Source: Micromonospora luteifusca (GTDB lineage: Bacteria > Actinomycetota > Actinomycetes > Mycobacteriales > Micromonosporaceae). From it: DNA of 64,000 nucleotides. Positions 1 through 64,000 of this stretch are shown here, in pieces. Position numbers and translations under genes: made by a program. The notes beneath the pieces are model-generated. The model searched no databases and had not been told where the DNA came from. It saw nothing but the letters and a program-made list of their open reading frames with translations. The number at the start of each line of letters is the position of its first letter. Position 1 is the stretch's first letter. The DNA lies in assembly GCF_016907275.1 (NCBI RefSeq), contig NZ_JAFBBP010000001.1, positions 5,384,001 through 5,448,000 of the forward strand. The letters run 5' to 3'.

Positions 1-54
1 GAGAACCGGGTCGACGTGCCGCTACGGGCCGGCGAAATGGCGTACCACGACTGA
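1..54 (+). CDS. C-terminal end of an unidentified protein (cut by window start)
   Basis: The first 17 codons are open and close with TGA at 52-54; the visible tail reads ...PLRAGEMAYHD. It is too short to assign to a family. It converges on the minus-strand gene at 99-686, and a hairpin lies between them. Confidence 0.5.
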   Translation, partial: ENRVDVPLRAGEMAYHD

Positions 55-56
55 AC

Positions 57-85
57 GGCCGCCCCGGCGTACCGCCGGGACGGCC
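57..85. terminator. Bidirectional hairpin between convergent genes
   Basis: Arms 57-69 and 73-85 pair over 13 positions with one mismatch around a 3-base loop (TAC). It starts 3 bases after the first stop codon and lies 14 bases beyond the end of the minus-strand gene. No T-run follows, as is usual in high-GC actinomycetes. Confidence 0.6.
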
Positions 86-98
86 GGTCGATCGTCGC

Positions 99-686
99 TC
101 AGCCGGCGTTCGTGGCCGGGCTGGGCGTCCGGATCCGGGCCAGCAGCTGTCGGGCCTGGTCGGCGAGCTGCGCGTCGACGATCACCGCGTACTGGCCGGC
201 GCGCAGTGAACTGGCCGAGGTGAAGTCGCGTTGCCCGCCCGTCATCGCGTGGGCGACCGCACCGAACACGGCACCCCAGATCGCGCCGATGACCAGCCCG
301 ACCAGGATCACGGCCAGCCAGTTGCCGACGGTGAAGATGCCGAACAGCAGACCGATGAAGAGCCCGAACCAGGCTCCGGTACCGGCGCCGAGCAGGCCGG
401 CTCGGCCGGTGGTCATCCGCCCGAGCACCGTCTCCACCAGGGTGAGGTTGGTGCCGACGATGGCGCTGTGCTCCACGGGGAAGCGGTTGTCGGCCAGATA
501 GTCGACGACCCGCTGCGCGGCCGGATAGTCCGGGTACGAGCCGATCGTCACGGTAGGCGGGCCGGTTTCCGGCCCGTGGCCGTCACCGGACGGCGTCGAC
601 AGCCGGCCGGCCGGCCCGGACGGAAGCAGGTCGCCACCTTGTGTGCCGGGCTGCCACGCTGCGGTGGGCCCCGAAGCTGACGTCAT
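99..686 (-). CDS. GSP17M-like general stress membrane protein
   Basis: This 195-residue protein has a disordered Pro/Gly-rich first 45 residues. A short alpha/beta segment (IGSYPDYPAAQRVVDYLADN) typical of the general stress protein 17M / YflT domain follows. Next is a glycine-zipper hydrophobic stretch (about residues 95-150, two membrane passes), and a C-terminal segment resembles the first half. The ATG at 686 was chosen over the one at 692 because a GAGGGAGG Shine-Dalgarno sits about 8 bases before 686 and abuts 692. The family is linked to general stress; the molecular function is unknown. It is divergent from the GH15 gene. Confidence 0.7.
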   Translation of the reverse strand: MTSASGPTAAWQPGTQGGDLLPSGPAGRLSTPSGDGHGPETGPPTVTIGSYPDYPAAQRVVDYLADNRFPVEHSAIVGTNLTLVETVLGRMTTGRAGLLGAGTGAWFGLFIGLLFGIFTVGNWLAVILVGLVIGAIWGAVFGAVAHAMTGGQRDFTSASSLRAGQYAVIVDAQLADQARQLLARIRTPSPATNAG

Positions 687-772
687 GAGCATCCTCCCTC
701 GTCAGCGTCCCGGGTTCCCGCACACGCCGACCGGTAACGCCAGCGAGCACGCTGAGTGCTGTCCCTCCCTGG

Positions 773-797
773 GAATGCACGCGGGCGGCCCGGGTAG
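773..797 (+). promoter_or_regulatory. SigmaB/SigF-type promoter of the GH15 gene
   Basis: GAATG at 773-777, 14 bases, then GGGTAG at 792-797 fits the actinobacterial stress-sigma pattern GNNTN-N14-16-GGGTA. The GTG start at 806 lies 8 bases after the -10 box, so the transcript should be leaderless or nearly so. That would explain why the purine-rich run before GTG is too close to act as a ribosome site. Confidence 0.5.
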
Positions 798-805
798 GAA
801 GGGAG

Positions 806-2644
806 GTGGAGAGCGGACAGATCAGCGACTACGGCTTCCTCGCCGACGGCCGGACTGCGGCGCTGGTGGACACCAAGGGCTCGGTGAACTGGTGGTGCCC
901 GGGCCGGTTCGACGCCCCGTCGGTGTTCGGGCGGCTGCTCGACGACGACGCCGGGCACTGGTCGATCCGACCGGAGGGCGACTTCACCGTCGAACGCTGC
1001 TACCTCAAGAACACAATGGTGTTGCGGACCGTCTTCCGCACCCCGCAGGGGGACGTCGCGCTGACCGACGCGCTCGCCTTCGAACCCGGCTCGCGTGGCC
1101 ACGACATCGGGATGCGTCCACCGCAGGTGCTGGTCCGGAGCGTGCAGGGACTCTCCGGTGAGGTGCCGATGCGGGTGCACTACCGGCCGCGCTTCGAGTA
1201 TGGGCGCACAACCGCGTACCTGGTCGAGCGGGACGACATGCTGGAGGCCATCGCCGGGGCCGCACGGCTCACGTTCCGCAGCGACGTGCGGTTGGAGTGC
1301 GGCGACGGCGAGGCCGCGACGACCTTCGCCGTGCGCGCCGGCACGACCCACAACTTCTCCCTCGGGTACGCCCCGACGTACGACGCCCCGCTGCCCAAGG
1401 TGCCCGACGCTGATCAGACCATCGCCGACACCGTCGCCGGCTGGCAGTCCTGGGTCGACGAGCACGGGTACCCGGGGCTCTACGCCGATGAGGTGCGGCG
1501 TAGCGGGCTGGTGGTGCAGGGCATGACGTACCGACCCAGCGGCGCGGTGGTGGCCTCGGTGACCACCTCGCTGCCGGAGAAGGTCGGCGGGGACCGTAAC
1601 TACGACTACCGCTACGTCTGGGTACGCGACTTCAGCCACACGCTGCGGGCGCTGTGGCGGTCGGCGTGCTTCGACGAGGTACGGCGGCAGTTCGCCTGGT
1701 TGGGGCGGGCGATGGGCCGGATCGATGACAAACCGGTGCCCATCATGTACGGGGTGCTGGGGGAGCGGGACCTCACCGAGCATCGCCTGGATCAGCTCGG
1801 CGGTTACCGCGACAGCCCGCCGGTGATGATCGGCAATAACGCGTGGCAGCAGCGGCAGAGCGACATCTACGGCGCCACCATGGACGCCGCATGGCTGATG
1901 CGCGACCAGCTGGAACCATTCGACCAGGAGGTCTACCACCTGCTCCGGGTGCTCGCCGACCAGGCCGAGCGGGACTGGAAGCTACCGGACGCGGGAATGT
2001 GGGAGGAGCGCGGAGTCCAACACCACCACGTGTCCTCGAAGGTGGAGTGCTGGGTCGCTCTGGACCGGGCGGTCCGCTTCGGCGACCGGCTCGGCGAGCC
2101 GCAGGACGTGGCCCGCTGGACGGCGGCCCGCGACGAGGTACGCGCGGTGGTGCTGGAGCGGGGGTGGAGCGACCGGCTCCAGTCGTACACCGGGATTTTC
2201 GATTCCGACGAGTTGGACGCGTCGGTGCTGGTGATGCCGCTGGTGGGGTTCCTGCGCGCCGATGACCCGCGGATGCGCTCGACGATCAGCGCGGTGGAGC
2301 GGCGGCTGTCGCACAACGGCCTGCTGCGGCGCTGGGAGGGCGACCCCGCGGGTTTCGTCATCTGTTCCTTCTGGCTGGTGAGTTGCCTCGCCTTGGGCGG
2401 TGAGCGGGAGCGCGCGCATGAACTGTTCCGCGAACTGGCGGGACGGGTCAACGACCTGGGGCTGTTCGCCGAGCAGATCGACACGTCGACCGGCGAGCAG
2501 TTGGGCAATTTCCCCCAGGCGTTCTCGCACATCGGCCTGATCAACGCCGCCGGCGTGCTCAGCGACGTCGAGCTGGACCCGACACTGCGCGAATGCGGCA
2601 TGCCCCCCGCGCATTTCACCCCGACGCGTTCCGGTTCCGAATAG
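806..2644 (+). CDS. Glycoside hydrolase family 15 (glucoamylase / trehalase-like)
   Basis: The 612-residue protein has the usual GH15 architecture: an N-terminal beta-sandwich (about 1-230) and an alpha/alpha barrel. Family signatures are RNYDYRYVWVRD near residue 265, MWEERG near 398 with the likely general-acid glutamate, and FAEQID...LGNFPQAFSH near 555-572 with the likely base glutamate. Actinobacterial members hydrolyse trehalose or alpha-glucans, but the substrate cannot be read from sequence. No secretion signal is visible, so it is probably cytosolic. The GTG start at 806 is supported by homologous N-termini beginning just before the (I/S)DYxxLxD motif and by a stress-type promoter directly upstream. 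Confidence 0.85.
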   Translation: MESGQISDYGFLADGRTAALVDTKGSVNWWCPGRFDAPSVFGRLLDDDAGHWSIRPEGDFTVERCYLKNTMVLRTVFRTPQGDVALTDALAFEPGSRGHDIGMRPPQVLVRSVQGLSGEVPMRVHYRPRFEYGRTTAYLVERDDMLEAIAGAARLTFRSDVRLECGDGEAATTFAVRAGTTHNFSLGYAPTYDAPLPKVPDADQTIADTVAGWQSWVDEHGYPGLYADEVRRSGLVVQGMTYRPSGAVVASVTTSLPEKVGGDRNYDYRYVWVRDFSHTLRALWRSACFDEVRRQFAWLGRAMGRIDDKPVPIMYGVLGERDLTEHRLDQLGGYRDSPPVMIGNNAWQQRQSDIYGATMDAAWLMRDQLEPFDQEVYHLLRVLADQAERDWKLPDAGMWEERGVQHHHVSSKVECWVALDRAVRFGDRLGEPQDVARWTAARDEVRAVVLERGWSDRLQSYTGIFDSDELDASVLVMPLVGFLRADDPRMRSTISAVERRLSHNGLLRRWEGDPAGFVICSFWLVSCLALGGERERAHELFRELAGRVNDLGLFAEQIDTSTGEQLGNFPQAFSHIGLINAAGVLSDVELDPTLRECGMPPAHFTPTRSGSE

Positions 2645-2721
2645 CGGGCCCTGGCGCTGTTCTCCTGGCGGTGGCGTGCCGTGGCGGCGGGGCCGTGGCC
2701 GTGCCGGGGGACAATGCCAGG

Positions 2722-3222
2722 ATGCGGCTGGTGCTCACGGCGGACACCCACCTACCGAAGCGGGCCCGGGACCTGCCCGGGCCTCTCTGGGCGGCCATCG
2801 AGGAAGCGGACGTGGTGATCCATGCCGGCGACTGGGTGGATGAGGCGCTGCTCGACGCGATGACCCTGCGCTCGCGCCGTCTGATCGGGGTGTACGGCAA
2901 CAACGATGGTCCGGCGCTGCGCGCCCGGCTGCCGGAGGTGGCCCGGGTGGAACTCGACGGCCTGCGGGTCGCGGTCGTGCACGAGACCGGGCCGCGAACC
3001 GGCCGCGAAAAGCGGTGCGCGGCCCGTTTCCCCGACGTCGACCTGCTGGTTTTCGGGCACTCGCACATTCCCTGGGACACCGAGGCCCCCGGTGGGCTGC
3101 GCCTGCTCAACCCCGGCTCGCCCACCGACCGTCGCTCCCAACCCCACGCGACCTACCTGACCGCAGAAATTCGCGCCGGCCGTCTCACCCAGGTAGAGCT
3201 GCACCGCCTACCCCGCCCCTGA
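2722..3222 (+). CDS. YfcE/MJ0936-type metallophosphoesterase
   Basis: This 166-residue single-domain calcineurin-like phosphoesterase carries the full metal-ligand set: TADTH (D8, H10), HAGDW near 39, YGNND near 57, VHETG, and FGHSHIPW near the C-terminus followed by LLNPGSPTDRR. The family is a small cytosolic phosphodiesterase/phosphatase with unknown physiological substrate. The frame is open further upstream, but homology starts at ATG 2722. A weak -10-like box (GACAAT, 2710-2715) lies exactly 6 bases before it, so it may be leaderless. Confidence 0.85.
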   Translation: MRLVLTADTHLPKRARDLPGPLWAAIEEADVVIHAGDWVDEALLDAMTLRSRRLIGVYGNNDGPALRARLPEVARVELDGLRVAVVHETGPRTGREKRCAARFPDVDLLVFGHSHIPWDTEAPGGLRLLNPGSPTDRRSQPHATYLTAEIRAGRLTQVELHRLPRP

Positions 3223-3251
3223 CCCGCCCCGTCGTCCCGAGCGGGAGAGGG

Positions 3252-3467
3252 TTACTGGCCTCGGCCTGTTTTTGCTTGGAGTTCGTCGATGCGCTTGGAG
3301 GCCTCGGCCTTGGTCAGGTCGGGCGGTAGCTCCGCGTGGGCTTCCCGAGCCAGGGTGCTCAGATAGGACTCCTGAGCTGCGGTCGGCGGCTCGTCACCGG
3401 TGACCCACTCGTCCGGGTCCTTGATCGCCGCGCTCTGGTCGGCCTGTTCGTTGCCTCGGTCGGTCAT
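3252..3467 (-). CDS. DUF3072 small protein
   Basis: This 71-residue hydrophilic protein contains the DUF3072 signature: KDPDEWVTGDEPPTAAQ near residue 17, then LSTLAREAHAELPPDLTKAE, then RIDELQAKTG. Function is unknown. The family often occurs beside stress genes in actinobacteria. Three in-frame ATGs lie close together (3476, 3473, 3467); 3467 is preferred because the AAAGG ribosome site then sits 9 bases upstream. A possible stress-sigma promoter lies at 3500-3525. Confidence 0.75.
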   Translation of the reverse strand: MTDRGNEQADQSAAIKDPDEWVTGDEPPTAAQESYLSTLAREAHAELPPDLTKAEASKRIDELQAKTGRGQ

Positions 3468-3499
3468 CGTCATCATCCTTTCTTCGAACAGGTGTGCCA

Positions 3500-3525
3500 T
3501 TACCCTGATTTCGGCTCCTTCATGC
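3500..3525 (-). promoter_or_regulatory. Possible sigmaB/SigF-type promoter of the DUF3072 gene
   Basis: Reading the minus strand, GCATG, 15 bases, then GGGTAA. The last base of the -10 departs from the preferred pyrimidine, so it is weaker than the other sites of this type in the window. Confidence 0.3.
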
Positions 3526-3564
3526 CTGCCCGCTCGCCGCCACCTGAGATCACTCGCCGCCACC

Positions 3565-3570
3565 TAAAAT
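3565..3570 (+). promoter_or_regulatory. -10 box TAAAAT for a leaderless transcript
   Basis: TAAAAT is followed by exactly 6 bases and then ATG at 3577, with no Shine-Dalgarno sequence. This spacing puts the transcription start on or next to the A of the start codon. Confidence 0.5.
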
Positions 3571-3576
3571 CGCCGG

Positions 3577-4536
3577 ATGAGCGTGGACCGGTCGGGTGTG
3601 GTGGTGGTCGGGGCGGGCATCGCAGGGGTGGCTTGCGCGGTGGAGTTGACCCTGGCCGGGGTGCCAGTTCAGGTCCGCGAGCGGGGGCATGTCTGCGGCG
3701 GCCGGATGGCCAGCAAACGCTTCGAGGGCCGGCCCGCGGACATCGGTGCCGCGTACTTCACCGCCACCGACCCCGACTTCGTCGCCGTGGTCGAGCGGTG
3801 GCGCGCCGCCGGCCTGGTCCGCGAATGGACCGACACCTTCCAGGCGTACGACCAGAGCGGGCAGCACGACGTGCCCGGGCCGATGCGTTTCGCCGCCCCG
3901 AGAGGGCTGCGCTCGCTGGTCGAGAACCTGGCCGACGCGGTGCCGGTGACCGTCGACCGGCTGGTGCTCAGCGTGGAGCGCGGGCCGACCGTGGACGGCG
4001 AGTCGTGCGCGGCGGTTGCCCTGGCCATGCCAGGCCCACAGGCCGCCCTGTTGCTCGACCCGGCCCTGACCGACGCCACCCAGGTCGTACAGGCGCAGCA
4101 CTGGTCGCCGTCACTGGCCGCGGTGCTGCGCTTCCCGACGCGGCGCTGGCCGGACTTCCGTGGTGCGTTCGTCAACGATCATCCGGTTCTCAACCTCGTC
4201 TGCGACGACGGCGACCGGCGCGGAGACGGCGCGCCGGTGCTCGTCGCGCACACCGCGCCGGAGTTCGCCGCCCGACACCTGGCCCAGCCCAGCGCGGCCG
4301 GCCCGGCGGTCGAGCAGGCCGTCCGGGACCTGCTGGGCTTGCCGGAGCAGGCCGTCGATGTGCACGTGCACCGCTGGACGTACGCGAAGCCGACCGGCAA
4401 CTCCGCTGGTGCCAGCCACCACCTGGATGCCGACGGGATCGGCCTGGCCGGCGACGCGTTCGGCAAGCCCCGGGTGCAGAGCGCCTGGCGCTCCGGCCGG
4501 GACCTGGGTCGCGCTATCGCCGCCCGGCTGGCCTGA
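3577..4536 (+). CDS. Renalase-like FAD-dependent amine oxidase / oxidoreductase
   Basis: This 319-residue flavoprotein has the N-terminal dinucleotide fold VVVVGAGIAG (residues 8-17) and a Glu-Arg pair at the end of strand 2. GGRMASKRF and DIGAAYFTA are typical of bacterial renalase-like NAD(P)/FAD oxidoreductases. A C-terminal FAD motif GLAGDAFGKPRVQSAWRSG completes the fold. Renalases oxidise abnormal alpha-NAD(P)H isomers; for the bacterial relatives the substrate is unproven. It is probably monocistronic and leaderless. Confidence 0.75.
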   Translation: MSVDRSGVVVVGAGIAGVACAVELTLAGVPVQVRERGHVCGGRMASKRFEGRPADIGAAYFTATDPDFVAVVERWRAAGLVREWTDTFQAYDQSGQHDVPGPMRFAAPRGLRSLVENLADAVPVTVDRLVLSVERGPTVDGESCAAVALAMPGPQAALLLDPALTDATQVVQAQHWSPSLAAVLRFPTRRWPDFRGAFVNDHPVLNLVCDDGDRRGDGAPVLVAHTAPEFAARHLAQPSAAGPAVEQAVRDLLGLPEQAVDVHVHRWTYAKPTGNSAGASHHLDADGIGLAGDAFGKPRVQSAWRSGRDLGRAIAARLA

Positions 4537-4744
4537 CCGCCACTTCCCGACACCCGGCCCCTGGGTGTTGACGCGCCCGGAACGATGCCGGCCGACATTC
4601 ACGTCCCATCGGAATCGGGACCTGCGGCCTCGGCCCGCGCCTGGAACGCCACCCAGGATCCGCGTCTGCCCGCCTCGACCCGGGCCCGCATCCGGCCGGC
4701 GGCGGACGCCTGCGTATCGATCCAGGCCACCGCGACCTGCGACT

Positions 4745-4771
4745 TGTCACAAACGATCGGCGCGGATCGAC
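4745..4771 (+). promoter_or_regulatory. ECF41-type (SigJ-like) promoter
   Basis: TGTCACA at 4745-4751, 16 bases, then CGAC at 4768-4771. ECF41 sigma factors are reported to use TGTCACA in the -35 and CGTC in the -10, and to control the gene next to them. The match is exact at -35 and 3 of 4 at -10. It precedes the epimerase-like gene that is co-transcribed with an ECF41 sigma factor, so autoregulation is the natural inference. Confidence 0.55.
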
Positions 4772-4809
4772 GTTCTTGTGAAAAGCCACTTCGGGAGGGA
4801 GTTCACGAG

Positions 4810-5490
4810 ATGCGTATCGTCGTCTTCGGCGCGAACGGGGGCACGGGTCGTCGCCTGGTACAGCAGGCGCTGGACGCCGGCCATGACGTACGGGCGGTCA
4901 CTCGGCAGCCGGACTCGTTCCCGGTCAAGGGCCCCGGCTTGGAGGTGGTGGACGCCGATGCGACGGTGGATGCCCCCGTGGACGGTGCCGACGTGGTGTT
5001 GTCGACCCTCGGGGTGCCGTTCACCCGGCACCCGGTGATGGTCTACAGCCGTAGCACCGCGACGGTCCTGGCCGCGATGCGCCGTGCGGGTCTGCGGCGG
5101 CTCGTCGTGGTCAGTTCCAGCGCCACCGAGCCGCATCGCCACGCCGAGGGTGGCTTCCTGCTCAACCGTGTCATCCAGCCGTTGGTCACCGCCACGATCG
5201 GCAAGTCCACCTACGACGACATGCGCGCCATGGAGAGGATGGTGCGGGACAGCAACCTCGACTGGACGATCGTGCGTCCGTCGGGGCTCTTCGACAGTGA
5301 CAGCGTCACTCGCTACCGGCTCTCCGAGAATCGCTCCGACGGTGTCTTCACCAGCCGCGCCGACCTGGCCGCCTGTCTGCTCGCCCAAGCCAGCGACAGG
5401 GCGTGGGTCGGCCGGACCGTGGCGGTCACCACCGGGGAGGGCACCCCGACACTATTGGCGATGCTGCGCCGGGAAGCGTTCGGGAAATAG
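4810..5490 (+). CDS. NAD(P)-binding epimerase-like protein (ECF41 partner)
   Basis: The 226-residue atypical SDR / NmrA-like protein starts MRIVVFGANGGTGRR, with the GxxGxxG dinucleotide motif at residues 7-13, and contains VVVSSSATEPH and DWTIVRPSGLF segments typical of NAD(P)H-binding DUF2867-like proteins. The ATG at 4810 is preceded by a GGGAGGGA ribosome site. The stop is 4 bases before the ECF41 sigma start, so the pair is one operon. ECF41 loci characteristically pair the sigma factor with a carboxymuconolactone decarboxylase, oxidoreductase or epimerase; this gene fills that slot. The substrate is unknown. Confidence 0.8.
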   Translation: MRIVVFGANGGTGRRLVQQALDAGHDVRAVTRQPDSFPVKGPGLEVVDADATVDAPVDGADVVLSTLGVPFTRHPVMVYSRSTATVLAAMRRAGLRRLVVVSSSATEPHRHAEGGFLLNRVIQPLVTATIGKSTYDDMRAMERMVRDSNLDWTIVRPSGLFDSDSVTRYRLSENRSDGVFTSRADLAACLLAQASDRAWVGRTVAVTTGEGTPTLLAMLRREAFGK

Positions 5491-5494
5491 GAAG

Positions 5495-6349
5495 ATGGAC
5501 GACCAGGAGTGGTTCGCCGAGCAGTTGGCGCAGCACCGCCCCCGGCTGCGGGCCGTCGCCTATCGGCTGCTGGGGTCGTCGATCGAGGTCGACGACGCGC
5601 TGCAGGAGACGTGGCTGCGCACCACGCGCGCCGATCCGGCTGCGATCACCAACCCGGCCGCGTGGCTGACCACGCTGGTCGGCCGGGTGTGCATCGACAT
5701 GCTGCGGGCCCGGCAGGCACGCCGCGAGCAGTTGAGCGCGACCTGGGAGCCGCTCGTCAGCGAGTACGGTGATCCGGAGGAAGCCAGCCTGCACACCGAC
5801 GCGGTCGGCATCGCGTTGCTTGTGGTGCTGGACAGCCTCGAGCCCGCCGAGCGGCTCGCGGTGGTGCTGCACGACATGTTCGGTATGCCGTTCGAAGAGG
5901 TGGCCGTCGTCGTGGGACGCACACCGGCGGCCACCAGGCAACTGGCCAGCCGCGCCCGGCGGCGACTGCGCGAGAGTGCCCCGCAGCCCCGTGCCGGTCT
6001 GCCCGCCCAGCGACGTGTCGTCGACGCGTTTCTGGCCGCTGCCCGCGCCGGTGACTTCGACGCCCTGCTGACCCTGCTGGCCCCCGACGTCGTGTTCCGC
6101 TCCGACCACGGACGCCGTGCGCGGCTCGCACCCGCCCTGCTCACCGGCGCTGGTGCCGTGGCCGCACGCGCTGCCGACGCCGGGCCACGGTTCGCACGCC
6201 TCTGCGTTCCCGCGTTGGTCAACGGGGTCGCTGGCGTCGTCGCCCGCGACCGGAGCGGCAAACTCATCGCCGTCGTGGGGTTCACCGTGTACGACGAGCG
6301 CATCGCCGCCATCGACATGATCCTCGACCCGGACAAGCTTCCCTTATGA
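5495..6349 (+). CDS. sigJ: ECF41-family RNA polymerase sigma factor with SnoaL-like C-terminal domain (SigJ-like)
   Basis: This 284-residue sigma factor has region 2 at about 10-75 (YRLLGSSIEVDDALQETWLR), region 4 at about 105-160 (PFEEVAVVVGRTPAATRQLASRARRRL), and a C-terminal SnoaL/NTF2-like domain at about 170-284. In ECF41 proteins this domain is fused in place of an anti-sigma factor and tunes activity. The C-terminus ILDPDKLPL matches the conserved NPDK-type tail, and SDHGRR occupies the place of the family's DGGGR-like motif. The start at 5495 follows the partner gene by 4 bases. The symbol is by family resemblance to mycobacterial SigJ, not proven orthology. Confidence 0.85.
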   Translation: MDDQEWFAEQLAQHRPRLRAVAYRLLGSSIEVDDALQETWLRTTRADPAAITNPAAWLTTLVGRVCIDMLRARQARREQLSATWEPLVSEYGDPEEASLHTDAVGIALLVVLDSLEPAERLAVVLHDMFGMPFEEVAVVVGRTPAATRQLASRARRRLRESAPQPRAGLPAQRRVVDAFLAAARAGDFDALLTLLAPDVVFRSDHGRRARLAPALLTGAGAVAARAADAGPRFARLCVPALVNGVAGVVARDRSGKLIAVVGFTVYDERIAAIDMILDPDKLPL

Positions 6350-6357
6350 GACCGACC

Positions 6358-7653
6358 CTAGGCGTGCCCGGCCGCGGCGACCGGGCGGGAGCCGGTGTCA
6401 CGTTCGGCCGGGTCGGAGGTCCGCTCGCCTTCGGCGTCCAGCAGTTGCATGACCGGAGTCGCCGTGATGCCGTGCACCACCACGGAGACGAGCACCACCA
6501 GCCCGGTGGTGGCCCAGAGCAGTTCGGCCTGCGGGAAGTCGGCCTTCGTGGTGGCGTACGCGAGGTAGTAGAACGAGCCGACGCCGCGGATGCCGAACAA
6601 CGAGATGACCCAGTGCTCGGCCGGCCGTCCCGGCGCGCCGCGCAGTGACAACCAGCCGACCAGCGGCCGGATCACGAACACCAGCGCCAGCCCGACGGCA
6701 GCCGCCGGCCAGGTCAGTGGGACCAGCAGGCCACCCACGATCGCGCCGCCGAGCAGCAGCAGCAGCACCAGGGTGAGCAGCCGTTCGACCTGCTCGGCGA
6801 AGTCGTGCAGCACCGAATGGAACTCGTGGGTCCGCTCGGCGGCCCGGATCGCCCGAGCGGCCACGAACACCGCCAGGAAGCCGTACCCGCCGACCACCTC
6901 CACCAGCCCGTACGCCAGGAACGTGGCGGCCAGCGCCAGGAAACCCTCGGCGTGCCGGGCCAGCCGCAACTCGCTGGGCGCACGGAAGAACAACTTGCCG
7001 AGCAGCCAGCCGATGAGCAGGCCACCCCCGACGCCGACGCCCACCTTCCAGAGCACGTCCACGGTGAACCACTCGGCGAACCAGTCGCGCGGGGCGAGGC
7101 TGGTCGACGCGATGGCGATGGCGGCGTAGACGAACGGGAACGCCAGGCCGTCGTTGAGGCCGGCTTCGGAGGTCAACGCGAAGCGGACCTCGTCCTCGGA
7201 ATCCTCCACGTCCGTCGGCTCGCCGACCTGCACGTCGGCGGCGAGCACCGGATCGGTCGGGGCCAGCGCGGCGCCCAACAACAGTGCGGCGGCCGGCACC
7301 AGCCCCGCCCACCACCAGCCGAGCAGCGCCACCGCCGCGATGCACAGTGGCATCGCGATCGCCAGCAGGCGCCAGGTGGACGACCACCGCCGCCAACTTA
7401 ACGGACGGTCGATCTTGAGACCGGCACCCATCAGCGCGACGATCACCCCGACCTCGGTGAGGTGGGTGATCAGGTCCGGGTGGGCCAGCGGGTCCGGGGT
7501 CGGCAGCCCGACCGGCAGCAGGAACACCAGCATGCCGAGGGCGAGGAAGGCGATCGGCATCGACAGTGGGCGCCGCTCCAGCACCCGCGGTAGGACGCCC
7601 GCGAGCAGAGCGCCCAGGCCCACCAGCGCGAATGCCACGTCTACCGGCTCCAC
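6358..7653 (-). CDS. CPA1-family Na+(K+)/H+ antiporter
   Basis: This 431-residue integral membrane protein has about 12 hydrophobic segments and the NhaP/CPA1 features: ALAPTDPVLAADV with the conserved Asp, and SEAGLNDGLAFP in the core. A GTG start at 7653 is chosen because GGAAGG lies 8 bases upstream; the frame is open for 18 further codons. It exports Na+ or K+ against protons, fitting the salt and osmotic stress theme of the region. It converges on the ECF41 gene with only 8 bases between stops. Confidence 0.85.
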   Translation of the reverse strand: MEPVDVAFALVGLGALLAGVLPRVLERRPLSMPIAFLALGMLVFLLPVGLPTPDPLAHPDLITHLTEVGVIVALMGAGLKIDRPLSWRRWSSTWRLLAIAMPLCIAAVALLGWWWAGLVPAAALLLGAALAPTDPVLAADVQVGEPTDVEDSEDEVRFALTSEAGLNDGLAFPFVYAAIAIASTSLAPRDWFAEWFTVDVLWKVGVGVGGGLLIGWLLGKLFFRAPSELRLARHAEGFLALAATFLAYGLVEVVGGYGFLAVFVAARAIRAAERTHEFHSVLHDFAEQVERLLTLVLLLLLGGAIVGGLLVPLTWPAAAVGLALVFVIRPLVGWLSLRGAPGRPAEHWVISLFGIRGVGSFYYLAYATTKADFPQAELLWATTGLVVLVSVVVHGITATPVMQLLDAEGERTSDPAERDTGSRPVAAAGHA

Positions 7654-7760
7654 GGCACCACCCTTCCGCCGCACCCGCGAGGCGCGGGGCAGGTGGTGAC
7701 AGACCATGCCCCGGAGGGCCTCCGGCTATGCGCGTACGGGCCGGCGAACCGGAGTGAGGC

Positions 7761-8438
7761 TCACCTCGGTCGGGTGAGCGGCGAGTCTGCCAGTTCGCCC
7801 AGCAGCGCGGCGGGGTCGTCGTACACCGCCACCGCGCCGGCGCCGGCGAGTTCGCCGCGGCTGGTGCCGCCGCAGGTCAGCCCCACACACGGGATGCTCA
7901 ACGCGCCGGCCGCGACGACGTCCCACACCGAGTCGCCGACGAAGACCACCCGCTCGGCGGTCAACCCGGACTGTGTCAGCGCGGCGACCAGGATGTCCGG
8001 CGCCGGCTTGCTCTGCTGGGCGTCCGCCGAGGAGGTGACGGTGTCGATCACGTCATCGGCGGCCAGCGCCCGACGCAGCGCGCCGAGTTCGGCTTCCGAG
8101 GCGGAGGTGGCGAGCACCACCCGCAGCCCTCGCTCGGCGCAGGCGCGCAGCAGGTCCGCCGCCCGGGGCAGCGGCGTGAGGCGTTCCCAGTACTCGGCGT
8201 ACAGGGTGTCGTGCGCGTCGCGCAGCTTCTCGTCGGCGTCCCGGTCCCGCTCAGGGCCCAGCAGATGGTCCAGGAGCTTGTCCGAACCCATCCCGATCGA
8301 TCGGTGCACCGTCGCCATCGGCACCGGCTGGTCGGTCTGGCGCAGCGCCTCCCACCAACTCACGGTGTGGAGGTAGGTGGTGTCGACCAGGGTGCCGTCG
8401 ACGTCGAAGAGGACTCCGTTGGGCTGGTCGGTACGCAT
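7761..8438 (-). CDS. HAD superfamily hydrolase (phosphatase-like)
   Basis: The 225-residue protein shows motif I LFDVDGTLVD (D12 nucleophile, D14), motif II ATSASE, motif III lysine in SKPAPDILVAA, and motif IV FVGDSVWDV, with a helical cap between I and II. It resembles beta-phosphoglucomutase / phosphoglycolate phosphatase-like HAD subfamily IA proteins; the substrate is not readable. A strong AGGAGG site precedes the ATG. The gene shares strand with the SpoIIE-type gene 26 bases upstream and could be cotranscribed. Confidence 0.8.
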   Translation of the reverse strand: MRTDQPNGVLFDVDGTLVDTTYLHTVSWWEALRQTDQPVPMATVHRSIGMGSDKLLDHLLGPERDRDADEKLRDAHDTLYAEYWERLTPLPRAADLLRACAERGLRVVLATSASEAELGALRRALAADDVIDTVTSSADAQQSKPAPDILVAALTQSGLTAERVVFVGDSVWDVVAAGALSIPCVGLTCGGTSRGELAGAGAVAVYDDPAALLGELADSPLTRPR

Positions 8439-8464
8439 GGGCGTCCTCCTACCCGTCGGGCGTC

Positions 8465-10603
8465 TCAGGGATGCGCGGTCGGCGGCGTCAGAATCTCGAA
8501 CCAGACCGTGGAGCCGCGGACCGACGGGTCGGTGCCCCAGGCGTCACTGAGCTCCTCGATCAGGCCCAGGCCCCGCCCACGACTGCTCAACGTGTCGGTG
8601 CGGGTCCGGGTCACGGTGCCCCGGGTGCCGGAATCGGCCACCGAGACCAGCAGCCGCTCGGGGCTGAGGTCGATCTCCACGCGGGCGGCCGTGCCGGCGT
8701 GCAGCAACGCGTTGGTGGTCAACTCGCTGGTGCAGAGCACCGCGGCCCCGATCACCGATTCCGGCACCCGCCACTCGGTGAGCTGGCCGGTCATCCAGTG
8801 CCGAACCCGGCTGGGCGCGGTCGGCTCGGCAGGCACCTCCATGCTCGCGGAACGACTCGGCTTGAGCGCATGCTCCACCGCCAGCACGGCCACGTCGTCC
8901 TCCGTGCTGCCCGGTACCGCCGCGGTGGCCACCGCGCAGAGCGCGCGAGGGTCGCCGCTGCCGGCCTTGGCGACGGCGTCGCCGAGGGTGGCCAGCCCGG
9001 TGGTGAGGCTCTGCCGCCGGCGCTCCACCACCCCGTCGCTGAACAGCAGCAGGGTGTCTCCGGGGCGGAACGCGACCGTGACGGTGCTCGGCCGGCCGCC
9101 GAGACCCAGCGGGGGACCAGCCGGCACGTCGACGTACTCGGCGTGCGAGCGGCCCGCCGGGTCGCTGCGGCGGATCAGCGGCGCGGGGTGGCCGGCGCTC
9201 GCCAGGGTCAACTCCCGCCGCCCCGCGTCGATCACCCCGAACACCACGGTGACGAAGAGCTCGTGTGTGCCGGCCTCCGCGCCCAGGCTGGTCACCAGGC
9301 GGTCCAACCCCGCCAGCACCGCGTCGGGCGCCGGGTCGGCGAGGGCCAGCGCACGCAGGGCGGCCCGGACCTGCCCCATCCGCGCGGCGGCCTGCACGTC
9401 GTGGCCGGCGACGTCGCCCAGCACCACGCCGAGCGCGCCGCTGGGCAGCAGAAACGCGTCGTAGAAGTCACCGCCGGCGGCGTTGCCGTCCACCCCCGGG
9501 TCATAGCGGGCCGCGACCCGCAACCGAGGCAGGTCCGGCAGGTGCTCCGGCAACATGCTGCGTTGCAACAGCTGGGCGGTGCCGTGCTGGGTCTCGAACC
9601 GGCGGGCCCGTTCGGCGGCCTGGCCGATCAACTCGGCCGAGGCGGCCAGCAGCGCCCGCTCGGCGGGCGACCAGGTGTGCGGCACCTGGTAACCGACCGC
9701 CAGCCCGCCGCGGACCACCGAGGTGCCCAGGGGCAGAGCCGCCATCGAGCGGATCTTCTGGTCGTGGCGGTCCACCGCGATCTCCCACAGCGGTTGCCCG
9801 TCGCGGATGAACGACGGGCCGCCGGAGCGTGCCGCCTGCACCACCGGGGCCGTCCAGCCCGCCGGGGCACGTCGCCAGAGCGGGGGAAGGCGCTCGTCTG
9901 CCTCGTCCAGCAACTCGCCGCGGACCCGGCGCACCATGCGCCAGCCGCCGCCGCCCTCGTCGACCGCGAACGAGACCTGGTCGGGGTCGAACGTGGTGAT
10001 CGCCCACCGCAGGGTCACCCGGGCCACGTCGTCGAGGGTGAGCGTGCCGGCGAGCGCCGCGGCCACCTCGCTGAGGCTCTGCAACTGCTCGGTGACATGG
10101 GTGGTCTCGGCCGCGACCATCAACGTGCCGACGATCTGCCCGGCACTGTCGCGCACCGGCGAGTAGCCCCGGGTGAAGACCGCCTGCTCCACCGTCGCGG
10201 AGTGCCCACGCACCAACGGCAGGGTGGATTCCCTCTCCAGGAACGGCACGCCCTGCCGGTAGGTGCGCTCGAACACCTGGCCGACACCGGGCAGCGCCCA
10301 GATCTCGGCGAACACCTCGGCGGCCGGGCGGCCGAGGGCGCTCGGGTGTTTGGCGCCCAGCAACTCGGCGTAGCCGGCGTTGTAGAGCAGAACGAGGTCG
10401 TCGCCGTACGCCAGGGCCATCGGCATCGGTGAGGCGAGGATCAGGTCGACGACCGCCCGGATCGCCACGTCCCAGCTCTCGGGCGGGCCCAGCGGGGTGC
10501 CGGCCCAGTCGTGGGCGAGCACGTCAGCGGCCGCCCCGGGCCCGGCGGATGCCTCCGGGGCCGGAGTTGCTGGCGTGGGGACTCGCCCGACCGTTCCTGG
10601 CAT
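8465..10603 (-). CDS. PAS-GAF-SpoIIE phosphatase with C-terminal anti-sigma-type ATPase domain
   Basis: This 712-residue soluble regulator has, in order, a PAS-like sensor (about 35-170), a GAF domain (about 185-340), a PP2C/SpoIIE phosphatase (about 355-565; GGDFYDAF, LGDVAGHDVQAA, LLLFSDGVVERR) and an HATPase_c domain (about 585-705; ELTTNALLHA, VADSGTRG, GRGLGLIEEL). This combines an RsbU-like phosphatase with an RsbW-like anti-sigma kinase fold, the two activities that run sigmaB partner switching. No transmembrane segment is present. Several nearby genes carry stress-sigma promoters, so it is a plausible input to that circuit. This is inference, because no anti-anti-sigma gene is in the window. 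Confidence 0.85.
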   Translation of the reverse strand: MPGTVGRVPTPATPAPEASAGPGAAADVLAHDWAGTPLGPPESWDVAIRAVVDLILASPMPMALAYGDDLVLLYNAGYAELLGAKHPSALGRPAAEVFAEIWALPGVGQVFERTYRQGVPFLERESTLPLVRGHSATVEQAVFTRGYSPVRDSAGQIVGTLMVAAETTHVTEQLQSLSEVAAALAGTLTLDDVARVTLRWAITTFDPDQVSFAVDEGGGGWRMVRRVRGELLDEADERLPPLWRRAPAGWTAPVVQAARSGGPSFIRDGQPLWEIAVDRHDQKIRSMAALPLGTSVVRGGLAVGYQVPHTWSPAERALLAASAELIGQAAERARRFETQHGTAQLLQRSMLPEHLPDLPRLRVAARYDPGVDGNAAGGDFYDAFLLPSGALGVVLGDVAGHDVQAAARMGQVRAALRALALADPAPDAVLAGLDRLVTSLGAEAGTHELFVTVVFGVIDAGRRELTLASAGHPAPLIRRSDPAGRSHAEYVDVPAGPPLGLGGRPSTVTVAFRPGDTLLLFSDGVVERRRQSLTTGLATLGDAVAKAGSGDPRALCAVATAAVPGSTEDDVAVLAVEHALKPSRSASMEVPAEPTAPSRVRHWMTGQLTEWRVPESVIGAAVLCTSELTTNALLHAGTAARVEIDLSPERLLVSVADSGTRGTVTRTRTDTLSSRGRGLGLIEELSDAWGTDPSVRGSTVWFEILTPPTAHP

Positions 10604-10609
10604 GTTCGC

Positions 10610-10615
10610 AGCCTA
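10610..10615 (-). promoter_or_regulatory. -10 box TAGGCT for leaderless SpoIIE-type gene
   Basis: On the minus strand TAGGCT is followed by 6 bases and the ATG at 10603, with no Shine-Dalgarno sequence. Confidence 0.45.
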
Positions 10616-10741
10616 GTCGGCTGACCGGAAAAGGCATCCGATCATAGCGGCGGGCCGTCGCTTTCACCATCGAGGTGGCCGTTCGGGCAGTTCAGGGCCG
10701 CTGCCCGGCGGCCTGCCGCAAAAAACTCGGCGCGTTGCGCG

Positions 10742-10766
10742 GACTGCCAGACCGGTAGCCGGGTAT
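10742..10766 (+). promoter_or_regulatory. SigmaB/SigF-type promoter of the mechanosensitive channel gene
   Basis: GACTG at 10742-10746, 14 bases, GGGTAT at 10761-10766: a full match to GNNTN-N14-16-GGGTAY. It sits 35 bases before the ATG at 10802, which has its own AGGAGGG ribosome site. Confidence 0.5.
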
Positions 10767-10801
10767 GCGCCCGGCGCAGTCCATGCGACAGGAGGGACAT
10801 C

Positions 10802-11614
10802 ATGCTGAAAACCCTCGCGGTCCGGCAGGCCGACATCGGCGATGCCATCGCCGACACCTGGAGGTCGGTGCTGCTCTTCATCCCGAAGGCAGTGGCCTTC
10901 ATCGTCATCCTCGTGGTCGGCTGGCTCATCGCCAGAGCCGTCCTGAAGGTCGTGGATGCGGTGCTAGAACGGGTGCACTTCGACCAAGCGGTCGAACGCG
11001 GCGGTATCAAACGGGCCCTGGAGAGAACGAAGTACGACGCCTCCGACATTCTGGCCAGACTGGCGTACTACGCCGTACTGCTGTTCACGCTGCAGTTCGC
11101 GTTCGGAGTCTGGGGGCCCAACGCGATCAGTGACCTGATCAGCGGCGTGGTGTCCTGGCTGCCGCGTGCGTTCATCGCGATCGTCATCGTGGTGGTGGCG
11201 GCCGCGATCGCCAACGCCGCCCGGGATCTGGTCACCGGGGCGCTGGGAGGACTCTCGTACGGCAAGGTCCTGGCCGACCTGACGGCGATCTTCATCATCG
11301 CGCTCGGCGTGATCGCCGCGCTGAACCAGGTGGGTATCGCCACCACGGTGACGACCCCGGTGTTGATCGCGGTGCTCGCCACGGTGGGCGGCATCCTGGT
11401 CGTCGGTGTCGGTGGCGGTCTCGTGAAGCCGATGCAGAAACGCTGGGACGGCTGGCTGGAGCGGGCGGCTCGGGAAGCCCGGGCGGTGCAGCAGCAGCGT
11501 CAGGCCAACGTGGCCGGGCGGAGCGACGTGGAGCGGCAGATGGCCGACCGCGGGGGCGATCGTACCCAGGCCATGCCTCGGGTGGAGGAGGAAGCCCCGC
11601 AATACCGCTCGTAG
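10802..11614 (+). CDS. Mechanosensitive channel-like membrane protein (TM-helix repeat type)
   Basis: This 270-residue protein has five hydrophobic segments (about 22-50, 80-105, 117-140, 157-178, 190-215). GWLIARAVLKVVDAVLERV and a later copy are the paired TM-helix repeats of small MscS-related channels. The C-terminal 55 residues are charged and cytosolic. Such proteins release solutes on hypo-osmotic shock or act as channel scaffolds; the pore function is inferred. AGGAGGG precedes the ATG and a stress-sigma promoter lies upstream. Confidence 0.75.
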   Translation: MLKTLAVRQADIGDAIADTWRSVLLFIPKAVAFIVILVVGWLIARAVLKVVDAVLERVHFDQAVERGGIKRALERTKYDASDILARLAYYAVLLFTLQFAFGVWGPNAISDLISGVVSWLPRAFIAIVIVVVAAAIANAARDLVTGALGGLSYGKVLADLTAIFIIALGVIAALNQVGIATTVTTPVLIAVLATVGGILVVGVGGGLVKPMQKRWDGWLERAAREARAVQQQRQANVAGRSDVERQMADRGGDRTQAMPRVEEEAPQYRS

Positions 11615-11636
11615 CATGGCAAAAGGCACGGAGGGT

Positions 11637-11675
11637 GGGGAGGGTGTTCCGCGGACGACGCGGGGTGCCCTCCCC
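11637..11675. terminator. Hairpin between convergent genes
   Basis: Arms 11637-11653 and 11659-11675 pair GGGGAGGG/CCCTCCCC and CCGCG/CGCGG, with a few G-T or mismatched positions between. It serves the channel gene and, on the other strand, the DUF6401 gene ending at 11683. Confidence 0.5.
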
Positions 11676-11682
11676 GTCCCCG

Positions 11683-12036
11683 TCAGGCCGGATCGAGCGA
11701 GCGGGCCAGCGCGCAGACCGCGAGCAGCCGGGTGAGCAGCCAATCCGGCTCGCTCCAGTCCACCGAACCGTCCGGCGGCGCCCACCCGTGCTCCAGGGCA
11801 GCGGCGCGGACCCCCTCGGCGTAGCCGGCGAGGGCCGCGGCGGTCAGCGGCTGGCGGTCACCATCGAGGCTGTCCCGCACGGCGGCCGCATGCTGGTCGA
11901 CGAGGGCCAGCAGCCCTGGTCGCGCGGCGGCGGCGGCGAGCCCGACGGTGCCCACGGAGACGGTGAGGGCGGCCAGGGTGGACCGCGCCGAGTCGACGGC
12001 GGTACGGGAGGCGACCCGGTTGAACGGCACACGCAT
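11683..12036 (-). CDS. DUF6401-like small protein
   Basis: This 117-residue Ala-rich helical protein has the pattern of DUF6401 proteins: SARSTLAALTVSVGTVGLAA, LLALVDQHAAAVRDSL, and a tail VDWSEPDWLLTRLLAVCALA. The family is common in Micromonosporaceae, sometimes near natural-product clusters, and has no assigned function. ATG 12036 is preferred: TAACCT lies 8 bases before it and there is no Shine-Dalgarno, so it may be leaderless. The first hydrophobic stretch could be one membrane pass. Confidence 0.6.
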   Translation of the reverse strand: MRVPFNRVASRTAVDSARSTLAALTVSVGTVGLAAAAARPGLLALVDQHAAAVRDSLDGDRQPLTAAALAGYAEGVRAAALEHGWAPPDGSVDWSEPDWLLTRLLAVCALARSLDPA

Positions 12037-12200
12037 GGTGACCGAGGTTAACCGACGCGTCACCGGGTCGACCTCGGCCGGCCGGCGGGTGTCGCCTGCG
12101 CCACCTGGACGCCAGGTGCTGGCCGCGGGGGTTGATCCGGCACAGACGGGGCACCAGGAGAACCACGCGCAGAGGGCGGCACACGGTACGGAGGCACGCC

Positions 12201-12650
12201 ATGGGACAACAGCCGGACGGACCGGACGAGCAGCACCGGCGCCCGCCGGCAGTGAGCGACGCGACGGTCGCCGCGCTCGGCAAGCTCAGCGAGGCACTGG
12301 AGTGCGTGGAGCGGGCCCGGGGGCATCTGTACTCGTTGCACCAGTTGATCGGCCACGCCGACCTCATGCTCGACGACGCGGTGGAGCAGTTCCGGGCCGC
12401 CGGACATCCGCACCTCGCCGACCGGATCGACACGGAACTGCTGGGCCGGAATGTCATCGCCGGCCGGTGGACGTTCCAGATCGTCGAGGACTTCGACGAC
12501 GGCTACCACGCGCTGTTCCGGGAGCTGGACCAGCAGGCCCGCGACGAGCTGGTGGGCGGGCGACGCCACCTCTACGAGGCGGAGATGAAGGAACGCCGCC
12601 GCAGTCGGGGCCGACCAGGTCACGAGGCCCGGCCGGCCAGCGGAGGTTAG
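12201..12650 (+). CDS. Conserved actinobacterial hypothetical protein
   Basis: This 149-residue soluble, mostly helical protein has a disordered first 20 residues, then a segment rich in His and acidic residues (LYSLHQLIGHADLMLDDAVE, FQIVEDFDDGYHALFRELD) and a basic tail. Repeated Asp/His pairs suggest metal binding, but no family was recognised. A CGGAGG site sits 7-8 bases before the ATG at 12201. Its stop overlaps the convergent small membrane gene by 4 bases. Confidence 0.65.
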   Translation: MGQQPDGPDEQHRRPPAVSDATVAALGKLSEALECVERARGHLYSLHQLIGHADLMLDDAVEQFRAAGHPHLADRIDTELLGRNVIAGRWTFQIVEDFDDGYHALFRELDQQARDELVGGRRHLYEAEMKERRRSRGRPGHEARPASGG

Positions 12651-12856
12651 TCGCTTGTCGCGTCGGCCGGGCGTCGCCGCGCCGCGTCGTCAGCGATGAT
12701 CACGGTGGCCACCATCAGCGCGACGCAGAGGCTGAACAGCCACGACTCGTCGGCGACGAGCTTGGCGGACAAGGGCGCCTGCAGCGCGGCGAGCAGAAAG
12801 CCGAGCCAGGCGAGCCGGCGCTGACGCGTCGAGAGGATTCCGGAGCCTTGAGACAT
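12647..12856 (-). CDS. Small two-helix membrane protein
   Basis: This 69-residue protein has two hydrophobic segments (about 14-33 and 38-58) and a basic C-terminal tail. Coding bias is normal and the reading is clean, but no family is recognisable and no strong ribosome site precedes the ATG. Confidence 0.5.
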   Translation of the reverse strand: MSQGSGILSTRQRRLAWLGFLLAALQAPLSAKLVADESWLFSLCVALMVATVIIADDAARRRPADATSD

Positions 12857-13014
12857 CCCGAAATTCTTACGCGAATCAACCGGCTTGCCGTCCTCCGATC
12901 GGCCGATTCTGGACGAGCTGTCCGCTTTCTCGACCGTCCGGACACGATTTCTTTCCGCCGTGGGCGATCGGACACCTACGGCGCTAGGGTGCGCCTGCGG
13001 CAGGATGGTGTCCC

Positions 13015-14361
13015 GTGTCCACCACGCCCGCGCGCCCCCGCGCCTCGTTGCTCCTGCTGGCCTACCTCGCGTTCGTCAGCCTCGGCCTGCCCGATGGTCT
13101 GCTCGGGGTTGCCTGGCCCTCGATCCGGGGCGACTTCGGTGTGCCGACGGAGGCGGTCGGTCTGGTGCTCACCGCGGGCACCGTCGGTTATCTCACTTCC
13201 AGTGTGCTGGCCGGGTTCACGTTGGCCCGGGTCGGCGTCGGTGCGCTGCTCGCCGGCAGCACCCTGCTGGCCAGCCTGGCGCTGACCGGCTATTCCCTGA
13301 GCCCGGCGCTGGGCGTGCTGGTGGCGTGTGCGCTGCTGCTCGGGCTCGGCTCCGGCGCGGTGGACTCCGGGCTGAACGCGTACGCCGCAGGGGCCTTCGG
13401 GCCGCGCCACATGAACTGGTTGCACGCCTTCTTCGGCCTGGGCGTGGCGATCGGGCCGCTGATCATGACCGGGGCGCTGAGCGCCGGGCTGGCCTGGCGG
13501 TGGGGCTACGGAATCGTGGCCGTCGCGCAGCTCGTGCTCGCCACCGCGTTCGCGCTCACCGTGCGCGCCTGGCAACGCGACAGCCCGGCCAGAACCGAAG
13601 CGGGCACCGCCACGGCCAGAACCGAAGCGGGCGCTGCCGTGGGGACGGCACCCGCCGACGCGGGCACCGAAAGGTCACCGGCCGTCCGAGTTCCGATCCG
13701 GGCGACGCTGCTGCTGCCGGCGGTCTGGTCGGGGACCCTCGCCTTCGTGCTGTACGTCGCCATCGAGGTGTCCGCCGGCCTGTGGGCGTTCCTGCTGCTG
13801 ACCGAGGGGCGTGGCGTGAGCGCGGCGGTGGCCGGCGGCTGCGTCTCCGCGTACTGGGGCAGCCTGTTCGTCGGCCGGGTGGTGCAGGGTGTGGTGGCCG
13901 AGCGCCTGGGGGCCGGGCTGGTGCTGCGCGTCAGCCTGGTCGGAATGGCCGTGGGCGCGGCGCTGATCGCCGTTCCCGGGCCGGCCGCGCTGGCGGTGCT
14001 CGGCCTGGTCGTGGTCGGCTTCGCCGCCGCGCCGGTGTTCCCGCTGCTCACCCTCACCACCGCCGAACGAGTCGGCGCGGCGCACGCGGACCGGGCCATC
14101 GGGTTGCAGATCGGTGCCGCCGGCATCGGCGCGGCGCTCGTCCCCGCCGGGCTCGGCGTGCTGATCGCCAACACGTCGGTGCAGGTGCTGGGCTCGGCCC
14201 TGGTGGTGCTCGCGCTGGCGCTGATCGTGCTGCACGAGTGGGGGGCACGCCGATCGACCGGTCGACCCGCCGCGGAGCTGGTCGCGCCACCGGTGCCGGC
14301 TCAGCCCGGCGGGGAGGATCAGACGTCCGGCCCGGTCCGGCCGGTGGTGGACGGGCGGTAG
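13015..14361 (+). CDS. Major facilitator superfamily transporter
   Basis: This 448-residue protein has 12 predicted helices in two halves, split by a hydrophilic loop (about 190-225) that contains a duplicated ARTEAG motif. The N-terminal LGLPDGLLGVAWPSIRGDFG and GSGAVDSGLNAYAA resemble the FucP / sugar-porter-like MFS branch. Substrate is unknown. It has a GTG start; TAGGGT at 12985-12990 gives a plausible -10 with a short leader. The last 43 bases overlap the convergent gene at 14319-14561. Confidence 0.8.
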   Translation: MSTTPARPRASLLLLAYLAFVSLGLPDGLLGVAWPSIRGDFGVPTEAVGLVLTAGTVGYLTSSVLAGFTLARVGVGALLAGSTLLASLALTGYSLSPALGVLVACALLLGLGSGAVDSGLNAYAAGAFGPRHMNWLHAFFGLGVAIGPLIMTGALSAGLAWRWGYGIVAVAQLVLATAFALTVRAWQRDSPARTEAGTATARTEAGAAVGTAPADAGTERSPAVRVPIRATLLLPAVWSGTLAFVLYVAIEVSAGLWAFLLLTEGRGVSAAVAGGCVSAYWGSLFVGRVVQGVVAERLGAGLVLRVSLVGMAVGAALIAVPGPAALAVLGLVVVGFAAAPVFPLLTLTTAERVGAAHADRAIGLQIGAAGIGAALVPAGLGVLIANTSVQVLGSALVVLALALIVLHEWGARRSTGRPAAELVAPPVPAQPGGEDQTSGPVRPVVDGR

Positions 14362-14561
14362 GCACGCTCGGGGTCGGTGGCCTCCCGGCTGTTCGCCCCG
14401 TTGTCCGCCGCTTCCGGACCGTGCCCGAATGCGGCCTCCTCGCCTGCGTCGTTGCCGGTCACGTCGTCGGCCTGCCCGTCGAGGCTGGAGCCCGACACCG
14501 CGCGCTCCAGCTCTTCCAACGGAAGCCGTTCCTCGTCTCGCCACACCCTGTCGTCGGTCAT
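14319..14561 (-). CDS. Small acidic hydrophilic protein
   Basis: This 80-residue protein starts MTDDRVWRDEERLPLEELE; it is strongly acidic, has no hydrophobic segment and is probably disordered. No family is recognised. The start at 14561 is supported by a near-perfect stress-sigma promoter ending 10 bases upstream. The 3' end overlaps the MFS gene by 43 bases on the opposite strand. Confidence 0.55.
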   Translation of the reverse strand: MTDDRVWRDEERLPLEELERAVSGSSLDGQADDVTGNDAGEEAAFGHGPEAADNGANSREATDPERAYRPSTTGRTGPDV

Positions 14562-14571
14562 GCCATCAGCC

Positions 14572-14596
14572 GTACCCGGGCGCGATGATCGCAAAC
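14572..14596 (-). promoter_or_regulatory. SigmaB/SigF-type promoter of the small acidic protein gene
   Basis: On the minus strand GTTTG (14596-14592), 14 bases, GGGTAC (14577-14572): an exact match to both halves of the stress-sigma consensus, 10 bases before the ATG at 14561. Confidence 0.6.
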
Positions 14597-14625
14597 GGCG
14601 CCGTGCGACAAGGCCCAGCCACAGC

Positions 14626-14653
14626 GATGGCCGCCGGAATTCCGGCGGCCATC
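14626..14653. terminator. Perfect 28-base palindrome after the SRPBCC gene
   Basis: Arms 14626-14639 and 14640-14653 are exact complements with no loop, centred on GAATTC. It lies 21 bases past the stop of the SRPBCC gene, on the transcribed side. Confidence 0.6.
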
Positions 14654-14674
14654 ACGCGCTGTTCGCGTACGGGA

Positions 14675-15136
14675 TCACGGTTGCGGACGGTCCACCGATC
14701 CGCGCCAGGCGCCGGTCTCATGACCGCGTCGCTCGATGTAGGTCTTGAACCGCTCCAGGTCGCCCTTGGCACGTCGGTCGACGATGCCGAGCTTGTCACC
14801 GGCCTGCTCGACGACCCCGTGCGGCTCGAACTCGAGCTGCAGGGTGATCCGGGTCTTGTCCGGGTCGAGCCGGTGGAACGTCACCACACCGGCCTGCTGG
14901 GTGCCGTCGGTCGAGCGCCAGGCGACCCGCTCGTCGGGAAGCTGCTCGGTGATCTCGGCGTCGAACTCGCGCTTCACCCCGGCGATGTCCACCGTCCAGT
15001 GGGTCATCGTGTCGGAAAGCTGCCGGACCTCCTGCACACCCTCCATGAACTCGGGGAACTGCTCGAACTGCGTCCACTGGTCGTACGCGGTGCGGACGGG
15101 TACGGAAACTTCGACGTGTTCGGTAACGCCACTCAT
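14675..15136 (-). CDS. SRPBCC-fold (polyketide cyclase/START-like) protein
   Basis: This 153-residue protein has the helix-grip pattern: EHVEVSVPVRTAYDQWTQFEQFPEFMEGVQEV, WRSTDGTQQAGVVTFHRLD, and a C-terminal helix with LERFKTYIERRG. Stand-alone SRPBCC proteins of this type are frequent in actinobacterial stress clusters; ligand and reaction are unknown. A GAAGGAGG site precedes the ATG. It follows the DUF2795 gene by 52 bases on the same strand and is probably cotranscribed from the stress-type promoter at 15616-15640. Confidence 0.75.
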   Translation of the reverse strand: MSGVTEHVEVSVPVRTAYDQWTQFEQFPEFMEGVQEVRQLSDTMTHWTVDIAGVKREFDAEITEQLPDERVAWRSTDGTQQAGVVTFHRLDPDKTRITLQLEFEPHGVVEQAGDKLGIVDRRAKGDLERFKTYIERRGHETGAWRGSVDRPQP

Positions 15137-15188
15137 GAGAGAACCTCCTTCAGCCGCTGGTGGTCATCGAATCGGGGGGCGATTCCTC

Positions 15189-15605
15189 TCACCAGCGAGT
15201 CGTCTCGTTCTTGTTGCCGAGCGCGGCCCACACCTCGGAAACCGTCTGGTAGACGGTGCCCTCGGGCAGTCGTTCCAGCGCCGCCACGATGTCGTCGGGC
15301 GCCTCGTTCTCGCGGGCGCTGGCGATGAGCACCATGCGGTCGCCCGGCAGCGCGCTCATCGAGATGAACCGGCCGAGCCGGCTGCGCTGCTCGACGTCGA
15401 CGGAACTCATCCCCTTCGGGGCACCGGTGCGCGTCTCGCCGGCCGGCGCGGTGGTCACCTCCGGCTGGTCCTCGCCAGCCGGTTCCGGCACCCGCGCCTC
15501 GTCGATCCGAGAGCCGCCGGTCCCCGGCCCCTGCACGAGGCCGCTGACCTCCTGACTCATCTGTTCGTCGATCCTGGGTCCGTGCTTGCTGTTGCCACGC
15601 TCCAT
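15189..15605 (-). CDS. DUF2795-like protein
   Basis: This 138-residue soluble protein has a disordered first half with repeated RIDE motifs, and a C-terminal domain (about 75-135) ending DIVAALERLPEGTVYQTVSE, which matches the DUF2795 pattern. Function is unknown. ATG 15605 is used; an internal ATG 15 codons later is an alternative. A stress-sigma promoter sits just upstream, and the SRPBCC gene follows downstream. Confidence 0.6.
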   Translation of the reverse strand: MERGNSKHGPRIDEQMSQEVSGLVQGPGTGGSRIDEARVPEPAGEDQPEVTTAPAGETRTGAPKGMSSVDVEQRSRLGRFISMSALPGDRMVLIASARENEAPDDIVAALERLPEGTVYQTVSEVWAALGNKNETTRW

Positions 15606-15615
15606 GCCTTCTGCG

Positions 15616-15640
15616 CTACCCGGCCCCGTGCCCGGTAAAC
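15616..15640 (-). promoter_or_regulatory. SigmaB/SigF-type promoter of the DUF2795-SRPBCC operon
   Basis: On the minus strand GTTTA (15640-15636), 14 bases, GGGTAG (15621-15616). The transcript would begin within a few bases of the ATG at 15605. Confidence 0.5.
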
Positions 15641-15705
15641 CGGCACCGGGCCACGAACCGGCCCTCGGCCCGGCCCCGGACCGGACATCCGACCCCGAAC
15701 GGGCG

Positions 15706-16689
15706 TCAGTCGTCGGCGGGCTTGCGTGGCGGCAGCACCGGCTCCTCCGGGTCGGGGTCACCGGCCTGCAACTGCCGTCCACGCTGCACCTCGGCGTTGA
15801 TCTGCACCCCCAGCATCAGCGCCGAGTTGGACAGGTAGAGCCAGACGAGGAACGCGATGGCCGCACCGAGGCTGCCGTAGGTCGTCTTGTACGAGGCGAA
15901 GGTGGCCACGTAGAAGCCGAAGGCGAAGGAGACCGCCGCCCAGGAGAGCAGGGCCACCGCGCCGCCGGGGGTGAGCCAGCGGAAGCGGGGCTGGCGCACG
16001 TTCGGGGCGATCCAGAACAGCAGGGACAGCAACGCCATCATGATCATGGCGAGTACCGGCCACTTCGCCACGCTCCACACCGTGCGAGCCAGGCCCCCCG
16101 CGTTGATCAGGTCGCCGACCGCGTCGGTGACCGGGCCACTGACGATCAGACCGAGGGCGACCACCGCGAGCAGCACCAACGTGATCGCGGCCAGGCCGAT
16201 CTGCAACGGCCGCAGCTTCCAGACCGGCCGGCCCTCGCTCACCCCGTACACGGCGTTGGAGGCCCGGGTGAACGCCCCGATGAAGCCCGACGCGGACCAC
16301 AGCGCGCCGAGCAGGCCGAAGCTCAGCAGCAACTCGGGGTTGCTCTGCTCGAGCACCACGGACCGGATCACCCCGACCACGCCGTCCTTGTCGGTCAGCA
16401 CCGACCCGGCACCCACCTGGTTGGCCAGGTCGACGACGGTGTCGACGGTCTGCTCGCCGCTGGAGACCAGACCGACCAGGGCCACCACCACGATGGCGGA
16501 CGGAAAGAGCGCCAGGACCCCGTAGTAGGTCAGCGCGGCGGCCCAGTCGGAGCAGTTGTCGTCGACGAAGTTCCGCACGCTGCGGACCAGCACCCCGCGC
16601 CAGGTCCGCCAGCTCAGCTGCCGCATCCGCCGGGGAACACGCGTGTCCTGTGCGCCGTCGCGCGTCGTACCGGGCTCCGTGGTCGTCAT
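15706..16689 (-). CDS. YihY/BrkB family inner-membrane protein
   Basis: The 327-residue protein has six membrane segments and the YihY signatures DDNCSDWAAALTYYGVLALFPS (first helix), ASGFIGAFTRASNAVYGV and YGSLGAAIAFLVWLYLSN. The family was once called ribonuclease BN; transporter or cell-envelope roles are proposed but unproven. ATG 16689 is chosen because GGGAG precedes it; an ATG 8 codons further upstream lacks one. An exact stress-sigma promoter lies 60 bases upstream. Confidence 0.8.
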   Translation of the reverse strand: MTTTEPGTTRDGAQDTRVPRRMRQLSWRTWRGVLVRSVRNFVDDNCSDWAAALTYYGVLALFPSAIVVVALVGLVSSGEQTVDTVVDLANQVGAGSVLTDKDGVVGVIRSVVLEQSNPELLLSFGLLGALWSASGFIGAFTRASNAVYGVSEGRPVWKLRPLQIGLAAITLVLLAVVALGLIVSGPVTDAVGDLINAGGLARTVWSVAKWPVLAMIMMALLSLLFWIAPNVRQPRFRWLTPGGAVALLSWAAVSFAFGFYVATFASYKTTYGSLGAAIAFLVWLYLSNSALMLGVQINAEVQRGRQLQAGDPDPEEPVLPPRKPADD

Positions 16690-16749
16690 GCCCGCTCCCT
16701 GCGCCCCGGCCACCGGATGACCGGTCGTCCGGTCGGGCCTGGCCCGCCG

Positions 16750-16775
16750 GTACCCGGATCACGAAATCGACAAAC
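16750..16775 (-). promoter_or_regulatory. SigmaB/SigF-type promoter of the YihY-family gene
   Basis: On the minus strand GTTTG (16775-16771), 15 bases, GGGTAC (16755-16750): an exact consensus match with legal spacing. Confidence 0.6.
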
Positions 16776-16866
16776 TCGCCCTGCCCCGCGCGGGTACCGC
16801 GTATGGTTTGCCGCCGCGTCACAGGGGAACGGTCGGGGTGACCCTGTCGACACGGAGGAGGACGAG

Positions 16867-17268
16867 ATGCCCGGGCGCGAGGACCTGCCCAGCACGCTGC
16901 GACGCTCCCCGGATAAGGCGCAGCGCACCTGGGAGAAGACACACGACTCGGCGGTCGAGACCTACGGTGAGGGGGAGCGGTCACACCGCACCGCCTTCGC
17001 CGCGGTAAAGCACCAGTTCGAGAAGGTGGGCGACCACTGGGAGCCGAAGGGCCGCAAGGGCCCGAGCGACCAGCAGGCCGCCGGTGGCGGGCCGGAACGG
17101 CGCGCTCCCACCGCCGCTGGAGTGGACGCCAACGCCACCAAGGACCACCTCATGTCGGTGGCCCGCAAACTCGACGTACCCGGCCGGTCCAGCATGACCA
17201 AGCCGGACCTGGTCAAGGCGATCGAGAAGGCCAACGACCGGGCCACCCGCAAGGCTCGCGGGGACTGA
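16867..17268 (+). CDS. ChaB-domain protein with C-terminal Rho-N-like domain
   Basis: This 133-residue basic protein has a ChaB domain at about 1-62 (LPSTLRRSPDKAQRTWEKTH, HRTAFAAVKHQFEKVGDHWE) and a SAP/Rho-N-like helical motif at about 92-128 (ATKDHLMSVARKLDVPGRSS, KPDLVKAIEKAN). It probably binds nucleic acid or acts in stress response. GGAGGAGGACGAG precedes ATG 16867; the much longer open frame upstream is antisense to the YihY gene and is not used. Confidence 0.8.
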   Translation: MPGREDLPSTLRRSPDKAQRTWEKTHDSAVETYGEGERSHRTAFAAVKHQFEKVGDHWEPKGRKGPSDQQAAGGGPERRAPTAAGVDANATKDHLMSVARKLDVPGRSSMTKPDLVKAIEKANDRATRKARGD

Positions 17269-17295
17269 CCAGCACCGCGCCGGAACACACCGACG

Positions 17296-17336
17296 CGGTA
17301 CGGGCGGACGCGCGACACCTGCGTCCGCCCGTACCG
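17296..17336. terminator. Perfect hairpin between convergent genes
   Basis: Arms 17296-17311 and 17321-17336 are exact 16-base complements around a 9-base loop, between the ChaB stop (17268) and the aldehyde dehydrogenase stop (17338). It should serve both strands. Confidence 0.75.
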
Positions 17337-17337
17337 T

Positions 17338-18771
17338 TCACCAGTGCCCGCCGCCCGGCGCCTCGATGTGCACCGCCTTTGTGGCCGTGAACTCGTCCAG
17401 CAGTTCCGGGCCGTACCCGAAGCCCTGCCCACTGGCCCCGCGCGGGTGCGCGGCACCGCCCGGCGCGCCCCCGAACACCGCGTTGACCTTGACGGTGCCG
17501 ACCGGCAGCTCCCGCCAGGCCCGCTGCGCGTGAGTCATCGACGCGGTCAACACGGTGGCGGCCAGCCCGTACGGGGAGTCCGCGGCGCAGCGCAGAGCCT
17601 CGTCGAACGAGTCGACCACCACCACCGGCGCGACCGGCCCGAACGTCTCCTCCCGCACCAGCGGCATGTCGTGCCGGCAGTCGGTGACCACCGTGGCCGG
17701 GTAGAACGCTCCCGGGCCGTCCGGGACCTCACCGCCGAGGCGGACCTGGGCGCCGGCCGCCACCGCCGCCGCCACCTGCCCGTGCACGTGGTCCCGGTGC
17801 CGCCGGTCGACCAGCGGGCCCAGCTCGGTGCCGGGGTCCCGGCCCGGCCCGACCCGCAGCGCCCCGGCACGCCGCACCAGGGCGGCGACGAAGTCCTCGG
17901 CCACCGTCCGGTGCACGTAGATCCGCTCCACCGCCACGCAGATCTGCCCAGCGTTGGCGAACGCACCGAGCGCGGCCTGACCGGCCGCCCACTCCGGGTC
18001 GACGCCCGCGTCGACGATCAACGGGTCACTGCCGCCGTTCTCCAGGAGCACCTTCGCGCCGGTGCGGGCCGCGGCGGCGGCGATCGCCCGCCCGGTCGCG
18101 GTGGACCCCACGTGCGCCACGACGTCGACCTCCTGGGCCGCCAGCGCCGCACCGACCTCGGGGCCGCCGGTGAGCAGCGACAACACGCCGGCCGGCAACG
18201 CCTGATCCAGGGCCCTCGCCAGCAGCCAGCCCGTCGCCGGCGTCCGTTCGCTCGGCTTGTAGAGCACCACGTTGCCGGTGACCAGGGCAGCGCCGAGCAG
18301 CCCGCAGGAGACCGCCACCGGGTCGTTCCAGGGCGTGATCGCGGCCACCACACCGCGCGGCTGCGGGGTCAGGAAGTCCAGTGCGTCCGCTTCGCCGTTC
18401 AGTGTCCGCCCGCCGCGTAACGGGGCCAGCTCCGCGTACTGTCGCAGGGTGCCGATACCTGCCTCGACGCCGCCGCGGGCGTCCGCCAACGGCTTGCCCA
18501 TCTCGGCGGTGACGGCCTCCGACAACTCCTCGATGACCGCTTCCACCGCGTCCGCGGCCCGGTGTAGCGCCCCGGCCCGCTCGGCGGGCGCGGTCGCCGC
18601 CCACTGGGCCGCCGCATTGCGTGCCGCCTGGGTCGCCTTGCCGACCTCGTCGGCCGTGGCCACCGGCACCGTGCTGACCGGCGAGTCGTCCGCCGGATCA
18701 CGCACGACCAGTTCGCCACCGTCGCCGCCCGCGCCCCACACTCCGCCCACCAGTTGCGCAACCGTGTACAT
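17338..18771 (-). CDS. NAD(P)-dependent aldehyde dehydrogenase
   Basis: This 477-residue ALDH-superfamily enzyme carries PWNDPVAVSCG, the Rossmann GSTATGRAIAAAA, the catalytic glutamate in LLENGGSDPLIVDAG, the catalytic cysteine in ANAGQICVAVERIYVH and EETFGPVAPV. The Glu loop reads ENGG instead of the usual ELGG. It oxidises an unknown aldehyde, perhaps succinate-semialdehyde or benzaldehyde-like by loop resemblance. ATG 18771 begins the homologous region. It is divergent from the CrtI-like gene. Confidence 0.85.
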   Translation of the reverse strand: MYTVAQLVGGVWGAGGDGGELVVRDPADDSPVSTVPVATADEVGKATQAARNAAAQWAATAPAERAGALHRAADAVEAVIEELSEAVTAEMGKPLADARGGVEAGIGTLRQYAELAPLRGGRTLNGEADALDFLTPQPRGVVAAITPWNDPVAVSCGLLGAALVTGNVVLYKPSERTPATGWLLARALDQALPAGVLSLLTGGPEVGAALAAQEVDVVAHVGSTATGRAIAAAAARTGAKVLLENGGSDPLIVDAGVDPEWAAGQAALGAFANAGQICVAVERIYVHRTVAEDFVAALVRRAGALRVGPGRDPGTELGPLVDRRHRDHVHGQVAAAVAAGAQVRLGGEVPDGPGAFYPATVVTDCRHDMPLVREETFGPVAPVVVVDSFDEALRCAADSPYGLAATVLTASMTHAQRAWRELPVGTVKVNAVFGGAPGGAAHPRGASGQGFGYGPELLDEFTATKAVHIEAPGGGHW

Positions 18772-18808
18772 GCGGTGCTGGATGCCCCGACCTCGGCGCG
18801 GCAAACGC

Positions 18809-18834
18809 GTTTCGCCCGGTTGCGCGCCGGGTAG
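18809..18834 (+). promoter_or_regulatory. SigmaB/SigF-type promoter of the CrtI-like gene
   Basis: GTTTC at 18809-18813, 15 bases, GGGTAG at 18829-18834; the ATG at 18844 follows 9 bases later without a ribosome site, so a leaderless stress transcript is predicted. Confidence 0.5.
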
Positions 18835-18843
18835 GCGGATCGG

Positions 18844-20451
18844 ATGACAACCACCTCCGCGCAGAGCGTGGACGCCGTCATCGTCGGGGCCGGTCACAAC
18901 GGTCTGGTGGCGGCCAACCTGCTGGCCGACGCCGGCTGGGAGGTGGCGGTGCTGGAGGCGACCGCGGTGCCCGGCGGCGCGGTCCGCTCCGCCGAGGTCA
19001 CCGCGCCCGGCTACCTGAGCGACCTCTACAGCTCGTTCTACCCCCTGGGGTACGCCTCACCGGTGCTGGGCAGCCTCGACCTGGGTCGGCACGGATTGTC
19101 CTGGCGGCACGCGCCGGACGTGCTGGCGCACCTGCTGCCCGACGGCCGGTCCGCGGTGATCAACCGGGACCCGGATGTCACAGCCGCCTCACTGGAGCAG
19201 TTCGCCCCCGGTGACGGCAAGCGCTGGCTCAACGCGTACTCCGACTGGCTCGAGGTGGCCGAGCCGATGCTGGAGGCCATCACCTCGCCGTTCCCACCGG
19301 TACGCGGCGGGCTGGGTCTGCTGCGTCGGCTACGCGTGGCCGGCGCGCTGCGACTGGCGCGGCGCCTGGTGGTGCCGGTCCGCAAACTCGGCGACGAACT
19401 CTTCGACGGCGCCGGCGGGCCAGCTCTGCTGGCCGGCTGTGCCCTGCACACCGACCTGTCCCCCGAGGAGGCCGGCTCCGGCGTGTACGGGTGGTTGCTG
19501 GCCATGCTCGGCCAGCAGGTCGGCTGGCCGGTGCCCGACGGCGGCGCGCAGCAGATCACCAACGCGCTGGTGGCGCGGTTGCAGCAGCGCGGCGGAGCGA
19601 TCCTCTACGGCGCCCGCGTCGACCGGGTGCTCACCGCCCGGGGCCGGGCGATGGGGGTACGCACGGAGGGCGGCGCGCTGTGGCGAGCCCGCCGGGCCGT
19701 GCTCGCCGACGTGCCGGCGCCAGCGCTGTACCTCGACCTGGTCGGTGCGGCGGCGCTGCCGTCGAGGCTGGTGGAGGACCTGGCGCACTTCCGGTGGGAC
19801 GGTTCGACGCTGAAGGTGGACTGGGCGCTCTCCGCGCCGGTGCCATGGACGAACCGGGAGCTGGTCGGCGCGGGCACCGTGCACCTCGGCGCGGACCTGA
19901 ACGGGCTCACCCACTACGCGGGTGAGCTGGCCCGTGGCGAGCTGCCCCGTGACCCGTTCCTGCTGGTCGGGCAGATGTCCGTGGCCGATCCGAGCCACTC
20001 CCCGCCGGGGACCGAGTCGCTCTGGTCGTACACCCACCTGCCGTTCCGCCGCACCTGGCGGGCCGAGGACATCGCCGGGCACGTGCAGCGGATGGAGGAC
20101 GTGCTGGAGGCGGCGGCACCGGGTTTCCGGCAACTGATCGTCGGCCGACACGTGGCCGGGCCGGCCGACCTGGAGAAGGGCAACCCGAGCCTCGTCGGCG
20201 GGGCTCTGGGCGGCGGAACCGCCGCCGCGTACCAGCAGCTTTTCCTGCGCCCGATCCCTGGCCTGGGCCGGGCGGACACCCCGGTGGACCGGCTCTTCCT
20301 GGCCAGCTCCTCGGCGCACCCCGGCGGTGGGGTACACGGCGCACCCGGCGCGAACGCCGCCCGCGCGGCGTTGGCCCGCGACCGCGCGCTGACCGGCCGC
20401 GCCTACGCCGCAACCATCGCAACAGCCCACCGCGCCCTCTACCCCAACTAA
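18844..20451 (+). CDS. CrtI-like NAD(P)/FAD-dependent oxidoreductase (phytoene-desaturase family)
   Basis: This 535-residue flavoprotein starts with VDAVIVGAGHNGLVAANLLA (dinucleotide fold, about residues 9-28) followed by EATAVPGGAVRS. The C-terminal FAD motif LFLASSSAHPGGGVHGAPGA lies near residue 480. This is the phytoene dehydrogenase / PYROXD2-like branch. No other carotenoid gene (crtB, crtE) is near, so a desaturase role in carotenoid synthesis is unlikely on context. The last 13 bases, including the stop, form one arm of a large inverted repeat. Confidence 0.8.
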   Translation: MTTTSAQSVDAVIVGAGHNGLVAANLLADAGWEVAVLEATAVPGGAVRSAEVTAPGYLSDLYSSFYPLGYASPVLGSLDLGRHGLSWRHAPDVLAHLLPDGRSAVINRDPDVTAASLEQFAPGDGKRWLNAYSDWLEVAEPMLEAITSPFPPVRGGLGLLRRLRVAGALRLARRLVVPVRKLGDELFDGAGGPALLAGCALHTDLSPEEAGSGVYGWLLAMLGQQVGWPVPDGGAQQITNALVARLQQRGGAILYGARVDRVLTARGRAMGVRTEGGALWRARRAVLADVPAPALYLDLVGAAALPSRLVEDLAHFRWDGSTLKVDWALSAPVPWTNRELVGAGTVHLGADLNGLTHYAGELARGELPRDPFLLVGQMSVADPSHSPPGTESLWSYTHLPFRRTWRAEDIAGHVQRMEDVLEAAAPGFRQLIVGRHVAGPADLEKGNPSLVGGALGGGTAAAYQQLFLRPIPGLGRADTPVDRLFLASSSAHPGGGVHGAPGANAARAALARDRALTGRAYAATIATAHRALYPN

Positions 20452-20636
20452 CCCACCCCCCACCCCCCTACCCCCCACCGCCCCGGGTCCGGCCTCCCAC
20501 CCCACCTCGCCCGTTGATCATGAGGTTATTGCGACGACACGCCGATGCGAGTGGCAATAACCTCATGATCAACCGGCGAGGGCGGGCCAGGGCCGGACCG
20601 GGGGCCGGGTGGGTGGGTGGGGGTTAGTTGGGGTAG
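20439..20636. repeat. Nested inverted repeat spanning a whole convergent junction
   Basis: Outer arms 20439-20454 and 20621-20636 are perfect 16-base complements. The left arm contains the last codons and the stop of the CrtI-like gene, so the right arm is an inverted copy of that gene's end. Inner arms 20513-20532 and 20554-20573 are perfect 20-base complements starting GTTGATCATG, with a 21-base loop. Between inner and outer arms the strands are C-rich against G-rich and largely complementary. It probably terminates both genes; see findings for the wider GATC-ended family. Confidence 0.75.
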
Positions 20637-20643
20637 ACGGGGG

Positions 20644-21411
20644 TTAGCGGGTGATGTTGCGGTGCTTGCTTCGCAGGCGGAAGGGCATCAGGGCGCTCTC
20701 CACCTTGGTCGCGGTGGTCATCTTCGAGATGCCGTCGCGCCGCTCCTCGAAACGGATCGGCACCTCCAGGATGGTGTGCCCCAGCTTGGTGGCGAGGTAG
20801 TGCATCTCCACCTGGAAGCTGTAGCCGTTGGACTGCACCCGGTTCAGATCGATGTCGCGCAGCGCATCGGCCTTCCAGATCTTGAAGCCGGCGGTCAGGT
20901 CCCGGATGCGCACCCGCAGCAGGGTGTGCACGTAGAGGTTCGCCCAGCCACTGAGGGCCCGACGGTACAGCGGCCAGTTCTCGTCGAGCTCTCCGCCAGG
21001 CACGTAGCGGGAACCGATCACCACGCTGGCCTGGGTGGAGACCAGCGCGCCCAGCATCCCCGGCAGCGCCTCCGGCGGGTGCGACAGATCGGCGTCCATC
21101 TGCGCCACATACTCGGCGCCGCCCTCGATCGCCCGGGTCATACCGTCGACGTACGCCCGACCGAGGCCCTCCTTGCCGGCGCGGTGCACGACCTCGATCC
21201 GGTCCGGATGCTCAATGGCCAGCTTGTCGGCCACATCGCCGGTGCCGTCGGGAGAGTTGTCGTCGGCGACGAGGATGCGCAGGCCGGGCAGCGGCAGGGC
21301 CAGCAGCCGCTCCACCAGCGTGGGCAGGTTGCCCGCCTCGTTGTAGGTGGGCACGACAACGGTCAGGCGTGCGTCCCGCCACGGCGACGGCAGCTGCACA
21401 GGCTTGATCAT
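20644..21411 (-). CDS. Polyprenol-monophosphomannose synthase (GT2)
   Basis: The 255-residue enzyme has a GT-A fold with TVVVPTYNEAGNLPTLVERL (about 18-37), the DDNSPDGTGD donor site, the QMDADLSHPPE metal site and GSRYVPGGE. It transfers mannose from GDP-mannose to polyprenyl phosphate, supplying lipid-linked mannose for outer-leaflet mannosyltransferases of lipomannan and glycoproteins. The fused acyltransferase domain of mycobacterial Ppm1 is absent, so this is the catalytic half only. It ends the minus-strand group next to the heptose operon. Confidence 0.85.
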   Translation of the reverse strand: MIKPVQLPSPWRDARLTVVVPTYNEAGNLPTLVERLLALPLPGLRILVADDNSPDGTGDVADKLAIEHPDRIEVVHRAGKEGLGRAYVDGMTRAIEGGAEYVAQMDADLSHPPEALPGMLGALVSTQASVVIGSRYVPGGELDENWPLYRRALSGWANLYVHTLLRVRIRDLTAGFKIWKADALRDIDLNRVQSNGYSFQVEMHYLATKLGHTILEVPIRFEERRDGISKMTTATKVESALMPFRLRSKHRNITR

Positions 21412-21577
21412 GCGGACATCCTCGGTTTGCGGAAAGGGCTCCCGGAAAGGGTATCCAGTTGTCAGGTCCGGGTTGAAGAGGCACCCCGTCCGGGCGTTGC
21501 GTGATGGCGGGCACCGAGTAGTCGTCCGGGCATCGATGCGCTGGTCGGGGCGTACGTGCCAGCGCCAGCGGCGGCGA

Positions 21578-22579
21578 TCAACGTCTGCGGCTGGCCACGG
21601 CGGTGAGGGCGAGCGCCACAGCGGCGAGCGCGACACCGGACAGCGTCGGCTTGTGGGTGCCGACCCAGAGCGCCGCCGACCGGTTACGCGCCTGTTCATG
21701 GAACACGCCCGCCGTGCCCCGGTCTGTGTCCTCATCGACGGGCTGGTCGAGATTGTCCCGCCAGGTGGTCGGATCGATCTCGTCTCCGGTCTGCTGGCTC
21801 TCGTACCCGTCGCGGGCCAGCTTCCGGTCGAGCAGGCCGGGGAACAGGATGTCGGCCAGTCGGGCCTTCCACGTCGGGCCGCCCACGTTCAGCTCCCTGG
21901 TGCCGCGGTCGGCGGCCCACACGATCGCCCGGGCGGCCAGCTCCGGCGTGAAGATCGGCGGGACCGGCTGCGGATGCCGGGGCAGCCGGGTGCGGACCCA
22001 GGAGAACTGTGGTGTGTTCACCGCCGGCAACTGCACCATCGACAGCTTCACCGCCGGGCAGTCGTGCAGCAACTCGGCGCGGAGCGAGTCGTTGAACCCC
22101 TGCACGGCGTGCTTGCTCGCGCAGTACGCCGACTGCAGCGGAATCCCCCGGTAGGCCAACGCGGAGCCGACCTGCACGATCGTGCCCCGCCGGTGCGCCC
22201 GCATGTGCCGCAGCGCCGCCAGGGTGCCGTGCACGGTGCCGAGGTAGGTCACCTCGGTGACCCGCCGGAACTCGCGTGCCGGGATCTCCCAGGCCGGCGC
22301 GAAGACCGACGCCATGGCGTTGTTGACCCACACGTCGATGCGGCCCCAGCGGTGCACCGCGTCGTCGGCGGCCTGCTGCACCGCACCCGCGTCGGCCACG
22401 TCGACCCGGTACACGCGCACGTCGGCGGCGCCGCGCTGCCGGCACTCCCGCTCGGCGGCGGCCAGGCCGGCGTCTCCCCGGGCCAGCAGCGCCAGCCGGG
22501 CGCCCCGCGCCGCGTACGCGTGCGCGACCGCGCGTCCAACGCCAGCGCTCGCGCCCGTCACCACCACGGTCTGCGTCAC
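21578..22579 (-). CDS. Short-chain dehydrogenase with C-terminal membrane anchor
   Basis: This 333-residue classical SDR has TGASAGVGRA (8-17), NNA, the catalytic Ser in GSALAYRG and YCASKHA (Tyr and Lys). The extra 90 C-terminal residues end in one hydrophobic helix (LSGVALAAVALALTAV) and an RRR stop-transfer. Substrate is unknown. Its ATG overlaps the stop of the upstream SRPBCC gene by 4 bases, so the two are translationally coupled. Confidence 0.8.
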   Translation of the reverse strand: MTQTVVVTGASAGVGRAVAHAYAARGARLALLARGDAGLAAAERECRQRGAADVRVYRVDVADAGAVQQAADDAVHRWGRIDVWVNNAMASVFAPAWEIPAREFRRVTEVTYLGTVHGTLAALRHMRAHRRGTIVQVGSALAYRGIPLQSAYCASKHAVQGFNDSLRAELLHDCPAVKLSMVQLPAVNTPQFSWVRTRLPRHPQPVPPIFTPELAARAIVWAADRGTRELNVGGPTWKARLADILFPGLLDRKLARDGYESQQTGDEIDPTTWRDNLDQPVDEDTDRGTAGVFHEQARNRSAALWVGTHKPTLSGVALAAVALALTAVASRRR

Positions 22580-23022
22580 TGCGGCCCCTTCTGCCGGGTG
22601 GCGAAGTCGGCGAGCCGGTCCAGGGTCTCCCGGTTACGCAGGTGCAGCACCAGATCGTTGACCTTGTTGCGGACCCAGCGCAGCGGGCCGGCCGCGAAAT
22701 CCTCCCCGATGCGTACCCGGGTGGCGCCCCCGTCGACCGGCTGCAGCGTGAACGCCACGATCGCCTCGCCGGCCGGCCAGAGACCCGCCTTCAGCACGAG
22801 CCGGTGCGGCGGCTCGCAGACCAGCACGGTCGAGGCGTCCTGCAACGAGAACGGCCACGGCCCGGCCTTGTGGTGCAGTTGGCTGCCCACTCGGGGCCAG
22901 GTGTCGTCCACGTCCCGCACGTGTGTCGTACCCACCACCCAGTCGCTGTACGACCACCCGTCAGCGAGCACGTCGAACACCTGCTGCGGGGGAGCTTGGA
23001 TCACTTTCTCCACAATCGCCAC
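22576..23022 (-). CDS. SRPBCC-fold protein coupled to the SDR
   Basis: The 148-residue helix-grip protein has VEKVIQAPPQQVFDVLADGW at the N-terminus and a C-terminal helix with LHLRNRETLDRLADFA. GTG 23022 is chosen because homology starts there and a possible stress-type promoter with GGGTAT ends 9 bases before it. It is co-transcribed with the membrane-anchored SDR. A lipid or isoprenoid ligand is possible but unproven. Confidence 0.7.
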   Translation of the reverse strand: MAIVEKVIQAPPQQVFDVLADGWSYSDWVVGTTHVRDVDDTWPRVGSQLHHKAGPWPFSLQDASTVLVCEPPHRLVLKAGLWPAGEAIVAFTLQPVDGGATRVRIGEDFAAGPLRWVRNKVNDLVLHLRNRETLDRLADFATRQKGPQ

Positions 23023-23031
23023 TGGGCTTCC

Positions 23032-23056
23032 ATACCCACACCACGACACGGGTAAC
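23032..23056 (-). promoter_or_regulatory. Possible stress-type promoter of the SRPBCC-SDR pair
   Basis: On the minus strand GTTA (23056-23053), 15 bases, GGGTAT (23037-23032). The -10 is exact; the -35 has one mismatch to GTTT. Confidence 0.35.
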
Positions 23057-23174
23057 GGTTTGCGGGTTAGCTTCTCCCGCGCGGCGGGTAAGGCCGGTCC
23101 GGGCACCGCCGGCGCGCTGGCCCACCGCCTCGGTGACGACGTTTACTCCTCGGGGCGCAGGGAACCCGCCGGCT

Positions 23175-24854
23175 GTGCGACAGGACCAGGAGGATCCGTA
23201 TCAGCGCAGGTCAGCCCGGTGGTACGCCGCTGCTGACCGCGCCGGCTCCGGGTCCGTCGGGAGTCCCCGAGGCGTCCTGTACGACGCGGTGTTGCTGGAT
23301 CGCGACGGCACCCTGATCGAGGACGTGCCGTACAACGGCGACCCGGAGAAGGTGCGGCCGGTGCCGGGAGCGCGGGCGGCGCTGGACCGGTTGCGGGCGG
23401 CCGGGCTGCGGCTGGCGGTCGTGACGAACCAGTCGGGCCTGGCCCGCGGTTACTTCACCGGCGAACAGATGAGGGCGGTGCACGCCCGCGTCGAGGAGTT
23501 GCTGGGCCGGTTCGACGCGTGGTTGATCTGCCCGCACGACGACGCGGACGGCTGTGACTGCCGCAAGCCGGCGCCCGGCCTGGTGCACGCCGCCGCCCGG
23601 GAGTTGGGCACGACCGCGTCCAGGTGCGTGCTGGTGGGTGACATCGGCCGCGACGTTGCCGCCGCGTTGGCCGCGGGTGCCGCCGGGGTGCTGGTGCCGA
23701 CCCCGGTGACCCGGCCGGAGGAGGTCGCCGCCGCCGGATGGGTGGCCAGCGACCTGCCGGCGGCGGTGGACGAGATCCTGCGCCGCCAACAGGCCGTGCG
23801 GCCCGCCACCCCGCCCGATGATCCGGTGCGGACAGCGCTGGTGGTCAGGTCGGATTCGGCGGGGGACGTGCTGGTCACCGGGCCGGCGATCCGCGCCGTC
23901 GCGGCCGGAGCGCAGCGGGTGGTGCTGTTGTGTGGGCCGCGTGGCCGTGCCGCCGCCGACCTGCTGCCCGGCGTCGACGAGATCATCGAGTATCCGCTGC
24001 CGTGGATCGACCCCACGCCGGCCCCGGTCGACCCGGAAGTCATGTGGGGCCTGACCGCACGCCTCAGCGCGGTCGGCGCGGACCAGGCGGTGGTGTTCAC
24101 CTCGTTCCACCAGTCCGCCCTGCCCCTGGCGTTGCTGCTGCGAATGGCGGGGATCGGCCGAATCGCGGCGATCAGCGACGACTACCCGGGCTCGCTGCTG
24201 GACATCCGGCACCGGGTGCCGGTGGGCGTTCCCGAACCCGAACGTGCCCTCTCCCTCGCCGCCGCCGCGGGCCACCGACTGCCCGACGGCGACGAACCCG
24301 TTCTCCGGCTGCGCCGCGACGCCATGGCATCGCGTCCAGCCGATCTCGGTGACCCGGGGTACGTGGTGCTGCACCCCGGCTCGGCCGCGTCGAGCCGGGC
24401 CTGCCCGCCCGACCTGGCGGCCCGGATCGCCGGGGCGCTGACCGCTGCCGGGCACCGGGTGCTGGTCACCGGCAGCGCCGACGAGCGTGGGGTCACCGCC
24501 CAGGTCGCGGCGGCCGGCGGCACCGACCTGGGTGGCCGAACCGACCTGGCCGGGCTGGCCGCGATCGTGGCGGACGCCGGCGCGGTCGTGGTCGGCAACA
24601 CCGGGCCCGCGCACCTGGCCGCCGCGTCGGGCGTGCCGGTGGTGAGTCTCTTCGCGCCGACCGTTCCGTTCGGCCAGTGGGGGCCCTACCGGGTGCCCAC
24701 CGTCCGGCTCGGCGACGCCGCCACGCCCTGCCGGGACACCCGCGCAGCCAGCTGCCCGGTCTCCGGGCACCCCTGCCTCAGCGGCATCGACCCGGACGAG
24801 GTGGTCGACGCGCTGCGGACGCTCGCCGTGAGCGGTGGTGGTGGCGGCCGATGA
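23175..24854 (+). CDS. GmhB-like HAD phosphatase fused to a GT9 heptosyltransferase-like domain
   Basis: This is a two-domain protein of about 530-559 residues. The N-terminal HAD-IIIA domain has LLDRDGTLIEDVPYNGDPEK, TNQSGLARG and the zinc loop CPHDDADGCDCRKPAPG, as in D-glycero-manno-heptose-1,7-bisphosphate phosphatase GmhB. The C-terminal domain (about 215-555) is GT-B family 9 (VVRSDSAGDVLVTGPAIRAV, YVVLHPGSAASSRACP, GNTGPAHLAAASGVPVVSLF). GT9 members are ADP-heptose transferases. The start is uncertain: GTG 23175 is the only conventional start before the HAD motif, and a strong AGGAGG lies 12 bases downstream of it. The first gene of the operon. Confidence 0.8.
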   Translation: MRQDQEDPYQRRSARWYAAADRAGSGSVGSPRGVLYDAVLLDRDGTLIEDVPYNGDPEKVRPVPGARAALDRLRAAGLRLAVVTNQSGLARGYFTGEQMRAVHARVEELLGRFDAWLICPHDDADGCDCRKPAPGLVHAAARELGTTASRCVLVGDIGRDVAAALAAGAAGVLVPTPVTRPEEVAAAGWVASDLPAAVDEILRRQQAVRPATPPDDPVRTALVVRSDSAGDVLVTGPAIRAVAAGAQRVVLLCGPRGRAAADLLPGVDEIIEYPLPWIDPTPAPVDPEVMWGLTARLSAVGADQAVVFTSFHQSALPLALLLRMAGIGRIAAISDDYPGSLLDIRHRVPVGVPEPERALSLAAAAGHRLPDGDEPVLRLRRDAMASRPADLGDPGYVVLHPGSAASSRACPPDLAARIAGALTAAGHRVLVTGSADERGVTAQVAAAGGTDLGGRTDLAGLAAIVADAGAVVVGNTGPAHLAAASGVPVVSLFAPTVPFGQWGPYRVPTVRLGDAATPCRDTRAASCPVSGHPCLSGIDPDEVVDALRTLAVSGGGGGR

Positions 24855-25825
24855 ACATCCTGCTCTGGCACGTGCACGGCTCCTGGACCACGTCGTTCGT
24901 GCACGGCAGCCACCGCTACCTGATCCCCACCACACCCGACCGTGGCCCCTACGGCCTCGGCCGGGCCCGCACCTACCCCTGGCCGGAGAGCGCGGTCGAG
25001 GTCAGCCCGGAGGACCTGCCGGGGACCGACGTCGACCTGGTCATCGTGCAACGCCCCGAGGAGATCGACCGGGCCGAGGCGTGGCTGCGTCGCCGGCCCG
25101 GCCGCGACGTCCCCGCCATCTACGTCGAACACAACACACCCAAGGGCGACGTGCCCAACACGCGTCACCCGATGGCCGACCGTGACGACCTGCTCATCGC
25201 CCACGTCACCGGGTTCAACCAGATCTTCTGGGACACCGGCACCTCCCGCACCACAGTGGTCGACCACGGCATCGTCGCACCCTCCGCGTCCTACACCGGC
25301 GAGCTCGACCGGCTCGCCGTGGTGATCAACGAGCCGGTACGACGAGGCCGGGTCACCGGCACCGACCTGCTGCCCCGGTTCGCCGAGATCGCGCCGCTGG
25401 ACGTGTTCGGCATGGGCGTCGCCGGCCTGGCCGACCATCTCGGGCTGCCCGCCGACCGGCTCACCAGCCACGACGACGTACCCCAGGACCGGATGCACGC
25501 CGAGTTGGCCCGGCGGCGTGCGTACCTGCATCTGTGCCGGTGGACCTCGCTCGGGCTCAGTCTCATCGAGGCGATGGCGATCGGTATGCCGGTCGTCGCG
25601 CTCGCCACCACCGAGGCGGTGATGGCGGTGCCGCCGGAGGCGGGGGCCCTCGCCACCCGAACCGACACCCTGCTCGACGCCGCCCGCCGGTTCATCGCCG
25701 AACCGGCGACCGCGCGCCAGGCCGGCGCGGCGGCGCGAACCGCCGCGCGCGACAGGTACGGCCTCGACCGTTTCCTCGCTGACTGGGACCGGCTGCTGGA
25801 GGAGGAAGTATGCGGATCGCGATGA
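24851..25825 (+). CDS. GT-B glycosyltransferase
   Basis: The 324-residue glycosyltransferase starts MNILLWHVHGSWTTSFVHGS; the C-terminal half carries the nucleotide-sugar signature RRRAYLHLCRWTSLGLSLIE followed by AIGMPVVALATTEA. It lacks a membrane segment. The donor could be ADP-heptose or GDP-mannose; the sequence does not decide. Its ATG overlaps the upstream TGA (ATGA), and it overlaps the next gene by 16 bases. Confidence 0.75.
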   Translation: MNILLWHVHGSWTTSFVHGSHRYLIPTTPDRGPYGLGRARTYPWPESAVEVSPEDLPGTDVDLVIVQRPEEIDRAEAWLRRRPGRDVPAIYVEHNTPKGDVPNTRHPMADRDDLLIAHVTGFNQIFWDTGTSRTTVVDHGIVAPSASYTGELDRLAVVINEPVRRGRVTGTDLLPRFAEIAPLDVFGMGVAGLADHLGLPADRLTSHDDVPQDRMHAELARRRAYLHLCRWTSLGLSLIEAMAIGMPVVALATTEAVMAVPPEAGALATRTDTLLDAARRFIAEPATARQAGAAARTAARDRYGLDRFLADWDRLLEEEVCGSR

Positions 25826-27027
25826 TCTCGGAGCACGCCAGCCCGCTCGCCGTCCTCGGAGGGGAGGACGCCGGCGGCCAGAACACGCACGTCGCGGAGC
25901 TGTCCGCCGCGCTCGCCGCCGCTGGGCACGAGGTGCGGGTCTACACCCGCCGGGACGCGCTCGACCTGCCGGTGACCGTCCGCAGCCCGGACGGGTACGA
26001 CGTGGTGCATGTGCCGGCCGGCCCGGCCGAGCCGGTGGCGAAGGACGCGCTGTTGCCGCACATGCGGGAGTTCAGTCGGTGGTTGATCGAGCGGTGGCGG
26101 GGCGGGGACTGGGTGCCCGAGGTGATCCACGCGCATTTCTGGATGAGTGGTCTGGCGGCGCTGACGGCCGGCCGGCAGACCGGGGTGCCGGTGGTGCAGA
26201 CGTATCACGCGCTGGGCACGGTGAAGCGTCGCTACCAGGGCGTGCAGGACACCAGCCCGGCTCGGCGGGTGTCCTACGAGCGGGAGTTGGGCCGCTCGGT
26301 GGACCGGATCGTCGCGCAGTGCCGCGACGAGGTGGGCGAGCTGGTCCGGATGGGTGTGCCGCGGTCCCGGATGACCGTCGTGCCGTCCGGAGTGAACCTC
26401 GCCACGTTCGCCCCGCTCGGGCCGGCCGCTGACCGCGAACCGGGTCGGGCCCGGATCCTGACCGTGGGCCGGCTGGTCGAACGCAAGGGCTTCCAGACCG
26501 TGATCCGCGCGATGGAGCTGGTCCCGGACGCCGAGTGCGTGGTGGTCGGCGGCCCACCCGAGGGGCTGCTGGAGACCGACCCGTACGCCCGGCGGCTGCG
26601 GGCTCTCGCGGAGTCGTGCGGGGTCGCCGACCGGGTGCACCTGGTCGGCGCGGTACCCCGCGAGGAGATGGGCCGCTGGTACCGCTCGGCGGACCTGCTG
26701 GTCGCCGCGCCCTGGTACGAACCGTTCGGGTTGACCCCGCTGGAGGCGATGGCCTGCGGGGTGCCGGTGGTCGGCACCGCAGTCGGCGGCATCCGGGACA
26801 CCGTGGTCGACGGGACGACCGGTGACCTGGTGCCGGCACGGGACCCGCACGCGCTGGCCACCGCCATCCAGGGGCTGCTCGACGACCGGATCAGGCGCTT
26901 CGCGTACGCCGCGGCGGCGCGCGAGCGGGCCCGGGCGCGGTACTCGTGGGCGGCCACCGCGGAGCGGCTGGTCGAGGTCTACAGCGAGGTGGCTGCCGTG
27001 CGCCGGCCGGCCCGGGTGGTGGCCTGA
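25810..27027 (+). CDS. Glycosyltransferase family 4
   Basis: The 405-residue GT4 enzyme begins MRIAMISEHASPL with GGEDAGGQNTHVAELSAALA (glycine-rich acceptor loop). It has PSGVNLATFAP, TVGRLVERKGFQTVIRAMEL and the donor-binding EPFGLTPLEAMACGVPVVG. This branch includes sucrose-phosphate-synthase-like and MshA-like enzymes. Located between a GT and GmhA in one operon, it probably acts on the same glycan. GGAGGAGG lies just before the ATG, inside the preceding gene. Confidence 0.8.
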   Translation: MRIAMISEHASPLAVLGGEDAGGQNTHVAELSAALAAAGHEVRVYTRRDALDLPVTVRSPDGYDVVHVPAGPAEPVAKDALLPHMREFSRWLIERWRGGDWVPEVIHAHFWMSGLAALTAGRQTGVPVVQTYHALGTVKRRYQGVQDTSPARRVSYERELGRSVDRIVAQCRDEVGELVRMGVPRSRMTVVPSGVNLATFAPLGPAADREPGRARILTVGRLVERKGFQTVIRAMELVPDAECVVVGGPPEGLLETDPYARRLRALAESCGVADRVHLVGAVPREEMGRWYRSADLLVAAPWYEPFGLTPLEAMACGVPVVGTAVGGIRDTVVDGTTGDLVPARDPHALATAIQGLLDDRIRRFAYAAAARERARARYSWAATAERLVEVYSEVAAVRRPARVVA

Positions 27028-27728
27028 TGCCGGCGGGCAGTCTGCTCGACACCCACCTGACGAATCTCGCCGCCGCGCTGGTGCCGTACCGGGGGTGTGA
27101 GTCGCAGCTGGCGCGCTGGGGTGCGGATCTGGCCCGCCGGCTGGCCGCCGGGGGTCGCCTGCTGGTCGCCGGCAACGGTGGCAGCGCCGCCGAGGCCCAG
27201 CATCTCACCGCCGAGTTGGTCGGCAAGCTTCACGACGACCGTCAGCCGCTGTCGGCGATCGCGCTGCACGCCGAGACGAGCGCGCTCACCGCCATCGCCA
27301 ACGACTACGGCTACACCGAGGTCTACGCCCGACAGGTGCGCGCACACGGTCGCCCCGGCGACGTTCTGCTGCTGCTCAGCACCAGCGGTACCAGCCCCAA
27401 TCTGGTCAGCGCCGCGCAGGCCGCCCGCGACGTCGGCGTGACGACGTGGGCGCTCACCGGCGCCGCCCCCAATCCCCTCGCCGACGCCTGCGACGACGTG
27501 CTGGCCGTCGCGTCCCCGGACACCCAGGTCGTCCAGGAGCTGCACCTGGTGACCAGTCACCTGCTCTGCGAGTACCTCGAACAAGAGCTGGCCGCGCCCA
27601 GCGACCCGGCGGTTCGCCACCGCGTGCCGGAGGAGCCCACGCCCGCTGGTCAGCTCCCGTCCGGGCCGGTGCGCGCCGGGGTCGAAGTGGTGCTCGACGG
27701 TGGGACCGGACAGCAGGTCGACGCGTGA
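27027..27728 (+). CDS. gmhA: Sedoheptulose-7-phosphate isomerase (SIS domain)
   Basis: The 233-residue protein has one SIS fold with VAGNGGSAAEAQHLTAELVG (about 47-66), LSTSGTSPNLVSAA and QVVQELHLVTSHLLCEYLE carrying the conserved Gln/Glu and His residues of GmhA. It converts sedoheptulose 7-phosphate to D-glycero-D-manno-heptose 7-phosphate, the first step of ADP-heptose synthesis. A 35-residue C-terminal extension is extra relative to enterobacterial GmhA. Start and upstream stop share one base (TGATG). Confidence 0.85.
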   Translation: MPAGSLLDTHLTNLAAALVPYRGCESQLARWGADLARRLAAGGRLLVAGNGGSAAEAQHLTAELVGKLHDDRQPLSAIALHAETSALTAIANDYGYTEVYARQVRAHGRPGDVLLLLSTSGTSPNLVSAAQAARDVGVTTWALTGAAPNPLADACDDVLAVASPDTQVVQELHLVTSHLLCEYLEQELAAPSDPAVRHRVPEEPTPAGQLPSGPVRAGVEVVLDGGTGQQVDA

Positions 27729-27744
27729 CGACGGGGAGGCAAGC

Positions 27745-29214
27745 GTGAGGGGACCTGTGGTGGTGCTCGGGGACACCCTGCTCGACCGGGACGTGGAAGG
27801 GGTGGTGAACCGGCTCTGCCCGGACTCGCCGGTGCCGGTCCTCGACGAGACCGCGGCCAGCGACCGACCCGGTGGCGCAGGTCTGGCGGCGGTGTTCGCT
27901 GCCGCGCAGGGCGCTGACGTGGTGCTGGTGACCGCGCTCGCCGACGACGCCGGCGGGGCCCGACTGAGCGCGCTGCTCGCCGCGGCCGGAGTGCAGGTGT
28001 ACCCACTGGCCCTGTCCGGTGCGACGCCGGAGAAGATCCGGCTGCGGGCCCGGGGTCGGGTGCTGCTGCGCCACGACCGCGGCGGCACCTCCGGGGAGCC
28101 GGGTCAGCCCTCCGACGAGGTGCTCAGGGTGATCGGCTCGGCGTCCGCGGTGCTGGTCAGCGACTACGGCCGGGGCGTGGCCCGGCAGCCCGCACTGCGC
28201 GACGCGTTGGCCGCCACCCGCGCCCCGGTGGTGTGGGACCCACACCCGCGCGGCCCGGCGGCGGTCCCCGGCGTACATCTGGCCACCCCGAACGAGTCGG
28301 AGGTGCGCGAGCTGGTCCCCGCACTGCCCGGTGCCTCCCGGCTGGCCACCGCGTCGCGCGGCGCGCAGGGCCTACGGCGGCGCTGGCGGGCGGGTGCCGT
28401 CGCGGTGACGCTGGGCGGGGACGGTGCACTGCTCTGCCACGCCGGGTCGACACCGCTGGTGGTGCCGACACCGGGCAGCGCCGAGGGGGACACCTGCGGG
28501 GCCGGCGACCGGTTCGCGGCCGCCGCCAGCCTCGCGTTGGCCCAGGGCGCGCTGGTCTCCGAGGCGGTGCAGGCGGCGGTCGCCGAGGCGTCCGCGTACG
28601 TGGCGGGTGGGGGAGTGGCGGCGGCGCTGCCATCGAGCGCGAGGAGTGAGTCGTTGATGCGAGCCCCGCAATCGCAGACGAAGGGCGGCCGAATGTCGAC
28701 AAGCGTCGTCGGCCCGGGGGGTGAACGGGTGGGAGTGGCCGCGGTTGCCACGCTCCTCGGCGAGGTACGGGCCGCAGGCGGCACGGTGGTGGCGACCGGG
28801 GGTTGCTTCGACCTGCTGCACGCCGGGCACGTGGCGACCCTGCAGGCCGCCCGGCAGCTCGGCGACTGCCTGATCGTCTGCGTGAACTCCGACGCCAGCG
28901 TGGCCGGGCTGAAGGGGCCGGATCGGCCGGTGATGTCCGAGGGTGACCGCAGCCGGCTGCTGGCCGCGTTGAGCTGTGTCGACGCGGTCCTCATCTTCGA
29001 CGAGCCGACCCCGGAGGCGGCGCTGTCCTGGGTGCGACCGGACATCTGGGTCAAGGGCGGCGACTACGCCACCGGCGGTGGCGATGCCAACGTAACGCTG
29101 CCGGAGGCGGCGGTCCTGCGGCGGTGGGGCGGTAACACGGTGGTGGTGCCCTACCTGGACGGCCGTTCCACCACCGACATGATCGTTCGCTCCGTCGGGG
29201 AGCGGACCCGATGA
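27745..29214 (+). CDS. hldE: Bifunctional heptose-7-phosphate kinase / heptose-1-phosphate adenylyltransferase
   Basis: The 489-residue protein has a PfkB kinase domain (about 1-300; GDTLLDRDVEG, GGAGLAAVFAAAQGADV, GDTCGAGDRFAAAA with the catalytic Asp) and a cytidylyltransferase-like domain (about 345-489; VATGGCFDLLHAGHVATLQAAR, then VCVNSDASV). This is the HldE fusion, making heptose-1,7-bisphosphate and later ADP-heptose, with GmhB acting between. The GTG at 27745 follows GGGAGGC. The approximately 40-residue linker contains an internal ATG (28692) that could start a separate adenylyltransferase. Confidence 0.9.
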   Translation: MRGPVVVLGDTLLDRDVEGVVNRLCPDSPVPVLDETAASDRPGGAGLAAVFAAAQGADVVLVTALADDAGGARLSALLAAAGVQVYPLALSGATPEKIRLRARGRVLLRHDRGGTSGEPGQPSDEVLRVIGSASAVLVSDYGRGVARQPALRDALAATRAPVVWDPHPRGPAAVPGVHLATPNESEVRELVPALPGASRLATASRGAQGLRRRWRAGAVAVTLGGDGALLCHAGSTPLVVPTPGSAEGDTCGAGDRFAAAASLALAQGALVSEAVQAAVAEASAYVAGGGVAAALPSSARSESLMRAPQSQTKGGRMSTSVVGPGGERVGVAAVATLLGEVRAAGGTVVATGGCFDLLHAGHVATLQAARQLGDCLIVCVNSDASVAGLKGPDRPVMSEGDRSRLLAALSCVDAVLIFDEPTPEAALSWVRPDIWVKGGDYATGGGDANVTLPEAAVLRRWGGNTVVVPYLDGRSTTDMIVRSVGERTR

Positions 29215-29912
29215 CCGCCACGCGGTCCGGCGCCGGACCCACCGTCCTGGTCACCGGCGGCGCCAGCGGGCTCGGTGCCGCGGTGGTCGCCGCGGTGGCC
29301 GCCTCCGGCGGTCGCCCGGTCGTGCTGGACCGGCAGCCGCCGGCCGACGGGGTGTCCTGGACCGAGTGCGACCTGGCCGACACCCGGGCGGCCGAGGTGG
29401 CCACCCAGCATCTCGCCGAGCAGTCCGGTGGCCTGGACGCGGTGGTCACCGCCGCCGGCACCGACGTCCCGGGGCGACTCGGCGACGTGCCGGGGGAGAC
29501 CTGGGACCGCATCGTCGCCGTCGACCTGCTGGCCACCGCGGCGGTGATCCGGGCCGCGCTGCCGTTCCTGCTGACGTCTCGGGGCCGCATCGTCACGGTC
29601 GCCTCGACCCTGGGTGTCAAGGCGGTCAGTGACGCGACGGCGTACTGCGCGGCGAAGTTCGGTGTGGTCGGCTTCACTCGCGCCCTCGCCGCCGAGCTCG
29701 CTGGTCAGGTCGGCGTCACGCTGCTCATCCCGGGCGGTATGCGCACCGCGTTCTTCGACGAGCGCGACCCGCAGTACAAGCCGGGGGCGGACGCGATCCT
29801 CAACGATCCCGCCCACACCGCCGCCGCGATCATGTTCGCGCTCAACCAGCCCGCCGGTTGCGCGGTGCGGGAGATGGTGGTCTGCGCCGAGCAGGAGACC
29901 TCGTACCCGTGA
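29211..29912 (+). CDS. Short-chain dehydrogenase in the heptose operon
   Basis: The 233-residue classical SDR has TGGASGLGAA (12-21), the Ser in VASTLGVKAV and YCAAKFG (Tyr, Lys). It is shorter than, and differently organised from, the extended-SDR epimerase HldD, so it should not be called HldD. A 6-epimerase role by another route, or modification of a sugar, is possible. Overlaps at both ends (ATGA with hldE, GTGA with the next gene) place it firmly in the operon. Confidence 0.75.
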   Translation: MTATRSGAGPTVLVTGGASGLGAAVVAAVAASGGRPVVLDRQPPADGVSWTECDLADTRAAEVATQHLAEQSGGLDAVVTAAGTDVPGRLGDVPGETWDRIVAVDLLATAAVIRAALPFLLTSRGRIVTVASTLGVKAVSDATAYCAAKFGVVGFTRALAAELAGQVGVTLLIPGGMRTAFFDERDPQYKPGADAILNDPAHTAAAIMFALNQPAGCAVREMVVCAEQETSYP

Positions 29913-30862
29913 TCCTCGTCCTGCGCGCCCTCGGCGTCGGCGACCTGGTCACCGCGGTGCCCGCGCTGCGGGCGCTGCGGGCCGCGTACCCCGGTCGGGA
30001 GCTGGGGCTCGCCGCGCCCGCCTGGCTTGCCCCGCTGGTGGACCTGGTCGGTGGCGTCGACCGGCTGGTCGACACCGCCGGGCTGGATCGGCCCCTGCGG
30101 GTCGGTTCGGCCCCACCGGTCGCGGTCAACCTGCACGGGCGCGGCCCGCAGTCGCACCGGTTGCTCGCCGCCACCCGGCCCGGCCGGCTGCTCGCCTTCG
30201 CCAACCCGGAGGCCGGCTGCACCGACGGCCCCCGGTGGGCCGCCGACGAGCACGAGGTGGACCGGTGGTGCCGGCTGCTGTCCTGGTACGACATTCCGGC
30301 CGACCGCACCGACCTCGGCCTGCGTCGGCCCGGTCCGACCGGGCTGCCGACCGGGGCCACCGTGCTGCACCCCGGCAGCAGGATCCCCGCCAAGCGCTGG
30401 CCCGCCGAGCGGTTCGCCGCGCTGGCCCGGGCGCTCACCGAACGGGGGCACCGGGTGCTGCTCACCGGCTCGGCCGACGAGCGGGCGCTGGCGGCCCGGG
30501 TGGCGGACGCGGCCGGCCTGGCATCCGACTCCGTGCTGGCCGGCCGGACCGACCTCGGCGCGCTCGCGGCGCTGGTGGCCGATGCCCGGCTGGTGGTCAG
30601 CGGGGACACCGGGGTGGCCCATCTGGCCACCGGGTACGGCACCGCGTCGGTCGTCCTCTTCGGGCCGGTGCCGCCCGCGCAGTGGGGGCCGCCGCCGGAC
30701 CGGCCCCGACACCGGGTGCTCTGGGCCGGCGAGGGCGATTGGCCCGGGTGGGACGGGGTAGGAAGTCACCCGACGATGGCGGCTCTGCGCCTCGACGAGG
30801 TGCTGGCCGCGGTGGCCGAGGTGGAGAGGGTGGTGCGGGTCTCCGGTGCGGTTGCGGCGTAG
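29909..30862 (+). CDS. GT9 heptosyltransferase-like glycosyltransferase
   Basis: This 317-residue GT-B protein starts ILVLRALGVGDLVTAVPALR and carries TVLHPGSRIPAKRWPAERFA, LLTGSADE and VSGDTGVAHLATGYGTASV, the GT9 donor site. It is similar in layout to the C-terminal half of the GmhB fusion, so the operon encodes two GT9 domains. Probable ADP-heptose transfer to an envelope glycan. GTG 29909 overlaps the upstream stop by 4 bases; the 3' end overlaps topoisomerase IB by 17 bases. Confidence 0.85.
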   Translation: MILVLRALGVGDLVTAVPALRALRAAYPGRELGLAAPAWLAPLVDLVGGVDRLVDTAGLDRPLRVGSAPPVAVNLHGRGPQSHRLLAATRPGRLLAFANPEAGCTDGPRWAADEHEVDRWCRLLSWYDIPADRTDLGLRRPGPTGLPTGATVLHPGSRIPAKRWPAERFAALARALTERGHRVLLTGSADERALAARVADAAGLASDSVLAGRTDLGALAALVADARLVVSGDTGVAHLATGYGTASVVLFGPVPPAQWGPPPDRPRHRVLWAGEGDWPGWDGVGSHPTMAALRLDEVLAAVAEVERVVRVSGAVAA

Positions 30863-31829
30863 CGACCCGGGTGGACCGGGGTACGGACGGCGTCGGCGCG
30901 GACGGGGCTGGCTCTTCGTCGACCCGACCGGCGCTCCGGTCCGGGATCCGGACGTCCTGGCCCGGTTGCGGGAGCTGGTCATCCCTCCGGCCTGGCAGAA
31001 CGTCTGGATCTCGCCGTACCCGAACGGGCACATCCAGGCGATCGGAATCGACGCGGCCGGTCGTAAGCAGTACGTCTACCACCCGCTGTGGCGGGAGAAG
31101 CAGGACGAGGCGAAGTTCGACCACATGCTGGAGGTGGCCCGGCGGCTCCCGGTGCTGCGGGAGCGGGTGGGGCGTGACCTGGACGGCCGAGGGCTGGGCC
31201 GGGACCGGGTGCTGGCCACGGTGGCTCGACTGTTGGACATGGGGATGTTCCGGGTCGGCAGCGACCAGTACGCGGCCGGCGACGACCCGACGTACGGGGT
31301 GTCGACCCTGCGTCCCGAGCACGCCCGGTCCCGGCGCGGCTGCGTGGTCTTCGTGTTTCCGGCGAAGGGTGGCATCGAGCAGGTACGCCGGATCGAGGAC
31401 CCGGAGCTGTGCCAGGTGCTGGTCAATCTGCGCCGTCGTCGGCGCTGGGCGGACCGGCTGTTCGGCTACTGGGACGGTCGGGAGTGGCGTGATGTGCGCA
31501 GCGACGAGGTCAACGGGTACCTGCGCGACGCCAGCGGTGGGGAGATGACCGCCAAGGACTTCCGTACCTGGCACGCCACAGTCCTCGCCGCCACCGAATT
31601 GGCCACCGTCGGCCCGGCCCGTTCGGTGACGGCCCGGCGCAAGGCGGTGGTCGCGGTGATGCGTGAGGTGGCCGAGCTGCTGGGCAACACTCCGACGGTG
31701 GCTCGTGCGTCGTACGTTGATCCGCGGGTGGTCGACCTGTACCACGACGGGGTGGTGGCGTCGGTGGACCCGCGGGCGTCACGCGAGGAGGCCGAGCGGC
31801 TGGTCCTGGAGTTGCTGGAGAAGGCTTGA
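30846..31829 (+). CDS. DNA topoisomerase IB (poxvirus-like)
   Basis: This 327-residue enzyme has the N-terminal IPPAWQNVWISPYPNGHIQA and IDAAGRKQYVYHPLWR. Its catalytic core contains KDFRTWHATVLAA and the nucleophile Tyr in ASYVDPRVVDLY. It relaxes supercoils by transient 3'-phosphotyrosyl cleavage. The GTG start lies inside the preceding GT9 gene, so it is cotranscribed although functionally unrelated. Length matches the bacterial topo IB family. Confidence 0.9.
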   Translation: MRLRRSDPGGPGYGRRRRGRGWLFVDPTGAPVRDPDVLARLRELVIPPAWQNVWISPYPNGHIQAIGIDAAGRKQYVYHPLWREKQDEAKFDHMLEVARRLPVLRERVGRDLDGRGLGRDRVLATVARLLDMGMFRVGSDQYAAGDDPTYGVSTLRPEHARSRRGCVVFVFPAKGGIEQVRRIEDPELCQVLVNLRRRRRWADRLFGYWDGREWRDVRSDEVNGYLRDASGGEMTAKDFRTWHATVLAATELATVGPARSVTARRKAVVAVMREVAELLGNTPTVARASYVDPRVVDLYHDGVVASVDPRASREEAERLVLELLEKA

Positions 31830-32052
31830 CCGGCCCACCGGGCGGCCGCCCGCCGCACTCGCGGCGGACGCCTCGCCGCGGCCCCCGTTGGCGCAGCCCA
31901 CCTTGGCTCGCGGTGCGGGCGGTGGCAGGCCGCGTTGGTGTCAGTCTGCCGGCAACGAGTTGACCGTGGACGCCGGGCGGTTGACGATCCGCGCCGGATG
32001 CAAGCTGCCCTCGCGATGCTCCTGCGGGCTCATCCCGTACGCATCCGTGTCC
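31830..32052. other. Intergenic region between convergent genes, no gene seen
   Basis: These 223 bases separate topoisomerase IB from the TetR gene. No ORF with convincing codon bias, no strong hairpin and no RNA gene was found. Confidence 0.4.
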
Positions 32053-32814
32053 TCAGGCCGCTCGCCGGCGGATCAGAGCCTCGATGCCGTCGAGGATCCG
32101 GTCCAGGCCGAAGGTGAACTCGTCGTCCGGGTCGTCGTCCTGGTCGAGCACACCGGCGGTCAGCACCCGGTGCAGCGCCGGGAAACGGGACGGGTCGATG
32201 AGCCGAGCCACCATCCGGCTGTACGCGGGCATCATCTCGCCCGGCTCGATCCCGGCGGCTCGGCTGCCCTCGGTGATCTGGGCGGTGAGCGAGGCCTCGT
32301 TGCGGATGTATCCGGTGATCAGCAGGAGCACGGAGATCTTCTCGCCCTCGGCCAGGGCGGTGTCGTCGAGGCAGCGCAGCCCGTCCTCCAGCCAGCCGAG
32401 CTGCTGCGGGGTGATCGGCGGGCCGGTGATCGGCACGTGCAGCAACCAGGACCGGTGCCGCAGCACCTCGTGCTCGGCCCAGGCCCACCGGGTCAGGCCG
32501 GCGCGCCAGTCGGCCTCCGGCGGGGGCGGGCCGGGCGGCGGGCCGTACCCGGTGTCCACCATGAGCATCAGCAGCTCGTCCTTCGAGCCGACGTACCGGT
32601 AGAGGGCCATGGTGGCGGCGCCCAACTCCTTGGCCACCCGGCTCATCGAGACGGCCGCCAGTCCGTCGGCGTCGGCCACCCGGACTGCGGCGTCCACGAT
32701 GGTGGGCACGCTCATCTGGGGCCGGGGGCCCTTGGGGGGCCGTTCCCGTAGCCCCCAGGCGCTCTCGATGGCCGGTGGGATCACTGGCCCGCTGTCGTCT
32801 GTCTTCGCCGCCAC
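32053..32814 (-). CDS. TetR-family repressor of the adjacent efflux pump
   Basis: This 253-residue protein has a helix-turn-helix at about 37-82 (TIVDAAVRVADADGLAAVSM, RVAKELGAATMALYRYV, KDELLMLMVD) and a TetR_C domain with a tryptophan-rich start (WRAGLTRWAWAEHE). It lies back to back with a DHA2 pump, with symmetric operators between, so it almost certainly represses the pump and itself until a drug binds. GTG 32814 is chosen because AAGGAGG sits 4 bases before it. Confidence 0.85.
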   Translation of the reverse strand: MAAKTDDSGPVIPPAIESAWGLRERPPKGPRPQMSVPTIVDAAVRVADADGLAAVSMSRVAKELGAATMALYRYVGSKDELLMLMVDTGYGPPPGPPPPEADWRAGLTRWAWAEHEVLRHRSWLLHVPITGPPITPQQLGWLEDGLRCLDDTALAEGEKISVLLLITGYIRNEASLTAQITEGSRAAGIEPGEMMPAYSRMVARLIDPSRFPALHRVLTAGVLDQDDDPDDEFTFGLDRILDGIEALIRRRAA

Positions 32815-32840
32815 ATTTCCTCCTTGCCTCGCCATCCTAG

Positions 32841-32884
32841 TTCTGCGTATGGTCTACGCATTACAGCGTACGACATACGCAGAA
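32841..32884. promoter_or_regulatory. Double TetR operator between repressor and pump
   Basis: Two copies of a 17-base dyad lie at 32844-32860 (TGCGTA-N5-TACGCA, perfect) and 32865-32881 (AGCGTA-N5-TACGCA, one mismatch). Their centres are 21 bases apart, two helical turns. The block is itself symmetric: its outer 11 bases at 32841-32851 and 32874-32884 are exact complements. It overlaps the likely promoters of both divergent genes. Confidence 0.85.
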
Positions 32885-32896
32885 GGGGACTGGATC

Positions 32897-34486
32897 ATGA
32901 CGACGATGACCACACCGGCACCGCGGGCGGGCCGGCGGGAGTGGATCGGGTTCGCGGTGCTGATGCTGCCGCTGCTCCTGGTCTCGATGGACGTGTCCGT
33001 GCTCTATTTCGCCGTCCCGTTCATCAGCGAGGAGTTGCGCCCCACCGGCACCCAGCAGCTCTGGATCTTCGACATCTACGGCTTCGTGCTGGCCGGGCTG
33101 CTCATCACCATGGGCGCTCTGGGCGACCGGATCGGCCGACGCCGGCTCCTGCTGATCGGCGCCGCGGCGTTCGGGGCGGCGTCGTTGCTGGCCGCGTACG
33201 CCGACAGTGCCGCGACGCTGATCGCCGCGCGCGCCGTCCTCGGCATCGGCGGAGCCACCCTGATGCCCTCCACGCTCGCCTTGGTGCGCAACATGTTCCA
33301 CGACGCCAAGCAGCGCGGCACCGCGATCGGCATCTGGACCGCCACCCTCACCGGCGGCATCGCGATCGGCCCGGTGCTCAGCGGCATCCTGCTGGAGCAC
33401 TTCTGGTGGGGCTCGATCTTCCTGATCAACATTCCGGCAATGCTGATGCTGCTCCTGCTCGCCCCGCTCCTGGTGCCCGAGTTCCGCAACCCGGCGACCG
33501 GGCGGTTCGACCTGCTCAGCGCCGCGCTCTCCCTCGGCGCGCTGCTGCCGGTGATCTACGGCATCAAGGAGATGGCCCGCGACGGCGTCAGCGGTGTGCG
33601 GGTGCTCGCCATCGTCGCCGGCCTGCTGGTGGGCGCGCTGTTCCTGCACCGGCAGCGGACCCGGGCGTACCCGATGGTCGACCTTGCGTTGTTCCGTCGG
33701 CGCGGCTTCGCCGGGTCGCTCGCGGTCAACCTGCTGGCGATGTTCGCCCTGGTCGGCTTCGCCATCTTCACCACCCAGCACCTCCAGCTGGTGCTCGGCC
33801 TGAGCCCGCTGCGGGCGGCACTGTGGAGCCTGGTGCCGTCCCTCGCCGTGGGCGGGATCGCGCCGGCCGCGGCCGCGCTCGCCCAGCGCGTCGAGCGGGC
33901 GTACCTGATCGGCTCGGGGTTCGGGATCGCCGTGCTCGGCTTCGCGGTGCTGACCCGGGTCACGCCGGAGACGCCGCTGTGGCTGCTGCTCGTCGGCGCG
34001 AGTGTCTACGCCGGCGGCCTGGTGATGGTGATGTCGCTCGTCACCGAGCTGGTCCTCGGTGCGGCCCCGCCCGAGCAGGCCGGTGTCGCGTCGGCGCTGA
34101 CCGAGTCCAGCAGCGAGCTGGGCGGCGCGCTGGGGATGGCGATCCTCGGCAGCGTGGGCGCGGCGGTCTATCGCCGCGAGATCGTCGACAGCCTGCCGGC
34201 CGGGTTGCCCGCCGACGCCGGTGACGCGGCCCGCGAGACCCTGGGCGGCGCGCTCGCCGTGGCGCAGGGGCTGCCGGCGGAGCTGGCCGACGCGGTGCTG
34301 CACGCCGCACGGGTCGCGTTCACCGACGGGCTGCACCTCGCCGCCATCGCCGCCATGGTGTCGATGGTGCTGGGCGCGGTCACCGCGCTGGTCGCCCTAC
34401 GCGGCGTCCGTCCGGCCGACCCCGCGGCGCTGGCCGCCGAGCCGACCGGTCCGGTCGATGCGTCGTTGTCGTCGGTCAATCGGTGA
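32897..34486 (+). CDS. DHA2-family MFS multidrug efflux transporter
   Basis: This 529-residue transporter has 14 hydrophobic segments. DVSVLYFAVPFISEEL in helix 1, LGDRIGRRRLLLIGAAAFG in the 2-3 loop and GIWTATLTGGIAIGPVLSG in helix 5 are typical of the EmrB/SmvA drug:H+ antiporters. ATG 32897 follows AAGGGGAC. Induced through the divergent TetR repressor. Its last 11 bases overlap the convergent gene. Confidence 0.85.
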   Translation: MTTMTTPAPRAGRREWIGFAVLMLPLLLVSMDVSVLYFAVPFISEELRPTGTQQLWIFDIYGFVLAGLLITMGALGDRIGRRRLLLIGAAAFGAASLLAAYADSAATLIAARAVLGIGGATLMPSTLALVRNMFHDAKQRGTAIGIWTATLTGGIAIGPVLSGILLEHFWWGSIFLINIPAMLMLLLLAPLLVPEFRNPATGRFDLLSAALSLGALLPVIYGIKEMARDGVSGVRVLAIVAGLLVGALFLHRQRTRAYPMVDLALFRRRGFAGSLAVNLLAMFALVGFAIFTTQHLQLVLGLSPLRAALWSLVPSLAVGGIAPAAAALAQRVERAYLIGSGFGIAVLGFAVLTRVTPETPLWLLLVGASVYAGGLVMVMSLVTELVLGAAPPEQAGVASALTESSSELGGALGMAILGSVGAAVYRREIVDSLPAGLPADAGDAARETLGGALAVAQGLPAELADAVLHAARVAFTDGLHLAAIAAMVSMVLGAVTALVALRGVRPADPAALAAEPTGPVDASLSSVNR

Positions 34487-34979
34487 GCACGTGTGCGAGC
34501 CGGTCACGGAAGCGCCGCTCGGAGTCGCTGACGGACTCGCCGCCGATGCCCAGCAGCCCACCGCTGGACGCGGCGCCCACCACCTGTTCGGCGATCGTCA
34601 CGAGCCAGTGCTTGTACGCGCCGGCCTCGCCCTCGTCGACACGACCGGCCAGCAGCGCGGCGGCCTGGCCGGCCCGCAGCAGCACGTCGTCGATCAGCGC
34701 CCGTGGGTCGTCGGGCGCGATGACCGGCAACTCCGCACCGGTCTCCGGGTCGCCGACCCGGGTGACGATCTCGCCGGCCACGGCGGCGACCAGCGAGCTG
34801 GCCGACTCCCGGCCGGCGGAGATGGTCTCCAACCCGGCCGCGGTCTCCGCCATGGTCCGGCGGGTGCCGTCGGACTCGGCGGCGCTCGCCGCGGTCAGAA
34901 CCGACTGCGGCAGGCCGACCAGCAGCCCCCACTCCCCGTCGGAGAAACCGAAACCGGTGTACGCCGGCTGCTCGATCAC
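34476..34979 (-). CDS. Conserved hypothetical protein
   Basis: This 167-residue soluble protein has FSDGEWGLLVGLPQSVLTAA near the start. A helical middle contains Ala-rich segments, and the Gly/Ser-rich GAASSGGLLGIGGESVSDSE precedes the C-terminal helix. It is probably helical; the pattern recalls small tellurite-resistance-like or DUF proteins, but no family was recognised. GTG 34979 is favoured by a GGAAGGGG site 7 bases upstream. It overlaps the pump gene's 3' end. Confidence 0.6.
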   Translation of the reverse strand: MIEQPAYTGFGFSDGEWGLLVGLPQSVLTAASAAESDGTRRTMAETAAGLETISAGRESASSLVAAVAGEIVTRVGDPETGAELPVIAPDDPRALIDDVLLRAGQAAALLAGRVDEGEAGAYKHWLVTIAEQVVGAASSGGLLGIGGESVSDSERRFRDRLAHVLTD

Positions 34980-35067
34980 GGCAACGCCCCTTCCGCCCTG
35001 CTCTGCTTGGTCAATCGAAGCTCTGCTTGGTCGATCCACCGGGCGCCACGTCGGTGCCCGGGTCAGG

Positions 35068-36699
35068 CTAGTCCAGGGTCAGCAGGCCCTGTTCGGACAC
35101 CACGCGCACCGACAACGTCTTGTACCCGACCTCATCGAAGAGAACCGTCATCTTGTCCTCCTCGTAGGAGAGCACCATGCCGTTCCCCCACTCCGGGTGG
35201 CGCACCTGGCTGTGCACCGGGAACGGCCCGACCGCGCCCTGGTCGGCGACGCTGGTGCCGGCATGGCAGTTGTCGCAGTGCCCGCAGACCTCGGTCATCT
35301 GCTCGCCGAAGTAGGCCAGCAGGGTCTGCCCCCGGCAGGCGCTGGTCTCCGCGAAGGCCCGCATCATGTCGGTGCGGGACCGGGTCACCGTCTGCTGCCG
35401 CTCCGCCTCGCCCAGCGCCGCCGCGGCGGCGTCGCTCGGGGTCGGAGAGTAGCGGGGAGCGCCGATGCGCTGCCGGGCCCGCGGCTCGGCCGCGCCGACC
35501 TGCTCCAGCAGGGACAGATACTGGCCCAGCTTGCGCGGCCCGAGGCCGGTGGCCTCGCGCAGCTCGGTCTTTGTGGCCGGCTTACGGCGCAACAGCGCGG
35601 CCAGGTCGCGCAGTTCGTCGGAGTTGGGCAGGCCGCCGCTGAAGAACCGTTGCAGGCCCACGTCCTCGGCCTGCCAGAGCAGCAGCACCCGGGCCGGCTG
35701 CCCGTCGCGCCCGGCCCGGCCGATCTCCTGGAAGTAGCTGTCCGGGGAGTCGGGCAGCGCCATGTGCACCACCCAGGCGATGTTCGGCTTGTCGATGCCC
35801 ATGCCGAACGCCGAGGTCGCCACCATGATGGGGACCTGATCGGCGAGGAACGCCTCGTGCAGTTCCGCGCGGGCGCCGGCGGACATTCCACCGTGGTAGC
35901 ACTGCGCCGGGAAGCCGGCGTCGGTCAACCGGGTGGCGAGCTCCTCGGCGGCGCGGCGGGTCGGCACGTAGATGATCCCGGGCCGCTCGTCGTCGCGCAG
36001 CAGCGTGATCAGCCGCCGCCACCGGTAGTCCTCGGTGGGGCAGTGCGCGACCTCGACGAACAGGTTCGGCCGGTCGAGTCCGGAGACCACGACCTCCGGC
36101 TCGCGCAGTCGCAGCCGGGCGATGATGTCGTCGCGTACCGGCGGGGACGCGGTGGCGGTCAGCGCCACCACCGGTGGCCGGCCGATGCCCTCGATCAGGT
36201 GCCCGAGCGCCAGGTAGTCGGGGCGGAAGTCGTGCCCCCAGGCCGAGATGCAGTGCGCCTCGTCGATGGCCACCAGCGCCGGCTTCAGCGCGGCGACCTC
36301 GGCCATCCGGTCCGGGTTGCTCAGCTGCTCCGGCGTGATGAACAGGAACTCCGCCCGACCCTCGCGGATCTCGGTGATCGCCTGGGCCTGCTGGGTGGGC
36401 GACTCGTTCGAACTGATCCGCACCGCCCGCAGTTCCGGGCGTTGCCGCTCGTTGAGGGAGGCGATCTGATCCTGCTGGAGGGCCAGCAGTGGGGAGATCA
36501 CCACGGTGGGGCCGGGGATCAGGCTGGCCGGAATCTGGTAGATGGCCGACTTGCCGGCACCGGTGGGCAACACCACCAGGGCGTCACGTCGCTTCATCAC
36601 CGCGCGCATGGCGGCGAGCTGGTTGGGCCGTAGCGCCTTCCAGCCGAAAAGGCTGCGGGCCGCGCGGCGCAACGTCATCGAATGCGTGGACAGTTTCAT
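35068..36699 (-). CDS. RecQ-family ATP-dependent DNA helicase
   Basis: The 543-residue helicase has Walker A LPTGAGKSAIYQIPA, IDEAHCISAWGHDFRPDYL (DEAH plus the RecQ aromatic loop), ALTATASP, and motif VI QEIGRAGRDGQPAR. The RecQ zinc site is CRGQ...CGHCDNCHAG. No HRDC domain follows. Instead a 50-residue beta-rich tail (VRHPEWGNGMVLSYEEDKMT, VLFDEVGYKTLSV) resembles the Tudor/DUF3553-like ends of some helicases. ATG 36699 lacks a strong ribosome site; a second ATG 7 codons later is possible. Confidence 0.85.
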   Translation of the reverse strand: MKLSTHSMTLRRAARSLFGWKALRPNQLAAMRAVMKRRDALVVLPTGAGKSAIYQIPASLIPGPTVVISPLLALQQDQIASLNERQRPELRAVRISSNESPTQQAQAITEIREGRAEFLFITPEQLSNPDRMAEVAALKPALVAIDEAHCISAWGHDFRPDYLALGHLIEGIGRPPVVALTATASPPVRDDIIARLRLREPEVVVSGLDRPNLFVEVAHCPTEDYRWRRLITLLRDDERPGIIYVPTRRAAEELATRLTDAGFPAQCYHGGMSAGARAELHEAFLADQVPIMVATSAFGMGIDKPNIAWVVHMALPDSPDSYFQEIGRAGRDGQPARVLLLWQAEDVGLQRFFSGGLPNSDELRDLAALLRRKPATKTELREATGLGPRKLGQYLSLLEQVGAAEPRARQRIGAPRYSPTPSDAAAAALGEAERQQTVTRSRTDMMRAFAETSACRGQTLLAYFGEQMTEVCGHCDNCHAGTSVADQGAVGPFPVHSQVRHPEWGNGMVLSYEEDKMTVLFDEVGYKTLSVRVVSEQGLLTLD

Positions 36700-36717
36700 C
36701 GAGGGCCGGAGGTACCC

Positions 36718-36842
36718 GAGCCCATGACCGCCGAAACGCGTTCCGACGATCATGGGCTCTACGGCTCGGGCTCTACGGCTCGGGCTCGGCGGCTGTCGGG
36801 CTCGACGGCTGCGGGGGCTCGACGGCTGCGGGGGCTCGACGG
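36718..36842. repeat. Inverted repeat plus short tandem repeats upstream of recQ
   Basis: Arms 36718-36727 and 36750-36759 (GAGCCCATGA / TCATGGGCTC) are perfect complements; GATCATG overlaps the right arm. From 36757 onward the 14-mer CTCTACGGCTCGGG occurs twice in tandem, followed by degenerate units and then CTCGACGGCTGCGGGGG twice plus a partial third unit. It fills the gap between the LLM stop and the recQ start, so it would be in the 5' region of recQ. Confidence 0.65.
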
Positions 36843-36851
36843 CGGCGGGGC

Positions 36852-37802
36852 TCAGCGCAGGCGGGGCAGGACCTCGCGCTGGTAGAGGTCGAACAGGCCC
36901 TGGTAGTGCGGGCCGGTGTTCGCCACGTAGAGCTCGTCGAAGCCGGCCTTGGCGTACTGGTCGATCATCTCCAGGTGGGCGTCGACACTGTTGCCGCAGA
37001 CGAACGCCTCCTTCAGCATCTCCGGCTTGACCAACTCGGCGGCCTGCTCGAAATGTCGTGGTGAGGGAAGCACCTGGGACAGCTCGCCCGGCACCCCGGC
37101 GTTGGGCCAGCGTTCGTACGCGATGCGCATGCCCTCGTCCTCGCTGTCGGCGTACGCCGCCTTGAAGCCGGCCTGGCACGGCTTGTCGCCGCCGCCGTTC
37201 TCGCGGAAGCGGCGCACCATCTCCGCGTCCGGCATCGTGCTCACGTAGCCGTCGCCGATCCGGGCGGCGAGGTCGATGGACTTCGGCCCGAAGCCGGAGA
37301 CGTAGATCGGCGGGGGAGTGTCGGGCAGCGTGTAGATCCGGGCCTGCTCGACCGTGTAGTGCTTGCCGTGGTGGTTGACGAAGCCGCCGCCCCACAGCGC
37401 GCGCAGCACCTCGACGGCCTCCTCCAGCATCTCCAGCCGGACGTCGGCCTGCGGCCAGGCGTCACCGAAGATGTGCTCGTTGAGCGCCTCGCCGGTGCCG
37501 ACGCCGAGCACGAACCGCCCGCCGTGCAGCACCGCGCTGGTCGCCGCCGCCTGCGCGATCACGGCCGGGTGGATCCGTACGGTGGGGCAGGTCACCGCGG
37601 TGGTCACCGGCAGCGAGCAGACCTGGCTGAGCGCGCCGATCATCGACCAGACGAATGGGCTCTGGCCCTGTGCGTCCACCCAGGGGTGGTAGTGGTCGGA
37701 GATCCACAGTGCCTCGAACCCGGCCCGTTCGGCGCCGCGCGCCTGCTCCAACAGTTCGGCGGGTGTGAACTCCTCACTGGATAGAAAGTAACCGATTTTC
37801 AT
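36852..37802 (-). CDS. F420-dependent LLM-class oxidoreductase (G6PDH-like family)
   Basis: This 316-residue TIM-barrel protein has KIGYFLSSEEFTPAELLEQA, ALWISDHYHPW, the F420 site RFVLGVGTGEALNEHIFGD and YVSGFGPKSIDLAARIGDG. This is the TIGR03557-like branch related to F420-dependent glucose-6-phosphate dehydrogenase; the true substrate is unproven. GGGGAG precedes ATG 37802. Presence implies the host makes coenzyme F420, as actinomycetes do. recQ follows 152 bases downstream on the same strand. Confidence 0.85.
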   Translation of the reverse strand: MKIGYFLSSEEFTPAELLEQARGAERAGFEALWISDHYHPWVDAQGQSPFVWSMIGALSQVCSLPVTTAVTCPTVRIHPAVIAQAAATSAVLHGGRFVLGVGTGEALNEHIFGDAWPQADVRLEMLEEAVEVLRALWGGGFVNHHGKHYTVEQARIYTLPDTPPPIYVSGFGPKSIDLAARIGDGYVSTMPDAEMVRRFRENGGGDKPCQAGFKAAYADSEDEGMRIAYERWPNAGVPGELSQVLPSPRHFEQAAELVKPEMLKEAFVCGNSVDAHLEMIDQYAKAGFDELYVANTGPHYQGLFDLYQREVLPRLR

Positions 37803-37901
37803 CGTCTCCCCTTCGGCGCGCGGACCTGCTCCTGCACAGAGCCGTACCCCGGCCGAGGTCGGTCACACCGCCCAGGCGGGGTGTCGATCGGCGGGTCGTG
37901 C

Positions 37902-38027
37902 TCAGCGCCGGCCGAACATCGCCCGGATCGCGGCGAGCAGCAGCAGGGCGCCGACCACCAGGCCGAGGAGGCGTACGCCGGGGATGTCGGCCGGGCTCGT
38001 CGCGTCGGCCAGCAGGGCGGGATCCAT
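37902..38027 (-). CDS. 41-residue single-pass membrane protein
   Basis: A short frame reads MDPALLADATSPADIPGVRL, then the hydrophobic LGLVVGALLLLAAI, and ends RAMFGRR. It has a polar N-terminus, one transmembrane helix and a positive C-terminus. GGGAGAG lies 7 bases before the ATG, and third positions are GC-rich as in real genes. It sits alone between the LLM gene and the NagZ operon. Function unknown. Confidence 0.55.
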   Translation of the reverse strand: MDPALLADATSPADIPGVRLLGLVVGALLLLAAIRAMFGRR

Positions 38028-38060
38028 CCCCGCACTCTCCCGGGGAGCGGGCCGTCGGGC

Positions 38061-38103
38061 AACTGTAAGGTTTATTGACTATTGAATCGCCCGGTGTGAC
38101 CAT
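38061..38103 (+). promoter_or_regulatory. AT-rich putative promoter/operator of the NagZ operon
   Basis: A short stretch with many A/T bases (AACTGTAAGGTTTATTGACT) stands out in GC-rich surroundings. TTGACT at 38075-38080 can serve as -35, with a weak -10 (GACCAT) 17 bases on. The TAAGGTTTATT core loosely recalls ROK-type operators near sugar hydrolase genes, but its symmetry is poor. Confidence 0.3.
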
Positions 38104-38166
38104 GGCATGACCGCCGGCCGGTGGCGGTGCGCCGAGGGCGCGCGAGAGATGGGGTACGGGGGCCGC

Positions 38167-38250
38167 ATGAGCGAGCGCAACCAACGGGTCGACGGGGGCG
38201 CATCGACGCCGGTGACCGACGACGCCAACCGCCAGGAGGGGGTGGCGTGA
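38167..38250 (+). CDS. 27-residue mini-ORF coupled to nagZ
   Basis: The frame MSERNQRVDGGASTPVTDDA plus 7 residues ends in GTGA, overlapping the GTG start of the next gene by 4 bases. GGGGG lies 4 bases before the ATG. It is hydrophilic with no domain. It may be a translational-coupling leader rather than a functional peptide. Confidence 0.4.
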   Translation: MSERNQRVDGGASTPVTDDANRQEGVA

Positions 38251-39737
38251 GCGCGCCCAGCGGGCACCTCCCGGCCCTCGCCGCAGCCGTCCTGCAACCC
38301 GGGTTCGTCGGCACCACCCCGCCACCGTGGGTGTGCCGCTGGCTCGGCGAGGGCCTCGGCTCGGTGGTGCTCTTCGCCCGCAACGTCGTCGATCCCGCGC
38401 AGGTGGCGGCACTCACCGCGACGCTGCGCGCCGAACGTCCGGACGTCATCGTGGCCATCGACGAGGAGGCCGGCGACGTCACCCGGCTCGAGTCGGTCCA
38501 CGGCAGCTCCCGGCCCGGCAACTTCGCTCTCGGCACGGTCGACGACCCGGAGCTGACCGAGGCGGTCGCCCGGGACCTCGGTGTCGAGCTGGCCGCGGCA
38601 GGGGTCACCCTCAACTACGCCCCGGACGCCGACGTCAACTCCAATCCGGAGAACCCGGTGATCGGCGTCCGTTCGTTCGGTGCCGACCCGGCGCTGGTCG
38701 CGCGGCACACCGCCGCCTGGGTCCGCGGGCTCCAGGCCGGTGGCGTCGCGGCCTGCGCCAAGCACTTCCCCGGGCACGGCGACACGCGCGTCGACTCACA
38801 CCACGATCTGCCCCGGATCACCGCCGACCGGGACCGGCTGGACGCCTGCGAGCTGGCTCCGTTCCGGGCGGCCGTCGCCGCCGGGGTGCAGGCCGTGATG
38901 ACGGGCCACCTGCTGGTGCCCGCCCTCGATCCGCAGCTGCCGGCCACGCTGAGTCGGCGCATCCTGGGTGGGCTGCTCCGCGACGAGTTGGGCTTCTCCG
39001 GCGTGGTGGTGACCGACGCGGTGGAGATGCGCGCGGTCGCCGACCGGTACGGCTTCGCCGGGGCGACGGTCCGCGCCCTCGCCGCCGGTGCCGACGCGAT
39101 CTGCATCGGCGGTGAACGGGCCGACGAGCAGGCGGCCCGCGAACTGCGCGACGCCATCGTCGCCGCGGTCGTCTCCGGTGAGCTGCCCGAGGAACGCCTC
39201 GCCGAGGCGGCCAAGCGGGTCGGTCAACTCGCCGCCTGGACGGTGGCCGCCCGCACCGCGGGATCGGCCGTCGGGCGCGGCGCGGCCGACGTCGGGCTGG
39301 TCGCCGCCCGCCGGGCCGTTCGGGTCACCGCCGGCCCCAGCGCGACGGTCGCGCTGCCGTTGACCCGCGCCGCGCACGTCGTCGAGTTCGAGCCGCCGCG
39401 CAACATCGCCATCGGTGCGGAGACCCCGTGGGGCATCGGCGCACCGCTGGGCGAGCTGCTGCCCGGCACGGACACGGTCCGCTACGCCGAACCCGACGTA
39501 CCGGCCGACCCCGGCGCCGGGGCGGGCCTCCGCCCACTGGTCCTGGTGGTCCGCGACCTGCACCGGCACGACTGGATGCGCGCCGCGGTGCAGCGCGCGT
39601 TGGCCGCCCGCCCGGACGCGGTCGTGGTCGAGCTGGGCGTGCCCGAGCTGGTCACCGGGGCGGTGCACCTGGCCACCCACGGCGCCACCCGGGCCAGCGG
39701 TCGGGCCGCCGCCGAGGTGCTGACCGGCACCTGCTGA
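38247..39737 (+). CDS. nagZ: Glycoside hydrolase family 3 beta-N-acetylhexosaminidase
   Basis: The 496-residue GH3 enzyme shows VVLFARNVVD, AIDEEAGDVTRL, the NagZ signature KHFPGHGDTRVDSHHDLP (catalytic His/Asp dyad) and the nucleophile Asp in GVVVTDAVEMRAV. A C-terminal second domain (about 350-496) is present as in actinobacterial NagZ. It removes GlcNAc from muropeptides or other glycans. No signal peptide is visible, so it is cytosolic. The GTG start overlaps the mini-ORF stop; GGAGG lies just upstream. Confidence 0.85.
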   Translation: MSAPSGHLPALAAAVLQPGFVGTTPPPWVCRWLGEGLGSVVLFARNVVDPAQVAALTATLRAERPDVIVAIDEEAGDVTRLESVHGSSRPGNFALGTVDDPELTEAVARDLGVELAAAGVTLNYAPDADVNSNPENPVIGVRSFGADPALVARHTAAWVRGLQAGGVAACAKHFPGHGDTRVDSHHDLPRITADRDRLDACELAPFRAAVAAGVQAVMTGHLLVPALDPQLPATLSRRILGGLLRDELGFSGVVVTDAVEMRAVADRYGFAGATVRALAAGADAICIGGERADEQAARELRDAIVAAVVSGELPEERLAEAAKRVGQLAAWTVAARTAGSAVGRGAADVGLVAARRAVRVTAGPSATVALPLTRAAHVVEFEPPRNIAIGAETPWGIGAPLGELLPGTDTVRYAEPDVPADPGAGAGLRPLVLVVRDLHRHDWMRAAVQRALAARPDAVVVELGVPELVTGAVHLATHGATRASGRAAAEVLTGTC

Positions 39738-39786
39738 GCCGCGCCGACCGGCCGGTGCTGATCCGGTCGGTGCTGGCTCGTCGGCG

Positions 39787-40074
39787 CTAGGGGAGGTCGG
39801 CGACCAGGTCCGCGTACTCGGGGTGTTTGTCGATGAACGCGGCCATGAAGGAGCACTGCGGCACCACCTTGGTGCCGCGGGCGCGGAGCTCATCCAGCGT
39901 GCCCCGCATCAGCGCGCCCCCCACGCCCTTGCCCTGGAAGTTCCGGTCCACCTCGGTGTGGGTGAAGACCAGGATCTCCCCACGTGCCAGGTACGCGGTG
40001 AAGCCGGCCAACGCGTCGTCGATCAGGATCTCGAAGCGGTGCTTCGCGGGGTTGTCCTCGACCAGGGTGCTCAT
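39787..40074 (-). CDS. GNAT-fold YidJ-like N-acetyltransferase
   Basis: This 95-residue minimal GNAT domain has FEILIDDALAGFTAYL, FTHTEVDRNFQGKGVGGALM (acetyl-CoA loop Q-x-x-G-x-G/A) and PQCSFMAAFIDKHPEYADLV. This is the DUF4442-like YjdJ/Gtf2-type short GNAT family whose small-molecule or protein substrates are mostly unknown. Its ATG overlaps the stop of the upstream cysteine-desulfurase-like gene (ATGA), so the two are coupled. Confidence 0.85.
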   Translation of the reverse strand: MSTLVEDNPAKHRFEILIDDALAGFTAYLARGEILVFTHTEVDRNFQGKGVGGALMRGTLDELRARGTKVVPQCSFMAAFIDKHPEYADLVADLP

Positions 40075-41297
40075 CCGGCCATTCTCCCCGCACCGTCGAT
40101 CAGCGCGTCCAGTTCGCCGAGCAACCGGTCGACCTCGTCGGCGGTGTTGTAGTGGTAGATGCTGGCCCGCACCGCGCCGCCACTGTCGCGCAAACCCATC
40201 ATCTGGAAGTACTCGTAGGCGTAGTAGTCGCCGACGGAGAGGCAGAAGCCGGCGGCGCCCAGCGCCTCCTGGGCCGCCGCCGGGGACATCCCGGCGACCC
40301 GGAACGAGACCGTCGGGCAGCGCCGGACCGGCGAGCCGTAGACGGTGATCGCCGGACGCTCCGCCAGCCCGGCGAGCAGCCGGTCCAACAGGGCCTCCTC
40401 GTGTGCCTGAGCGGCGGCCAGCCCGGCCCGCAGCCGCGCCCGCCGGTCGCCGACCGCGTCCGGGTCCAGACCCGCCAGATGATCCACCGCGGCGGTCACA
40501 CCGGCCAGCAGCGGGAAGCTCGGTGTGCCGTACTCGAACCGGTCCGGCACCGCGTCGGAGGACGGCACCAACTTCGTCGGGCGCAGGGCCTCCCACCGGG
40601 CCGGGTCCGCCACCATCGCCGCCAGGTGCGGTCCGGACCACTTGTAGGCGCTGGTGACCAGGAAATCGGCGCCCAGCGAGGTCAGGTCGGTCGGCCCGTG
40701 CGGCACCGAGTGCACCCCGTCGACGTAGACCAGCGCACCGGCCGCGTGCGCGGTCTTGGCGATCGCGGGCACGTCCGGCATGGTGCCGATGGCGTTGCTA
40801 CCGGCGGTCACCGCGACCAGCCGGGTCCGTTCACCGACCAGGTCGGCGTACTGGGCTGCGGGCAGCTCGCCGGTGTGCCGGTCGACCTCGGCCCAGCGCA
40901 CGGTCGCGCCGGCCGCCTCGGCGGCCTGCACCCACGGGCGCACGTTCGAGTCGTGGTCGAGCCGGGAGACCACCACCTCGTCGCCCGGGCGCCAGGTCGC
41001 GCCGAGCGTGCGGGCCAGGGTGTACGTCAGCGCGGTGGCGCTCGGGCCCAGCACCACCCCGGACGGGTCGGCGCCGAGCAGGTCGGCCACCGCCGAGCGA
41101 GCCTCGGCCACCAACTCCAACGACCGGCGACCCGCCACGTTGGCGGCGCTGCGATTTCCGACCGCGGTACGCATGGCGGCGGTGACCGCGTCGATCACAC
41201 CGGCCGCGGTCTGGGTGCCGCCGGCACCGTCGAGATGGACGAAGCCCTCGGTCAGGGCGGGGTAGGCGGCCCGGGTGCGGGCGATGTCGAAGGGCAT
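40071..41297 (-). CDS. Cysteine-desulfurase-like class V aminotransferase
   Basis: The 408-residue PLP enzyme has HLDGAGGTQTA, VVVSRLDHDSNVRPW, YVDGVHSVPHG (PLP Asp/His) and the Schiff-base Lys in TSAYKWSGPH. This is the TIGR01976-like subgroup. The usual active-site Cys loop of SufS is not evident, so true desulfurase activity is doubtful. TAGGGT lies 6 bases before the ATG, suggesting a leaderless transcript. It forms an operon with the GNAT gene. Confidence 0.8.
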   Translation of the reverse strand: MPFDIARTRAAYPALTEGFVHLDGAGGTQTAAGVIDAVTAAMRTAVGNRSAANVAGRRSLELVAEARSAVADLLGADPSGVVLGPSATALTYTLARTLGATWRPGDEVVVSRLDHDSNVRPWVQAAEAAGATVRWAEVDRHTGELPAAQYADLVGERTRLVAVTAGSNAIGTMPDVPAIAKTAHAAGALVYVDGVHSVPHGPTDLTSLGADFLVTSAYKWSGPHLAAMVADPARWEALRPTKLVPSSDAVPDRFEYGTPSFPLLAGVTAAVDHLAGLDPDAVGDRRARLRAGLAAAQAHEEALLDRLLAGLAERPAITVYGSPVRRCPTVSFRVAGMSPAAAQEALGAAGFCLSVGDYYAYEYFQMMGLRDSGGAVRASIYHYNTADEVDRLLGELDALIDGAGRMAG

Positions 41298-41303
41298 GTC
41301 CGG

Positions 41304-41309
41304 ACCCTA
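41304..41309 (-). promoter_or_regulatory. -10 box TAGGGT for leaderless aminotransferase gene
   Basis: On the minus strand TAGGGT is followed by 6 bases and the ATG at 41297; no Shine-Dalgarno is present. Confidence 0.5.
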
Positions 41310-41379
41310 GCCGGTGCCCCTCGTGCCCTGGTCGGCCGCCGGGTGATCACCGTTGGGCGATGCCATCGCTTTCGTCTCG

Positions 41380-41385
41380 TACTCT
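41380..41385 (+). promoter_or_regulatory. -10 box TACTCT for leaderless lipoprotein gene
   Basis: TACTCT is followed by 7 bases and the GTG at 41393. Confidence 0.4.
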
Positions 41386-41392
41386 TGGCGAG

Positions 41393-41758
41393 GTGACGAA
41401 ACGATCCGCCACCATCCCATTGACCCCCATTCGCCGCGCTGCCGGCCTTTTCGCCGGTCTGGCGCTCGGCCTCGCGGTGCTCGCCGGCTGCAGCTCGCAG
41501 GGCGCCTCCACCGACTGCGCGGTGGACGCCTGCACGGTCACCTTCGATCGGGGTGTCGACGCGAGGACCACCATCCTTGGCATCGAGGCCAAACTGGTCG
41601 GCGCCGAGGGGGACCAGGTGACCGTCGAGGTCGCCGGGGAGCAGCTCACCCTCACCACCGGGCAGCAGGCCGCCGAGGCCGGCGGCTTCGCGGTCACCCT
41701 GGACAGCGTCACCGACCAGCAGGTCAAAATTCGCGTAGCACGTAACCCGGGCAGCTGA
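41393..41758 (+). CDS. Small secreted lipoprotein
   Basis: The 121-residue protein has an N-terminal basic region, a hydrophobic core and the lipobox LAVLAGC (Cys near 33), followed by SSQGAST. The mature part has two Cys residues (DCAVDACTV) that may pair, and beta-strand-like segments. No family was recognised. GTG 41393 was chosen because the signal peptide then has normal length. Confidence 0.7.
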   Translation: MTKRSATIPLTPIRRAAGLFAGLALGLAVLAGCSSQGASTDCAVDACTVTFDRGVDARTTILGIEAKLVGAEGDQVTVEVAGEQLTLTTGQQAAEAGGFAVTLDSVTDQQVKIRVARNPGS

Positions 41759-41817
41759 GCTGGGCGGGCGGCGGTGGCCGACGTTTGGGAACCTCCGAAA
41801 CCGGAGATTGTGACGCC

Positions 41818-42639
41818 ATGTCACTCACCCGTAGCGCCGAAGCCACCGCCTCCCGAACGGCGGACAGCCGGTGGCTGGAACTTCTCGCCCGGGCCGGCTT
41901 CCTCGGCTACGGCCTCGTCCACCTGCTCTTCGCCTGGTTGGCGTTGCAGATCGCGTTCGGCACGTCGTCCGACGACGGCGACCAGTCCGGCGCACTGCGT
42001 ACCCTCTCCGAACAGCCCCTGGGTAAGTTCCTGGTCATCGCCACCGCGATCGGCCTGCTCGCGATGGCGATCTGGCAGGCGCTGGAGGCGGCGGTCGGGC
42101 ACCGCGCCGAGCGGGGCAAGGAGCGGGTCACCGAACGGCTCGCCTCGGCTGGCCGAACCATCGTCTACCTCTACTTCGCCTGGACCGCCTTCAAGGTCTT
42201 CAAGGACGCCTCGTCGAACAGCGCCGACCAGCAGGAGGCGTTGACCGGCAAGCTGATGACCTCCAGCGGCGGTCGCTGGCTGGTCGGCCTGGCCGGGCTG
42301 GTGCTGGCCGCGATCGGTGTCGGCCTGGTCATCTACGGGGCCGTCAAGCGGTTCGAGAAGCACCTCAAGACCGGTGAGATGAGCCCGAAGACCCGCATGC
42401 TGGCCCGCCGGCTGGGCATGGCCGGGTACATCGCCAAGGGCGTCGCGTACGGCATCGCCGGTCTGCTGATCATCGTGGCTGCGGTGAAGTACGACCCGGA
42501 GAAGGCCCGTGGTCTGGACGCCGCGCTGCACACGCTGCGGGAGCAGTCCTACGGCGTGTTCCTGCTGACCCTGGTCGCCCTGGGCATCGCCGCCTTCGGC
42601 GTCTACTGCTTCCTCCAGTCCCGGTACCGCAAGGTCTGA
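41818..42639 (+). CDS. DUF1206 membrane protein
   Basis: The 273-residue protein contains three repeats of a two-helix unit; each begins with a Gly/Tyr-rich turn (ARAGFLGYGLVHLLFAWLAL, then SAGRTIVYLYFAWTAFKVF, then LGMAGYIAKGVAYGIAG) and ends in a charged loop. This is the DUF1206 pattern, six membrane passes, function unknown. A hairpin terminator follows. Confidence 0.85.
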   Translation: MSLTRSAEATASRTADSRWLELLARAGFLGYGLVHLLFAWLALQIAFGTSSDDGDQSGALRTLSEQPLGKFLVIATAIGLLAMAIWQALEAAVGHRAERGKERVTERLASAGRTIVYLYFAWTAFKVFKDASSNSADQQEALTGKLMTSSGGRWLVGLAGLVLAAIGVGLVIYGAVKRFEKHLKTGEMSPKTRMLARRLGMAGYIAKGVAYGIAGLLIIVAAVKYDPEKARGLDAALHTLREQSYGVFLLTLVALGIAAFGVYCFLQSRYRKV

Positions 42640-42658
42640 GCTGGTCGAATCTGAGGAT

Positions 42659-42695
42659 GACGGGCACTCTTGGGCTTTTGCCCGGAGTGCCCGTC
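42659..42695 (+). terminator. Hairpin after the DUF1206 gene
   Basis: Outer arms 42659-42669 and 42685-42695 are exact 11-base complements, and an inner GGGC-TTTT-GCCC extends the stem. Confidence 0.7.
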
Positions 42696-42722
42696 GTCTG
42701 ATCGAAGGGAAGCCTGGAAGCC

Positions 42723-43910
42723 GTGCAGAGTTATCTCGAAACGGCCGTCGCCGCGCTCGTCGCGGCGGCGGTCGCCCTGTTCCTGGTCGAGGTCGTCCAC
42801 CGGCTGACCCGGCGGTTCGGCCGCCGGTCACAACTGCTGACCGAGCTGACCGATCACGCGCACCGCCCCTTCCAGGTCGCCGGGACGGTCCTCGCCGTGC
42901 AGTTCGGGGTGCGCTTCAGCACCGGGTACGCGGTCGGCGAGAGTTGGCGGCAGCAGGTGCTGCACCTGCTCGTCCTCGCTGTCATCGCCACCACCGCCTG
43001 GCTGGTCGCCGCCCTGCTGGTCGTGGTGGAGGACACCGCGCTGGCCCGGTTCCGGGTCGACGTGCCCGACAACCGGCACGCCCGGCGGGTCCGGACCCAG
43101 GTGGTGATGCTGCGCCGCCTGACCATCGCGGTGATCGTCATCCTGACCGTCGGCGTGATGCTGATGACCTTTCCGAGCGTGCGTGGCATCGGCGCCGGTG
43201 TGCTGACCTCGGCCGGCGTGGTCGGTGTGGTGGCCGCGCTCGCCGCGCAGAGCCTGCTCGGCAACGTCTTCGCCGGCCTCCAGCTCGCCTTCAGCGACGC
43301 CGTCCGGCTCGACGACGTGGTCGTCGTCGAGGGGGAGTGGGGTCGGATCGAGGAGCTGACCCTGAGCTACGTCGTCGTACAGATCTGGGACGACCGGCGG
43401 TTGATCCTGCCCACCTCGTACTTCACCAGCAAGCCGTTCCAGAACTGGACACGGACCGAGTCGGCGGTGCTCGGCACCGCCGAGTTCGACGTGGACTGGG
43501 CGGTGCCGGTGCAGACGATGCGCGAGGAGCTGCGCCGCCTCGTCGAGGGCACCGAGCTGTGGGACGGGAGGGTCTGCGTCCTGCAGGTCACCGACGCCAC
43601 CGGCGGGATGGTGCGGATGCGCGCGCTGGTCAGCGCCGCCGACGCGGGCAGTCTGTGGGACCTGCGCTGCCTCGTCCGTGAGCACCTGGTGGCCTGGATC
43701 CGGGACAACCGCCCGACCGCGATGCCCCGGACGCGCACCGAACTGGGCGACGCCCGCAGCGACCTGCCCTGGCAGTGGGTGCAGCCGAGGCGGCCCGCGC
43801 GCCGCGCCGCCGACATGGAGGCACCGGACGACGCGCGTGTCTTCGGCGGCAGCGACGACGGCGACGCCCGCAGCGAAGCCTTCGTAGGCCCCGAAGAATC
43901 CCGCCCCTGA
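42723..43910 (+). CDS. MscS-family mechanosensitive channel
   Basis: The 395-residue protein has about four N-terminal membrane segments. The MscS pore helix and beta domain follow: VLTSAGVVGVVAALAAQSLL, LGNVFAGLQLAFSDAVRLDD, VVVEGEWGRIEELTLSYVVV and LILPTSYFTSKPFQNWTR. A 70-residue acidic/basic tail ends the protein. GTG start with GGAAG upstream. Probable osmotic emergency valve, distinct from the smaller channel at 10802-11614. Confidence 0.85.
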   Translation: MQSYLETAVAALVAAAVALFLVEVVHRLTRRFGRRSQLLTELTDHAHRPFQVAGTVLAVQFGVRFSTGYAVGESWRQQVLHLLVLAVIATTAWLVAALLVVVEDTALARFRVDVPDNRHARRVRTQVVMLRRLTIAVIVILTVGVMLMTFPSVRGIGAGVLTSAGVVGVVAALAAQSLLGNVFAGLQLAFSDAVRLDDVVVVEGEWGRIEELTLSYVVVQIWDDRRLILPTSYFTSKPFQNWTRTESAVLGTAEFDVDWAVPVQTMREELRRLVEGTELWDGRVCVLQVTDATGGMVRMRALVSAADAGSLWDLRCLVREHLVAWIRDNRPTAMPRTRTELGDARSDLPWQWVQPRRPARRAADMEAPDDARVFGGSDDGDARSEAFVGPEESRP

Positions 43911-43930
43911 CCCGCCCCTGCAGCCGCGAC

Positions 43931-43986
43931 GATCATGGCCTTGGCGGGTAGGTCTGCCCGGTTTGTCCCCCGCCAAGCCCATGATC
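43931..43986. repeat. GATC-ended intergenic inverted repeat
   Basis: Arms 43931-43948 and 43969-43986 begin and end with GATCATGG and pair at 17 of 18 positions around a 20-base loop. It lies just after the MscS gene and may terminate it. The rest of the 304-base gap (43911-44214) holds G-rich sequence and a weak TAGGAT -10 at 44156-44161; no gene was seen. Confidence 0.7.
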
Positions 43987-44214
43987 ACCGCTGCGAACGT
44001 GGGTGGGCGGGGGAGAGGGGGCCGGGTGGGAGGTTTGGTCGGGCTTGGGTGGGGGATCTGCTGCCGGACGTCTCTGGCGCGATCGAGCGGGACGGACACC
44101 GGGCTCCTCGGCGCGGCGTCCGGACAACGGGGACGGTGAGCTGCTCGGCGCGTTCTAGGATTGACGGGCGGCGACTTCGGGCATACAGCGCGGTGATGAG
44201 GAAAGGAGGACAGC

Positions 44215-44649
44215 ATGGCTGACGTGGCGAACGCCCGCACATCCCACAACGGGAGCGAGCCCTCCACCGCCGAGTTGGTGCAACGAGCCACCGAGCAGGT
44301 CTCCCGCCTCGTGCGGGACGAACTGGCGCTGGCCCGGGCAGAGTTGACCCAGAAGGGCAAGCACGCAGGCATCGGGATCGGCCTGTTCGGCGGCGGCGGC
44401 GCACTGGCATTCTTCGGGCTGGGCGCGCTGGTCGCCACGGCGATCCTGCTGCTCGACCTGGTGTTGCCCGCATGGGCCGCCGCGCTGATCGTGGCGGTGG
44501 CCTGTTTCCTGTTGGCCGGCATCCTCGCCCTGGTGGGTAAGAAGCAGGTCAGCCGTGCCGTCCCGCCGATGCCGTCGGCCACGGTCCGCAGCCTCAGGGC
44601 CGACATGGACACCGTCACCGCCGCAGTGAAGGACAGGGGGCGGCAATGA
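44215..44649 (+). CDS. Phage-holin-like superfamily membrane protein (Actinobacterial holin III type)
   Basis: This 144-residue protein has an N-terminal charged helix (VQRATEQVSRLVRDELALAR), two membrane helices (about 52-82 and 85-105) and a polar tail. Despite the family name, no phage genes are near; these proteins form a conserved chromosomal trio with DUF3618 and DUF4235. AAAGGAGG precedes the ATG. The stop overlaps the next start (ATGA). Confidence 0.75.
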   Translation: MADVANARTSHNGSEPSTAELVQRATEQVSRLVRDELALARAELTQKGKHAGIGIGLFGGGGALAFFGLGALVATAILLLDLVLPAWAAALIVAVACFLLAGILALVGKKQVSRAVPPMPSATVRSLRADMDTVTAAVKDRGRQ

Positions 44650-45020
44650 CGGGCAACGGGACCGGCGACACGGAGGCACTCCGCGAGGAGATTCGTCGCA
44701 CCCGGGTCGAGTTGGGCGAGACGATGGAGGCGTTGGCCGCCAAGGCCGACGTCAAGGCGCGCCTGAAGGAGTCCGCCGGCCAGGCGAAGGAGCGGATGCG
44801 CGAGCAGGCGGCGCAGACCGTCGCCCGGGTCCGCGGGCAGGCTGTGCGGGGCGCCGGCATGGCGCGGGCACAGGCCTACGAAAAGGGTGGGTTGGTGCGT
44901 GCGCAGGCGCACGACAAGGGCGAGTTGGTGCGCCGCCACCCGATGCCGTGGGCGGCCATCGCCGCCGGTGCGGTAGCCACCGTGGTGGTGCTGATGATCG
45001 TGCGGGGGAGGCGTAGGTGA
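44646..45020 (+). CDS. DUF3618 protein
   Basis: The 124-residue protein starts with the DUF3618 segment EALREEIRRTRVELGETMEA (about 10-29). A long amphipathic Ala/Lys/Arg helix contains repeated RAQA(Y/H)(E/D)KG units, and one C-terminal membrane helix ends in RGRRR. Possible envelope-organising role with its neighbours; function unknown. Confidence 0.8.
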   Translation: MTGNGTGDTEALREEIRRTRVELGETMEALAAKADVKARLKESAGQAKERMREQAAQTVARVRGQAVRGAGMARAQAYEKGGLVRAQAHDKGELVRRHPMPWAAIAAGAVATVVVLMIVRGRRR

Positions 45021-45289
45021 GCAAGAGTATCGGCAGGGTCGCGTACCGGCCGGTCGGCGTGTTGTTGGGTATCGCCGCAGGTGCGGTGGCCGGCGCGATC
45101 TTCCGGCAGGTCTGGAAGGTCACAGCGGGCGACGGCGAGGCGCCCAACGCGACCGACGAGGATCGGCGCTGGGGCGAGATCCTCGCCGCCGCGGCGTTGC
45201 AGGGCGCCATCTTCGCGGTCGTCCGGGCTGCCGTGGACCGGGGCGGTGCGGTCGGCGTCCGCCGGATGACCGGCAGCTGGCCAGACTGA
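45017..45289 (+). CDS. DUF4235 protein
   Basis: The 90-residue protein has a first membrane segment (GVLLGIAAGAVAGAIF), the conserved WKVTAGDGEAPNATDEDRRW loop and a second segment (AAALQGAIFAVVRAAVDRGG). It is last in the holin/DUF3618/DUF4235 operon; its GTG overlaps the preceding stop by 4 bases. Confidence 0.8.
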   Translation: MSKSIGRVAYRPVGVLLGIAAGAVAGAIFRQVWKVTAGDGEAPNATDEDRRWGEILAAAALQGAIFAVVRAAVDRGGAVGVRRMTGSWPD

Positions 45290-45576
45290 CCACTCAGCGC
45301 GTTCAGCCCTCTTCCGCATCGATGGGAAGGGGGCTTTCGCATGGTGTCGGACGCCGCACAGCGGATCTCAGGCATCCGTCAGGTCACATGTCGGAGAAAT
45401 TCGTTCCAGAGGTCGTGACAGACTTTTTGCGTACGTGATTTGCTGTTCCACGCTGTTGCGAGATGGCGTGGGTTGAGAGAAGTCTCCTCATGGGGGCCGC
45501 CTCAGACGCCGCTGCTCGAAAACGGCCAATCGGCCGGACGGCGTGCACGGCCACCAGTTTTTAGAGGGAGATACAC
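45290..45576 (+). other. Long upstream region of the cold-shock gene
   Basis: These 287 bases hold the cold-shock promoter and presumably a long 5' leader. A locally AT-rich part (about 45380-45460) includes GTGACA at 45415-45420 as a possible -35, but no convincing -10. A GGCC-AAT-C-GGCC-like stem lies near 45527. GAGGGAG precedes the start codon. No other gene seen. Confidence 0.4.
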
Positions 45577-45780
45577 ATGGCTCAGGGAACCGTGAAGTGG
45601 TTCAACGCTGACAAGGGCTTCGGCTTCATCACCGTCGATGGTGGGGGTGCTGACGTGTTCGTCCACTTCTCGGCCATCCAGACCAGCGGCTACCGCTCGC
45701 TGGAGGAGAACCAGCGGGTGGAGTTCGAGATCGCTCAGGGTCAGAAAGGCCCGCAGGCCGAGCAGGTCCGTCCCATCTGA
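45577..45780 (+). CDS. cspA: CspA-family cold-shock protein
   Basis: This 67-residue OB-fold protein has RNP1 KGFGFITV and RNP2 DVFVHFSAI, and starts [14 protein letters not shown]. It is a single-stranded nucleic acid chaperone, length exactly that of the family. Monocistronic, with a long leader and a very strong terminator. Confidence 0.95.
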
Positions 45781-45833
45781 GTAAGCTGGCCGGCCCCCGC
45801 CGGCCAGTGGGACGATCCGGCCAGGGTCATTGC

Positions 45834-45867
45834 AAAGCCCCGTATCCCGTCCGGGATACGGGGCTTT
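45834..45867 (+). terminator. Strong terminator of the cold-shock gene
   Basis: Arms 45834-45849 and 45852-45867 (AAAGCCCCGTATCCCG and its complement) pair perfectly over 16 bases with a 2-base loop and end in a short T-run. Confidence 0.9.
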
Positions 45868-45936
45868 CCCCTGAGCCGAGGCCGCCGCCAGTGTGGACGG
45901 GCGGGTCGAGGCCGCGTGCCAGTGTGGACCGGCAGG

Positions 45937-46131
45937 TCAGCTCCGTCGACGCGAGCGCAGGCCGAGCCAGAGCACCACCAGCCCGGCCAACGCCACGAGC
46001 GGGCCGAGCACCGCCCAGATCTTCTCGTCGGTCATCACGCTGCCGCTGACATACCCGAGGCCCTGCACTGTCCACACCGCACCGATCACGACGGCCAGCA
46101 GGCCGAGGGTGAGCGAAAGCCAACCCCTCAT
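45937..46131 (-). CDS. Small two-helix membrane protein
   Basis: This 64-residue protein starts MRGWLSLTLGLLAVVIGAVW, has a second helix (KIWAVLGPLVALAGLVVLWL) and a basic tail RSRRRS. GGAGAGGGG lies about 5 bases before the ATG at 46131. No function assigned; such proteins are widespread in actinobacteria. Confidence 0.6.
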   Translation of the reverse strand: MRGWLSLTLGLLAVVIGAVWTVQGLGYVSGSVMTDEKIWAVLGPLVALAGLVVLWLGLRSRRRS

Positions 46132-46219
46132 CGCGTCCCCTCTCCGCCGCCCGGGGCGGCGCACCGCCCACCAGCATCGCTGGTGGGGCGGTGCGGTGCG
46201 AGCACCCCGGGTGCGCGGG

Positions 46220-47203
46220 TCACCACCGGTCGTGGACCTGCGGGCGGATCAGCTCGTCGTAGATCTCGCGTACGGCGGCCAGCTGGCCGTCGGTGAGCGG
46301 AGACAGGGACGCCGCCGCGGCGTTGCGCCGGGCCTGGTCCGCGTCGCGGGCGCCGGGGATGACGACGGTGACGCCCGCCTGGTCGAGCACCCAGCGCAGC
46401 GCGAACTGCGCCATCGTGCGGTCCGCGTCGACCAGCGGGGCCAGCCGGCGTACGGCGGCAAGGCCCTGCTCGTAGTCGACTCCGGAGAACGTCTCCCCGA
46501 CGTCGAAGGCCGCGCCGTGCCGGTTGTAGTTGCGGTGGTCGTCGGCGGGGAACTGGGTGTGCTCGTCGTAACGGCCGGAGAGCAGGCCGCTGGCCAGCGG
46601 CACCCGGGCGATGATGCCCACCCCGGCCGCTGCGGCTGCCGGCAGGACACGCTCGAGCGGCTTGTGGCGGACCGCGTTGAGGATGATCTGAACGCTCGCC
46701 ACCCCTGGCCGGGCGATCGCGGTGAGGGCCTGGTCGCAGGTCTCGACACTGACCCCGTACCCGGCGATGGCCTTCTCGGCGACGAGGGTGTCCAGGCCGT
46801 CGAAGACCTCGTCGGAGGAGAAGACGGCCGTGGGCGGGCAGTGCAGCTGGACCAGGTCCAGCGTGTCCATGCCCAGGTTGGCCCGGGACCGGTCGGTCCA
46901 CTCCCGGAAGTTGGCCAGGGTGTACGCCTCCGGCAGCTGCTCGACGCGGCGGCCCATCTTGGTGGCGACGGTGAGCCCGGCGTCGGGCCGGGAGCGCAGG
47001 AAGCGACCGATCAGTTGCTCGCTGCGGCCGTCGCCGTACACGTCGGCGGTGTCGAGGAAGGTGACCCCGTCGTCCACGGCGGCGGCGAGCACCGCCATCG
47101 CGTCGGATTCGGTGACGGTGCCCCAGTCGGCGCCCAGTTGCCAGGCGCCCAGGCCGACCGCGCCGACGGTCCGGCCGAGCCGGTTGAAGCTGCGCTGTTC
47201 CAT
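46220..47203 (-). CDS. Aldo/keto reductase
   Basis: This 327-residue TIM-barrel AKR has FLDTADVYGDGRSEQLIG (Asp and Tyr of the tetrad), VATKMGRR (Lys), VQLHCPP (His) and the NADP loop VVIPGARDADQARRN. Substrate unknown. TAGGCT lies 6 bases before the ATG, so it is probably leaderless. A second AKR is at 58193-59251. Confidence 0.85.
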   Translation of the reverse strand: MEQRSFNRLGRTVGAVGLGAWQLGADWGTVTESDAMAVLAAAVDDGVTFLDTADVYGDGRSEQLIGRFLRSRPDAGLTVATKMGRRVEQLPEAYTLANFREWTDRSRANLGMDTLDLVQLHCPPTAVFSSDEVFDGLDTLVAEKAIAGYGVSVETCDQALTAIARPGVASVQIILNAVRHKPLERVLPAAAAAGVGIIARVPLASGLLSGRYDEHTQFPADDHRNYNRHGAAFDVGETFSGVDYEQGLAAVRRLAPLVDADRTMAQFALRWVLDQAGVTVVIPGARDADQARRNAAAASLSPLTDGQLAAVREIYDELIRPQVHDRW

Positions 47204-47209
47204 GCCCCG

Positions 47210-47215
47210 AGCCTA
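47210..47215 (-). promoter_or_regulatory. -10 box TAGGCT for leaderless aldo/keto reductase
   Basis: On the minus strand TAGGCT, 6 bases, ATG at 47203. Confidence 0.5.
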
Positions 47216-47286
47216 GTGATCGGGTTGCGCCCCTGCCAGGCGAGCCGTACCTTTCAACAAGACGGACGTACGGTTTGGAGGCGGCC

Positions 47287-48081
47287 ATGTGGGATCCGAC
47301 GACCTACCTGCGCTACGGCGACGAGCGGTCCCGGCCGTTTCACGACCTGGTCGCGCGGATCCCGGCCGAGCGGCCCCGGACGGTGGTCGATCTCGGCTGC
47401 GGCCCCGGTCAGCTCACCGCCACCCTCGCCGAGCGCTGGCCGACGAGCCGGGTGCTCGGCCTGGACTCCTCGCCCGAGATGATCGAGAGGGCCGGGGCCC
47501 TCGACGCTCCCGTCGACTTCACCGTCGCCGACCTGCGCGACTGGCACCCCACCGGCGACGAAGACGTGGTGGTCAGCAACGCGGCACTGCAGTGGGTGCC
47601 CGGCCACCAGGAGCTGCTGCGCCGCTGGGCCGCCGAACTGCCTGCCGGCGCGTGGCTCGCCATGCAGGTCCCCGGCAACTTCGCCGCACCCTCGCATCGC
47701 GCGTTGCGCGAGGTGGCCGACCTGCCGACCTGGCGGGCCGAGGTCGCCCCGCTGCTGCGAGCGGACCCGGTCGACGACCCGGCCGACTACGCGGCGCTGC
47801 TGACCGCCGCCGGCTGCGCGGTGGACGCCTGGGAGACTACCTACGTGCACCTGCTGCCGGCTCGGCCCGCCGCCGAGCACCCGGTCTTGGCCTGGATGGA
47901 GGGCACCGCGCTGCGCCCGGTGCGGGCCGCGCTGGACGCCGCCGGCTGGTCCGCCTTCCGTGCCGAGCTGGGGGTACGGCTCACCGCCGCGTACCCGGTG
48001 CGGCAGGGTCAGGTGTACTTCCCGTTCCGCCGCGTCTTCGTCGTCGCCCGCACCGGCGACCGTGCCCAGGAGAACCTGTGA
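47287..48081 (+). CDS. tam: Trans-aconitate 2-methyltransferase
   Basis: This 264-residue class I SAM methyltransferase starts MWDPTTYLRYGDERSRPFHD, has VDLGCGPGQLTATLAERWP (SAM motif I), VVVSNAALQWVPGH and LAMQVPGNFAAPSH, all matching Tam. It methylates trans-aconitate, a by-product that inhibits aconitase. TTTGGAGGCGG precedes ATG 47287. GTGA overlap couples it to the next gene. Confidence 0.85.
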   Translation: MWDPTTYLRYGDERSRPFHDLVARIPAERPRTVVDLGCGPGQLTATLAERWPTSRVLGLDSSPEMIERAGALDAPVDFTVADLRDWHPTGDEDVVVSNAALQWVPGHQELLRRWAAELPAGAWLAMQVPGNFAAPSHRALREVADLPTWRAEVAPLLRADPVDDPADYAALLTAAGCAVDAWETTYVHLLPARPAAEHPVLAWMEGTALRPVRAALDAAGWSAFRAELGVRLTAAYPVRQGQVYFPFRRVFVVARTGDRAQENL

Positions 48082-49100
48082 CCGACCTGCCCACCTTCAT
48101 CGCCGGCCTGCCCAAGGTGGAGCTGCACGTGCACCACGTCGGCTCCGCCTCGCCCCGGATCGTCGCCGAGTTGGCTGCCCGCCACGAGGGACGCACCCCG
48201 GTGCCGGCCGACCCGGAGGCGCTCGCCGCCTACTTCGAGTTCCGCGACTTCGCACACTTCATCGAGGTCTACCTGAGCGTCGTGGACCTCATCCGCGACC
48301 CCGAGGACGTCTGGCTCCTCACCCACGAGGTGGCCCGGGAGTTGGCCCGCCAACAGGTCCGGTACGCGGAGCTGACCATCACCCCGTACTCGCACGTGCG
48401 TCGGGGCATCCCCGCGCCGGCGTTCTGCGAGGCGATCGAGGACGCCCGCAAGCGGGCCATGGCGGACTTCGGCCTCGAACTGCGCTGGTGCTTCGACATT
48501 CCGGGCGAGGCGGGCCTGCCCGCAGCCGAGGAGACACTGCGCATCGCCATGGAGGAACGCCCGGAGGGGCTGATCAGCTTCGGCCTGGGTGGCCCGGAGA
48601 TCGGCGTACCCCGCCCCCAGTTCCGCCCCTACTTCGACCAGGCCCGTGCCGCCGGGCTGCGCTCGGTGCCGCACGCGGGAGAGACCACCGGGCCGCAGAC
48701 GATCTGGGACGCCCTCAACGAGCTGGGCGCCGAGCGGATCGGGCACGGCATCTCCGCCGCCCAGGACCCGGCGCTGCTCACCTACCTGGCCGAGCGGCAG
48801 ATCGGAATGGAGATCTGCCCGACGTCCAACGTACGAACCCGGGCCGTGGCCAACCTCGACGAGCACCCGCTGCCCCGGCTCGTCGAGGCCGGGCTGCTGG
48901 TCACCATCAACTCCGACGACCCGCCGATGTTCGGCACGACCCTCAACGACGAGTACGCGGTGGCGGCCCGCCTGCTCGGGGCCGGTCCCGAGGGTCTGGC
49001 CGGGCTGGCCCGCAACGCGGTGACCGCGTCGTTCCTCGACCCCGCCGGCAAGCAGCGGATCGCGGCCGAGATCGACGCATACCTCGCTGCCGCTGGCTGA
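48078..49100 (+). CDS. Adenosine-deaminase-like amidohydrolase
   Basis: The 340-residue TIM-barrel deaminase has PKVELHVHHVGSASP (metal HxH), HAGETTGP, ERIGHGISAAQD and LVTINSDDPPMFG (metal/catalytic Asp pair). Canonical adenosine deaminase reads HVHLDG; here HHVG replaces LDG, removing the Asp that contacts the ribose. Actinobacterial proteins of this kind may act on adenosine or on 6-aminodeoxyfutalosine (menaquinone route). No mqn gene is in the window, so the choice is open. Confidence 0.75.
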   Translation: MTDLPTFIAGLPKVELHVHHVGSASPRIVAELAARHEGRTPVPADPEALAAYFEFRDFAHFIEVYLSVVDLIRDPEDVWLLTHEVARELARQQVRYAELTITPYSHVRRGIPAPAFCEAIEDARKRAMADFGLELRWCFDIPGEAGLPAAEETLRIAMEERPEGLISFGLGGPEIGVPRPQFRPYFDQARAAGLRSVPHAGETTGPQTIWDALNELGAERIGHGISAAQDPALLTYLAERQIGMEICPTSNVRTRAVANLDEHPLPRLVEAGLLVTINSDDPPMFGTTLNDEYAVAARLLGAGPEGLAGLARNAVTASFLDPAGKQRIAAEIDAYLAAAG

Positions 49101-49173
49101 GTCGGTTCAGCTCGCTGCTGCCGGCAGCCGGTTGGGCTCGCGGCGGCTGGCTGCGCCGGTCGGGGGAGCAGGG

Positions 49174-49267
49174 CGCGCGGCGGGAGCGTGGGTGTGGGGG
49201 GACCTGATACTCCCGCCGCGCGCGCGACTTCACCGGCCAAGGGTGCGTGGTGCGCTTGGCCGGTGAA
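49174..49267. terminator. Two tandem hairpins between convergent genes
   Basis: Hairpin 1 pairs 49174-49185 with 49211-49222 (12 exact, 25-base loop). Hairpin 2 pairs 49229-49241 with 49255-49267 (13 exact, 13-base loop). They lie in the 276-base gap between the deaminase stop and the histidine kinase stop; nothing else was seen in the gap. Confidence 0.6.
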
Positions 49268-49376
49268 ACTGGTGGGTTCGTGCTCTGATCCTGTCAGCCC
49301 GAGGCCGATCCAAGGCGGTCGTTAACCGGGATCTAAGGAAGACTTGCGCTGGCGCACAGCCCGGGCCGGTGCCCGG

Positions 49377-50813
49377 TCAGTCGTCGGTGGGGCGCTGGCG
49401 GGGCCAGCGACGTCCGGCGGCCTTCGTGTCGCGGGCGTCGCGTGCCATCCGGCCGACCAGACCGAATCGGCTGACCTGCCGCGGCGTTGCCTCCGGGTCG
49501 GCCAGCAGCATCACCACGCTGGCCCCGCCCAGTCGGGCGCGGTCGATGCTCACCGAGCCGTTGGCCTGCAACGCCACCCGCTTGGCGATGTCCAGGCCAA
49601 GCCCGGTCGAGCCCTGGTCACTGGTTCCCCGGCGCAGCGCCCGGTCCGGGTTGGCGATGCCGGGGCCGGCGTCGTCGATCCGGATCGCCACGTACCCGTC
49701 CCGCCGGGACACGGCCACCTCGAACGCGGTGCCTTGCGGGGTGTAGCGGAAGACGTTGCCGATCACCGCGTCCAGCGCGGCGGCCAACTCGGCCCGGGGC
49801 ACCGGCGCCGGGATGCGCAGCTGCGCGCCGTTCACCCGGTGCGGCCGATTCTGGTCGCCGGCCAGCGCGGCCCAGAACACCATCCGGTCCCGGACCACCT
49901 CGCTCACGTCGCACATCGCCGGCCCGGCCTCGTGCGCCACCGCCTTACGGGTGGTCTTGATCAACACGTCGATCTCACCCTCCAGGGTGACGATCGCCTG
50001 CCGGATCCGCCGGATGCCGCGGAGGCGGTCCAGCTCCGCCGGGCTGAACGAACCCACGCTGGTGTCGTCGGACTCCAACGCCTCCGCGTCCAACCGCAGC
50101 ACGGTCAACGGGGTACGCAGACGATGCGACAGGTCAGCGACCAGTTCCCGCTCATCGGTGCGGGCCGCGTCCAGCCGGTCAGCCATCCGATTGAAGGCGT
50201 ACCCGGCCTCGGCCAGCTCGCGGGGACCGGTCGGCTCGACGCGTACCCCCAGGTCGCCGTCGCCGATGGAGAGCGCGGCCTTGACCAGACCTCGGGTCGA
50301 ATCCACCGCGCGGGCGGCGACCCGGTCGACCACCAGCACGGCCGCGCCGGCCATCGCCGCGCCGACCGCGAACAGCAGCAGCCAGGTGCCGCCGGCGCCC
50401 CCGCCGAGCGTCGAATCCGGGAGGAACACCTCGACCACGGCCGCCCGGTCACCGAGGACGACCGGGTCGAGCCGGACCACGCCCCCGTCGACGTCGACGA
50501 CCAACGACCGTCGGTCGGCGCGGGCCCGGTCCAGGTCGCTGCCGCTGGCCCGACCAGCGGACTCGTCCAGCCCCAGCCCGTGCACCACCGGCCGGGTCGG
50601 GGCGCCCTCGGCGCTCGCCACCACGGCACGCTCGACGACCGCCGGGTCGGTGCTCACCGCCAGCGCGCCGGTCACCACCGCGCTGCGCCGGGCCGCGTCG
50701 GCGATCGCCTCGTCCCGGCGCTGCTCACGCAGGCTGAGCCCGAGCGGGATCAGGAACGCGAGCGCGACGAGACTGCACATGCCGGCCGTGAGCAGGGCCA
50801 GCGCCGTCCTCAG
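49377..50813 (-). CDS. Two-component sensor histidine kinase
   Basis: The protein of 467-478 residues has an N-terminal membrane helix, an extracytoplasmic sensor of about 100 residues, and a second helix (WLLLFAVGAAMAGAAVLVVD). A HAMP linker, the H-box ADLSHRLRTPLTVLRLDAEA, N-box NVFRYTP and G-boxes DDAGPGI and GSTGLGLDIA follow. The start is uncertain: ATG 50780 would truncate the first membrane helix. A CTG at 50813 overlaps the regulator stop as CTGA, like other couplings here, and restores the helix. Partner of the regulator just upstream. Confidence 0.8.
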   Translation of the reverse strand: MRTALALLTAGMCSLVALAFLIPLGLSLREQRRDEAIADAARRSAVVTGALAVSTDPAVVERAVVASAEGAPTRPVVHGLGLDESAGRASGSDLDRARADRRSLVVDVDGGVVRLDPVVLGDRAAVVEVFLPDSTLGGGAGGTWLLLFAVGAAMAGAAVLVVDRVAARAVDSTRGLVKAALSIGDGDLGVRVEPTGPRELAEAGYAFNRMADRLDAARTDERELVADLSHRLRTPLTVLRLDAEALESDDTSVGSFSPAELDRLRGIRRIRQAIVTLEGEIDVLIKTTRKAVAHEAGPAMCDVSEVVRDRMVFWAALAGDQNRPHRVNGAQLRIPAPVPRAELAAALDAVIGNVFRYTPQGTAFEVAVSRRDGYVAIRIDDAGPGIANPDRALRRGTSDQGSTGLGLDIAKRVALQANGSVSIDRARLGGASVVMLLADPEATPRQVSRFGLVGRMARDARDTKAAGRRWPRQRPTDD

Positions 50814-51499
50814 TCCGGTGCTACCAGCCGGAACCCCACCCCCCGCACGGTGCGCAGGTAGCGCGGCTTCGCCGCGGACTCGCCCATCTTTCGGCGGAGC
50901 CAGTACAGGTGAACGTCGATGGTCTGATCCTCGCCGACCGATGGCTGCCGCCATACCTCCTCCAAGAGTTCCCGGCGGGACACTACCCGCCCAGGTCGTG
51001 CGGCGAGATACGCCAACAGGTCGAATTCCTTGCGGGTCAGCGCCAGCGACTCCCCGTCGAGCTGGGCGCTGCGCTCGCCCACGTCCACCCGTAGCCCGCC
51101 GACGCTGTGCACCGCCGGCTGGACCGTCCGGCTGGCCCGGCCGGCCCGGCGCAGCACGGTGGTGATCCGCGCGTCCAGGTGCGCCCCGGTGAACGGCTTG
51201 ACCATGTAGTCGTCGGCGCCGGCGCGCAGCAGTTTGACCACCGACTGCTCGTCGTCGCGGGCGGTGGCGATGATGATCGGGACGTCGGTGATGCCGCGCA
51301 GCATCCGCAGCGCGTCCGAGCCGTCCAGGTCGGGCAGGCCGAGGTCGAGCACCACGAGGTCGGGTGTCTCCGCGGCGACCCGACGCAGGGCGTCCAACGC
51401 CGTACCCACGGCGTGCACGGCATGCCCCCGGTCGGTGAGGGACCGCAGCATCGCACCACGCACGACGTGATCGTCTTCGACCAGGAGGACGGAGGCCAC
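50810..51499 (-). CDS. OmpR-family response regulator
   Basis: This 229-residue regulator has a receiver domain (1-115; EDD, phospho-acceptor Asp in VVLDLGLPDLDG, Lys in MVKPF) and a winged-helix domain (about 130-225; LTRKEFDLLAYLAARPGRVV and RTVRGVGFRL). GTG 51499 is used: TACGGT lies 6 bases upstream, indicating a leaderless transcript. The kinase gene follows immediately with overlapping ends. Confidence 0.9.
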   Translation of the reverse strand: MASVLLVEDDHVVRGAMLRSLTDRGHAVHAVGTALDALRRVAAETPDLVVLDLGLPDLDGSDALRMLRGITDVPIIIATARDDEQSVVKLLRAGADDYMVKPFTGAHLDARITTVLRRAGRASRTVQPAVHSVGGLRVDVGERSAQLDGESLALTRKEFDLLAYLAARPGRVVSRRELLEEVWRQPSVGEDQTIDVHLYWLRRKMGESAAKPRYLRTVRGVGFRLVAPD

Positions 51500-51505
51500 G
51501 ACAAG

Positions 51506-51511
51506 ACCGTA
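51506..51511 (-). promoter_or_regulatory. -10 box TACGGT for leaderless two-component operon
   Basis: On the minus strand TACGGT, 6 bases, GTG at 51499. Confidence 0.45.
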
Positions 51512-51572
51512 CTTTGCCTGGCAAGTTGATCGCGTTGCGACGTGCCTGGCGAGCGGGCAAGCTGGTAGGACG

Positions 51573-52520
51573 ATGTCTTTCACCCTGTTCGTCGATGCCC
51601 GCCTCGCGCTCGCCCGGGACAGCCTCGCCGGTCTCTCCACCGGCGACGCGCTCGGCGCGCAGTACTTTCTGCCGGGGCCACCGTCCGCGGATCTCGACAC
51701 GGGGTCACCGTCCGTGGATCTCGCCACGGGCGCACTGCCGCCGGCACCCTGGGAGTGGACCGACGACACCGAGATGGCCTGCTCGGTCCTCGCCGAGCTG
51801 GCCGACTCCGGCGGCATCGACCGGGACCGGTTGGCCCTGGCCTTCGCCGAGCGGTGCGCACCCCGGCGGGGCTACGGCGCTGGCGCCATGCTGATCCTGG
51901 GGCTGATCCGCACCGGCACCCCGTGGCCGTTGGCCGCCGCTTCCGCCTTCGACGGCCAGGGCTCCTGCGGCAACGGCGCGGCGATGCGGGTCGGCCCGCT
52001 GGGCGCGTACTTCGCCGACTCGACCGCTCGCGCCGCGGCACAGGCCCGCGCCTCAGCGGAGGTGACGCACGCGCACCCGGAGGGGATAACCGGCGCTGTC
52101 GCGGTGGCGGTTGCCGCCGCGCTGGCCGCCCGGGCCCGCCTCGACGGGCACCGTCCGGCCCCGGAGCGGCTGCTCGCGGGAATCGCCGCGGCGCTCGATC
52201 CGGGCACCGAGGTACACCGGAGCGTGAGTCGGGCGGCCGGGCTGCTCGGCCGGCCACTGCCCCGGGTGGTGGCGGCGCTCGGCAACGGGTCCCGGATCAC
52301 CGCCCAGGACACCGTCGGGTTCACCCTCTGGGTAGCCGCCACCCACCTCGACGACTACCCGGCGGCGATCCAGACGTGCGTGCGGGCCGGCGGGGACGTG
52401 GACACCACGGCCGCCATCGCGGGGTCGGTGGTGGCGGCGTACACCGGTGTCGGTACTCCCGGCGGTGTGCCCGACTCGTGGCTGGCCGCCCGCGAACCGT
52501 TACCCACCTGGCTGCCCTGA
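51573..52520 (+). CDS. ADP-ribosylglycohydrolase family protein
   Basis: The 315-residue all-helical enzyme has SLAGLSTGDALGAQYF, the metal motif EWTDDTEMACSVLAEL near 61, GNGAAMRVGPLG and the C-terminal GGDVDTTAAIAGSVVAAYTG, the DraG-type dinuclear Mg site. It removes ADP-ribose from proteins or nucleic acids, or acts on a related substrate. Between GDALGA and WTDDTE there is a 9-residue tandem duplication (residues 37-45 and 46-54). Divergent from the two-component operon. Confidence 0.85.
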   Translation: MSFTLFVDARLALARDSLAGLSTGDALGAQYFLPGPPSADLDTGSPSVDLATGALPPAPWEWTDDTEMACSVLAELADSGGIDRDRLALAFAERCAPRRGYGAGAMLILGLIRTGTPWPLAAASAFDGQGSCGNGAAMRVGPLGAYFADSTARAAAQARASAEVTHAHPEGITGAVAVAVAAALAARARLDGHRPAPERLLAGIAAALDPGTEVHRSVSRAAGLLGRPLPRVVAALGNGSRITAQDTVGFTLWVAATHLDDYPAAIQTCVRAGGDVDTTAAIAGSVVAAYTGVGTPGGVPDSWLAAREPLPTWLP

Positions 52521-52542
52521 TCGTCGTCATGCCGGGCCTGCG

Positions 52543-52631
52543 TCGTCGCGCCGGGCCGTGTCGTCACGTCGGCCTGTGTCGTCGCGCCGGGCCTGCCTCG
52601 TCGCGCCGGGCCGTGTCGTCACGTCGGACTG
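52543..52631. repeat. Direct repeats after the ADP-ribosylglycohydrolase gene
   Basis: A 34-base unit at 52543-52576 recurs at 52598-52631 with one difference (offset 55). A core CGTCGCGCCGGGC occurs three times. Frames through it give Arg/Ser-rich low-complexity peptides that do not look like real proteins. Confidence 0.6.
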
Positions 52632-52668
52632 CGTCGTCGGGGCGCCGCTAGGTCGTGATCCACTCCGT

Positions 52669-52718
52669 ATCGCCGACATGGGGGTATCCGGGCGGCGGGA
52701 TACCCCCATGTCGGCGAT
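52669..52718. repeat. Perfect 21-base inverted repeat
   Basis: Arms 52669-52689 and 52698-52718 are exact complements around an 8-base loop. Beyond them, TGATCCACTC on the left and GAGTCGATC on the right extend the pairing with one mismatch, giving GATC ends. It lies between convergent genes and could terminate both. Confidence 0.75.
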
Positions 52719-52769
52719 GTTGAGTCGATCATGCCTGGAAGATCGCGGGGTCGCGGCGGTGGTCGCTGA

Positions 52770-53777
52770 TCAGCCGACGTGGGCGGGAGTGCCGACCTCG
52801 GTCGGACTCGGGTCGGAGGCCGGGTCTCTGTCGGAGGCCGGGTCCGTGACGGGCGCGGCCAGCGCCGAATCGGCAGGCGGCGTCGTGGCCGTCTCGGGCA
52901 TATCGGCTGCTCCGCCGGTCGCCCCTGTTCCGCCGGTCACGTCTCCATCGCCGGTCGCTCCTGCTCCGCCGGTCGCCCCTGCGCCGCCGGTCACCTCGGC
53001 GAGCGCCGCTTGCTCGGCCGGGTCGCGTCGGCGCCACCGACTGACCAGCCAGCCGATCGCCGCGCCGCCGCCCAACCCGGCTAGCAGGCCGGCGGCCAGC
53101 ATCCCGTCGGCGCTGCCGGACTCGCGGTCGGCCGGTGTCGCCCCGTCGGCGGCTGGAGCGTCGACACCGGTGTCCGCTGCGGCCGGCGCACCGGCAGCCG
53201 GGGCGCTATGACCGCCGTGCCCGGCCGGTCCGGCCGCGCCGGCGGCCGCCGGGAGCAGGGTGAGCACCGGGGCCCGGTGCGCGCCGGTGGCGTCCGCCCA
53301 CCGGACCACCGTGCCATCGGTGTACGTCTGAACGACCTCGAAGGTGAGCCGCTCCACCTGCGGCATCGGCCCCATGGACAGCGCCAGCCGGGCCGGCCCG
53401 GGTTCGCTCCCGCCGACCCGGACCCAGGTCACCGCAGTGGTCACCGTGCTCACACCGGTGGAGTGGATGCCGGTCACCGGCCGGTCCAGGGTGCGCGAGC
53501 TGATCCGGGGCGCCCAGCCGTTCACCGACATCGGGTAGACCTCGGCGATCGGCGCGTCCGCCGGCAACCGGACCTCGATCTCGCGGGTCGTCGTGCCGGC
53601 CCGCTCCTCCGGCACGGTGAACTCCAGGCGTACGGCGTCGCCCTGCCGAGCCTCGGTCGGGGTGGTCGTCACGTCCGCGGCGTGCGCCGCACCGGGCCAG
53701 AGCAGCAGCCCGGCGGCGGCCAGCGCGGTCACCGCCGCGATCCGCCGTCGACGTCCGCCGCCATGCGTGCTCGCCAT
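52770..53777 (-). CDS. DUF1775 (YcnI-like) secreted, membrane-anchored protein
   Basis: The 335-residue protein has a signal peptide (about 1-34, ending AAHA), a DUF1775 beta domain (about 35-175; HADVTTTPTEARQGD-like start, IEVRLPADAPIAEVYPMSVN, GWAPRISSRTLDRPVTGI), an Ala-rich linker and one membrane helix near 235-255. A cytoplasmic Gly/Thr/Ala-rich tail contains repeated TGGAGA units. YcnI proteins bind copper. The usual N-terminal His that binds copper is replaced by Ala after the predicted cleavage site, so copper binding is unsure. Confidence 0.75.
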   Translation of the reverse strand: MASTHGGGRRRRIAAVTALAAAGLLLWPGAAHAADVTTTPTEARQGDAVRLEFTVPEERAGTTTREIEVRLPADAPIAEVYPMSVNGWAPRISSRTLDRPVTGIHSTGVSTVTTAVTWVRVGGSEPGPARLALSMGPMPQVERLTFEVVQTYTDGTVVRWADATGAHRAPVLTLLPAAAGAAGPAGHGGHSAPAAGAPAAADTGVDAPAADGATPADRESGSADGMLAAGLLAGLGGGAAIGWLVSRWRRRDPAEQAALAEVTGGAGATGGAGATGDGDVTGGTGATGGAADMPETATTPPADSALAAPVTDPASDRDPASDPSPTEVGTPAHVG

Positions 53778-53908
53778 CCTGTGCCCCCATCCGTGTCGGT
53801 GTGGCCGGCACCGGTTCCGGCCACATCTGGTAGTTCGGCTGCGCGGCGTGAAAGGTTCAACGCGGCCGTGAGTAAGGTGCCGTTCCCGGTGGGGGACGGG
53901 GCGACCGA

Positions 53909-53914
53909 TAGCAT
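53909..53914 (+). promoter_or_regulatory. Possible -10 box (TAGCAT) of thrS
   Basis: TAGCAT lies about 50 bases before the GTG start of thrS. No good -35 is visible. The leader is too short for a T-box riboswitch. Confidence 0.3.
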
Positions 53915-53964
53915 CGGCAGGAGCCGAGGATCGGCACCGTTTCGTACCGCTTGGAGGAGTCACC

Positions 53965-55977
53965 GTGTCCGCACCCCGTACCCCCGCCGTGGCCGACCCC
54001 GTCGTCGTCGTCGCCGCCGGGACCACGGCGGCCGACGCGGTGGCCGCGGCCGGACTGCCCGCGAACGGCCCCAAGGCGATCGTGGTGGTCCGCGACCCGG
54101 AGGGTCAGCTGCGCGACCTGGACTGGTCGCCGGCCGAGGAGACTGTCGTCGAGCCGGTCAGCCTGGATTCGCCCGACGGGCTGAACGTGCTGCGCCACTC
54201 CACCGCGCACGTCCTGGCCCAGGCCGTGCAGGACATCTTCCCCGAGGCCAAGCTGGGCATCGGCCCGCCGATCGAGAACGGCTTCTACTACGACTTCGAC
54301 GTCGACAAGCCGTTCCAGCCCGATGACCTCAGCAAGCTCGAAAAGCGCATGCAGGAGATCATCAAGTCCGGCCAGCGGTTCCGCCGGCGCCGCTTCCGCA
54401 ACCTGGACGAGGCGCGCACCGAGCTGGCCGACGAGCCGTTCAAGTTGGAGTTGATCGACCTCAAGGGTGACGGGCTGGACTCCTCGCAGGTGATGGAGGT
54501 GGGCGGTGGCGAGCTGACCATCTACGACAACCTCGACGCCAAGGAGGACAAGGTCTGCTGGTCGGACCTGTGCCGGGGGCCACACCTGCCGACCACCCGC
54601 CTGATCGGCGCGTTCAAGTTGATGCGCTCCGCCGCCGCCTACTGGCGTGGGTCGGAGAAGAACCCGCAACTGCAGCGGGTGTACGGCACCGCGTGGCCGA
54701 CCCGCGATGAGCTGAAGGCGTACCTGAAGCTGTTGGAGGAGGCCGCCCGACGCGACCACCGCAAGCTCGGTGCGGACCTCGACCTGTTCAGCTTCCCTGA
54801 CGAGATCGGCTCCGGCCTGGCGGTCTTCCACCCCAAGGGCGGCATCATCCGCCGGGAGATGGAGCACTACTCGCGGCGCCGGCACGAGGAGGCGGGGTAC
54901 GAGTTCGTCAACACCCCGCACATCACCAAGGCGCAGCTGTTCCAGACCTCCGGTCACCTGCCGTACTACGCGGACACCATGTTCCCGCCCATGCAGCTGG
55001 AGGGCGCGGACTACTACCTCAAGGCGATGAACTGCCCGATGCACAACCTGATCTTCAGGGCGCGCGGGCGGTCGTACCGGGAGCTGCCGCTGCGGCTGTT
55101 CGAGTTCGGCACCGTCTACCGGTACGAGAAGTCCGGCGTGGTGCACGGCCTGACCCGGGTTCGTGGTCTGACCCAGGACGACTCGCACATCTACTGCACC
55201 CGTGAGCAGATGGCCGGCGAGCTGTCCACGCTGCTCAGCTTCGTGCTGGATCTGCTGCGCGACTACGGTCTGGACGACTTCTACCTGGAGCTGTCGACCC
55301 GGGACGACTCGCCCAAGTTCATCGGCGCCGACGAGGACTGGGCGGAGGCCACCGAGGCGCTGCGGACCGCCGCCGCGACCTCCGGCCTGGAGTTGGTGCC
55401 CGACCCGGGCGGCGCGGCGTTCTACGGCCCGAAGATCTCCGTGCAGGCGCGGGACGCGATCGGCCGGACGTGGCAGATGTCCACCATCCAGGTCGACTTC
55501 AACCAGCCGGAGCGGTTCGGGTTGGAGTACCAGGCCGCCGACGGCACCCGCCAGCGGCCCGTGATGATCCACCGCGCGTTGTTCGGCTCGATCGAGCGGT
55601 TCTTCGGGGTGCTCACCGAGCACTACGCGGGCGCGTTCCCGGCGTGGCTGGCGCCGGTGCAGGTGATCGGCATCCCGATCCGCGAGGACCACACCGACTA
55701 CCTGCACGGCTTCGTCGCGGCGCTGCGCGCCGAGGGGATCCGGGCGCAGGTGGACGCGGGCGACGACCGGATGCAGAAGAAGATCCGTACGGCGCAGCAG
55801 CAGAAGATCCCGTTCATGGTGATCGCCGGCGACGACGATGTGGCCGCCGGCACGGTGTCCTTCCGCTACCGCGACGGCTCCCAGCGCAACGGGGTGCCGA
55901 TCGCCGAGGCGGTGAACCACGTCCTGGACGTGGTCAGCTCGCGGACCAACATCGGCCCCTCGGCCGCCGCCGAGTAG
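53965..55977 (+). CDS. thrS: Threonine--tRNA ligase
   Basis: The 670-residue class II synthetase has an N-terminal TGS-like domain (1-70) and the editing domain with [11 protein letters not shown] near 77 and CRGPHLPTT near 203 (zinc-type editing residues). The catalytic core includes [34 protein letters not shown] and the anticodon-binding domain (about 555-660). It charges tRNA-Thr. GGAGGAG precedes GTG 53965. In mycobacteria thrS heads the HIT-pgsA-acyltransferase-pimA cluster; the same genes are found downstream here, but spread out. Confidence 0.95.
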
Positions 55978-55990
55978 CGCCTCACGGCCC

Positions 55991-56076
55991 CGCGCGGACC
56001 GGTCCGCGCGCGGCCGGTAATGATCGTGCTTGATCCATGAAGTAGTGGCCTCCCGGCTGTGGGAGGCCACTACTTC
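55991..56076. terminator. Palindrome and hairpin after thrS
   Basis: A perfect 20-base palindrome lies at 55991-56010. It is followed by arms 56039-56054 and 56061-56076, exact 16-base complements with a 6-base loop. Outside the second stem, GATCGTGCTTGA on the left and TTCGAGCGTGATC on the right pair imperfectly, so it shares the GATC-ended design of the other intergenic repeats. Confidence 0.75.
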
Positions 56077-56127
56077 GTTGTTCGAGCGTGATCTCCGGCG
56101 GCCGACCGCCAAAGATCACGCCCGGCG

Positions 56128-56856
56128 TCAGATGCCGCAGGTCGGCGCCGACCAGCCGCCGACCGCCGCCACGTGGGTGTGGTCGTTGTGGTCCGGGTAG
56201 CCGGGACCGAGGATCTGTCCGAAGCCGTGGTAGCGGGCCTGCTGGGCCAGTCGGCACAACGACGGTGAGCCGACCAGGTCCACCGCGTCGCCGTACAGGT
56301 GCCGACTGTTCGACGCCCCGCCAACCGCGCTGTTGCAGGCGTAGCTGCGGAAGCTGCTGCTGATCGCGATGGGCACGTCACCGAGGGCGTGCCGCAGGGC
56401 CTGGAGCTTCCACATCGAGACGAGCGCGTTGAACCGTGCGGTGCTCGCCGCGACCGCCCCGCCGGACCAGGTGCTGTTGCAGTTGTTCAGCTCGGCGTAG
56501 CTGAAGTTGGCGGGGGTGCAGTCGTCGTCCTGGAGGGCGTAGAGCCGGTTGAAGGTCTGCGGGCCGGCGATTCCGTCCGCGGACAGCCCGTACGCCTGCT
56601 GGAAGCGGATCACCGCCGAGCGGGTGGCCGCGCCGAAAGCGCCGTCGATGGTCAGCACGGCACCGTAGCCGGGATAGCCGGCGACCCGGATCTGGAGTTG
56701 CCGGACGTCTTCACCGGACGCCCCCTGGGACAGGCTGCGACCCCAGGTGTAGCAGCCGTCCGCCTGTGCCGCTCCGGCGGTGAGGGTGATGCCGGCCACT
56801 GTGGTGGCGGCGGTCAGCGCAAGTGCCGCGAGAAGCCTGCCGAGCCGTCGGATCAT
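56128..56856 (-). CDS. Secreted peptidoglycan-binding M15-type D,D-peptidase
   Basis: This 242-residue protein has a signal peptide (1-33, AAQA), a PG_binding_1 repeat (about 48-108; LQIRVAGYPGYGAVLTIDGA, FGAATRSAVIRFQQAYGLSA) and a zinc peptidase M15A domain with SRHLYGDAVDLVG and HNDHTHVAAVGG (His/Asp ligands). It resembles the Streptomyces albus G D-Ala-D-Ala carboxypeptidase. It trims peptidoglycan outside the cell. ATG 56856 follows GGAGGG. Confidence 0.85.
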   Translation of the reverse strand: MIRRLGRLLAALALTAATTVAGITLTAGAAQADGCYTWGRSLSQGASGEDVRQLQIRVAGYPGYGAVLTIDGAFGAATRSAVIRFQQAYGLSADGIAGPQTFNRLYALQDDDCTPANFSYAELNNCNSTWSGGAVAASTARFNALVSMWKLQALRHALGDVPIAISSSFRSYACNSAVGGASNSRHLYGDAVDLVGSPSLCRLAQQARYHGFGQILGPGYPDHNDHTHVAAVGGWSAPTCGI

Positions 56857-56896
56857 GTAACCCTCCATCAATGAATGGAAGTACGTGGATGCATGA

Positions 56897-56926
56897 AATC
56901 TTCAGATGTGAGCATCAATACGTCAA
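56897..56926 (-). promoter_or_regulatory. Promoter of the M15 peptidase gene
   Basis: On the minus strand TTGACG (56926-56921), 18 bases, AAGATT (56902-56897), inside an AT-rich island of about 90 bases that is unusual for this DNA. The leader would be about 35 bases. Confidence 0.45.
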
Positions 56927-56984
56927 GAATTTGCAGCAAGGATTTTCCCGGCGGCAGGTGTCGCGGCCCGCCTGAGCGGCTCCG

Positions 56985-56990
56985 TAGGAT
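56985..56990 (+). promoter_or_regulatory. -10 box TAGGAT for leaderless HIT gene
   Basis: TAGGAT, 6 bases, GTG at 56997. Confidence 0.5.
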
Positions 56991-56996
56991 CGGCTC

Positions 56997-57545
56997 GTGA
57001 CAGGCGCGGAACGGCATACGGACATCGGTGGCATGACAGACGGCCTGGAACGGCTCTGGACGCCGCATCGGATGACCTACATATCCGGCGACGACCGCCC
57101 GGCCGAGGGCTACGAGAAGCCCGCCGGGTGTCCGTTCTGTCGGGCCCCGAAGCTGCCGCCGGAGGAGAGCCTCGTGGTGGCCCGTGGCGAGCACGTCTTC
57201 GTGGTGCTCAACCTCTACCCGTACAACCCGGGGCACCTGCTGGTCTGCCCCTACCGGCACGTCGCGGACTACACCGACCTGGACGTGCCGGAAACCATCG
57301 AGCTGGCGTCGTACACCCAGACCGCGATGCGGGTGATCCGCAAGGTGAGCAACGCGCACGGCTTCAACCTGGGCATGAACCAGGGCGGGGTGGCCGGGGC
57401 CGGCATCGCCGCCCACCTGCACCAGCACGTCGTGCCGCGGTGGGGCGGCGACGCGAACTTCATGCCGGTGATCGGTCGCACGAAGGTCCTGCCGCAACTG
57501 CTCGGCGACACCCGCGACCTGCTCAGCCGCGCCTGGCCGTCCTGA
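56997..57545 (+). CDS. HIT-family nucleotide hydrolase/phosphorylase
   Basis: This 182-residue protein has a zinc-like CPFC near 45, VVLNLYPYNPGHLLVCPYRH and the HIT triad AHLHQHVVPRW. The actinobacterial orthologue (Rv2613c-type) is an Ap4A phosphorylase, cleaving diadenosine tetraphosphate; that is the best guess. GTG 56997 is preceded by TAGGAT at leaderless spacing; an ATG 12 codons later is an alternative. In mycobacteria this gene lies between thrS and pgsA. Confidence 0.85.
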   Translation: MTGAERHTDIGGMTDGLERLWTPHRMTYISGDDRPAEGYEKPAGCPFCRAPKLPPEESLVVARGEHVFVVLNLYPYNPGHLLVCPYRHVADYTDLDVPETIELASYTQTAMRVIRKVSNAHGFNLGMNQGGVAGAGIAAHLHQHVVPRWGGDANFMPVIGRTKVLPQLLGDTRDLLSRAWPS

Positions 57546-57613
57546 CCGGCGTCCGCGTTGTGCGGCGTCCGCCTTGGGCGGGGGCCGGTCGCGCGGTGTC
57601 CGCGCCGGTCGGG

Positions 57614-58096
57614 TCAGTCGGCGCGCAGCAGCGGGGTCAGCTCCGGCCAGCTCTCCACCCGATGTACGCGAGGCAGCAGCGCGGCGTGTGCGGCGACCTG
57701 CGCCGGGCGTGGCCGGAACAGGAAGCGGTGCGGCACCGAGTCGAGGTAGCCGAGCACCTCCAGCTTGTCGTCCACGAAGTGGGTCAGCCCGAGTCGCCGG
57801 GCGATCGGTGCCTTGTCCGGACGGGTGCGGCAGAAGTGCACCCGCTGCTCGGGGATGCCGGTGCGCGCCGGAAAGTCGTGGTGGGCCAACCACTCCCGGG
57901 TGCGCCGCTCGGTGGACTCCCCGCACTTGGACACCAGGTGCACCTCGTCGAACGCCGGGCCCACTGCCGCGAGCGCCTCGAAAGCCCCGTCGACGACGGG
58001 GGTCCGCAGGTAGTGCGCGCCGAAGAACGACGTGTCGGCGTCCCCGTCGGCCGGCTCGATGATCACGCCCCCGATGTCCACACCCAGCCTCCGCAT
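57614..58096 (-). CDS. HAD-like protein
   Basis: This 160-residue protein starts RRLGVDIGGVIIEP (first motif D-x-G-G instead of DxD), has HLVSKCGESTERRTREWLA and THFVDDKLEVLGYLD (motif IV Asp-Asp). The DIGGVI variant lacks the second catalytic Asp at the usual place, so it may be a 5'-nucleotidase-like HAD with altered activity. The start could also be the ATG at 58108. Confidence 0.7.
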   Translation of the reverse strand: MRRLGVDIGGVIIEPADGDADTSFFGAHYLRTPVVDGAFEALAAVGPAFDEVHLVSKCGESTERRTREWLAHHDFPARTGIPEQRVHFCRTRPDKAPIARRLGLTHFVDDKLEVLGYLDSVPHRFLFRPRPAQVAAHAALLPRVHRVESWPELTPLLRAD

Positions 58097-58192
58097 GCGG
58101 CCGATCATGCCGCACCGGCAGGTCGACACACACCCGGGTTTCCGCACGGGATCTGCTACGCCCCGGCGCGGTGAAGGTGGCACGATCGGCCG

Positions 58193-59251
58193 ATGGCAGT
58201 CACGACACGGACGTTGGGGCGCAGCGGCATCGAGGTCAGCGCCCTCGGCATGGGGTGCTGGGCGATCGGCGGCCCCTGGGCGGAGGGCTCCCAGCCGTTG
58301 GGCTGGGGCGCGGTCGACGACGACGAGTCCGTGCGGGCGGTACGTCGGGCCCTCGATCTGGGCATCACCCTCTTCGACACCGCCGACACGTACGGTGCCG
58401 GGCACGGTGAGCGGGTGCTCGGCCGGGCGCTCGCCGGCCACCGGGACGACGCCGTGATCGCCACCAAGTGGGGTTACACCTTCGACGAGCCGAGCCGGCA
58501 GGCAACCGGGGAGGACGCGTCGCCCGCGTACCTGCGGCGGGCCGTGACCGCCTCGCTACGCCGGCTCGACACCGACCGGATCGACCTCTACCAGTTGCAC
58601 CTGGCCGACCTGCCGGTGCCGCGGGCACAGGCGCTGATCGGCACCTGCGAGGACCTGGTCGCCGAGGGGCTGATCCGGGCGTACGGGTGGAGCACCGACC
58701 GACCCGACCGGGCCGGCCTGTTCGGGCATGGCGCCGCCGGCGCCACCGCCGTGCAGCACACCCTGTCGGTACTGCGGGACGCCCCCGAACTGCTCGCCGT
58801 CTGCGACAAGTACGACCTGGCGAGCGTCAACCGGGGTCCGCTGGGGATGGGCCTGCTCACCGGCAAGTACTCGGCCGGGTCGATCCTGCCCCACGACGAC
58901 GTGCGCGGGCTGGCCCCGGGTTGGTTGGAGTGGTTCCGTGGCGGCCGGCCGGCGCCGGAGTGGCTGCGCCGGGTCGCCGCGGTCCGCGCCGCGCTCACCG
59001 CCGACGGGCGCAGCCTCGCCCAGGGTGCGCTCGGCTGGATCTGGGCCCGCAGTGGTCGTACCATCCCGATCCCGGGCTGCCGTACGGTCGCGCAGGTCGA
59101 GGAGAACGCCGCGGCACTGCACCGGGGTCCACTGCCGGCGGATCAGTTCACCGAGGTGGAACGCCAGTTGGCCGCACTCCGTACCGCCGCCCTCCGCGAC
59201 GCCGACCGCCCCCACTGGCCCCCTCCCACGCACCCCACCATCCATCCCTGA
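58193..59251 (+). CDS. Aldo/keto reductase
   Basis: This 352-residue AKR has LFDTADTYGAGHGERVLG (Asp, Tyr), VIATKWGY (Lys), DLYQLHLADLP (His) and PIPGCRTVAQVEENA for NADP. It is closer to the YajO/AKR13-like group than the AKR at 46220-47203. Substrate unknown. CACGAT lies 6 bases before the ATG and may be a weak leaderless -10. Confidence 0.85.
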   Translation: MAVTTRTLGRSGIEVSALGMGCWAIGGPWAEGSQPLGWGAVDDDESVRAVRRALDLGITLFDTADTYGAGHGERVLGRALAGHRDDAVIATKWGYTFDEPSRQATGEDASPAYLRRAVTASLRRLDTDRIDLYQLHLADLPVPRAQALIGTCEDLVAEGLIRAYGWSTDRPDRAGLFGHGAAGATAVQHTLSVLRDAPELLAVCDKYDLASVNRGPLGMGLLTGKYSAGSILPHDDVRGLAPGWLEWFRGGRPAPEWLRRVAAVRAALTADGRSLAQGALGWIWARSGRTIPIPGCRTVAQVEENAAALHRGPLPADQFTEVERQLAALRTAALRDADRPHWPPPTHPTIHP

Positions 59252-59333
59252 GCGGGTACCCGCACCCGTCGGGTCCGTGCTGCCATTCCGTCCTGGATTC
59301 GGGTGCCCACCTCACCTGTGAGTGCGGCCTCCT

Positions 59334-59468
59334 GTAGAGCTGCCCCGTATCTGGGGCGGTGGCCTGGTCGGGTGGTGGTGGCGTGTCAAGCTGCGGTGTG
59401 CCTGGTGCGGTGGCTCGGTCAGGTCCCGGCGCGCGGGTAGAGCTGCCCCGTATCTGGGGCAGCTCTAC
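59334..59468. repeat. 24-base direct repeat, the second copy forming a palindrome
   Basis: GTAGAGCTGCCCCGTATCTG plus GGGC occurs at 59334-59357 and again at 59437-59460. The second copy continues to GCAGCTCTAC, so 59437-59449 and 59456-59468 pair perfectly over 13 bases. Flanks of both copies share degenerate GCGGTGGC-TGGTC. It fills most of the 317-base gap between convergent genes; nothing else was seen there. Confidence 0.7.
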
Positions 59469-59568
59469 AGGGCGCACGACATGCCATGCCAACCCGCCGC
59501 ACCGCCCCCTGTCGATCACGAGTTGTGGTGCCCCGCGGATCGCGGAAACCGGGCGCGGTGGGGCGAGG

Positions 59569-61725
59569 TCAGGGGGTGTGTTCCTTGCGGATCTGGTCGG
59601 CCAGGTGGGCGGGCATGGGGTCGTGACGGACGAAGTTGCGGCGGAAGGTGCCCGTGCCGGCCGTCATCGAGCGCAGCTCGACGGCGTACCGAAGTAGTTC
59701 GGTGGCTGGCACTTCCGCGCGGACGAGGGTGCGGCCCTCGGCGTCCGGGTCCGGTTCGGTCCCGAGGACTCGGCCGCGGCGGCCGGACAGGTCGCCCATC
59801 ACGGTGCCCACCGAGCCGTCCGGTACCCGGATGGTGACCTCGTCGATCGGTTCCAGTAGTGCCGGCTGGCCTCGGTCGGCGGCGTCACGCAGGGCGAGTG
59901 CGCCCGCGGTTTGGAAGGCCGCGTCGGAGGAGTCGACGCTGTGCGCCTTGCCGTCGACCAGGGTCACCCGCAGGTCCACCACGGGGTGGCCGACGACGAG
60001 GCCGCGTTCGAGTTGGGCGCGGACGCCCTTCTCGACCGACGGGATGTAGTTGTGTGGCACCGCGCCGCCGACGACCCGGTCGACGAATTCGAAGCCGCTG
60101 CCCGGGGGCAGGGGCTCGACCTCGATGTCGCAGACCGCGTACTGGCCGTGGCCTCCGGACTGCTTGACGTGCCGGCCGTGCCCCTTCGCGGGCACGGTCA
60201 GCGTCTCGCGCAGCGACACCTTGACCGGCTCGGTGTCCAGTTCGACGCCGCCGGCGCGCAGCCGGTCGAGCACCACGTCGGCGTGTGCCTCGCCCATGCA
60301 CCAGAGCACCAACTGGTGGGTTTCCGGGTTGCGCTCCAGCCGCAGGGTGGGGTCGCCGGCGACGAGGCGGGCGAGGTTGCGGGCCAGGGCGTCCTCGTCG
60401 GCGCGGCTGTGGGCGACGACCGCCACCGGCAGCATTGGCTCGGGCATCTCCCAGGGTGCGATCAGCAGCGGTTCGTCCCGGGCGGAGATGGTGTCGCCGG
60501 TCTCGGCGCTGCCCGACTTGGTGATCGCGCAGATGTCGCCGGCCACGCAGAGCGGCACCTCCCGCAGGGTGGCGCCCAGCGGGGTGAAGATGTGCCCGAC
60601 CCGCTCGTCGGCGTCGTGGTCGGGGTGCCCGCGCTCGGCCATGCCGTGACCGGAGACGTGCATGGTCTGGTCGGGGCGCAGCGTGCCGGAGAAGACCCGG
60701 ACCAACGAGACCCGGCCGACGTGGCGGTCGATGGTGGTCTTGACGACCTCCGCGACGAGCGGCCCGGCCGGGTCGCAGGTCAGCGGCGGACGCGGCGAGC
60801 CGTCCACGCCGGTCACCGCCGGCAACTCGTGCTCCAGCGGCGACGGGAACGCGGCGGTCAACACCTCCAGCAGCACGTCCAGCCCGACACCGGTCTCGGC
60901 GCAGACCGGCACCACCGGGTAGAAGTGGCCACGGGCGACGGCCTTCTCCAGGTCGTCGATGAGCACCTCGGTGCTGATCTCCTCGCCGTCGAGGTAGCGG
61001 TCCATGAGGGTCTCGTCCTCGCTCTCGGCGATGATCCCCTCGATCAGCTCGTCGCGGGACTCGTCGATGGCCCGCTGGTGCTCCGGGTCGGGATCGCGGA
61101 CGTCGGCGGGAAGCCCGGCGGAGTAGTCGAAGACCCGGCGGGTGATCAGGCCGAGCAGACCCTCGGTGGAGACGCCGTCGTCGCCGAGCATCGGCAGGTA
61201 GAGGGGCATCACGTTGTCGCCGAAGAGGCGCTGGCAGAGCGCCACCGTCTCGTCGACGTCGGCGCGGGGCTGGTCCAGTCGGGCCACCGCGACCGCGCGG
61301 GGCATGTCGACGGCCGCGCACTCCTCCCACAGCGCGACGGTGGCCGCGTCCATGCCGCCCGCTGCGGAGACGACGAAGAGGGCGGCGTCGGCGGCCCGCA
61401 GCCCGGCGCGCAGCTCGCCGACGAAGTCGGCGTACCCGGGGGTGTCCAGCAGGTTGACCTTGATGCCGTTGTGCAGCAGCGGTGCGCAGGACAGGCTGAC
61501 CGACCGTTGTTGGCGTACGGCGGCGGGGTCGTGGTCACCGACCGTGGTGCCGTCGACCACGGTACCGGCCCGGCTGATCGTGCCGGTCGCCGCGAGCAGG
61601 GTCTCGACCAGGGTCGTCTTGCCTGCCCCGGAGTGCCCGACGAGTACGACGTTGCGTACCCGCTCGGGCTCGGTGATCACCGGCGTGCCGCCGGTGGAAC
61701 CCTTGTCCTGATTTTTTTGCGCCAT
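59569..61725 (-). CDS. EF-G-like translational GTPase (EF-G2)
   Basis: The 718-residue protein has the G-domain P-loop GHSGAGKTT (30-38) and DTPGYADF, then domains II-V in EF-G order (GHGRHVKQSGGHGQYAVCDI, PHNYIPSVEKGVRAQLERGL). The NKxD motif is ARLDQP, so guanine recognition departs from canonical EF-G; this and the overall layout match the second actinobacterial EF-G paralogue (FusA2-like), whose role in translocation is unproven. GGGAGG precedes ATG 61725. An A7 run falls in codons 3-5. Confidence 0.85.
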   Translation of the reverse strand: MAQKNQDKGSTGGTPVITEPERVRNVVLVGHSGAGKTTLVETLLAATGTISRAGTVVDGTTVGDHDPAAVRQQRSVSLSCAPLLHNGIKVNLLDTPGYADFVGELRAGLRAADAALFVVSAAGGMDAATVALWEECAAVDMPRAVAVARLDQPRADVDETVALCQRLFGDNVMPLYLPMLGDDGVSTEGLLGLITRRVFDYSAGLPADVRDPDPEHQRAIDESRDELIEGIIAESEDETLMDRYLDGEEISTEVLIDDLEKAVARGHFYPVVPVCAETGVGLDVLLEVLTAAFPSPLEHELPAVTGVDGSPRPPLTCDPAGPLVAEVVKTTIDRHVGRVSLVRVFSGTLRPDQTMHVSGHGMAERGHPDHDADERVGHIFTPLGATLREVPLCVAGDICAITKSGSAETGDTISARDEPLLIAPWEMPEPMLPVAVVAHSRADEDALARNLARLVAGDPTLRLERNPETHQLVLWCMGEAHADVVLDRLRAGGVELDTEPVKVSLRETLTVPAKGHGRHVKQSGGHGQYAVCDIEVEPLPPGSGFEFVDRVVGGAVPHNYIPSVEKGVRAQLERGLVVGHPVVDLRVTLVDGKAHSVDSSDAAFQTAGALALRDAADRGQPALLEPIDEVTIRVPDGSVGTVMGDLSGRRGRVLGTEPDPDAEGRTLVRAEVPATELLRYAVELRSMTAGTGTFRRNFVRHDPMPAHLADQIRKEHTP

Positions 61726-61974
61726 GGGGCGCACCTCCCTCAGCCGGTGGTGGTGGCGACCGCCGCGCGACGGGAAGCGGCCCGGGGCGAGTGCGCGGCG
61801 ATATCCTCCGGTGGTCTGCTGCACAGCGGGAACGGGACGGGCGGACGGGTGAGCTGGCTCACCTCCCGGCTCGATCTCACACCCGTTGCCGGGTAGGCAC
61901 AAGCCTCTCCCGGGCGGGTCGGCGGTACCGTCCGTATCGCCGGAGCTGGGCCGACCGTTATCGTGGGGACCGCC

Positions 61975-62604
61975 ATGGCGAAGATCTTCCAAGTGTCGGC
62001 CCGCGCGGGGATGACCCGCGTCGTCGAGCCGATTGCCCGCGCCCTGCTGCGCGCGGGCGTCACCCCCAATGCCGTCACCGTTGCGGGCACCGTTGGTGTG
62101 CTCGTCGGTGCGCTCGGCTTCGGTGCCCGCGGCCATCTGGTCGCGGGCGCGTTAATCGTTACCGTTTTCGCGCTCACCGACCTGCTCGACGGGACGATGG
62201 CCCGGATGAGCGGCGGCTCCACCAGGTTCGGCGCGTTCCTCGACTCAAGCATGGACCGGGTCGCCGACAGCGCCGTCTTCGGCGCGGTCGCGTACTGGCT
62301 GGCCACGCAGGGCAACCACTCCGGGGTGGCCGCCGCGTTGGTCTGCCTGGCCGCCGGCAGCCTGGTCTCCTACGTGAAGGCCCGCGCCGAGGGGCTGGGC
62401 ATGACCTGCAACGTGGGCATCGCCGAGCGCACCGAGCGGCTGCTGATCGTCGGGGTCGGCGGCATCCTCACCGGCCTGAACGTGAAGCCGGCGCTGGAGA
62501 TCGCGCTCTGGCTGCTCGCCGCGGTGTCGATCTTCACGGTGGGGCAGCGGATGGCGCACGTCTACCGCCAGGCCCAGCAGCTCCAGCCGGACCGTCAGGC
62601 GTGA
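61975..62604 (+). CDS. pgsA: CDP-alcohol phosphatidyltransferase, probable phosphatidylinositol-phosphate synthase
   Basis: The 209-residue enzyme has the CDP-OH-P motif D-x2-D-G-x2-A-R-x8-G-x3-D-x3-D in DLLDGTMARMSGGSTRFG, then AFLDSSMD, and about six membrane segments. Together with the acyltransferase and pimA next to it, it makes the phosphatidylinositol-phosphate that is dephosphorylated and mannosylated to PIMs. TATCGT 10 bases before the ATG gives a very short leader. Divergent from EF-G2 across 249 bases. Confidence 0.85.
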   Translation: MAKIFQVSARAGMTRVVEPIARALLRAGVTPNAVTVAGTVGVLVGALGFGARGHLVAGALIVTVFALTDLLDGTMARMSGGSTRFGAFLDSSMDRVADSAVFGAVAYWLATQGNHSGVAAALVCLAAGSLVSYVKARAEGLGMTCNVGIAERTERLLIVGVGGILTGLNVKPALEIALWLLAAVSIFTVGQRMAHVYRQAQQLQPDRQA

Positions 62605-62654
62605 GCGGCGTGTCGACGGCCCGGCACCGGCCGACCGGCGGCCGGGCCGCGTGA
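62601..62654 (+). CDS. 17-residue mini-ORF linking pgsA to the acyltransferase
   Basis: A GTG at 62601 overlaps the pgsA stop as GTGA, and its own stop overlaps the next GTG (62651) as GTGA. The peptide MSGVSTARHRPTGGRAA is basic and disordered. It most likely passes ribosomes from one gene to the next; a function as peptide is not claimed. Confidence 0.35.
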   Translation: MSGVSTARHRPTGGRAA

Positions 62655-63583
62655 ACCTCACCGAGCTCGGCTACGTCGCGGGCTGGCGGGTGGTCCGCGC
62701 GCTACCCCGGCCGCTGGTGGCGGCGGCGTTCCAGGTGGGCGCGGACCGCGCCCACCGCCGCGCCGGCGGGGGTACGGCCCGACTGCGCGCGAACCTGCGC
62801 CGGGTGGTCGGCCCGGAGCTGCCCGAGGCCGAGCTGGACGATCTCGTCAAGCGCGGGCTCCGCTCGTACGCCCGGTACTGGATGGAGGCGTTCCGGCTGC
62901 CCGCGTTGAGTCGGGCGCAGATCCTGTCCGGCTTCCGACTCGACGGCGCCGAGCTGCTCGCCGCCGACGTGGCCGCGGGCCGGGGCGCCGTGGTGGCCCT
63001 TCCCCATGCCGGCAACTACGACGCCGCGGGCGCCTGGGTGGCGGCCACCGGCTGGCCGATCACCACGGTGATGGAACGGCTCAAGCCGGAGGGCGTGTAC
63101 AAGCGTTTCGTGGCCTTCCGGGGGAGCGTGGGCATGGAGATCCTGCCGACCCACGGCGGGCCGCGTCCGGCGTTCGACGTGTTGCTGGACCGGCTCCGGG
63201 CCGGTGCGGTGGTGCCGCTGCTGGCCGACCGCGACCTCTCCGCCCGGGGGGTGGAGGTGGACTTCTTCGGCGGGAAGACCCGCATGCCGGCCGGGCCCGC
63301 ACTGCTGGCGCTGCACACCGGAGCGCCGCTCTACGTGGCCTCGATGTGGTACGAACCGGACGCCGCGTGCGCGTCGCTCGCCGGCCCGTTGCCGGTGCCG
63401 GGGCCCGAGGTGGGGCCTCTGGACCAGCGGGTCCGGTCGCTGACCCAGCTGATCGCCGACCGTCTGGCGGCGGGCATCGCCCGGCATCCGGAAGACTGGC
63501 ACATGTTGCAGCGGATGTGGCTGGACCAGCGGAGGGCGGGGGACGGCACAGCGCTGCCCTCGTCGGCCTCCGGTCAGGCCTGA
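62651..63583 (+). CDS. Phosphatidylinositol mannoside acyltransferase
   Basis: The 310-residue LPLAT/HtrB-like enzyme has VALPHAGNYDAAGAWVAATG (the catalytic HxxxxD is HAGNYD), PTHGGPRPAFDVLLDRLRAG and PLLADRDLSARGVEVDFFGG. It corresponds to the PatA-type acyltransferase that acylates the 6-position of the mannose on PIM, on the cytoplasmic face of the membrane. GTG start; it overlaps the preceding mini-ORF. Confidence 0.9.
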   Translation: MNLTELGYVAGWRVVRALPRPLVAAAFQVGADRAHRRAGGGTARLRANLRRVVGPELPEAELDDLVKRGLRSYARYWMEAFRLPALSRAQILSGFRLDGAELLAADVAAGRGAVVALPHAGNYDAAGAWVAATGWPITTVMERLKPEGVYKRFVAFRGSVGMEILPTHGGPRPAFDVLLDRLRAGAVVPLLADRDLSARGVEVDFFGGKTRMPAGPALLALHTGAPLYVASMWYEPDAACASLAGPLPVPGPEVGPLDQRVRSLTQLIADRLAAGIARHPEDWHMLQRMWLDQRRAGDGTALPSSASGQA

Positions 63584-63599
63584 GGAGGTGGGCTGACGC

Positions 63600-64000
63600 A
63601 TGCGGATCGGCATCGTGTGCCCGTACTCCTTCGACGTGCCCGGTGGCGTGCAGAACCACGTGATGGACCTGGCCGAGGCGCTGATCACGCTGGGCCACGA
63701 GGTCAGTGTGCTCGCCCCGGCTGACGAGGATTCGCCGCTGCCGGCGTACGTGGTGTCCGCCGGTCGTGCGGTGCCGCTGCCGTACAACGGGTCGGTGGCC
63801 CGGATCGCGTTCGGTCCGGTCTCGACCGCCCGGGTCCGCCGTTGGATCACCAACGGTGACTTCGACGTGCTGCACGTGCACGAGCCGCTCACGCTGAGCC
63901 TGTCCCTGCTGGCCGTGCTGTCCGCCCGCGGGCCGGTGGTGGCCACGTTCCACACCGCGATGACCCGTTCGCGGGTGCTGGCCGCCGCGCAGGGCGTGCT
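63600..64000 (+). CDS. pimA: Phosphatidylinositol mannosyltransferase, N-terminal part (cut by window end)
   Basis: The first 133 residues of a GT4 enzyme are visible: MRIGIVCPYSFDVPGGVQNH with the acceptor glycine loop, LNYNGS-like PLPYNGSVARIAFGP, and VLHVHEPLTLSLSLLAVLSA. It transfers the first mannose from GDP-mannose to phosphatidylinositol, following pgsA and the acyltransferase in one operon. GAGGAGG precedes the ATG, 17 bases after the upstream stop. Confidence 0.85.
   Translation, partial: MRIGIVCPYSFDVPGGVQNHVMDLAEALITLGHEVSVLAPADEDSPLPAYVVSAGRAVPLPYNGSVARIAFGPVSTARVRRWITNGDFDVLHVHEPLTLSLSLLAVLSARGPVVATFHTAMTRSRVLAAAQGV

Follow-up and report, generated by a model that had tools for sequence, protein, structure and literature searches.

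Seven tightly packed genes on the plus strand at positions 23175–30862 of the window (the whole stretch of 64,000 nucleotides that was analysed) form an operon, as first observed; it is probably a reduced and differently controlled Micromonospora-type relative of the Streptomyces cwg operon that makes and attaches heptose, and this is the best explanation of the whole. Genes, gene order, domains, conserved motifs and a conserved promoter-like element can be read in the DNA itself. All six core genes were found in 73 of the 80 named actinobacterial loci, so the arrangement is more than chance; of 296 genomes drawn from the whole phylum, 30 carry the lead GT9.

The operon begins with a GmhB-like HAD phosphatase fused to a GT9 domain (23175–24854; 559 aa, GTG start; profile and PDB matches, reading frame), followed by a GT-B glycosyltransferase of GT4-like fold (GTB1, 24851–25825; profiles, model) and a GT4 glycosyltransferase (25810–27027; best NCBIfam match MshA), for which the putative cwgF and cwgG positions are proposed. 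Then come a predicted sedoheptulose-7-phosphate isomerase GmhA (27027–27728; profile and PDB matches), a predicted HldE with heptose-7-phosphate kinase and heptose-1-phosphate nucleotidyltransferase domains and a GRSTT motif (27745–29214; profiles, PDB), an SDR oxidoreductase (29211–29912; profile match) and a second GT9 (29909–30862; profiles, alignment to solved GT9 enzymes). Coordinates and families of all seven stand as given in the original prediction. Start codons were examined; neighbouring genes overlap by 1–16 nt throughout, except at the GmhA–HldE junction, where a 16-nt gap precedes the HldE start GTG 27745 that is implied by the 489-aa database copy. The GTG at 23175 is separately supported, since it lies 9 nt after the conserved promoter-like element and since in 35 of the 36 loci with element and HAD start translation from the next start codon after the element would run on into the HAD domain without meeting a stop; the fusion gene is probably leaderless. 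A structured RNA leader was considered for the conserved stretch and rejected, because the reading frame explains it better; no Rfam family reached gathering level, and two matches lay far below (E 0.11 and 0.76).

Profile searches matched GmhA to TIGR00441 gmhA (4e-47), HldE to PRK11316 (1.1e-73), the HAD part of the fusion to PRK08942 GmhB (9.9e-37) and the two GT9 domains to PF01075 (4.1e-28 and 4.2e-20). No heptose protein of the operon reached its NCBIfam equivalog cut-off, and they are therefore regarded as divergent members. PDB relatives of the operon proteins were phosphoheptose isomerases, heptose-7-phosphate kinase, heptose-bisphosphate phosphatases and heptosyltransferases; the closest entry to the HldE nucleotidyltransferase domain was a 'putative cytidylyltransferase'. 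The zinc-loop motif CPHDDADGCDCRKP of the HAD domain lines up with solved GmhB. Motifs HxxxE and QExH of GmhA, presumably with a metal role, line up with solved enzymes; AAEAQ in the window stands against AADAQ in both solved enzymes compared. Homologues of GmhA, HldE and GmhB with active-site motifs, the predicted genes of an ADP-heptose pathway, are thus present at scores below the equivalog cut-offs. HldE reads YLDGRSTT, with the Arg and GRSTT present and Tyr as first residue vs (F/L)XXGRSTT of the STTR5 promiscuous nucleotidyltransferases; the Arg of the GRSTT-type motif was found in 62 of 83 proteins (motif-pattern matches, 89 loci).

Neither marker of an LPS core was found in the host genome: LpxC gave no match, and no HldD exceeded the cut-off (best match 116.8 bits, cut-off 274.6). 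The claim that a host expected to lack LPS carries genes to make and transfer NDP-heptose agrees with these matches at the level of gene families. In its isomerase, kinase, phosphatase, nucleotidyltransferase and GT9 families the set resembles the Gram-negative ADP-heptose pathway with WaaC/WaaF of LPS; it differs in a host without LpxC and without HldD over cut-off, and the acceptor should not be lipid A-Kdo. From the families we infer substrates and an order of transfer. The HldE kinase would form the 1,7-bisphosphate, from which the fused GmhB domain would strip the 7-phosphate, and the HldE nucleotidyltransferase would give ADP-D,D-heptose, possibly also CDP- and UDP-heptose; the D,D form is proposed to be used directly, because no HldD was found. 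The canonical GT9 would then transfer heptose onto a short oligosaccharide; other or further residues may be put on it by GTB1, by GT4 and by the fused, divergent GT9.

The second GT9 shares the donor-site motifs AKRWP and DTG..H with solved GT9 enzymes. By eye, the fused GT9 carries N and R where the second GT9 and WaaF carry D and K, and it may therefore use a donor other than ADP-heptose. The best NCBIfam match of GT4 was MshA (247 bits, below the cut-off of 462.5), and its best PDB matches were Tll1590 (sucrose-phosphate synthase), then 3c4q/3c48. Tll1590-type sucrose-phosphate synthase and MshA act on sugar or cyclitol phosphates. GTB1 is 59% identical to its counterpart in a Streptomyces locus (L138); its predicted structure (mean pLDDT 87) matched TarM, sucrose-phosphate synthase, PimB', BshA and WaaG at 10–16% identity among the 50 Foldseek matches listed, and since so many retaining GT-B enzymes match at this level, the model is uninformative on the acceptor.

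The S. coelicolor cwg operon (SCO6179–6190, cwgA–L; Hong et al. 2002, cited in PMC6767563 and PMC5839063) is described in the available passages of these papers as a 'putative cell wall glycan' operon, partly sigma-E dependent, vancomycin induced and part of the envelope-stress regulon; cwgA is described to rise with salt. Among its 12 genes a putative heptosyltransferase is annotated as 5th (cwgE), a phosphoheptose isomerase as 8th (cwgH) and a bifunctional enzyme as 9th (cwgI). No product is named in the literature passages on cwg. This operon is missed when ADP-heptose pathways of Gram-positives are said to be described mainly for antibiotics. L138 has 12 genes in the order epimerase, carbamoyltransferase, GT2, HAD, GT9, GT, GT4, SIS, HldE, GT9, GT2, GT2; gene number and checkable positions agree with cwg, compared by annotated position alone and apart from the SCO sequences. 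With L138 the window shares, in conserved order, GmhA, HldE, the HAD phosphatase, two GT9 and two further GT-B, and the seven matching domains are 45–59% identical. The gene annotated 'dehydratase' (cwgD) was taken as the HAD gene and could be an epimerase/dehydratase; for this reason, and with the annotations of cwgA, F, K and L outside the comparison, the slot-by-slot match is insecure. By annotation, cwg and the window operon would both have a heptose isomerase, a bifunctional enzyme of HldE type, a putative heptosyltransferase and other transferases, and the annotated cwg positions agree with those of L138. The two differ in that the window operon has 7 genes instead of 12 (no counterpart of the L138 epimerase, carbamoyltransferase and three GT2 at its locus), with HAD and GT9 fused, an SDR present and a SigB-type instead of a sigma-E-type promoter.

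Core gene order was largely common to the loci displayed, a gene best matching the SDR was present in 68 of 80 named loci, and the fusion gene was present in all of the 36 congeners; organism names visible among the best 120 matches of the protein searches were Micromonospora. The GmhB domain changes fusion partner, which is new here. Fuller versions of the operon also carry genes for a NodU/CmcH-type carbamoyltransferase, for a GT2 and for a sugar epimerase; the window genome gave no PF02543 match. Across the loci this points to a conserved core of heptose supply and four transferase domains, with a carbamoyl/epimerase module in part of the loci and differing promoter types. GT9 and carbamoyltransferase likewise occur together in the Pseudomonas inner core, where available text of PMC8005017 describes WapO and 7-O-carbamoyl-heptose; the window genome differs in its lack of a PF02543 match. 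Among the annotated conserved neighbours, none was recognised as a gene for a lipid carrier, flippase, polymerase or ligase; several conserved neighbours of a few families are unannotated. A polysaccharide pyruvyl transferase gene, which would suit a surface glycan, lies near the related locus L050, and one lies near L138. Stress genes flank L138, a CBS-domain gene flanks locus L131, and in one short version on a Streptomyces plasmid, genes for an MFS transporter and a P450 lie alongside.

A candidate SigB/SigF-type promoter, GTTTAC-N13-GGGAAC (23141–23165, plus strand), is conserved upstream of window-type operons and ends 9 nt ahead of GTG 23175; it was present in 37 of 81 sequences. Its hexamers and spacing have the SigB-family form (−35 GTTT/GNNT, 12–14 between hexamers, −10 GGGWAN) and fit the B. 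subtilis SigB consensus GTTTAA-N12-14-GGG(A/T)A(A/T) (PMC8346170) save for C at the last base of both hexamers. The narrower pattern GTTTACTCC-N10-GGGAAC had a single match in the 7.16 Mb genome (one contig), in which three SigB/F/G factors exceeded the cut-off. The strict pattern G[TG]TT-N14-16-GGGTAY was not enriched (5/95 operon starts vs 43/667 controls); looser patterns, picked after viewing the alignments and with positives mostly from related loci of one family, were enriched at operon starts (38/95 vs 62/667) and at carbamoyltransferase starts (25/41 vs 63/683 other starts; L055 left out, no start having been found). Fisher values for these counts take no account of relatedness between loci and do not serve as proof. 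The SigB-type (general-stress) promoter-like element before a heptose operon is new here, and a SigB-family sigma factor (general or osmotic stress) would drive expression. No sigma-E promoter (AAC ... GTC) was matched within 420 nt upstream of the operon. One shared by seven near relatives ~300 nt upstream was rejected for the window, where its place falls inside a divergent gene (22576–23022). The sigma-E pattern was matched in 12 of 77 sequences, seven of them from near relatives, and at carbamoyltransferase starts in 4/42 (2.5 expected); another form gave 2/95 operon starts vs 11/667 controls.

A second heptose locus, DUF2231-Hsp20-GT9 opposite GT2-HldE near a DJ-1/PfpI gene, is new here; its GT9 (genome positions 3668701–3669810) is genus-wide and shares one plus-strand run, behind a SigB-like element, with Hsp20, and neither GmhA nor GmhB was seen beside it. 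As a tentative and somewhat doubtful extension, both loci may form one general-stress heptosylation system switched by SigB-family factors, in which the cwg-type operon supplies heptose-7-phosphate and the phosphatase and builds the heptose oligosaccharide, and the second locus draws on this supply.

That heptose is placed on an envelope polymer had been proposed, with a lipoglycan among the candidates. The envelope direction gains support from the cwg-type relatives; direct evidence for envelope heptose in actinobacteria was absent from the literature searched, with most subscription papers outside its scope. The neighbouring Ppm-like gene is genuine, with dolichol monophosphate mannose synthase as its best PDB match (7.3e-31), and PIM genes (PI-phosphate synthase and PIM acyltransferase, 61963–63583) lie ~31 kb downstream; with the pyruvyl transferase near L050 and L138 and the up-regulation of cwgE in an S. 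coelicolor ppm1 mutant (from available passages of PMC5882110), these would favour heptose built onto a PIM/lipomannan-type lipoglycan or other polyprenol-linked polymer. Ppm, however, adjoins the operon in 33 of 80 named loci and in none of eight loci from other families of the order; the link is weak because this neighbour is lineage-specific, and as the annotated conserved neighbours include no recognised flippase, polymerase, ligase or enzyme of a lipid carrier, such a polymer is rather unlikely. The lack of a recognised export gene, the general-stress promoter type, the likeness of GT4 to Tll1590 and MshA and the stress and CBS-domain genes beside L138 and L131 would all suit a heptose oligosaccharide that is soluble and induced by stress, as an osmolyte or protectant, or else a small-molecule conjugate in the cytoplasm, in place of a surface glycan; four transferase domains, with carbamoylation in relatives, are however elaborate for an osmolyte, S. 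coelicolor cwg is described within the envelope-stress regulon, and this product too is unlikely.

Direct transfer of heptose by GT9 enzymes onto stress or other proteins has a precedent in autotransporter heptosylation, a known use of ADP-heptose (PMC11461863), and is favoured by the GT9 that runs with Hsp20 opposite HldE; the Hsp20 link is one of genomic proximity, however, and several different transferases in the window operon are typical of an oligosaccharide, which makes this quite improbable. Least credible is a sugar cassette for a secondary metabolite. ADP-heptose is made in actinomycetes for septacidin and hygromycin B (available text of PMC10221265), bleomycin glycosylation (blmC–blmG) is described in accessible passages of PMC7017467 with a like list of sugar synthase, carbamoyltransferase, transferase and epimerase, and the Streptomyces plasmid version has its transporter and P450. 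The bleomycin sugars are however given there as mannose and gulose, the likeness being one of description and not of sequence; no antibiotic scaffold gene was found among the neighbours scanned, in agreement with the original prediction, and the set is conserved across many genera and its fusion gene throughout the congeners.

If the two-locus system is true, heptose would be a modification that stress induces in a bacterium lacking LPS. If the preferred reading, a cwg-type operon that makes and attaches heptose, is confirmed, production of heptose metabolites, a class sensed by ALPK1, would be a regular trait of Gram-positive bacteria in the environment.

Predicted heptose operon: Seven genes on the plus strand (23175–30862) follow one another with no real gaps in the host genome, a single contig of 7,163,903 bases; all start codons were checked. 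The order is HAD(GmhB)-GT9 fusion, 23175–24854; GT-B gene (GTB1), 24851–25825; GT4, 25810–27027; GmhA, 27027–27728; HldE, 27745–29214 (start also taken from a 489-aa database copy); SDR, 29211–29912; second GT9, 29909–30862. The operon described in the original prediction is real and unusual. The heptose proteins gave clear family matches, yet their scores lay below the NCBIfam equivalog cut-offs. A topoisomerase IB gene (30846–31829) comes next and shares 17 nt with the end of the second GT9 gene. Genes for an aldehyde dehydrogenase and a CrtO-like FAD oxidoreductase (17338–20451) adjoin the operon and recur beside many Micromonospora-type copies.

Predicted chemistry: The solved-structure relatives of the operon proteins are phosphoheptose isomerases, a heptose-7-phosphate kinase, heptose-1,7-bisphosphate phosphatases and heptosyltransferases. 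The zinc-loop motif of the HAD domain and the HxxxE and QExH motifs of GmhA align with solved relatives; in AAEAQ of GmhA, Glu replaces the Asp of the two solved enzymes listed. The nucleotidyltransferase domain of HldE has as nearest solved structure a "putative cytidylyltransferase", 5x9q, and is also matched by 3glv, named a lipopolysaccharide core biosynthesis protein. HldE ends in YLDGRSTT; compared with the STTR5 hallmark (F/L)XXGRSTT, as it appears in the excerpted text of PMC11573728 and PMC11461863, the arginine is kept and the first residue is different. This arginine was present in 62 of 83 proteins, retrieved by the motif pattern among 89 loci. The second GT9 retains AKRWP and DTG..H, like solved GT9 enzymes; the fused GT9 has an invariant R and N (15/15 aligned sequences) at positions taken as equivalent to these sites, so that its donor may be a sugar other than ADP-heptose. 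GTB1 was modelled as a GT4-like GT-B fold (mean pLDDT 87.2), with 10–16% identity among the Foldseek matches listed. No HldD scored over the cut-off (best 116.8 against 274.6 bits), so the D-glycero-D-manno form is, judged from sequence, the likely nucleotide sugar. LpxC was looked for and was absent, in agreement with the expectation of a host without LPS; LPS is therefore an unlikely acceptor of the heptose.

Conservation and domain fusion: The named-genome scan (best 80 of 583 confirmed stretches, weighted to near relatives) placed M. arborensis first for the fused GT9 domain (96% identity), Micromonospora being the nearest named relatives. The fusion query matched 36/36 congeners at E ≤ 1.1e-35 and 8/24 other members of the order at E ≤ 1e-80; across the phylum, 30/296 genomes and 22/198 genera, own genome counted, had the lead GT9 at E ≤ 1e-60. 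Conservation across actinobacterial genomes was confirmed for a core of six genes (both GT9, GTB1, GT4, gmhA and hldE), complete in 73 of the 80 named loci (the best of 583 confirmed stretches) and, at order level, in 6 of 8 loci from other families; of the seven named loci that lack part of the core, five (L067, L087, L097, L119, L134) are cut by contig ends. Topoisomerase IB was present within 39/80 named loci. Four congeners (G022, G026, G033, G035) carry two fusion copies on one contig. Partner of the HAD domain in 89 loci, window included: GT9, 62; GT2, 21; free, 4; not found, 2. Since the partner switches while the pathway stays, joint action of phosphatase and transferases is suggested.

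Second predicted heptose locus: At 3667680–3672509 of the genome (7680–12509 of locus L007; 3.667–3.673 Mb) a DUF2231-Hsp20-GT9 run faces GT2 and HldE genes; this HldE has 605 aa, the GT9 is canonical, and 109 nt ahead of the run there is a GTTT-N16-GGGTAC element. A DJ-1/PfpI gene stands beside the locus. At E ≤ 1e-60 its GT9 had a match in 36/36 congeners and only 1/24 other order members, and the arrangement was kept in all 11 loci checked of the 36 congeners. No GmhA or GmhB match was obtained among 20 scanned ORFs of the 20-kb stretch, and the locus may therefore depend on the window operon for precursors; other SIS proteins of the genome match PF13580, so this dependence is no more than possible. 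A two-locus stress heptosylation system in Micromonospora, formed by both loci, is a rather doubtful reading.

Fuller versions: Genes added elsewhere (named; order-level loci) were NodU/CmcH-type carbamoyltransferase, 36/80; 6/8; GT2, 43/80; 7/8; NDP-sugar epimerase/dehydratase, 16/80; 4/8; UDP-glucose dehydrogenase, 6/80; 3/8. Several further conserved neighbours recur in three to six loci each. A search of the window genome gave no PF02543 protein; in M. mirobrigensis copy L069 has the carbamoyltransferase, and copy L068 is not among such loci. The Streptomyces sp. CA-256286 plasmid cluster L138 (NZ_CP071045.1, 44021–69514) has twelve genes in the order epimerase, carbamoyltransferase, GT2, HAD, GT9, GT, GT4, SIS, HldE, GT9, GT2, GT2; seven window-equivalent domains show 45–59% identity, and its carbamoyltransferase is akin to solved O-carbamoyltransferases, e.g. 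TobZ and GdmN. The plasmid was typed as mobilizable; stress-type genes (CBS, ANTAR, PP2C, STAS, CsbD, SigB/F/G sigma factor) surround the cluster. Polysaccharide pyruvyl transferase genes (L050, 6176–7051; L138, 23019–23990) lie near two cwg-type clusters and hint at a surface glycan.

The putative "cell wall glycan" operon cwg of S. coelicolor (SCO6179–6190) likewise has twelve genes, according to the excerpted text of PMC6767563. The annotations quoted from PMC5839063 and PMC5882110 are: cwgB, C, G and J, "transferases"; cwgD, "dehydratase"; cwgE (fifth), putative heptosyltransferase; cwgH (eighth), phosphoheptose isomerase; cwgI (ninth), bifunctional enzyme. Compared by annotation for these eight genes, the slots match those of L138 provided that cwgD is the HAD gene; were it an epimerase/dehydratase, that slot would no longer fit. 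Excerpts of PMC6767563 describe cwg as vancomycin induced and partly dependent on sigma-E, and those of PMC13011467 describe salt as raising cwgA without up-regulation of sigE.

Promoter-like elements: Among Micromonospora-type loci, alignment shows conservation of the region that precedes the fusion. Its GTTTAC-N13-GGGAAC element (23141–23165), 9 nt before GTG 23175, fits the SigB consensus discussed in the quoted part of PMC8346170. Elements of this type (spacer 12–14) were present in 37/81 sequences; of the 36 in which a HAD start could be recognised, 35 had the following start codon in frame with no stop. Carbamoyltransferase-led operons carry GNNT-N14-16-GGGTAB 34–36 nt before the start codon in 25/41 cases (control, anywhere within 60 nt: 63/683 other starts); the 25, with differing spacers, are not independent because all are Micromonosporaceae. 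Looser SigB-type matches occur in three order-level loci (L049, L053, L054). The promoter pattern was loosened after the data had been seen; the strict SigB-type pattern gave no enrichment (5/95; control 43/667). Three SigB/F/G sigma factors scored over cut-off in the genome, one ca. 7 kb before the window. The ChaB gene (16867–17268; with element, 16805–17268) has a similar GTTT...GGGAAC element 37 nt upstream. Conserved TAAC...GGGTTAGC and GGGTAA elements (23050–23095), which in Micromonospora precede the SigB-like element, are a possible operator or second promoter. A conserved CCGTAGTGTTT block stands upstream of the GT2-HAD gene in seven non-Micromonospora loci (L118, L121, L122, L124, L128, L135, L052), including Modestobacter, Blastococcus and Goekera; it differs from the SigB and sigma-E patterns searched.

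With cwg matched by annotation and position, the window operon is probably a reduced operon of the cwg type, whose product would be a short oligosaccharide containing heptose and whose expression would be controlled by general stress.
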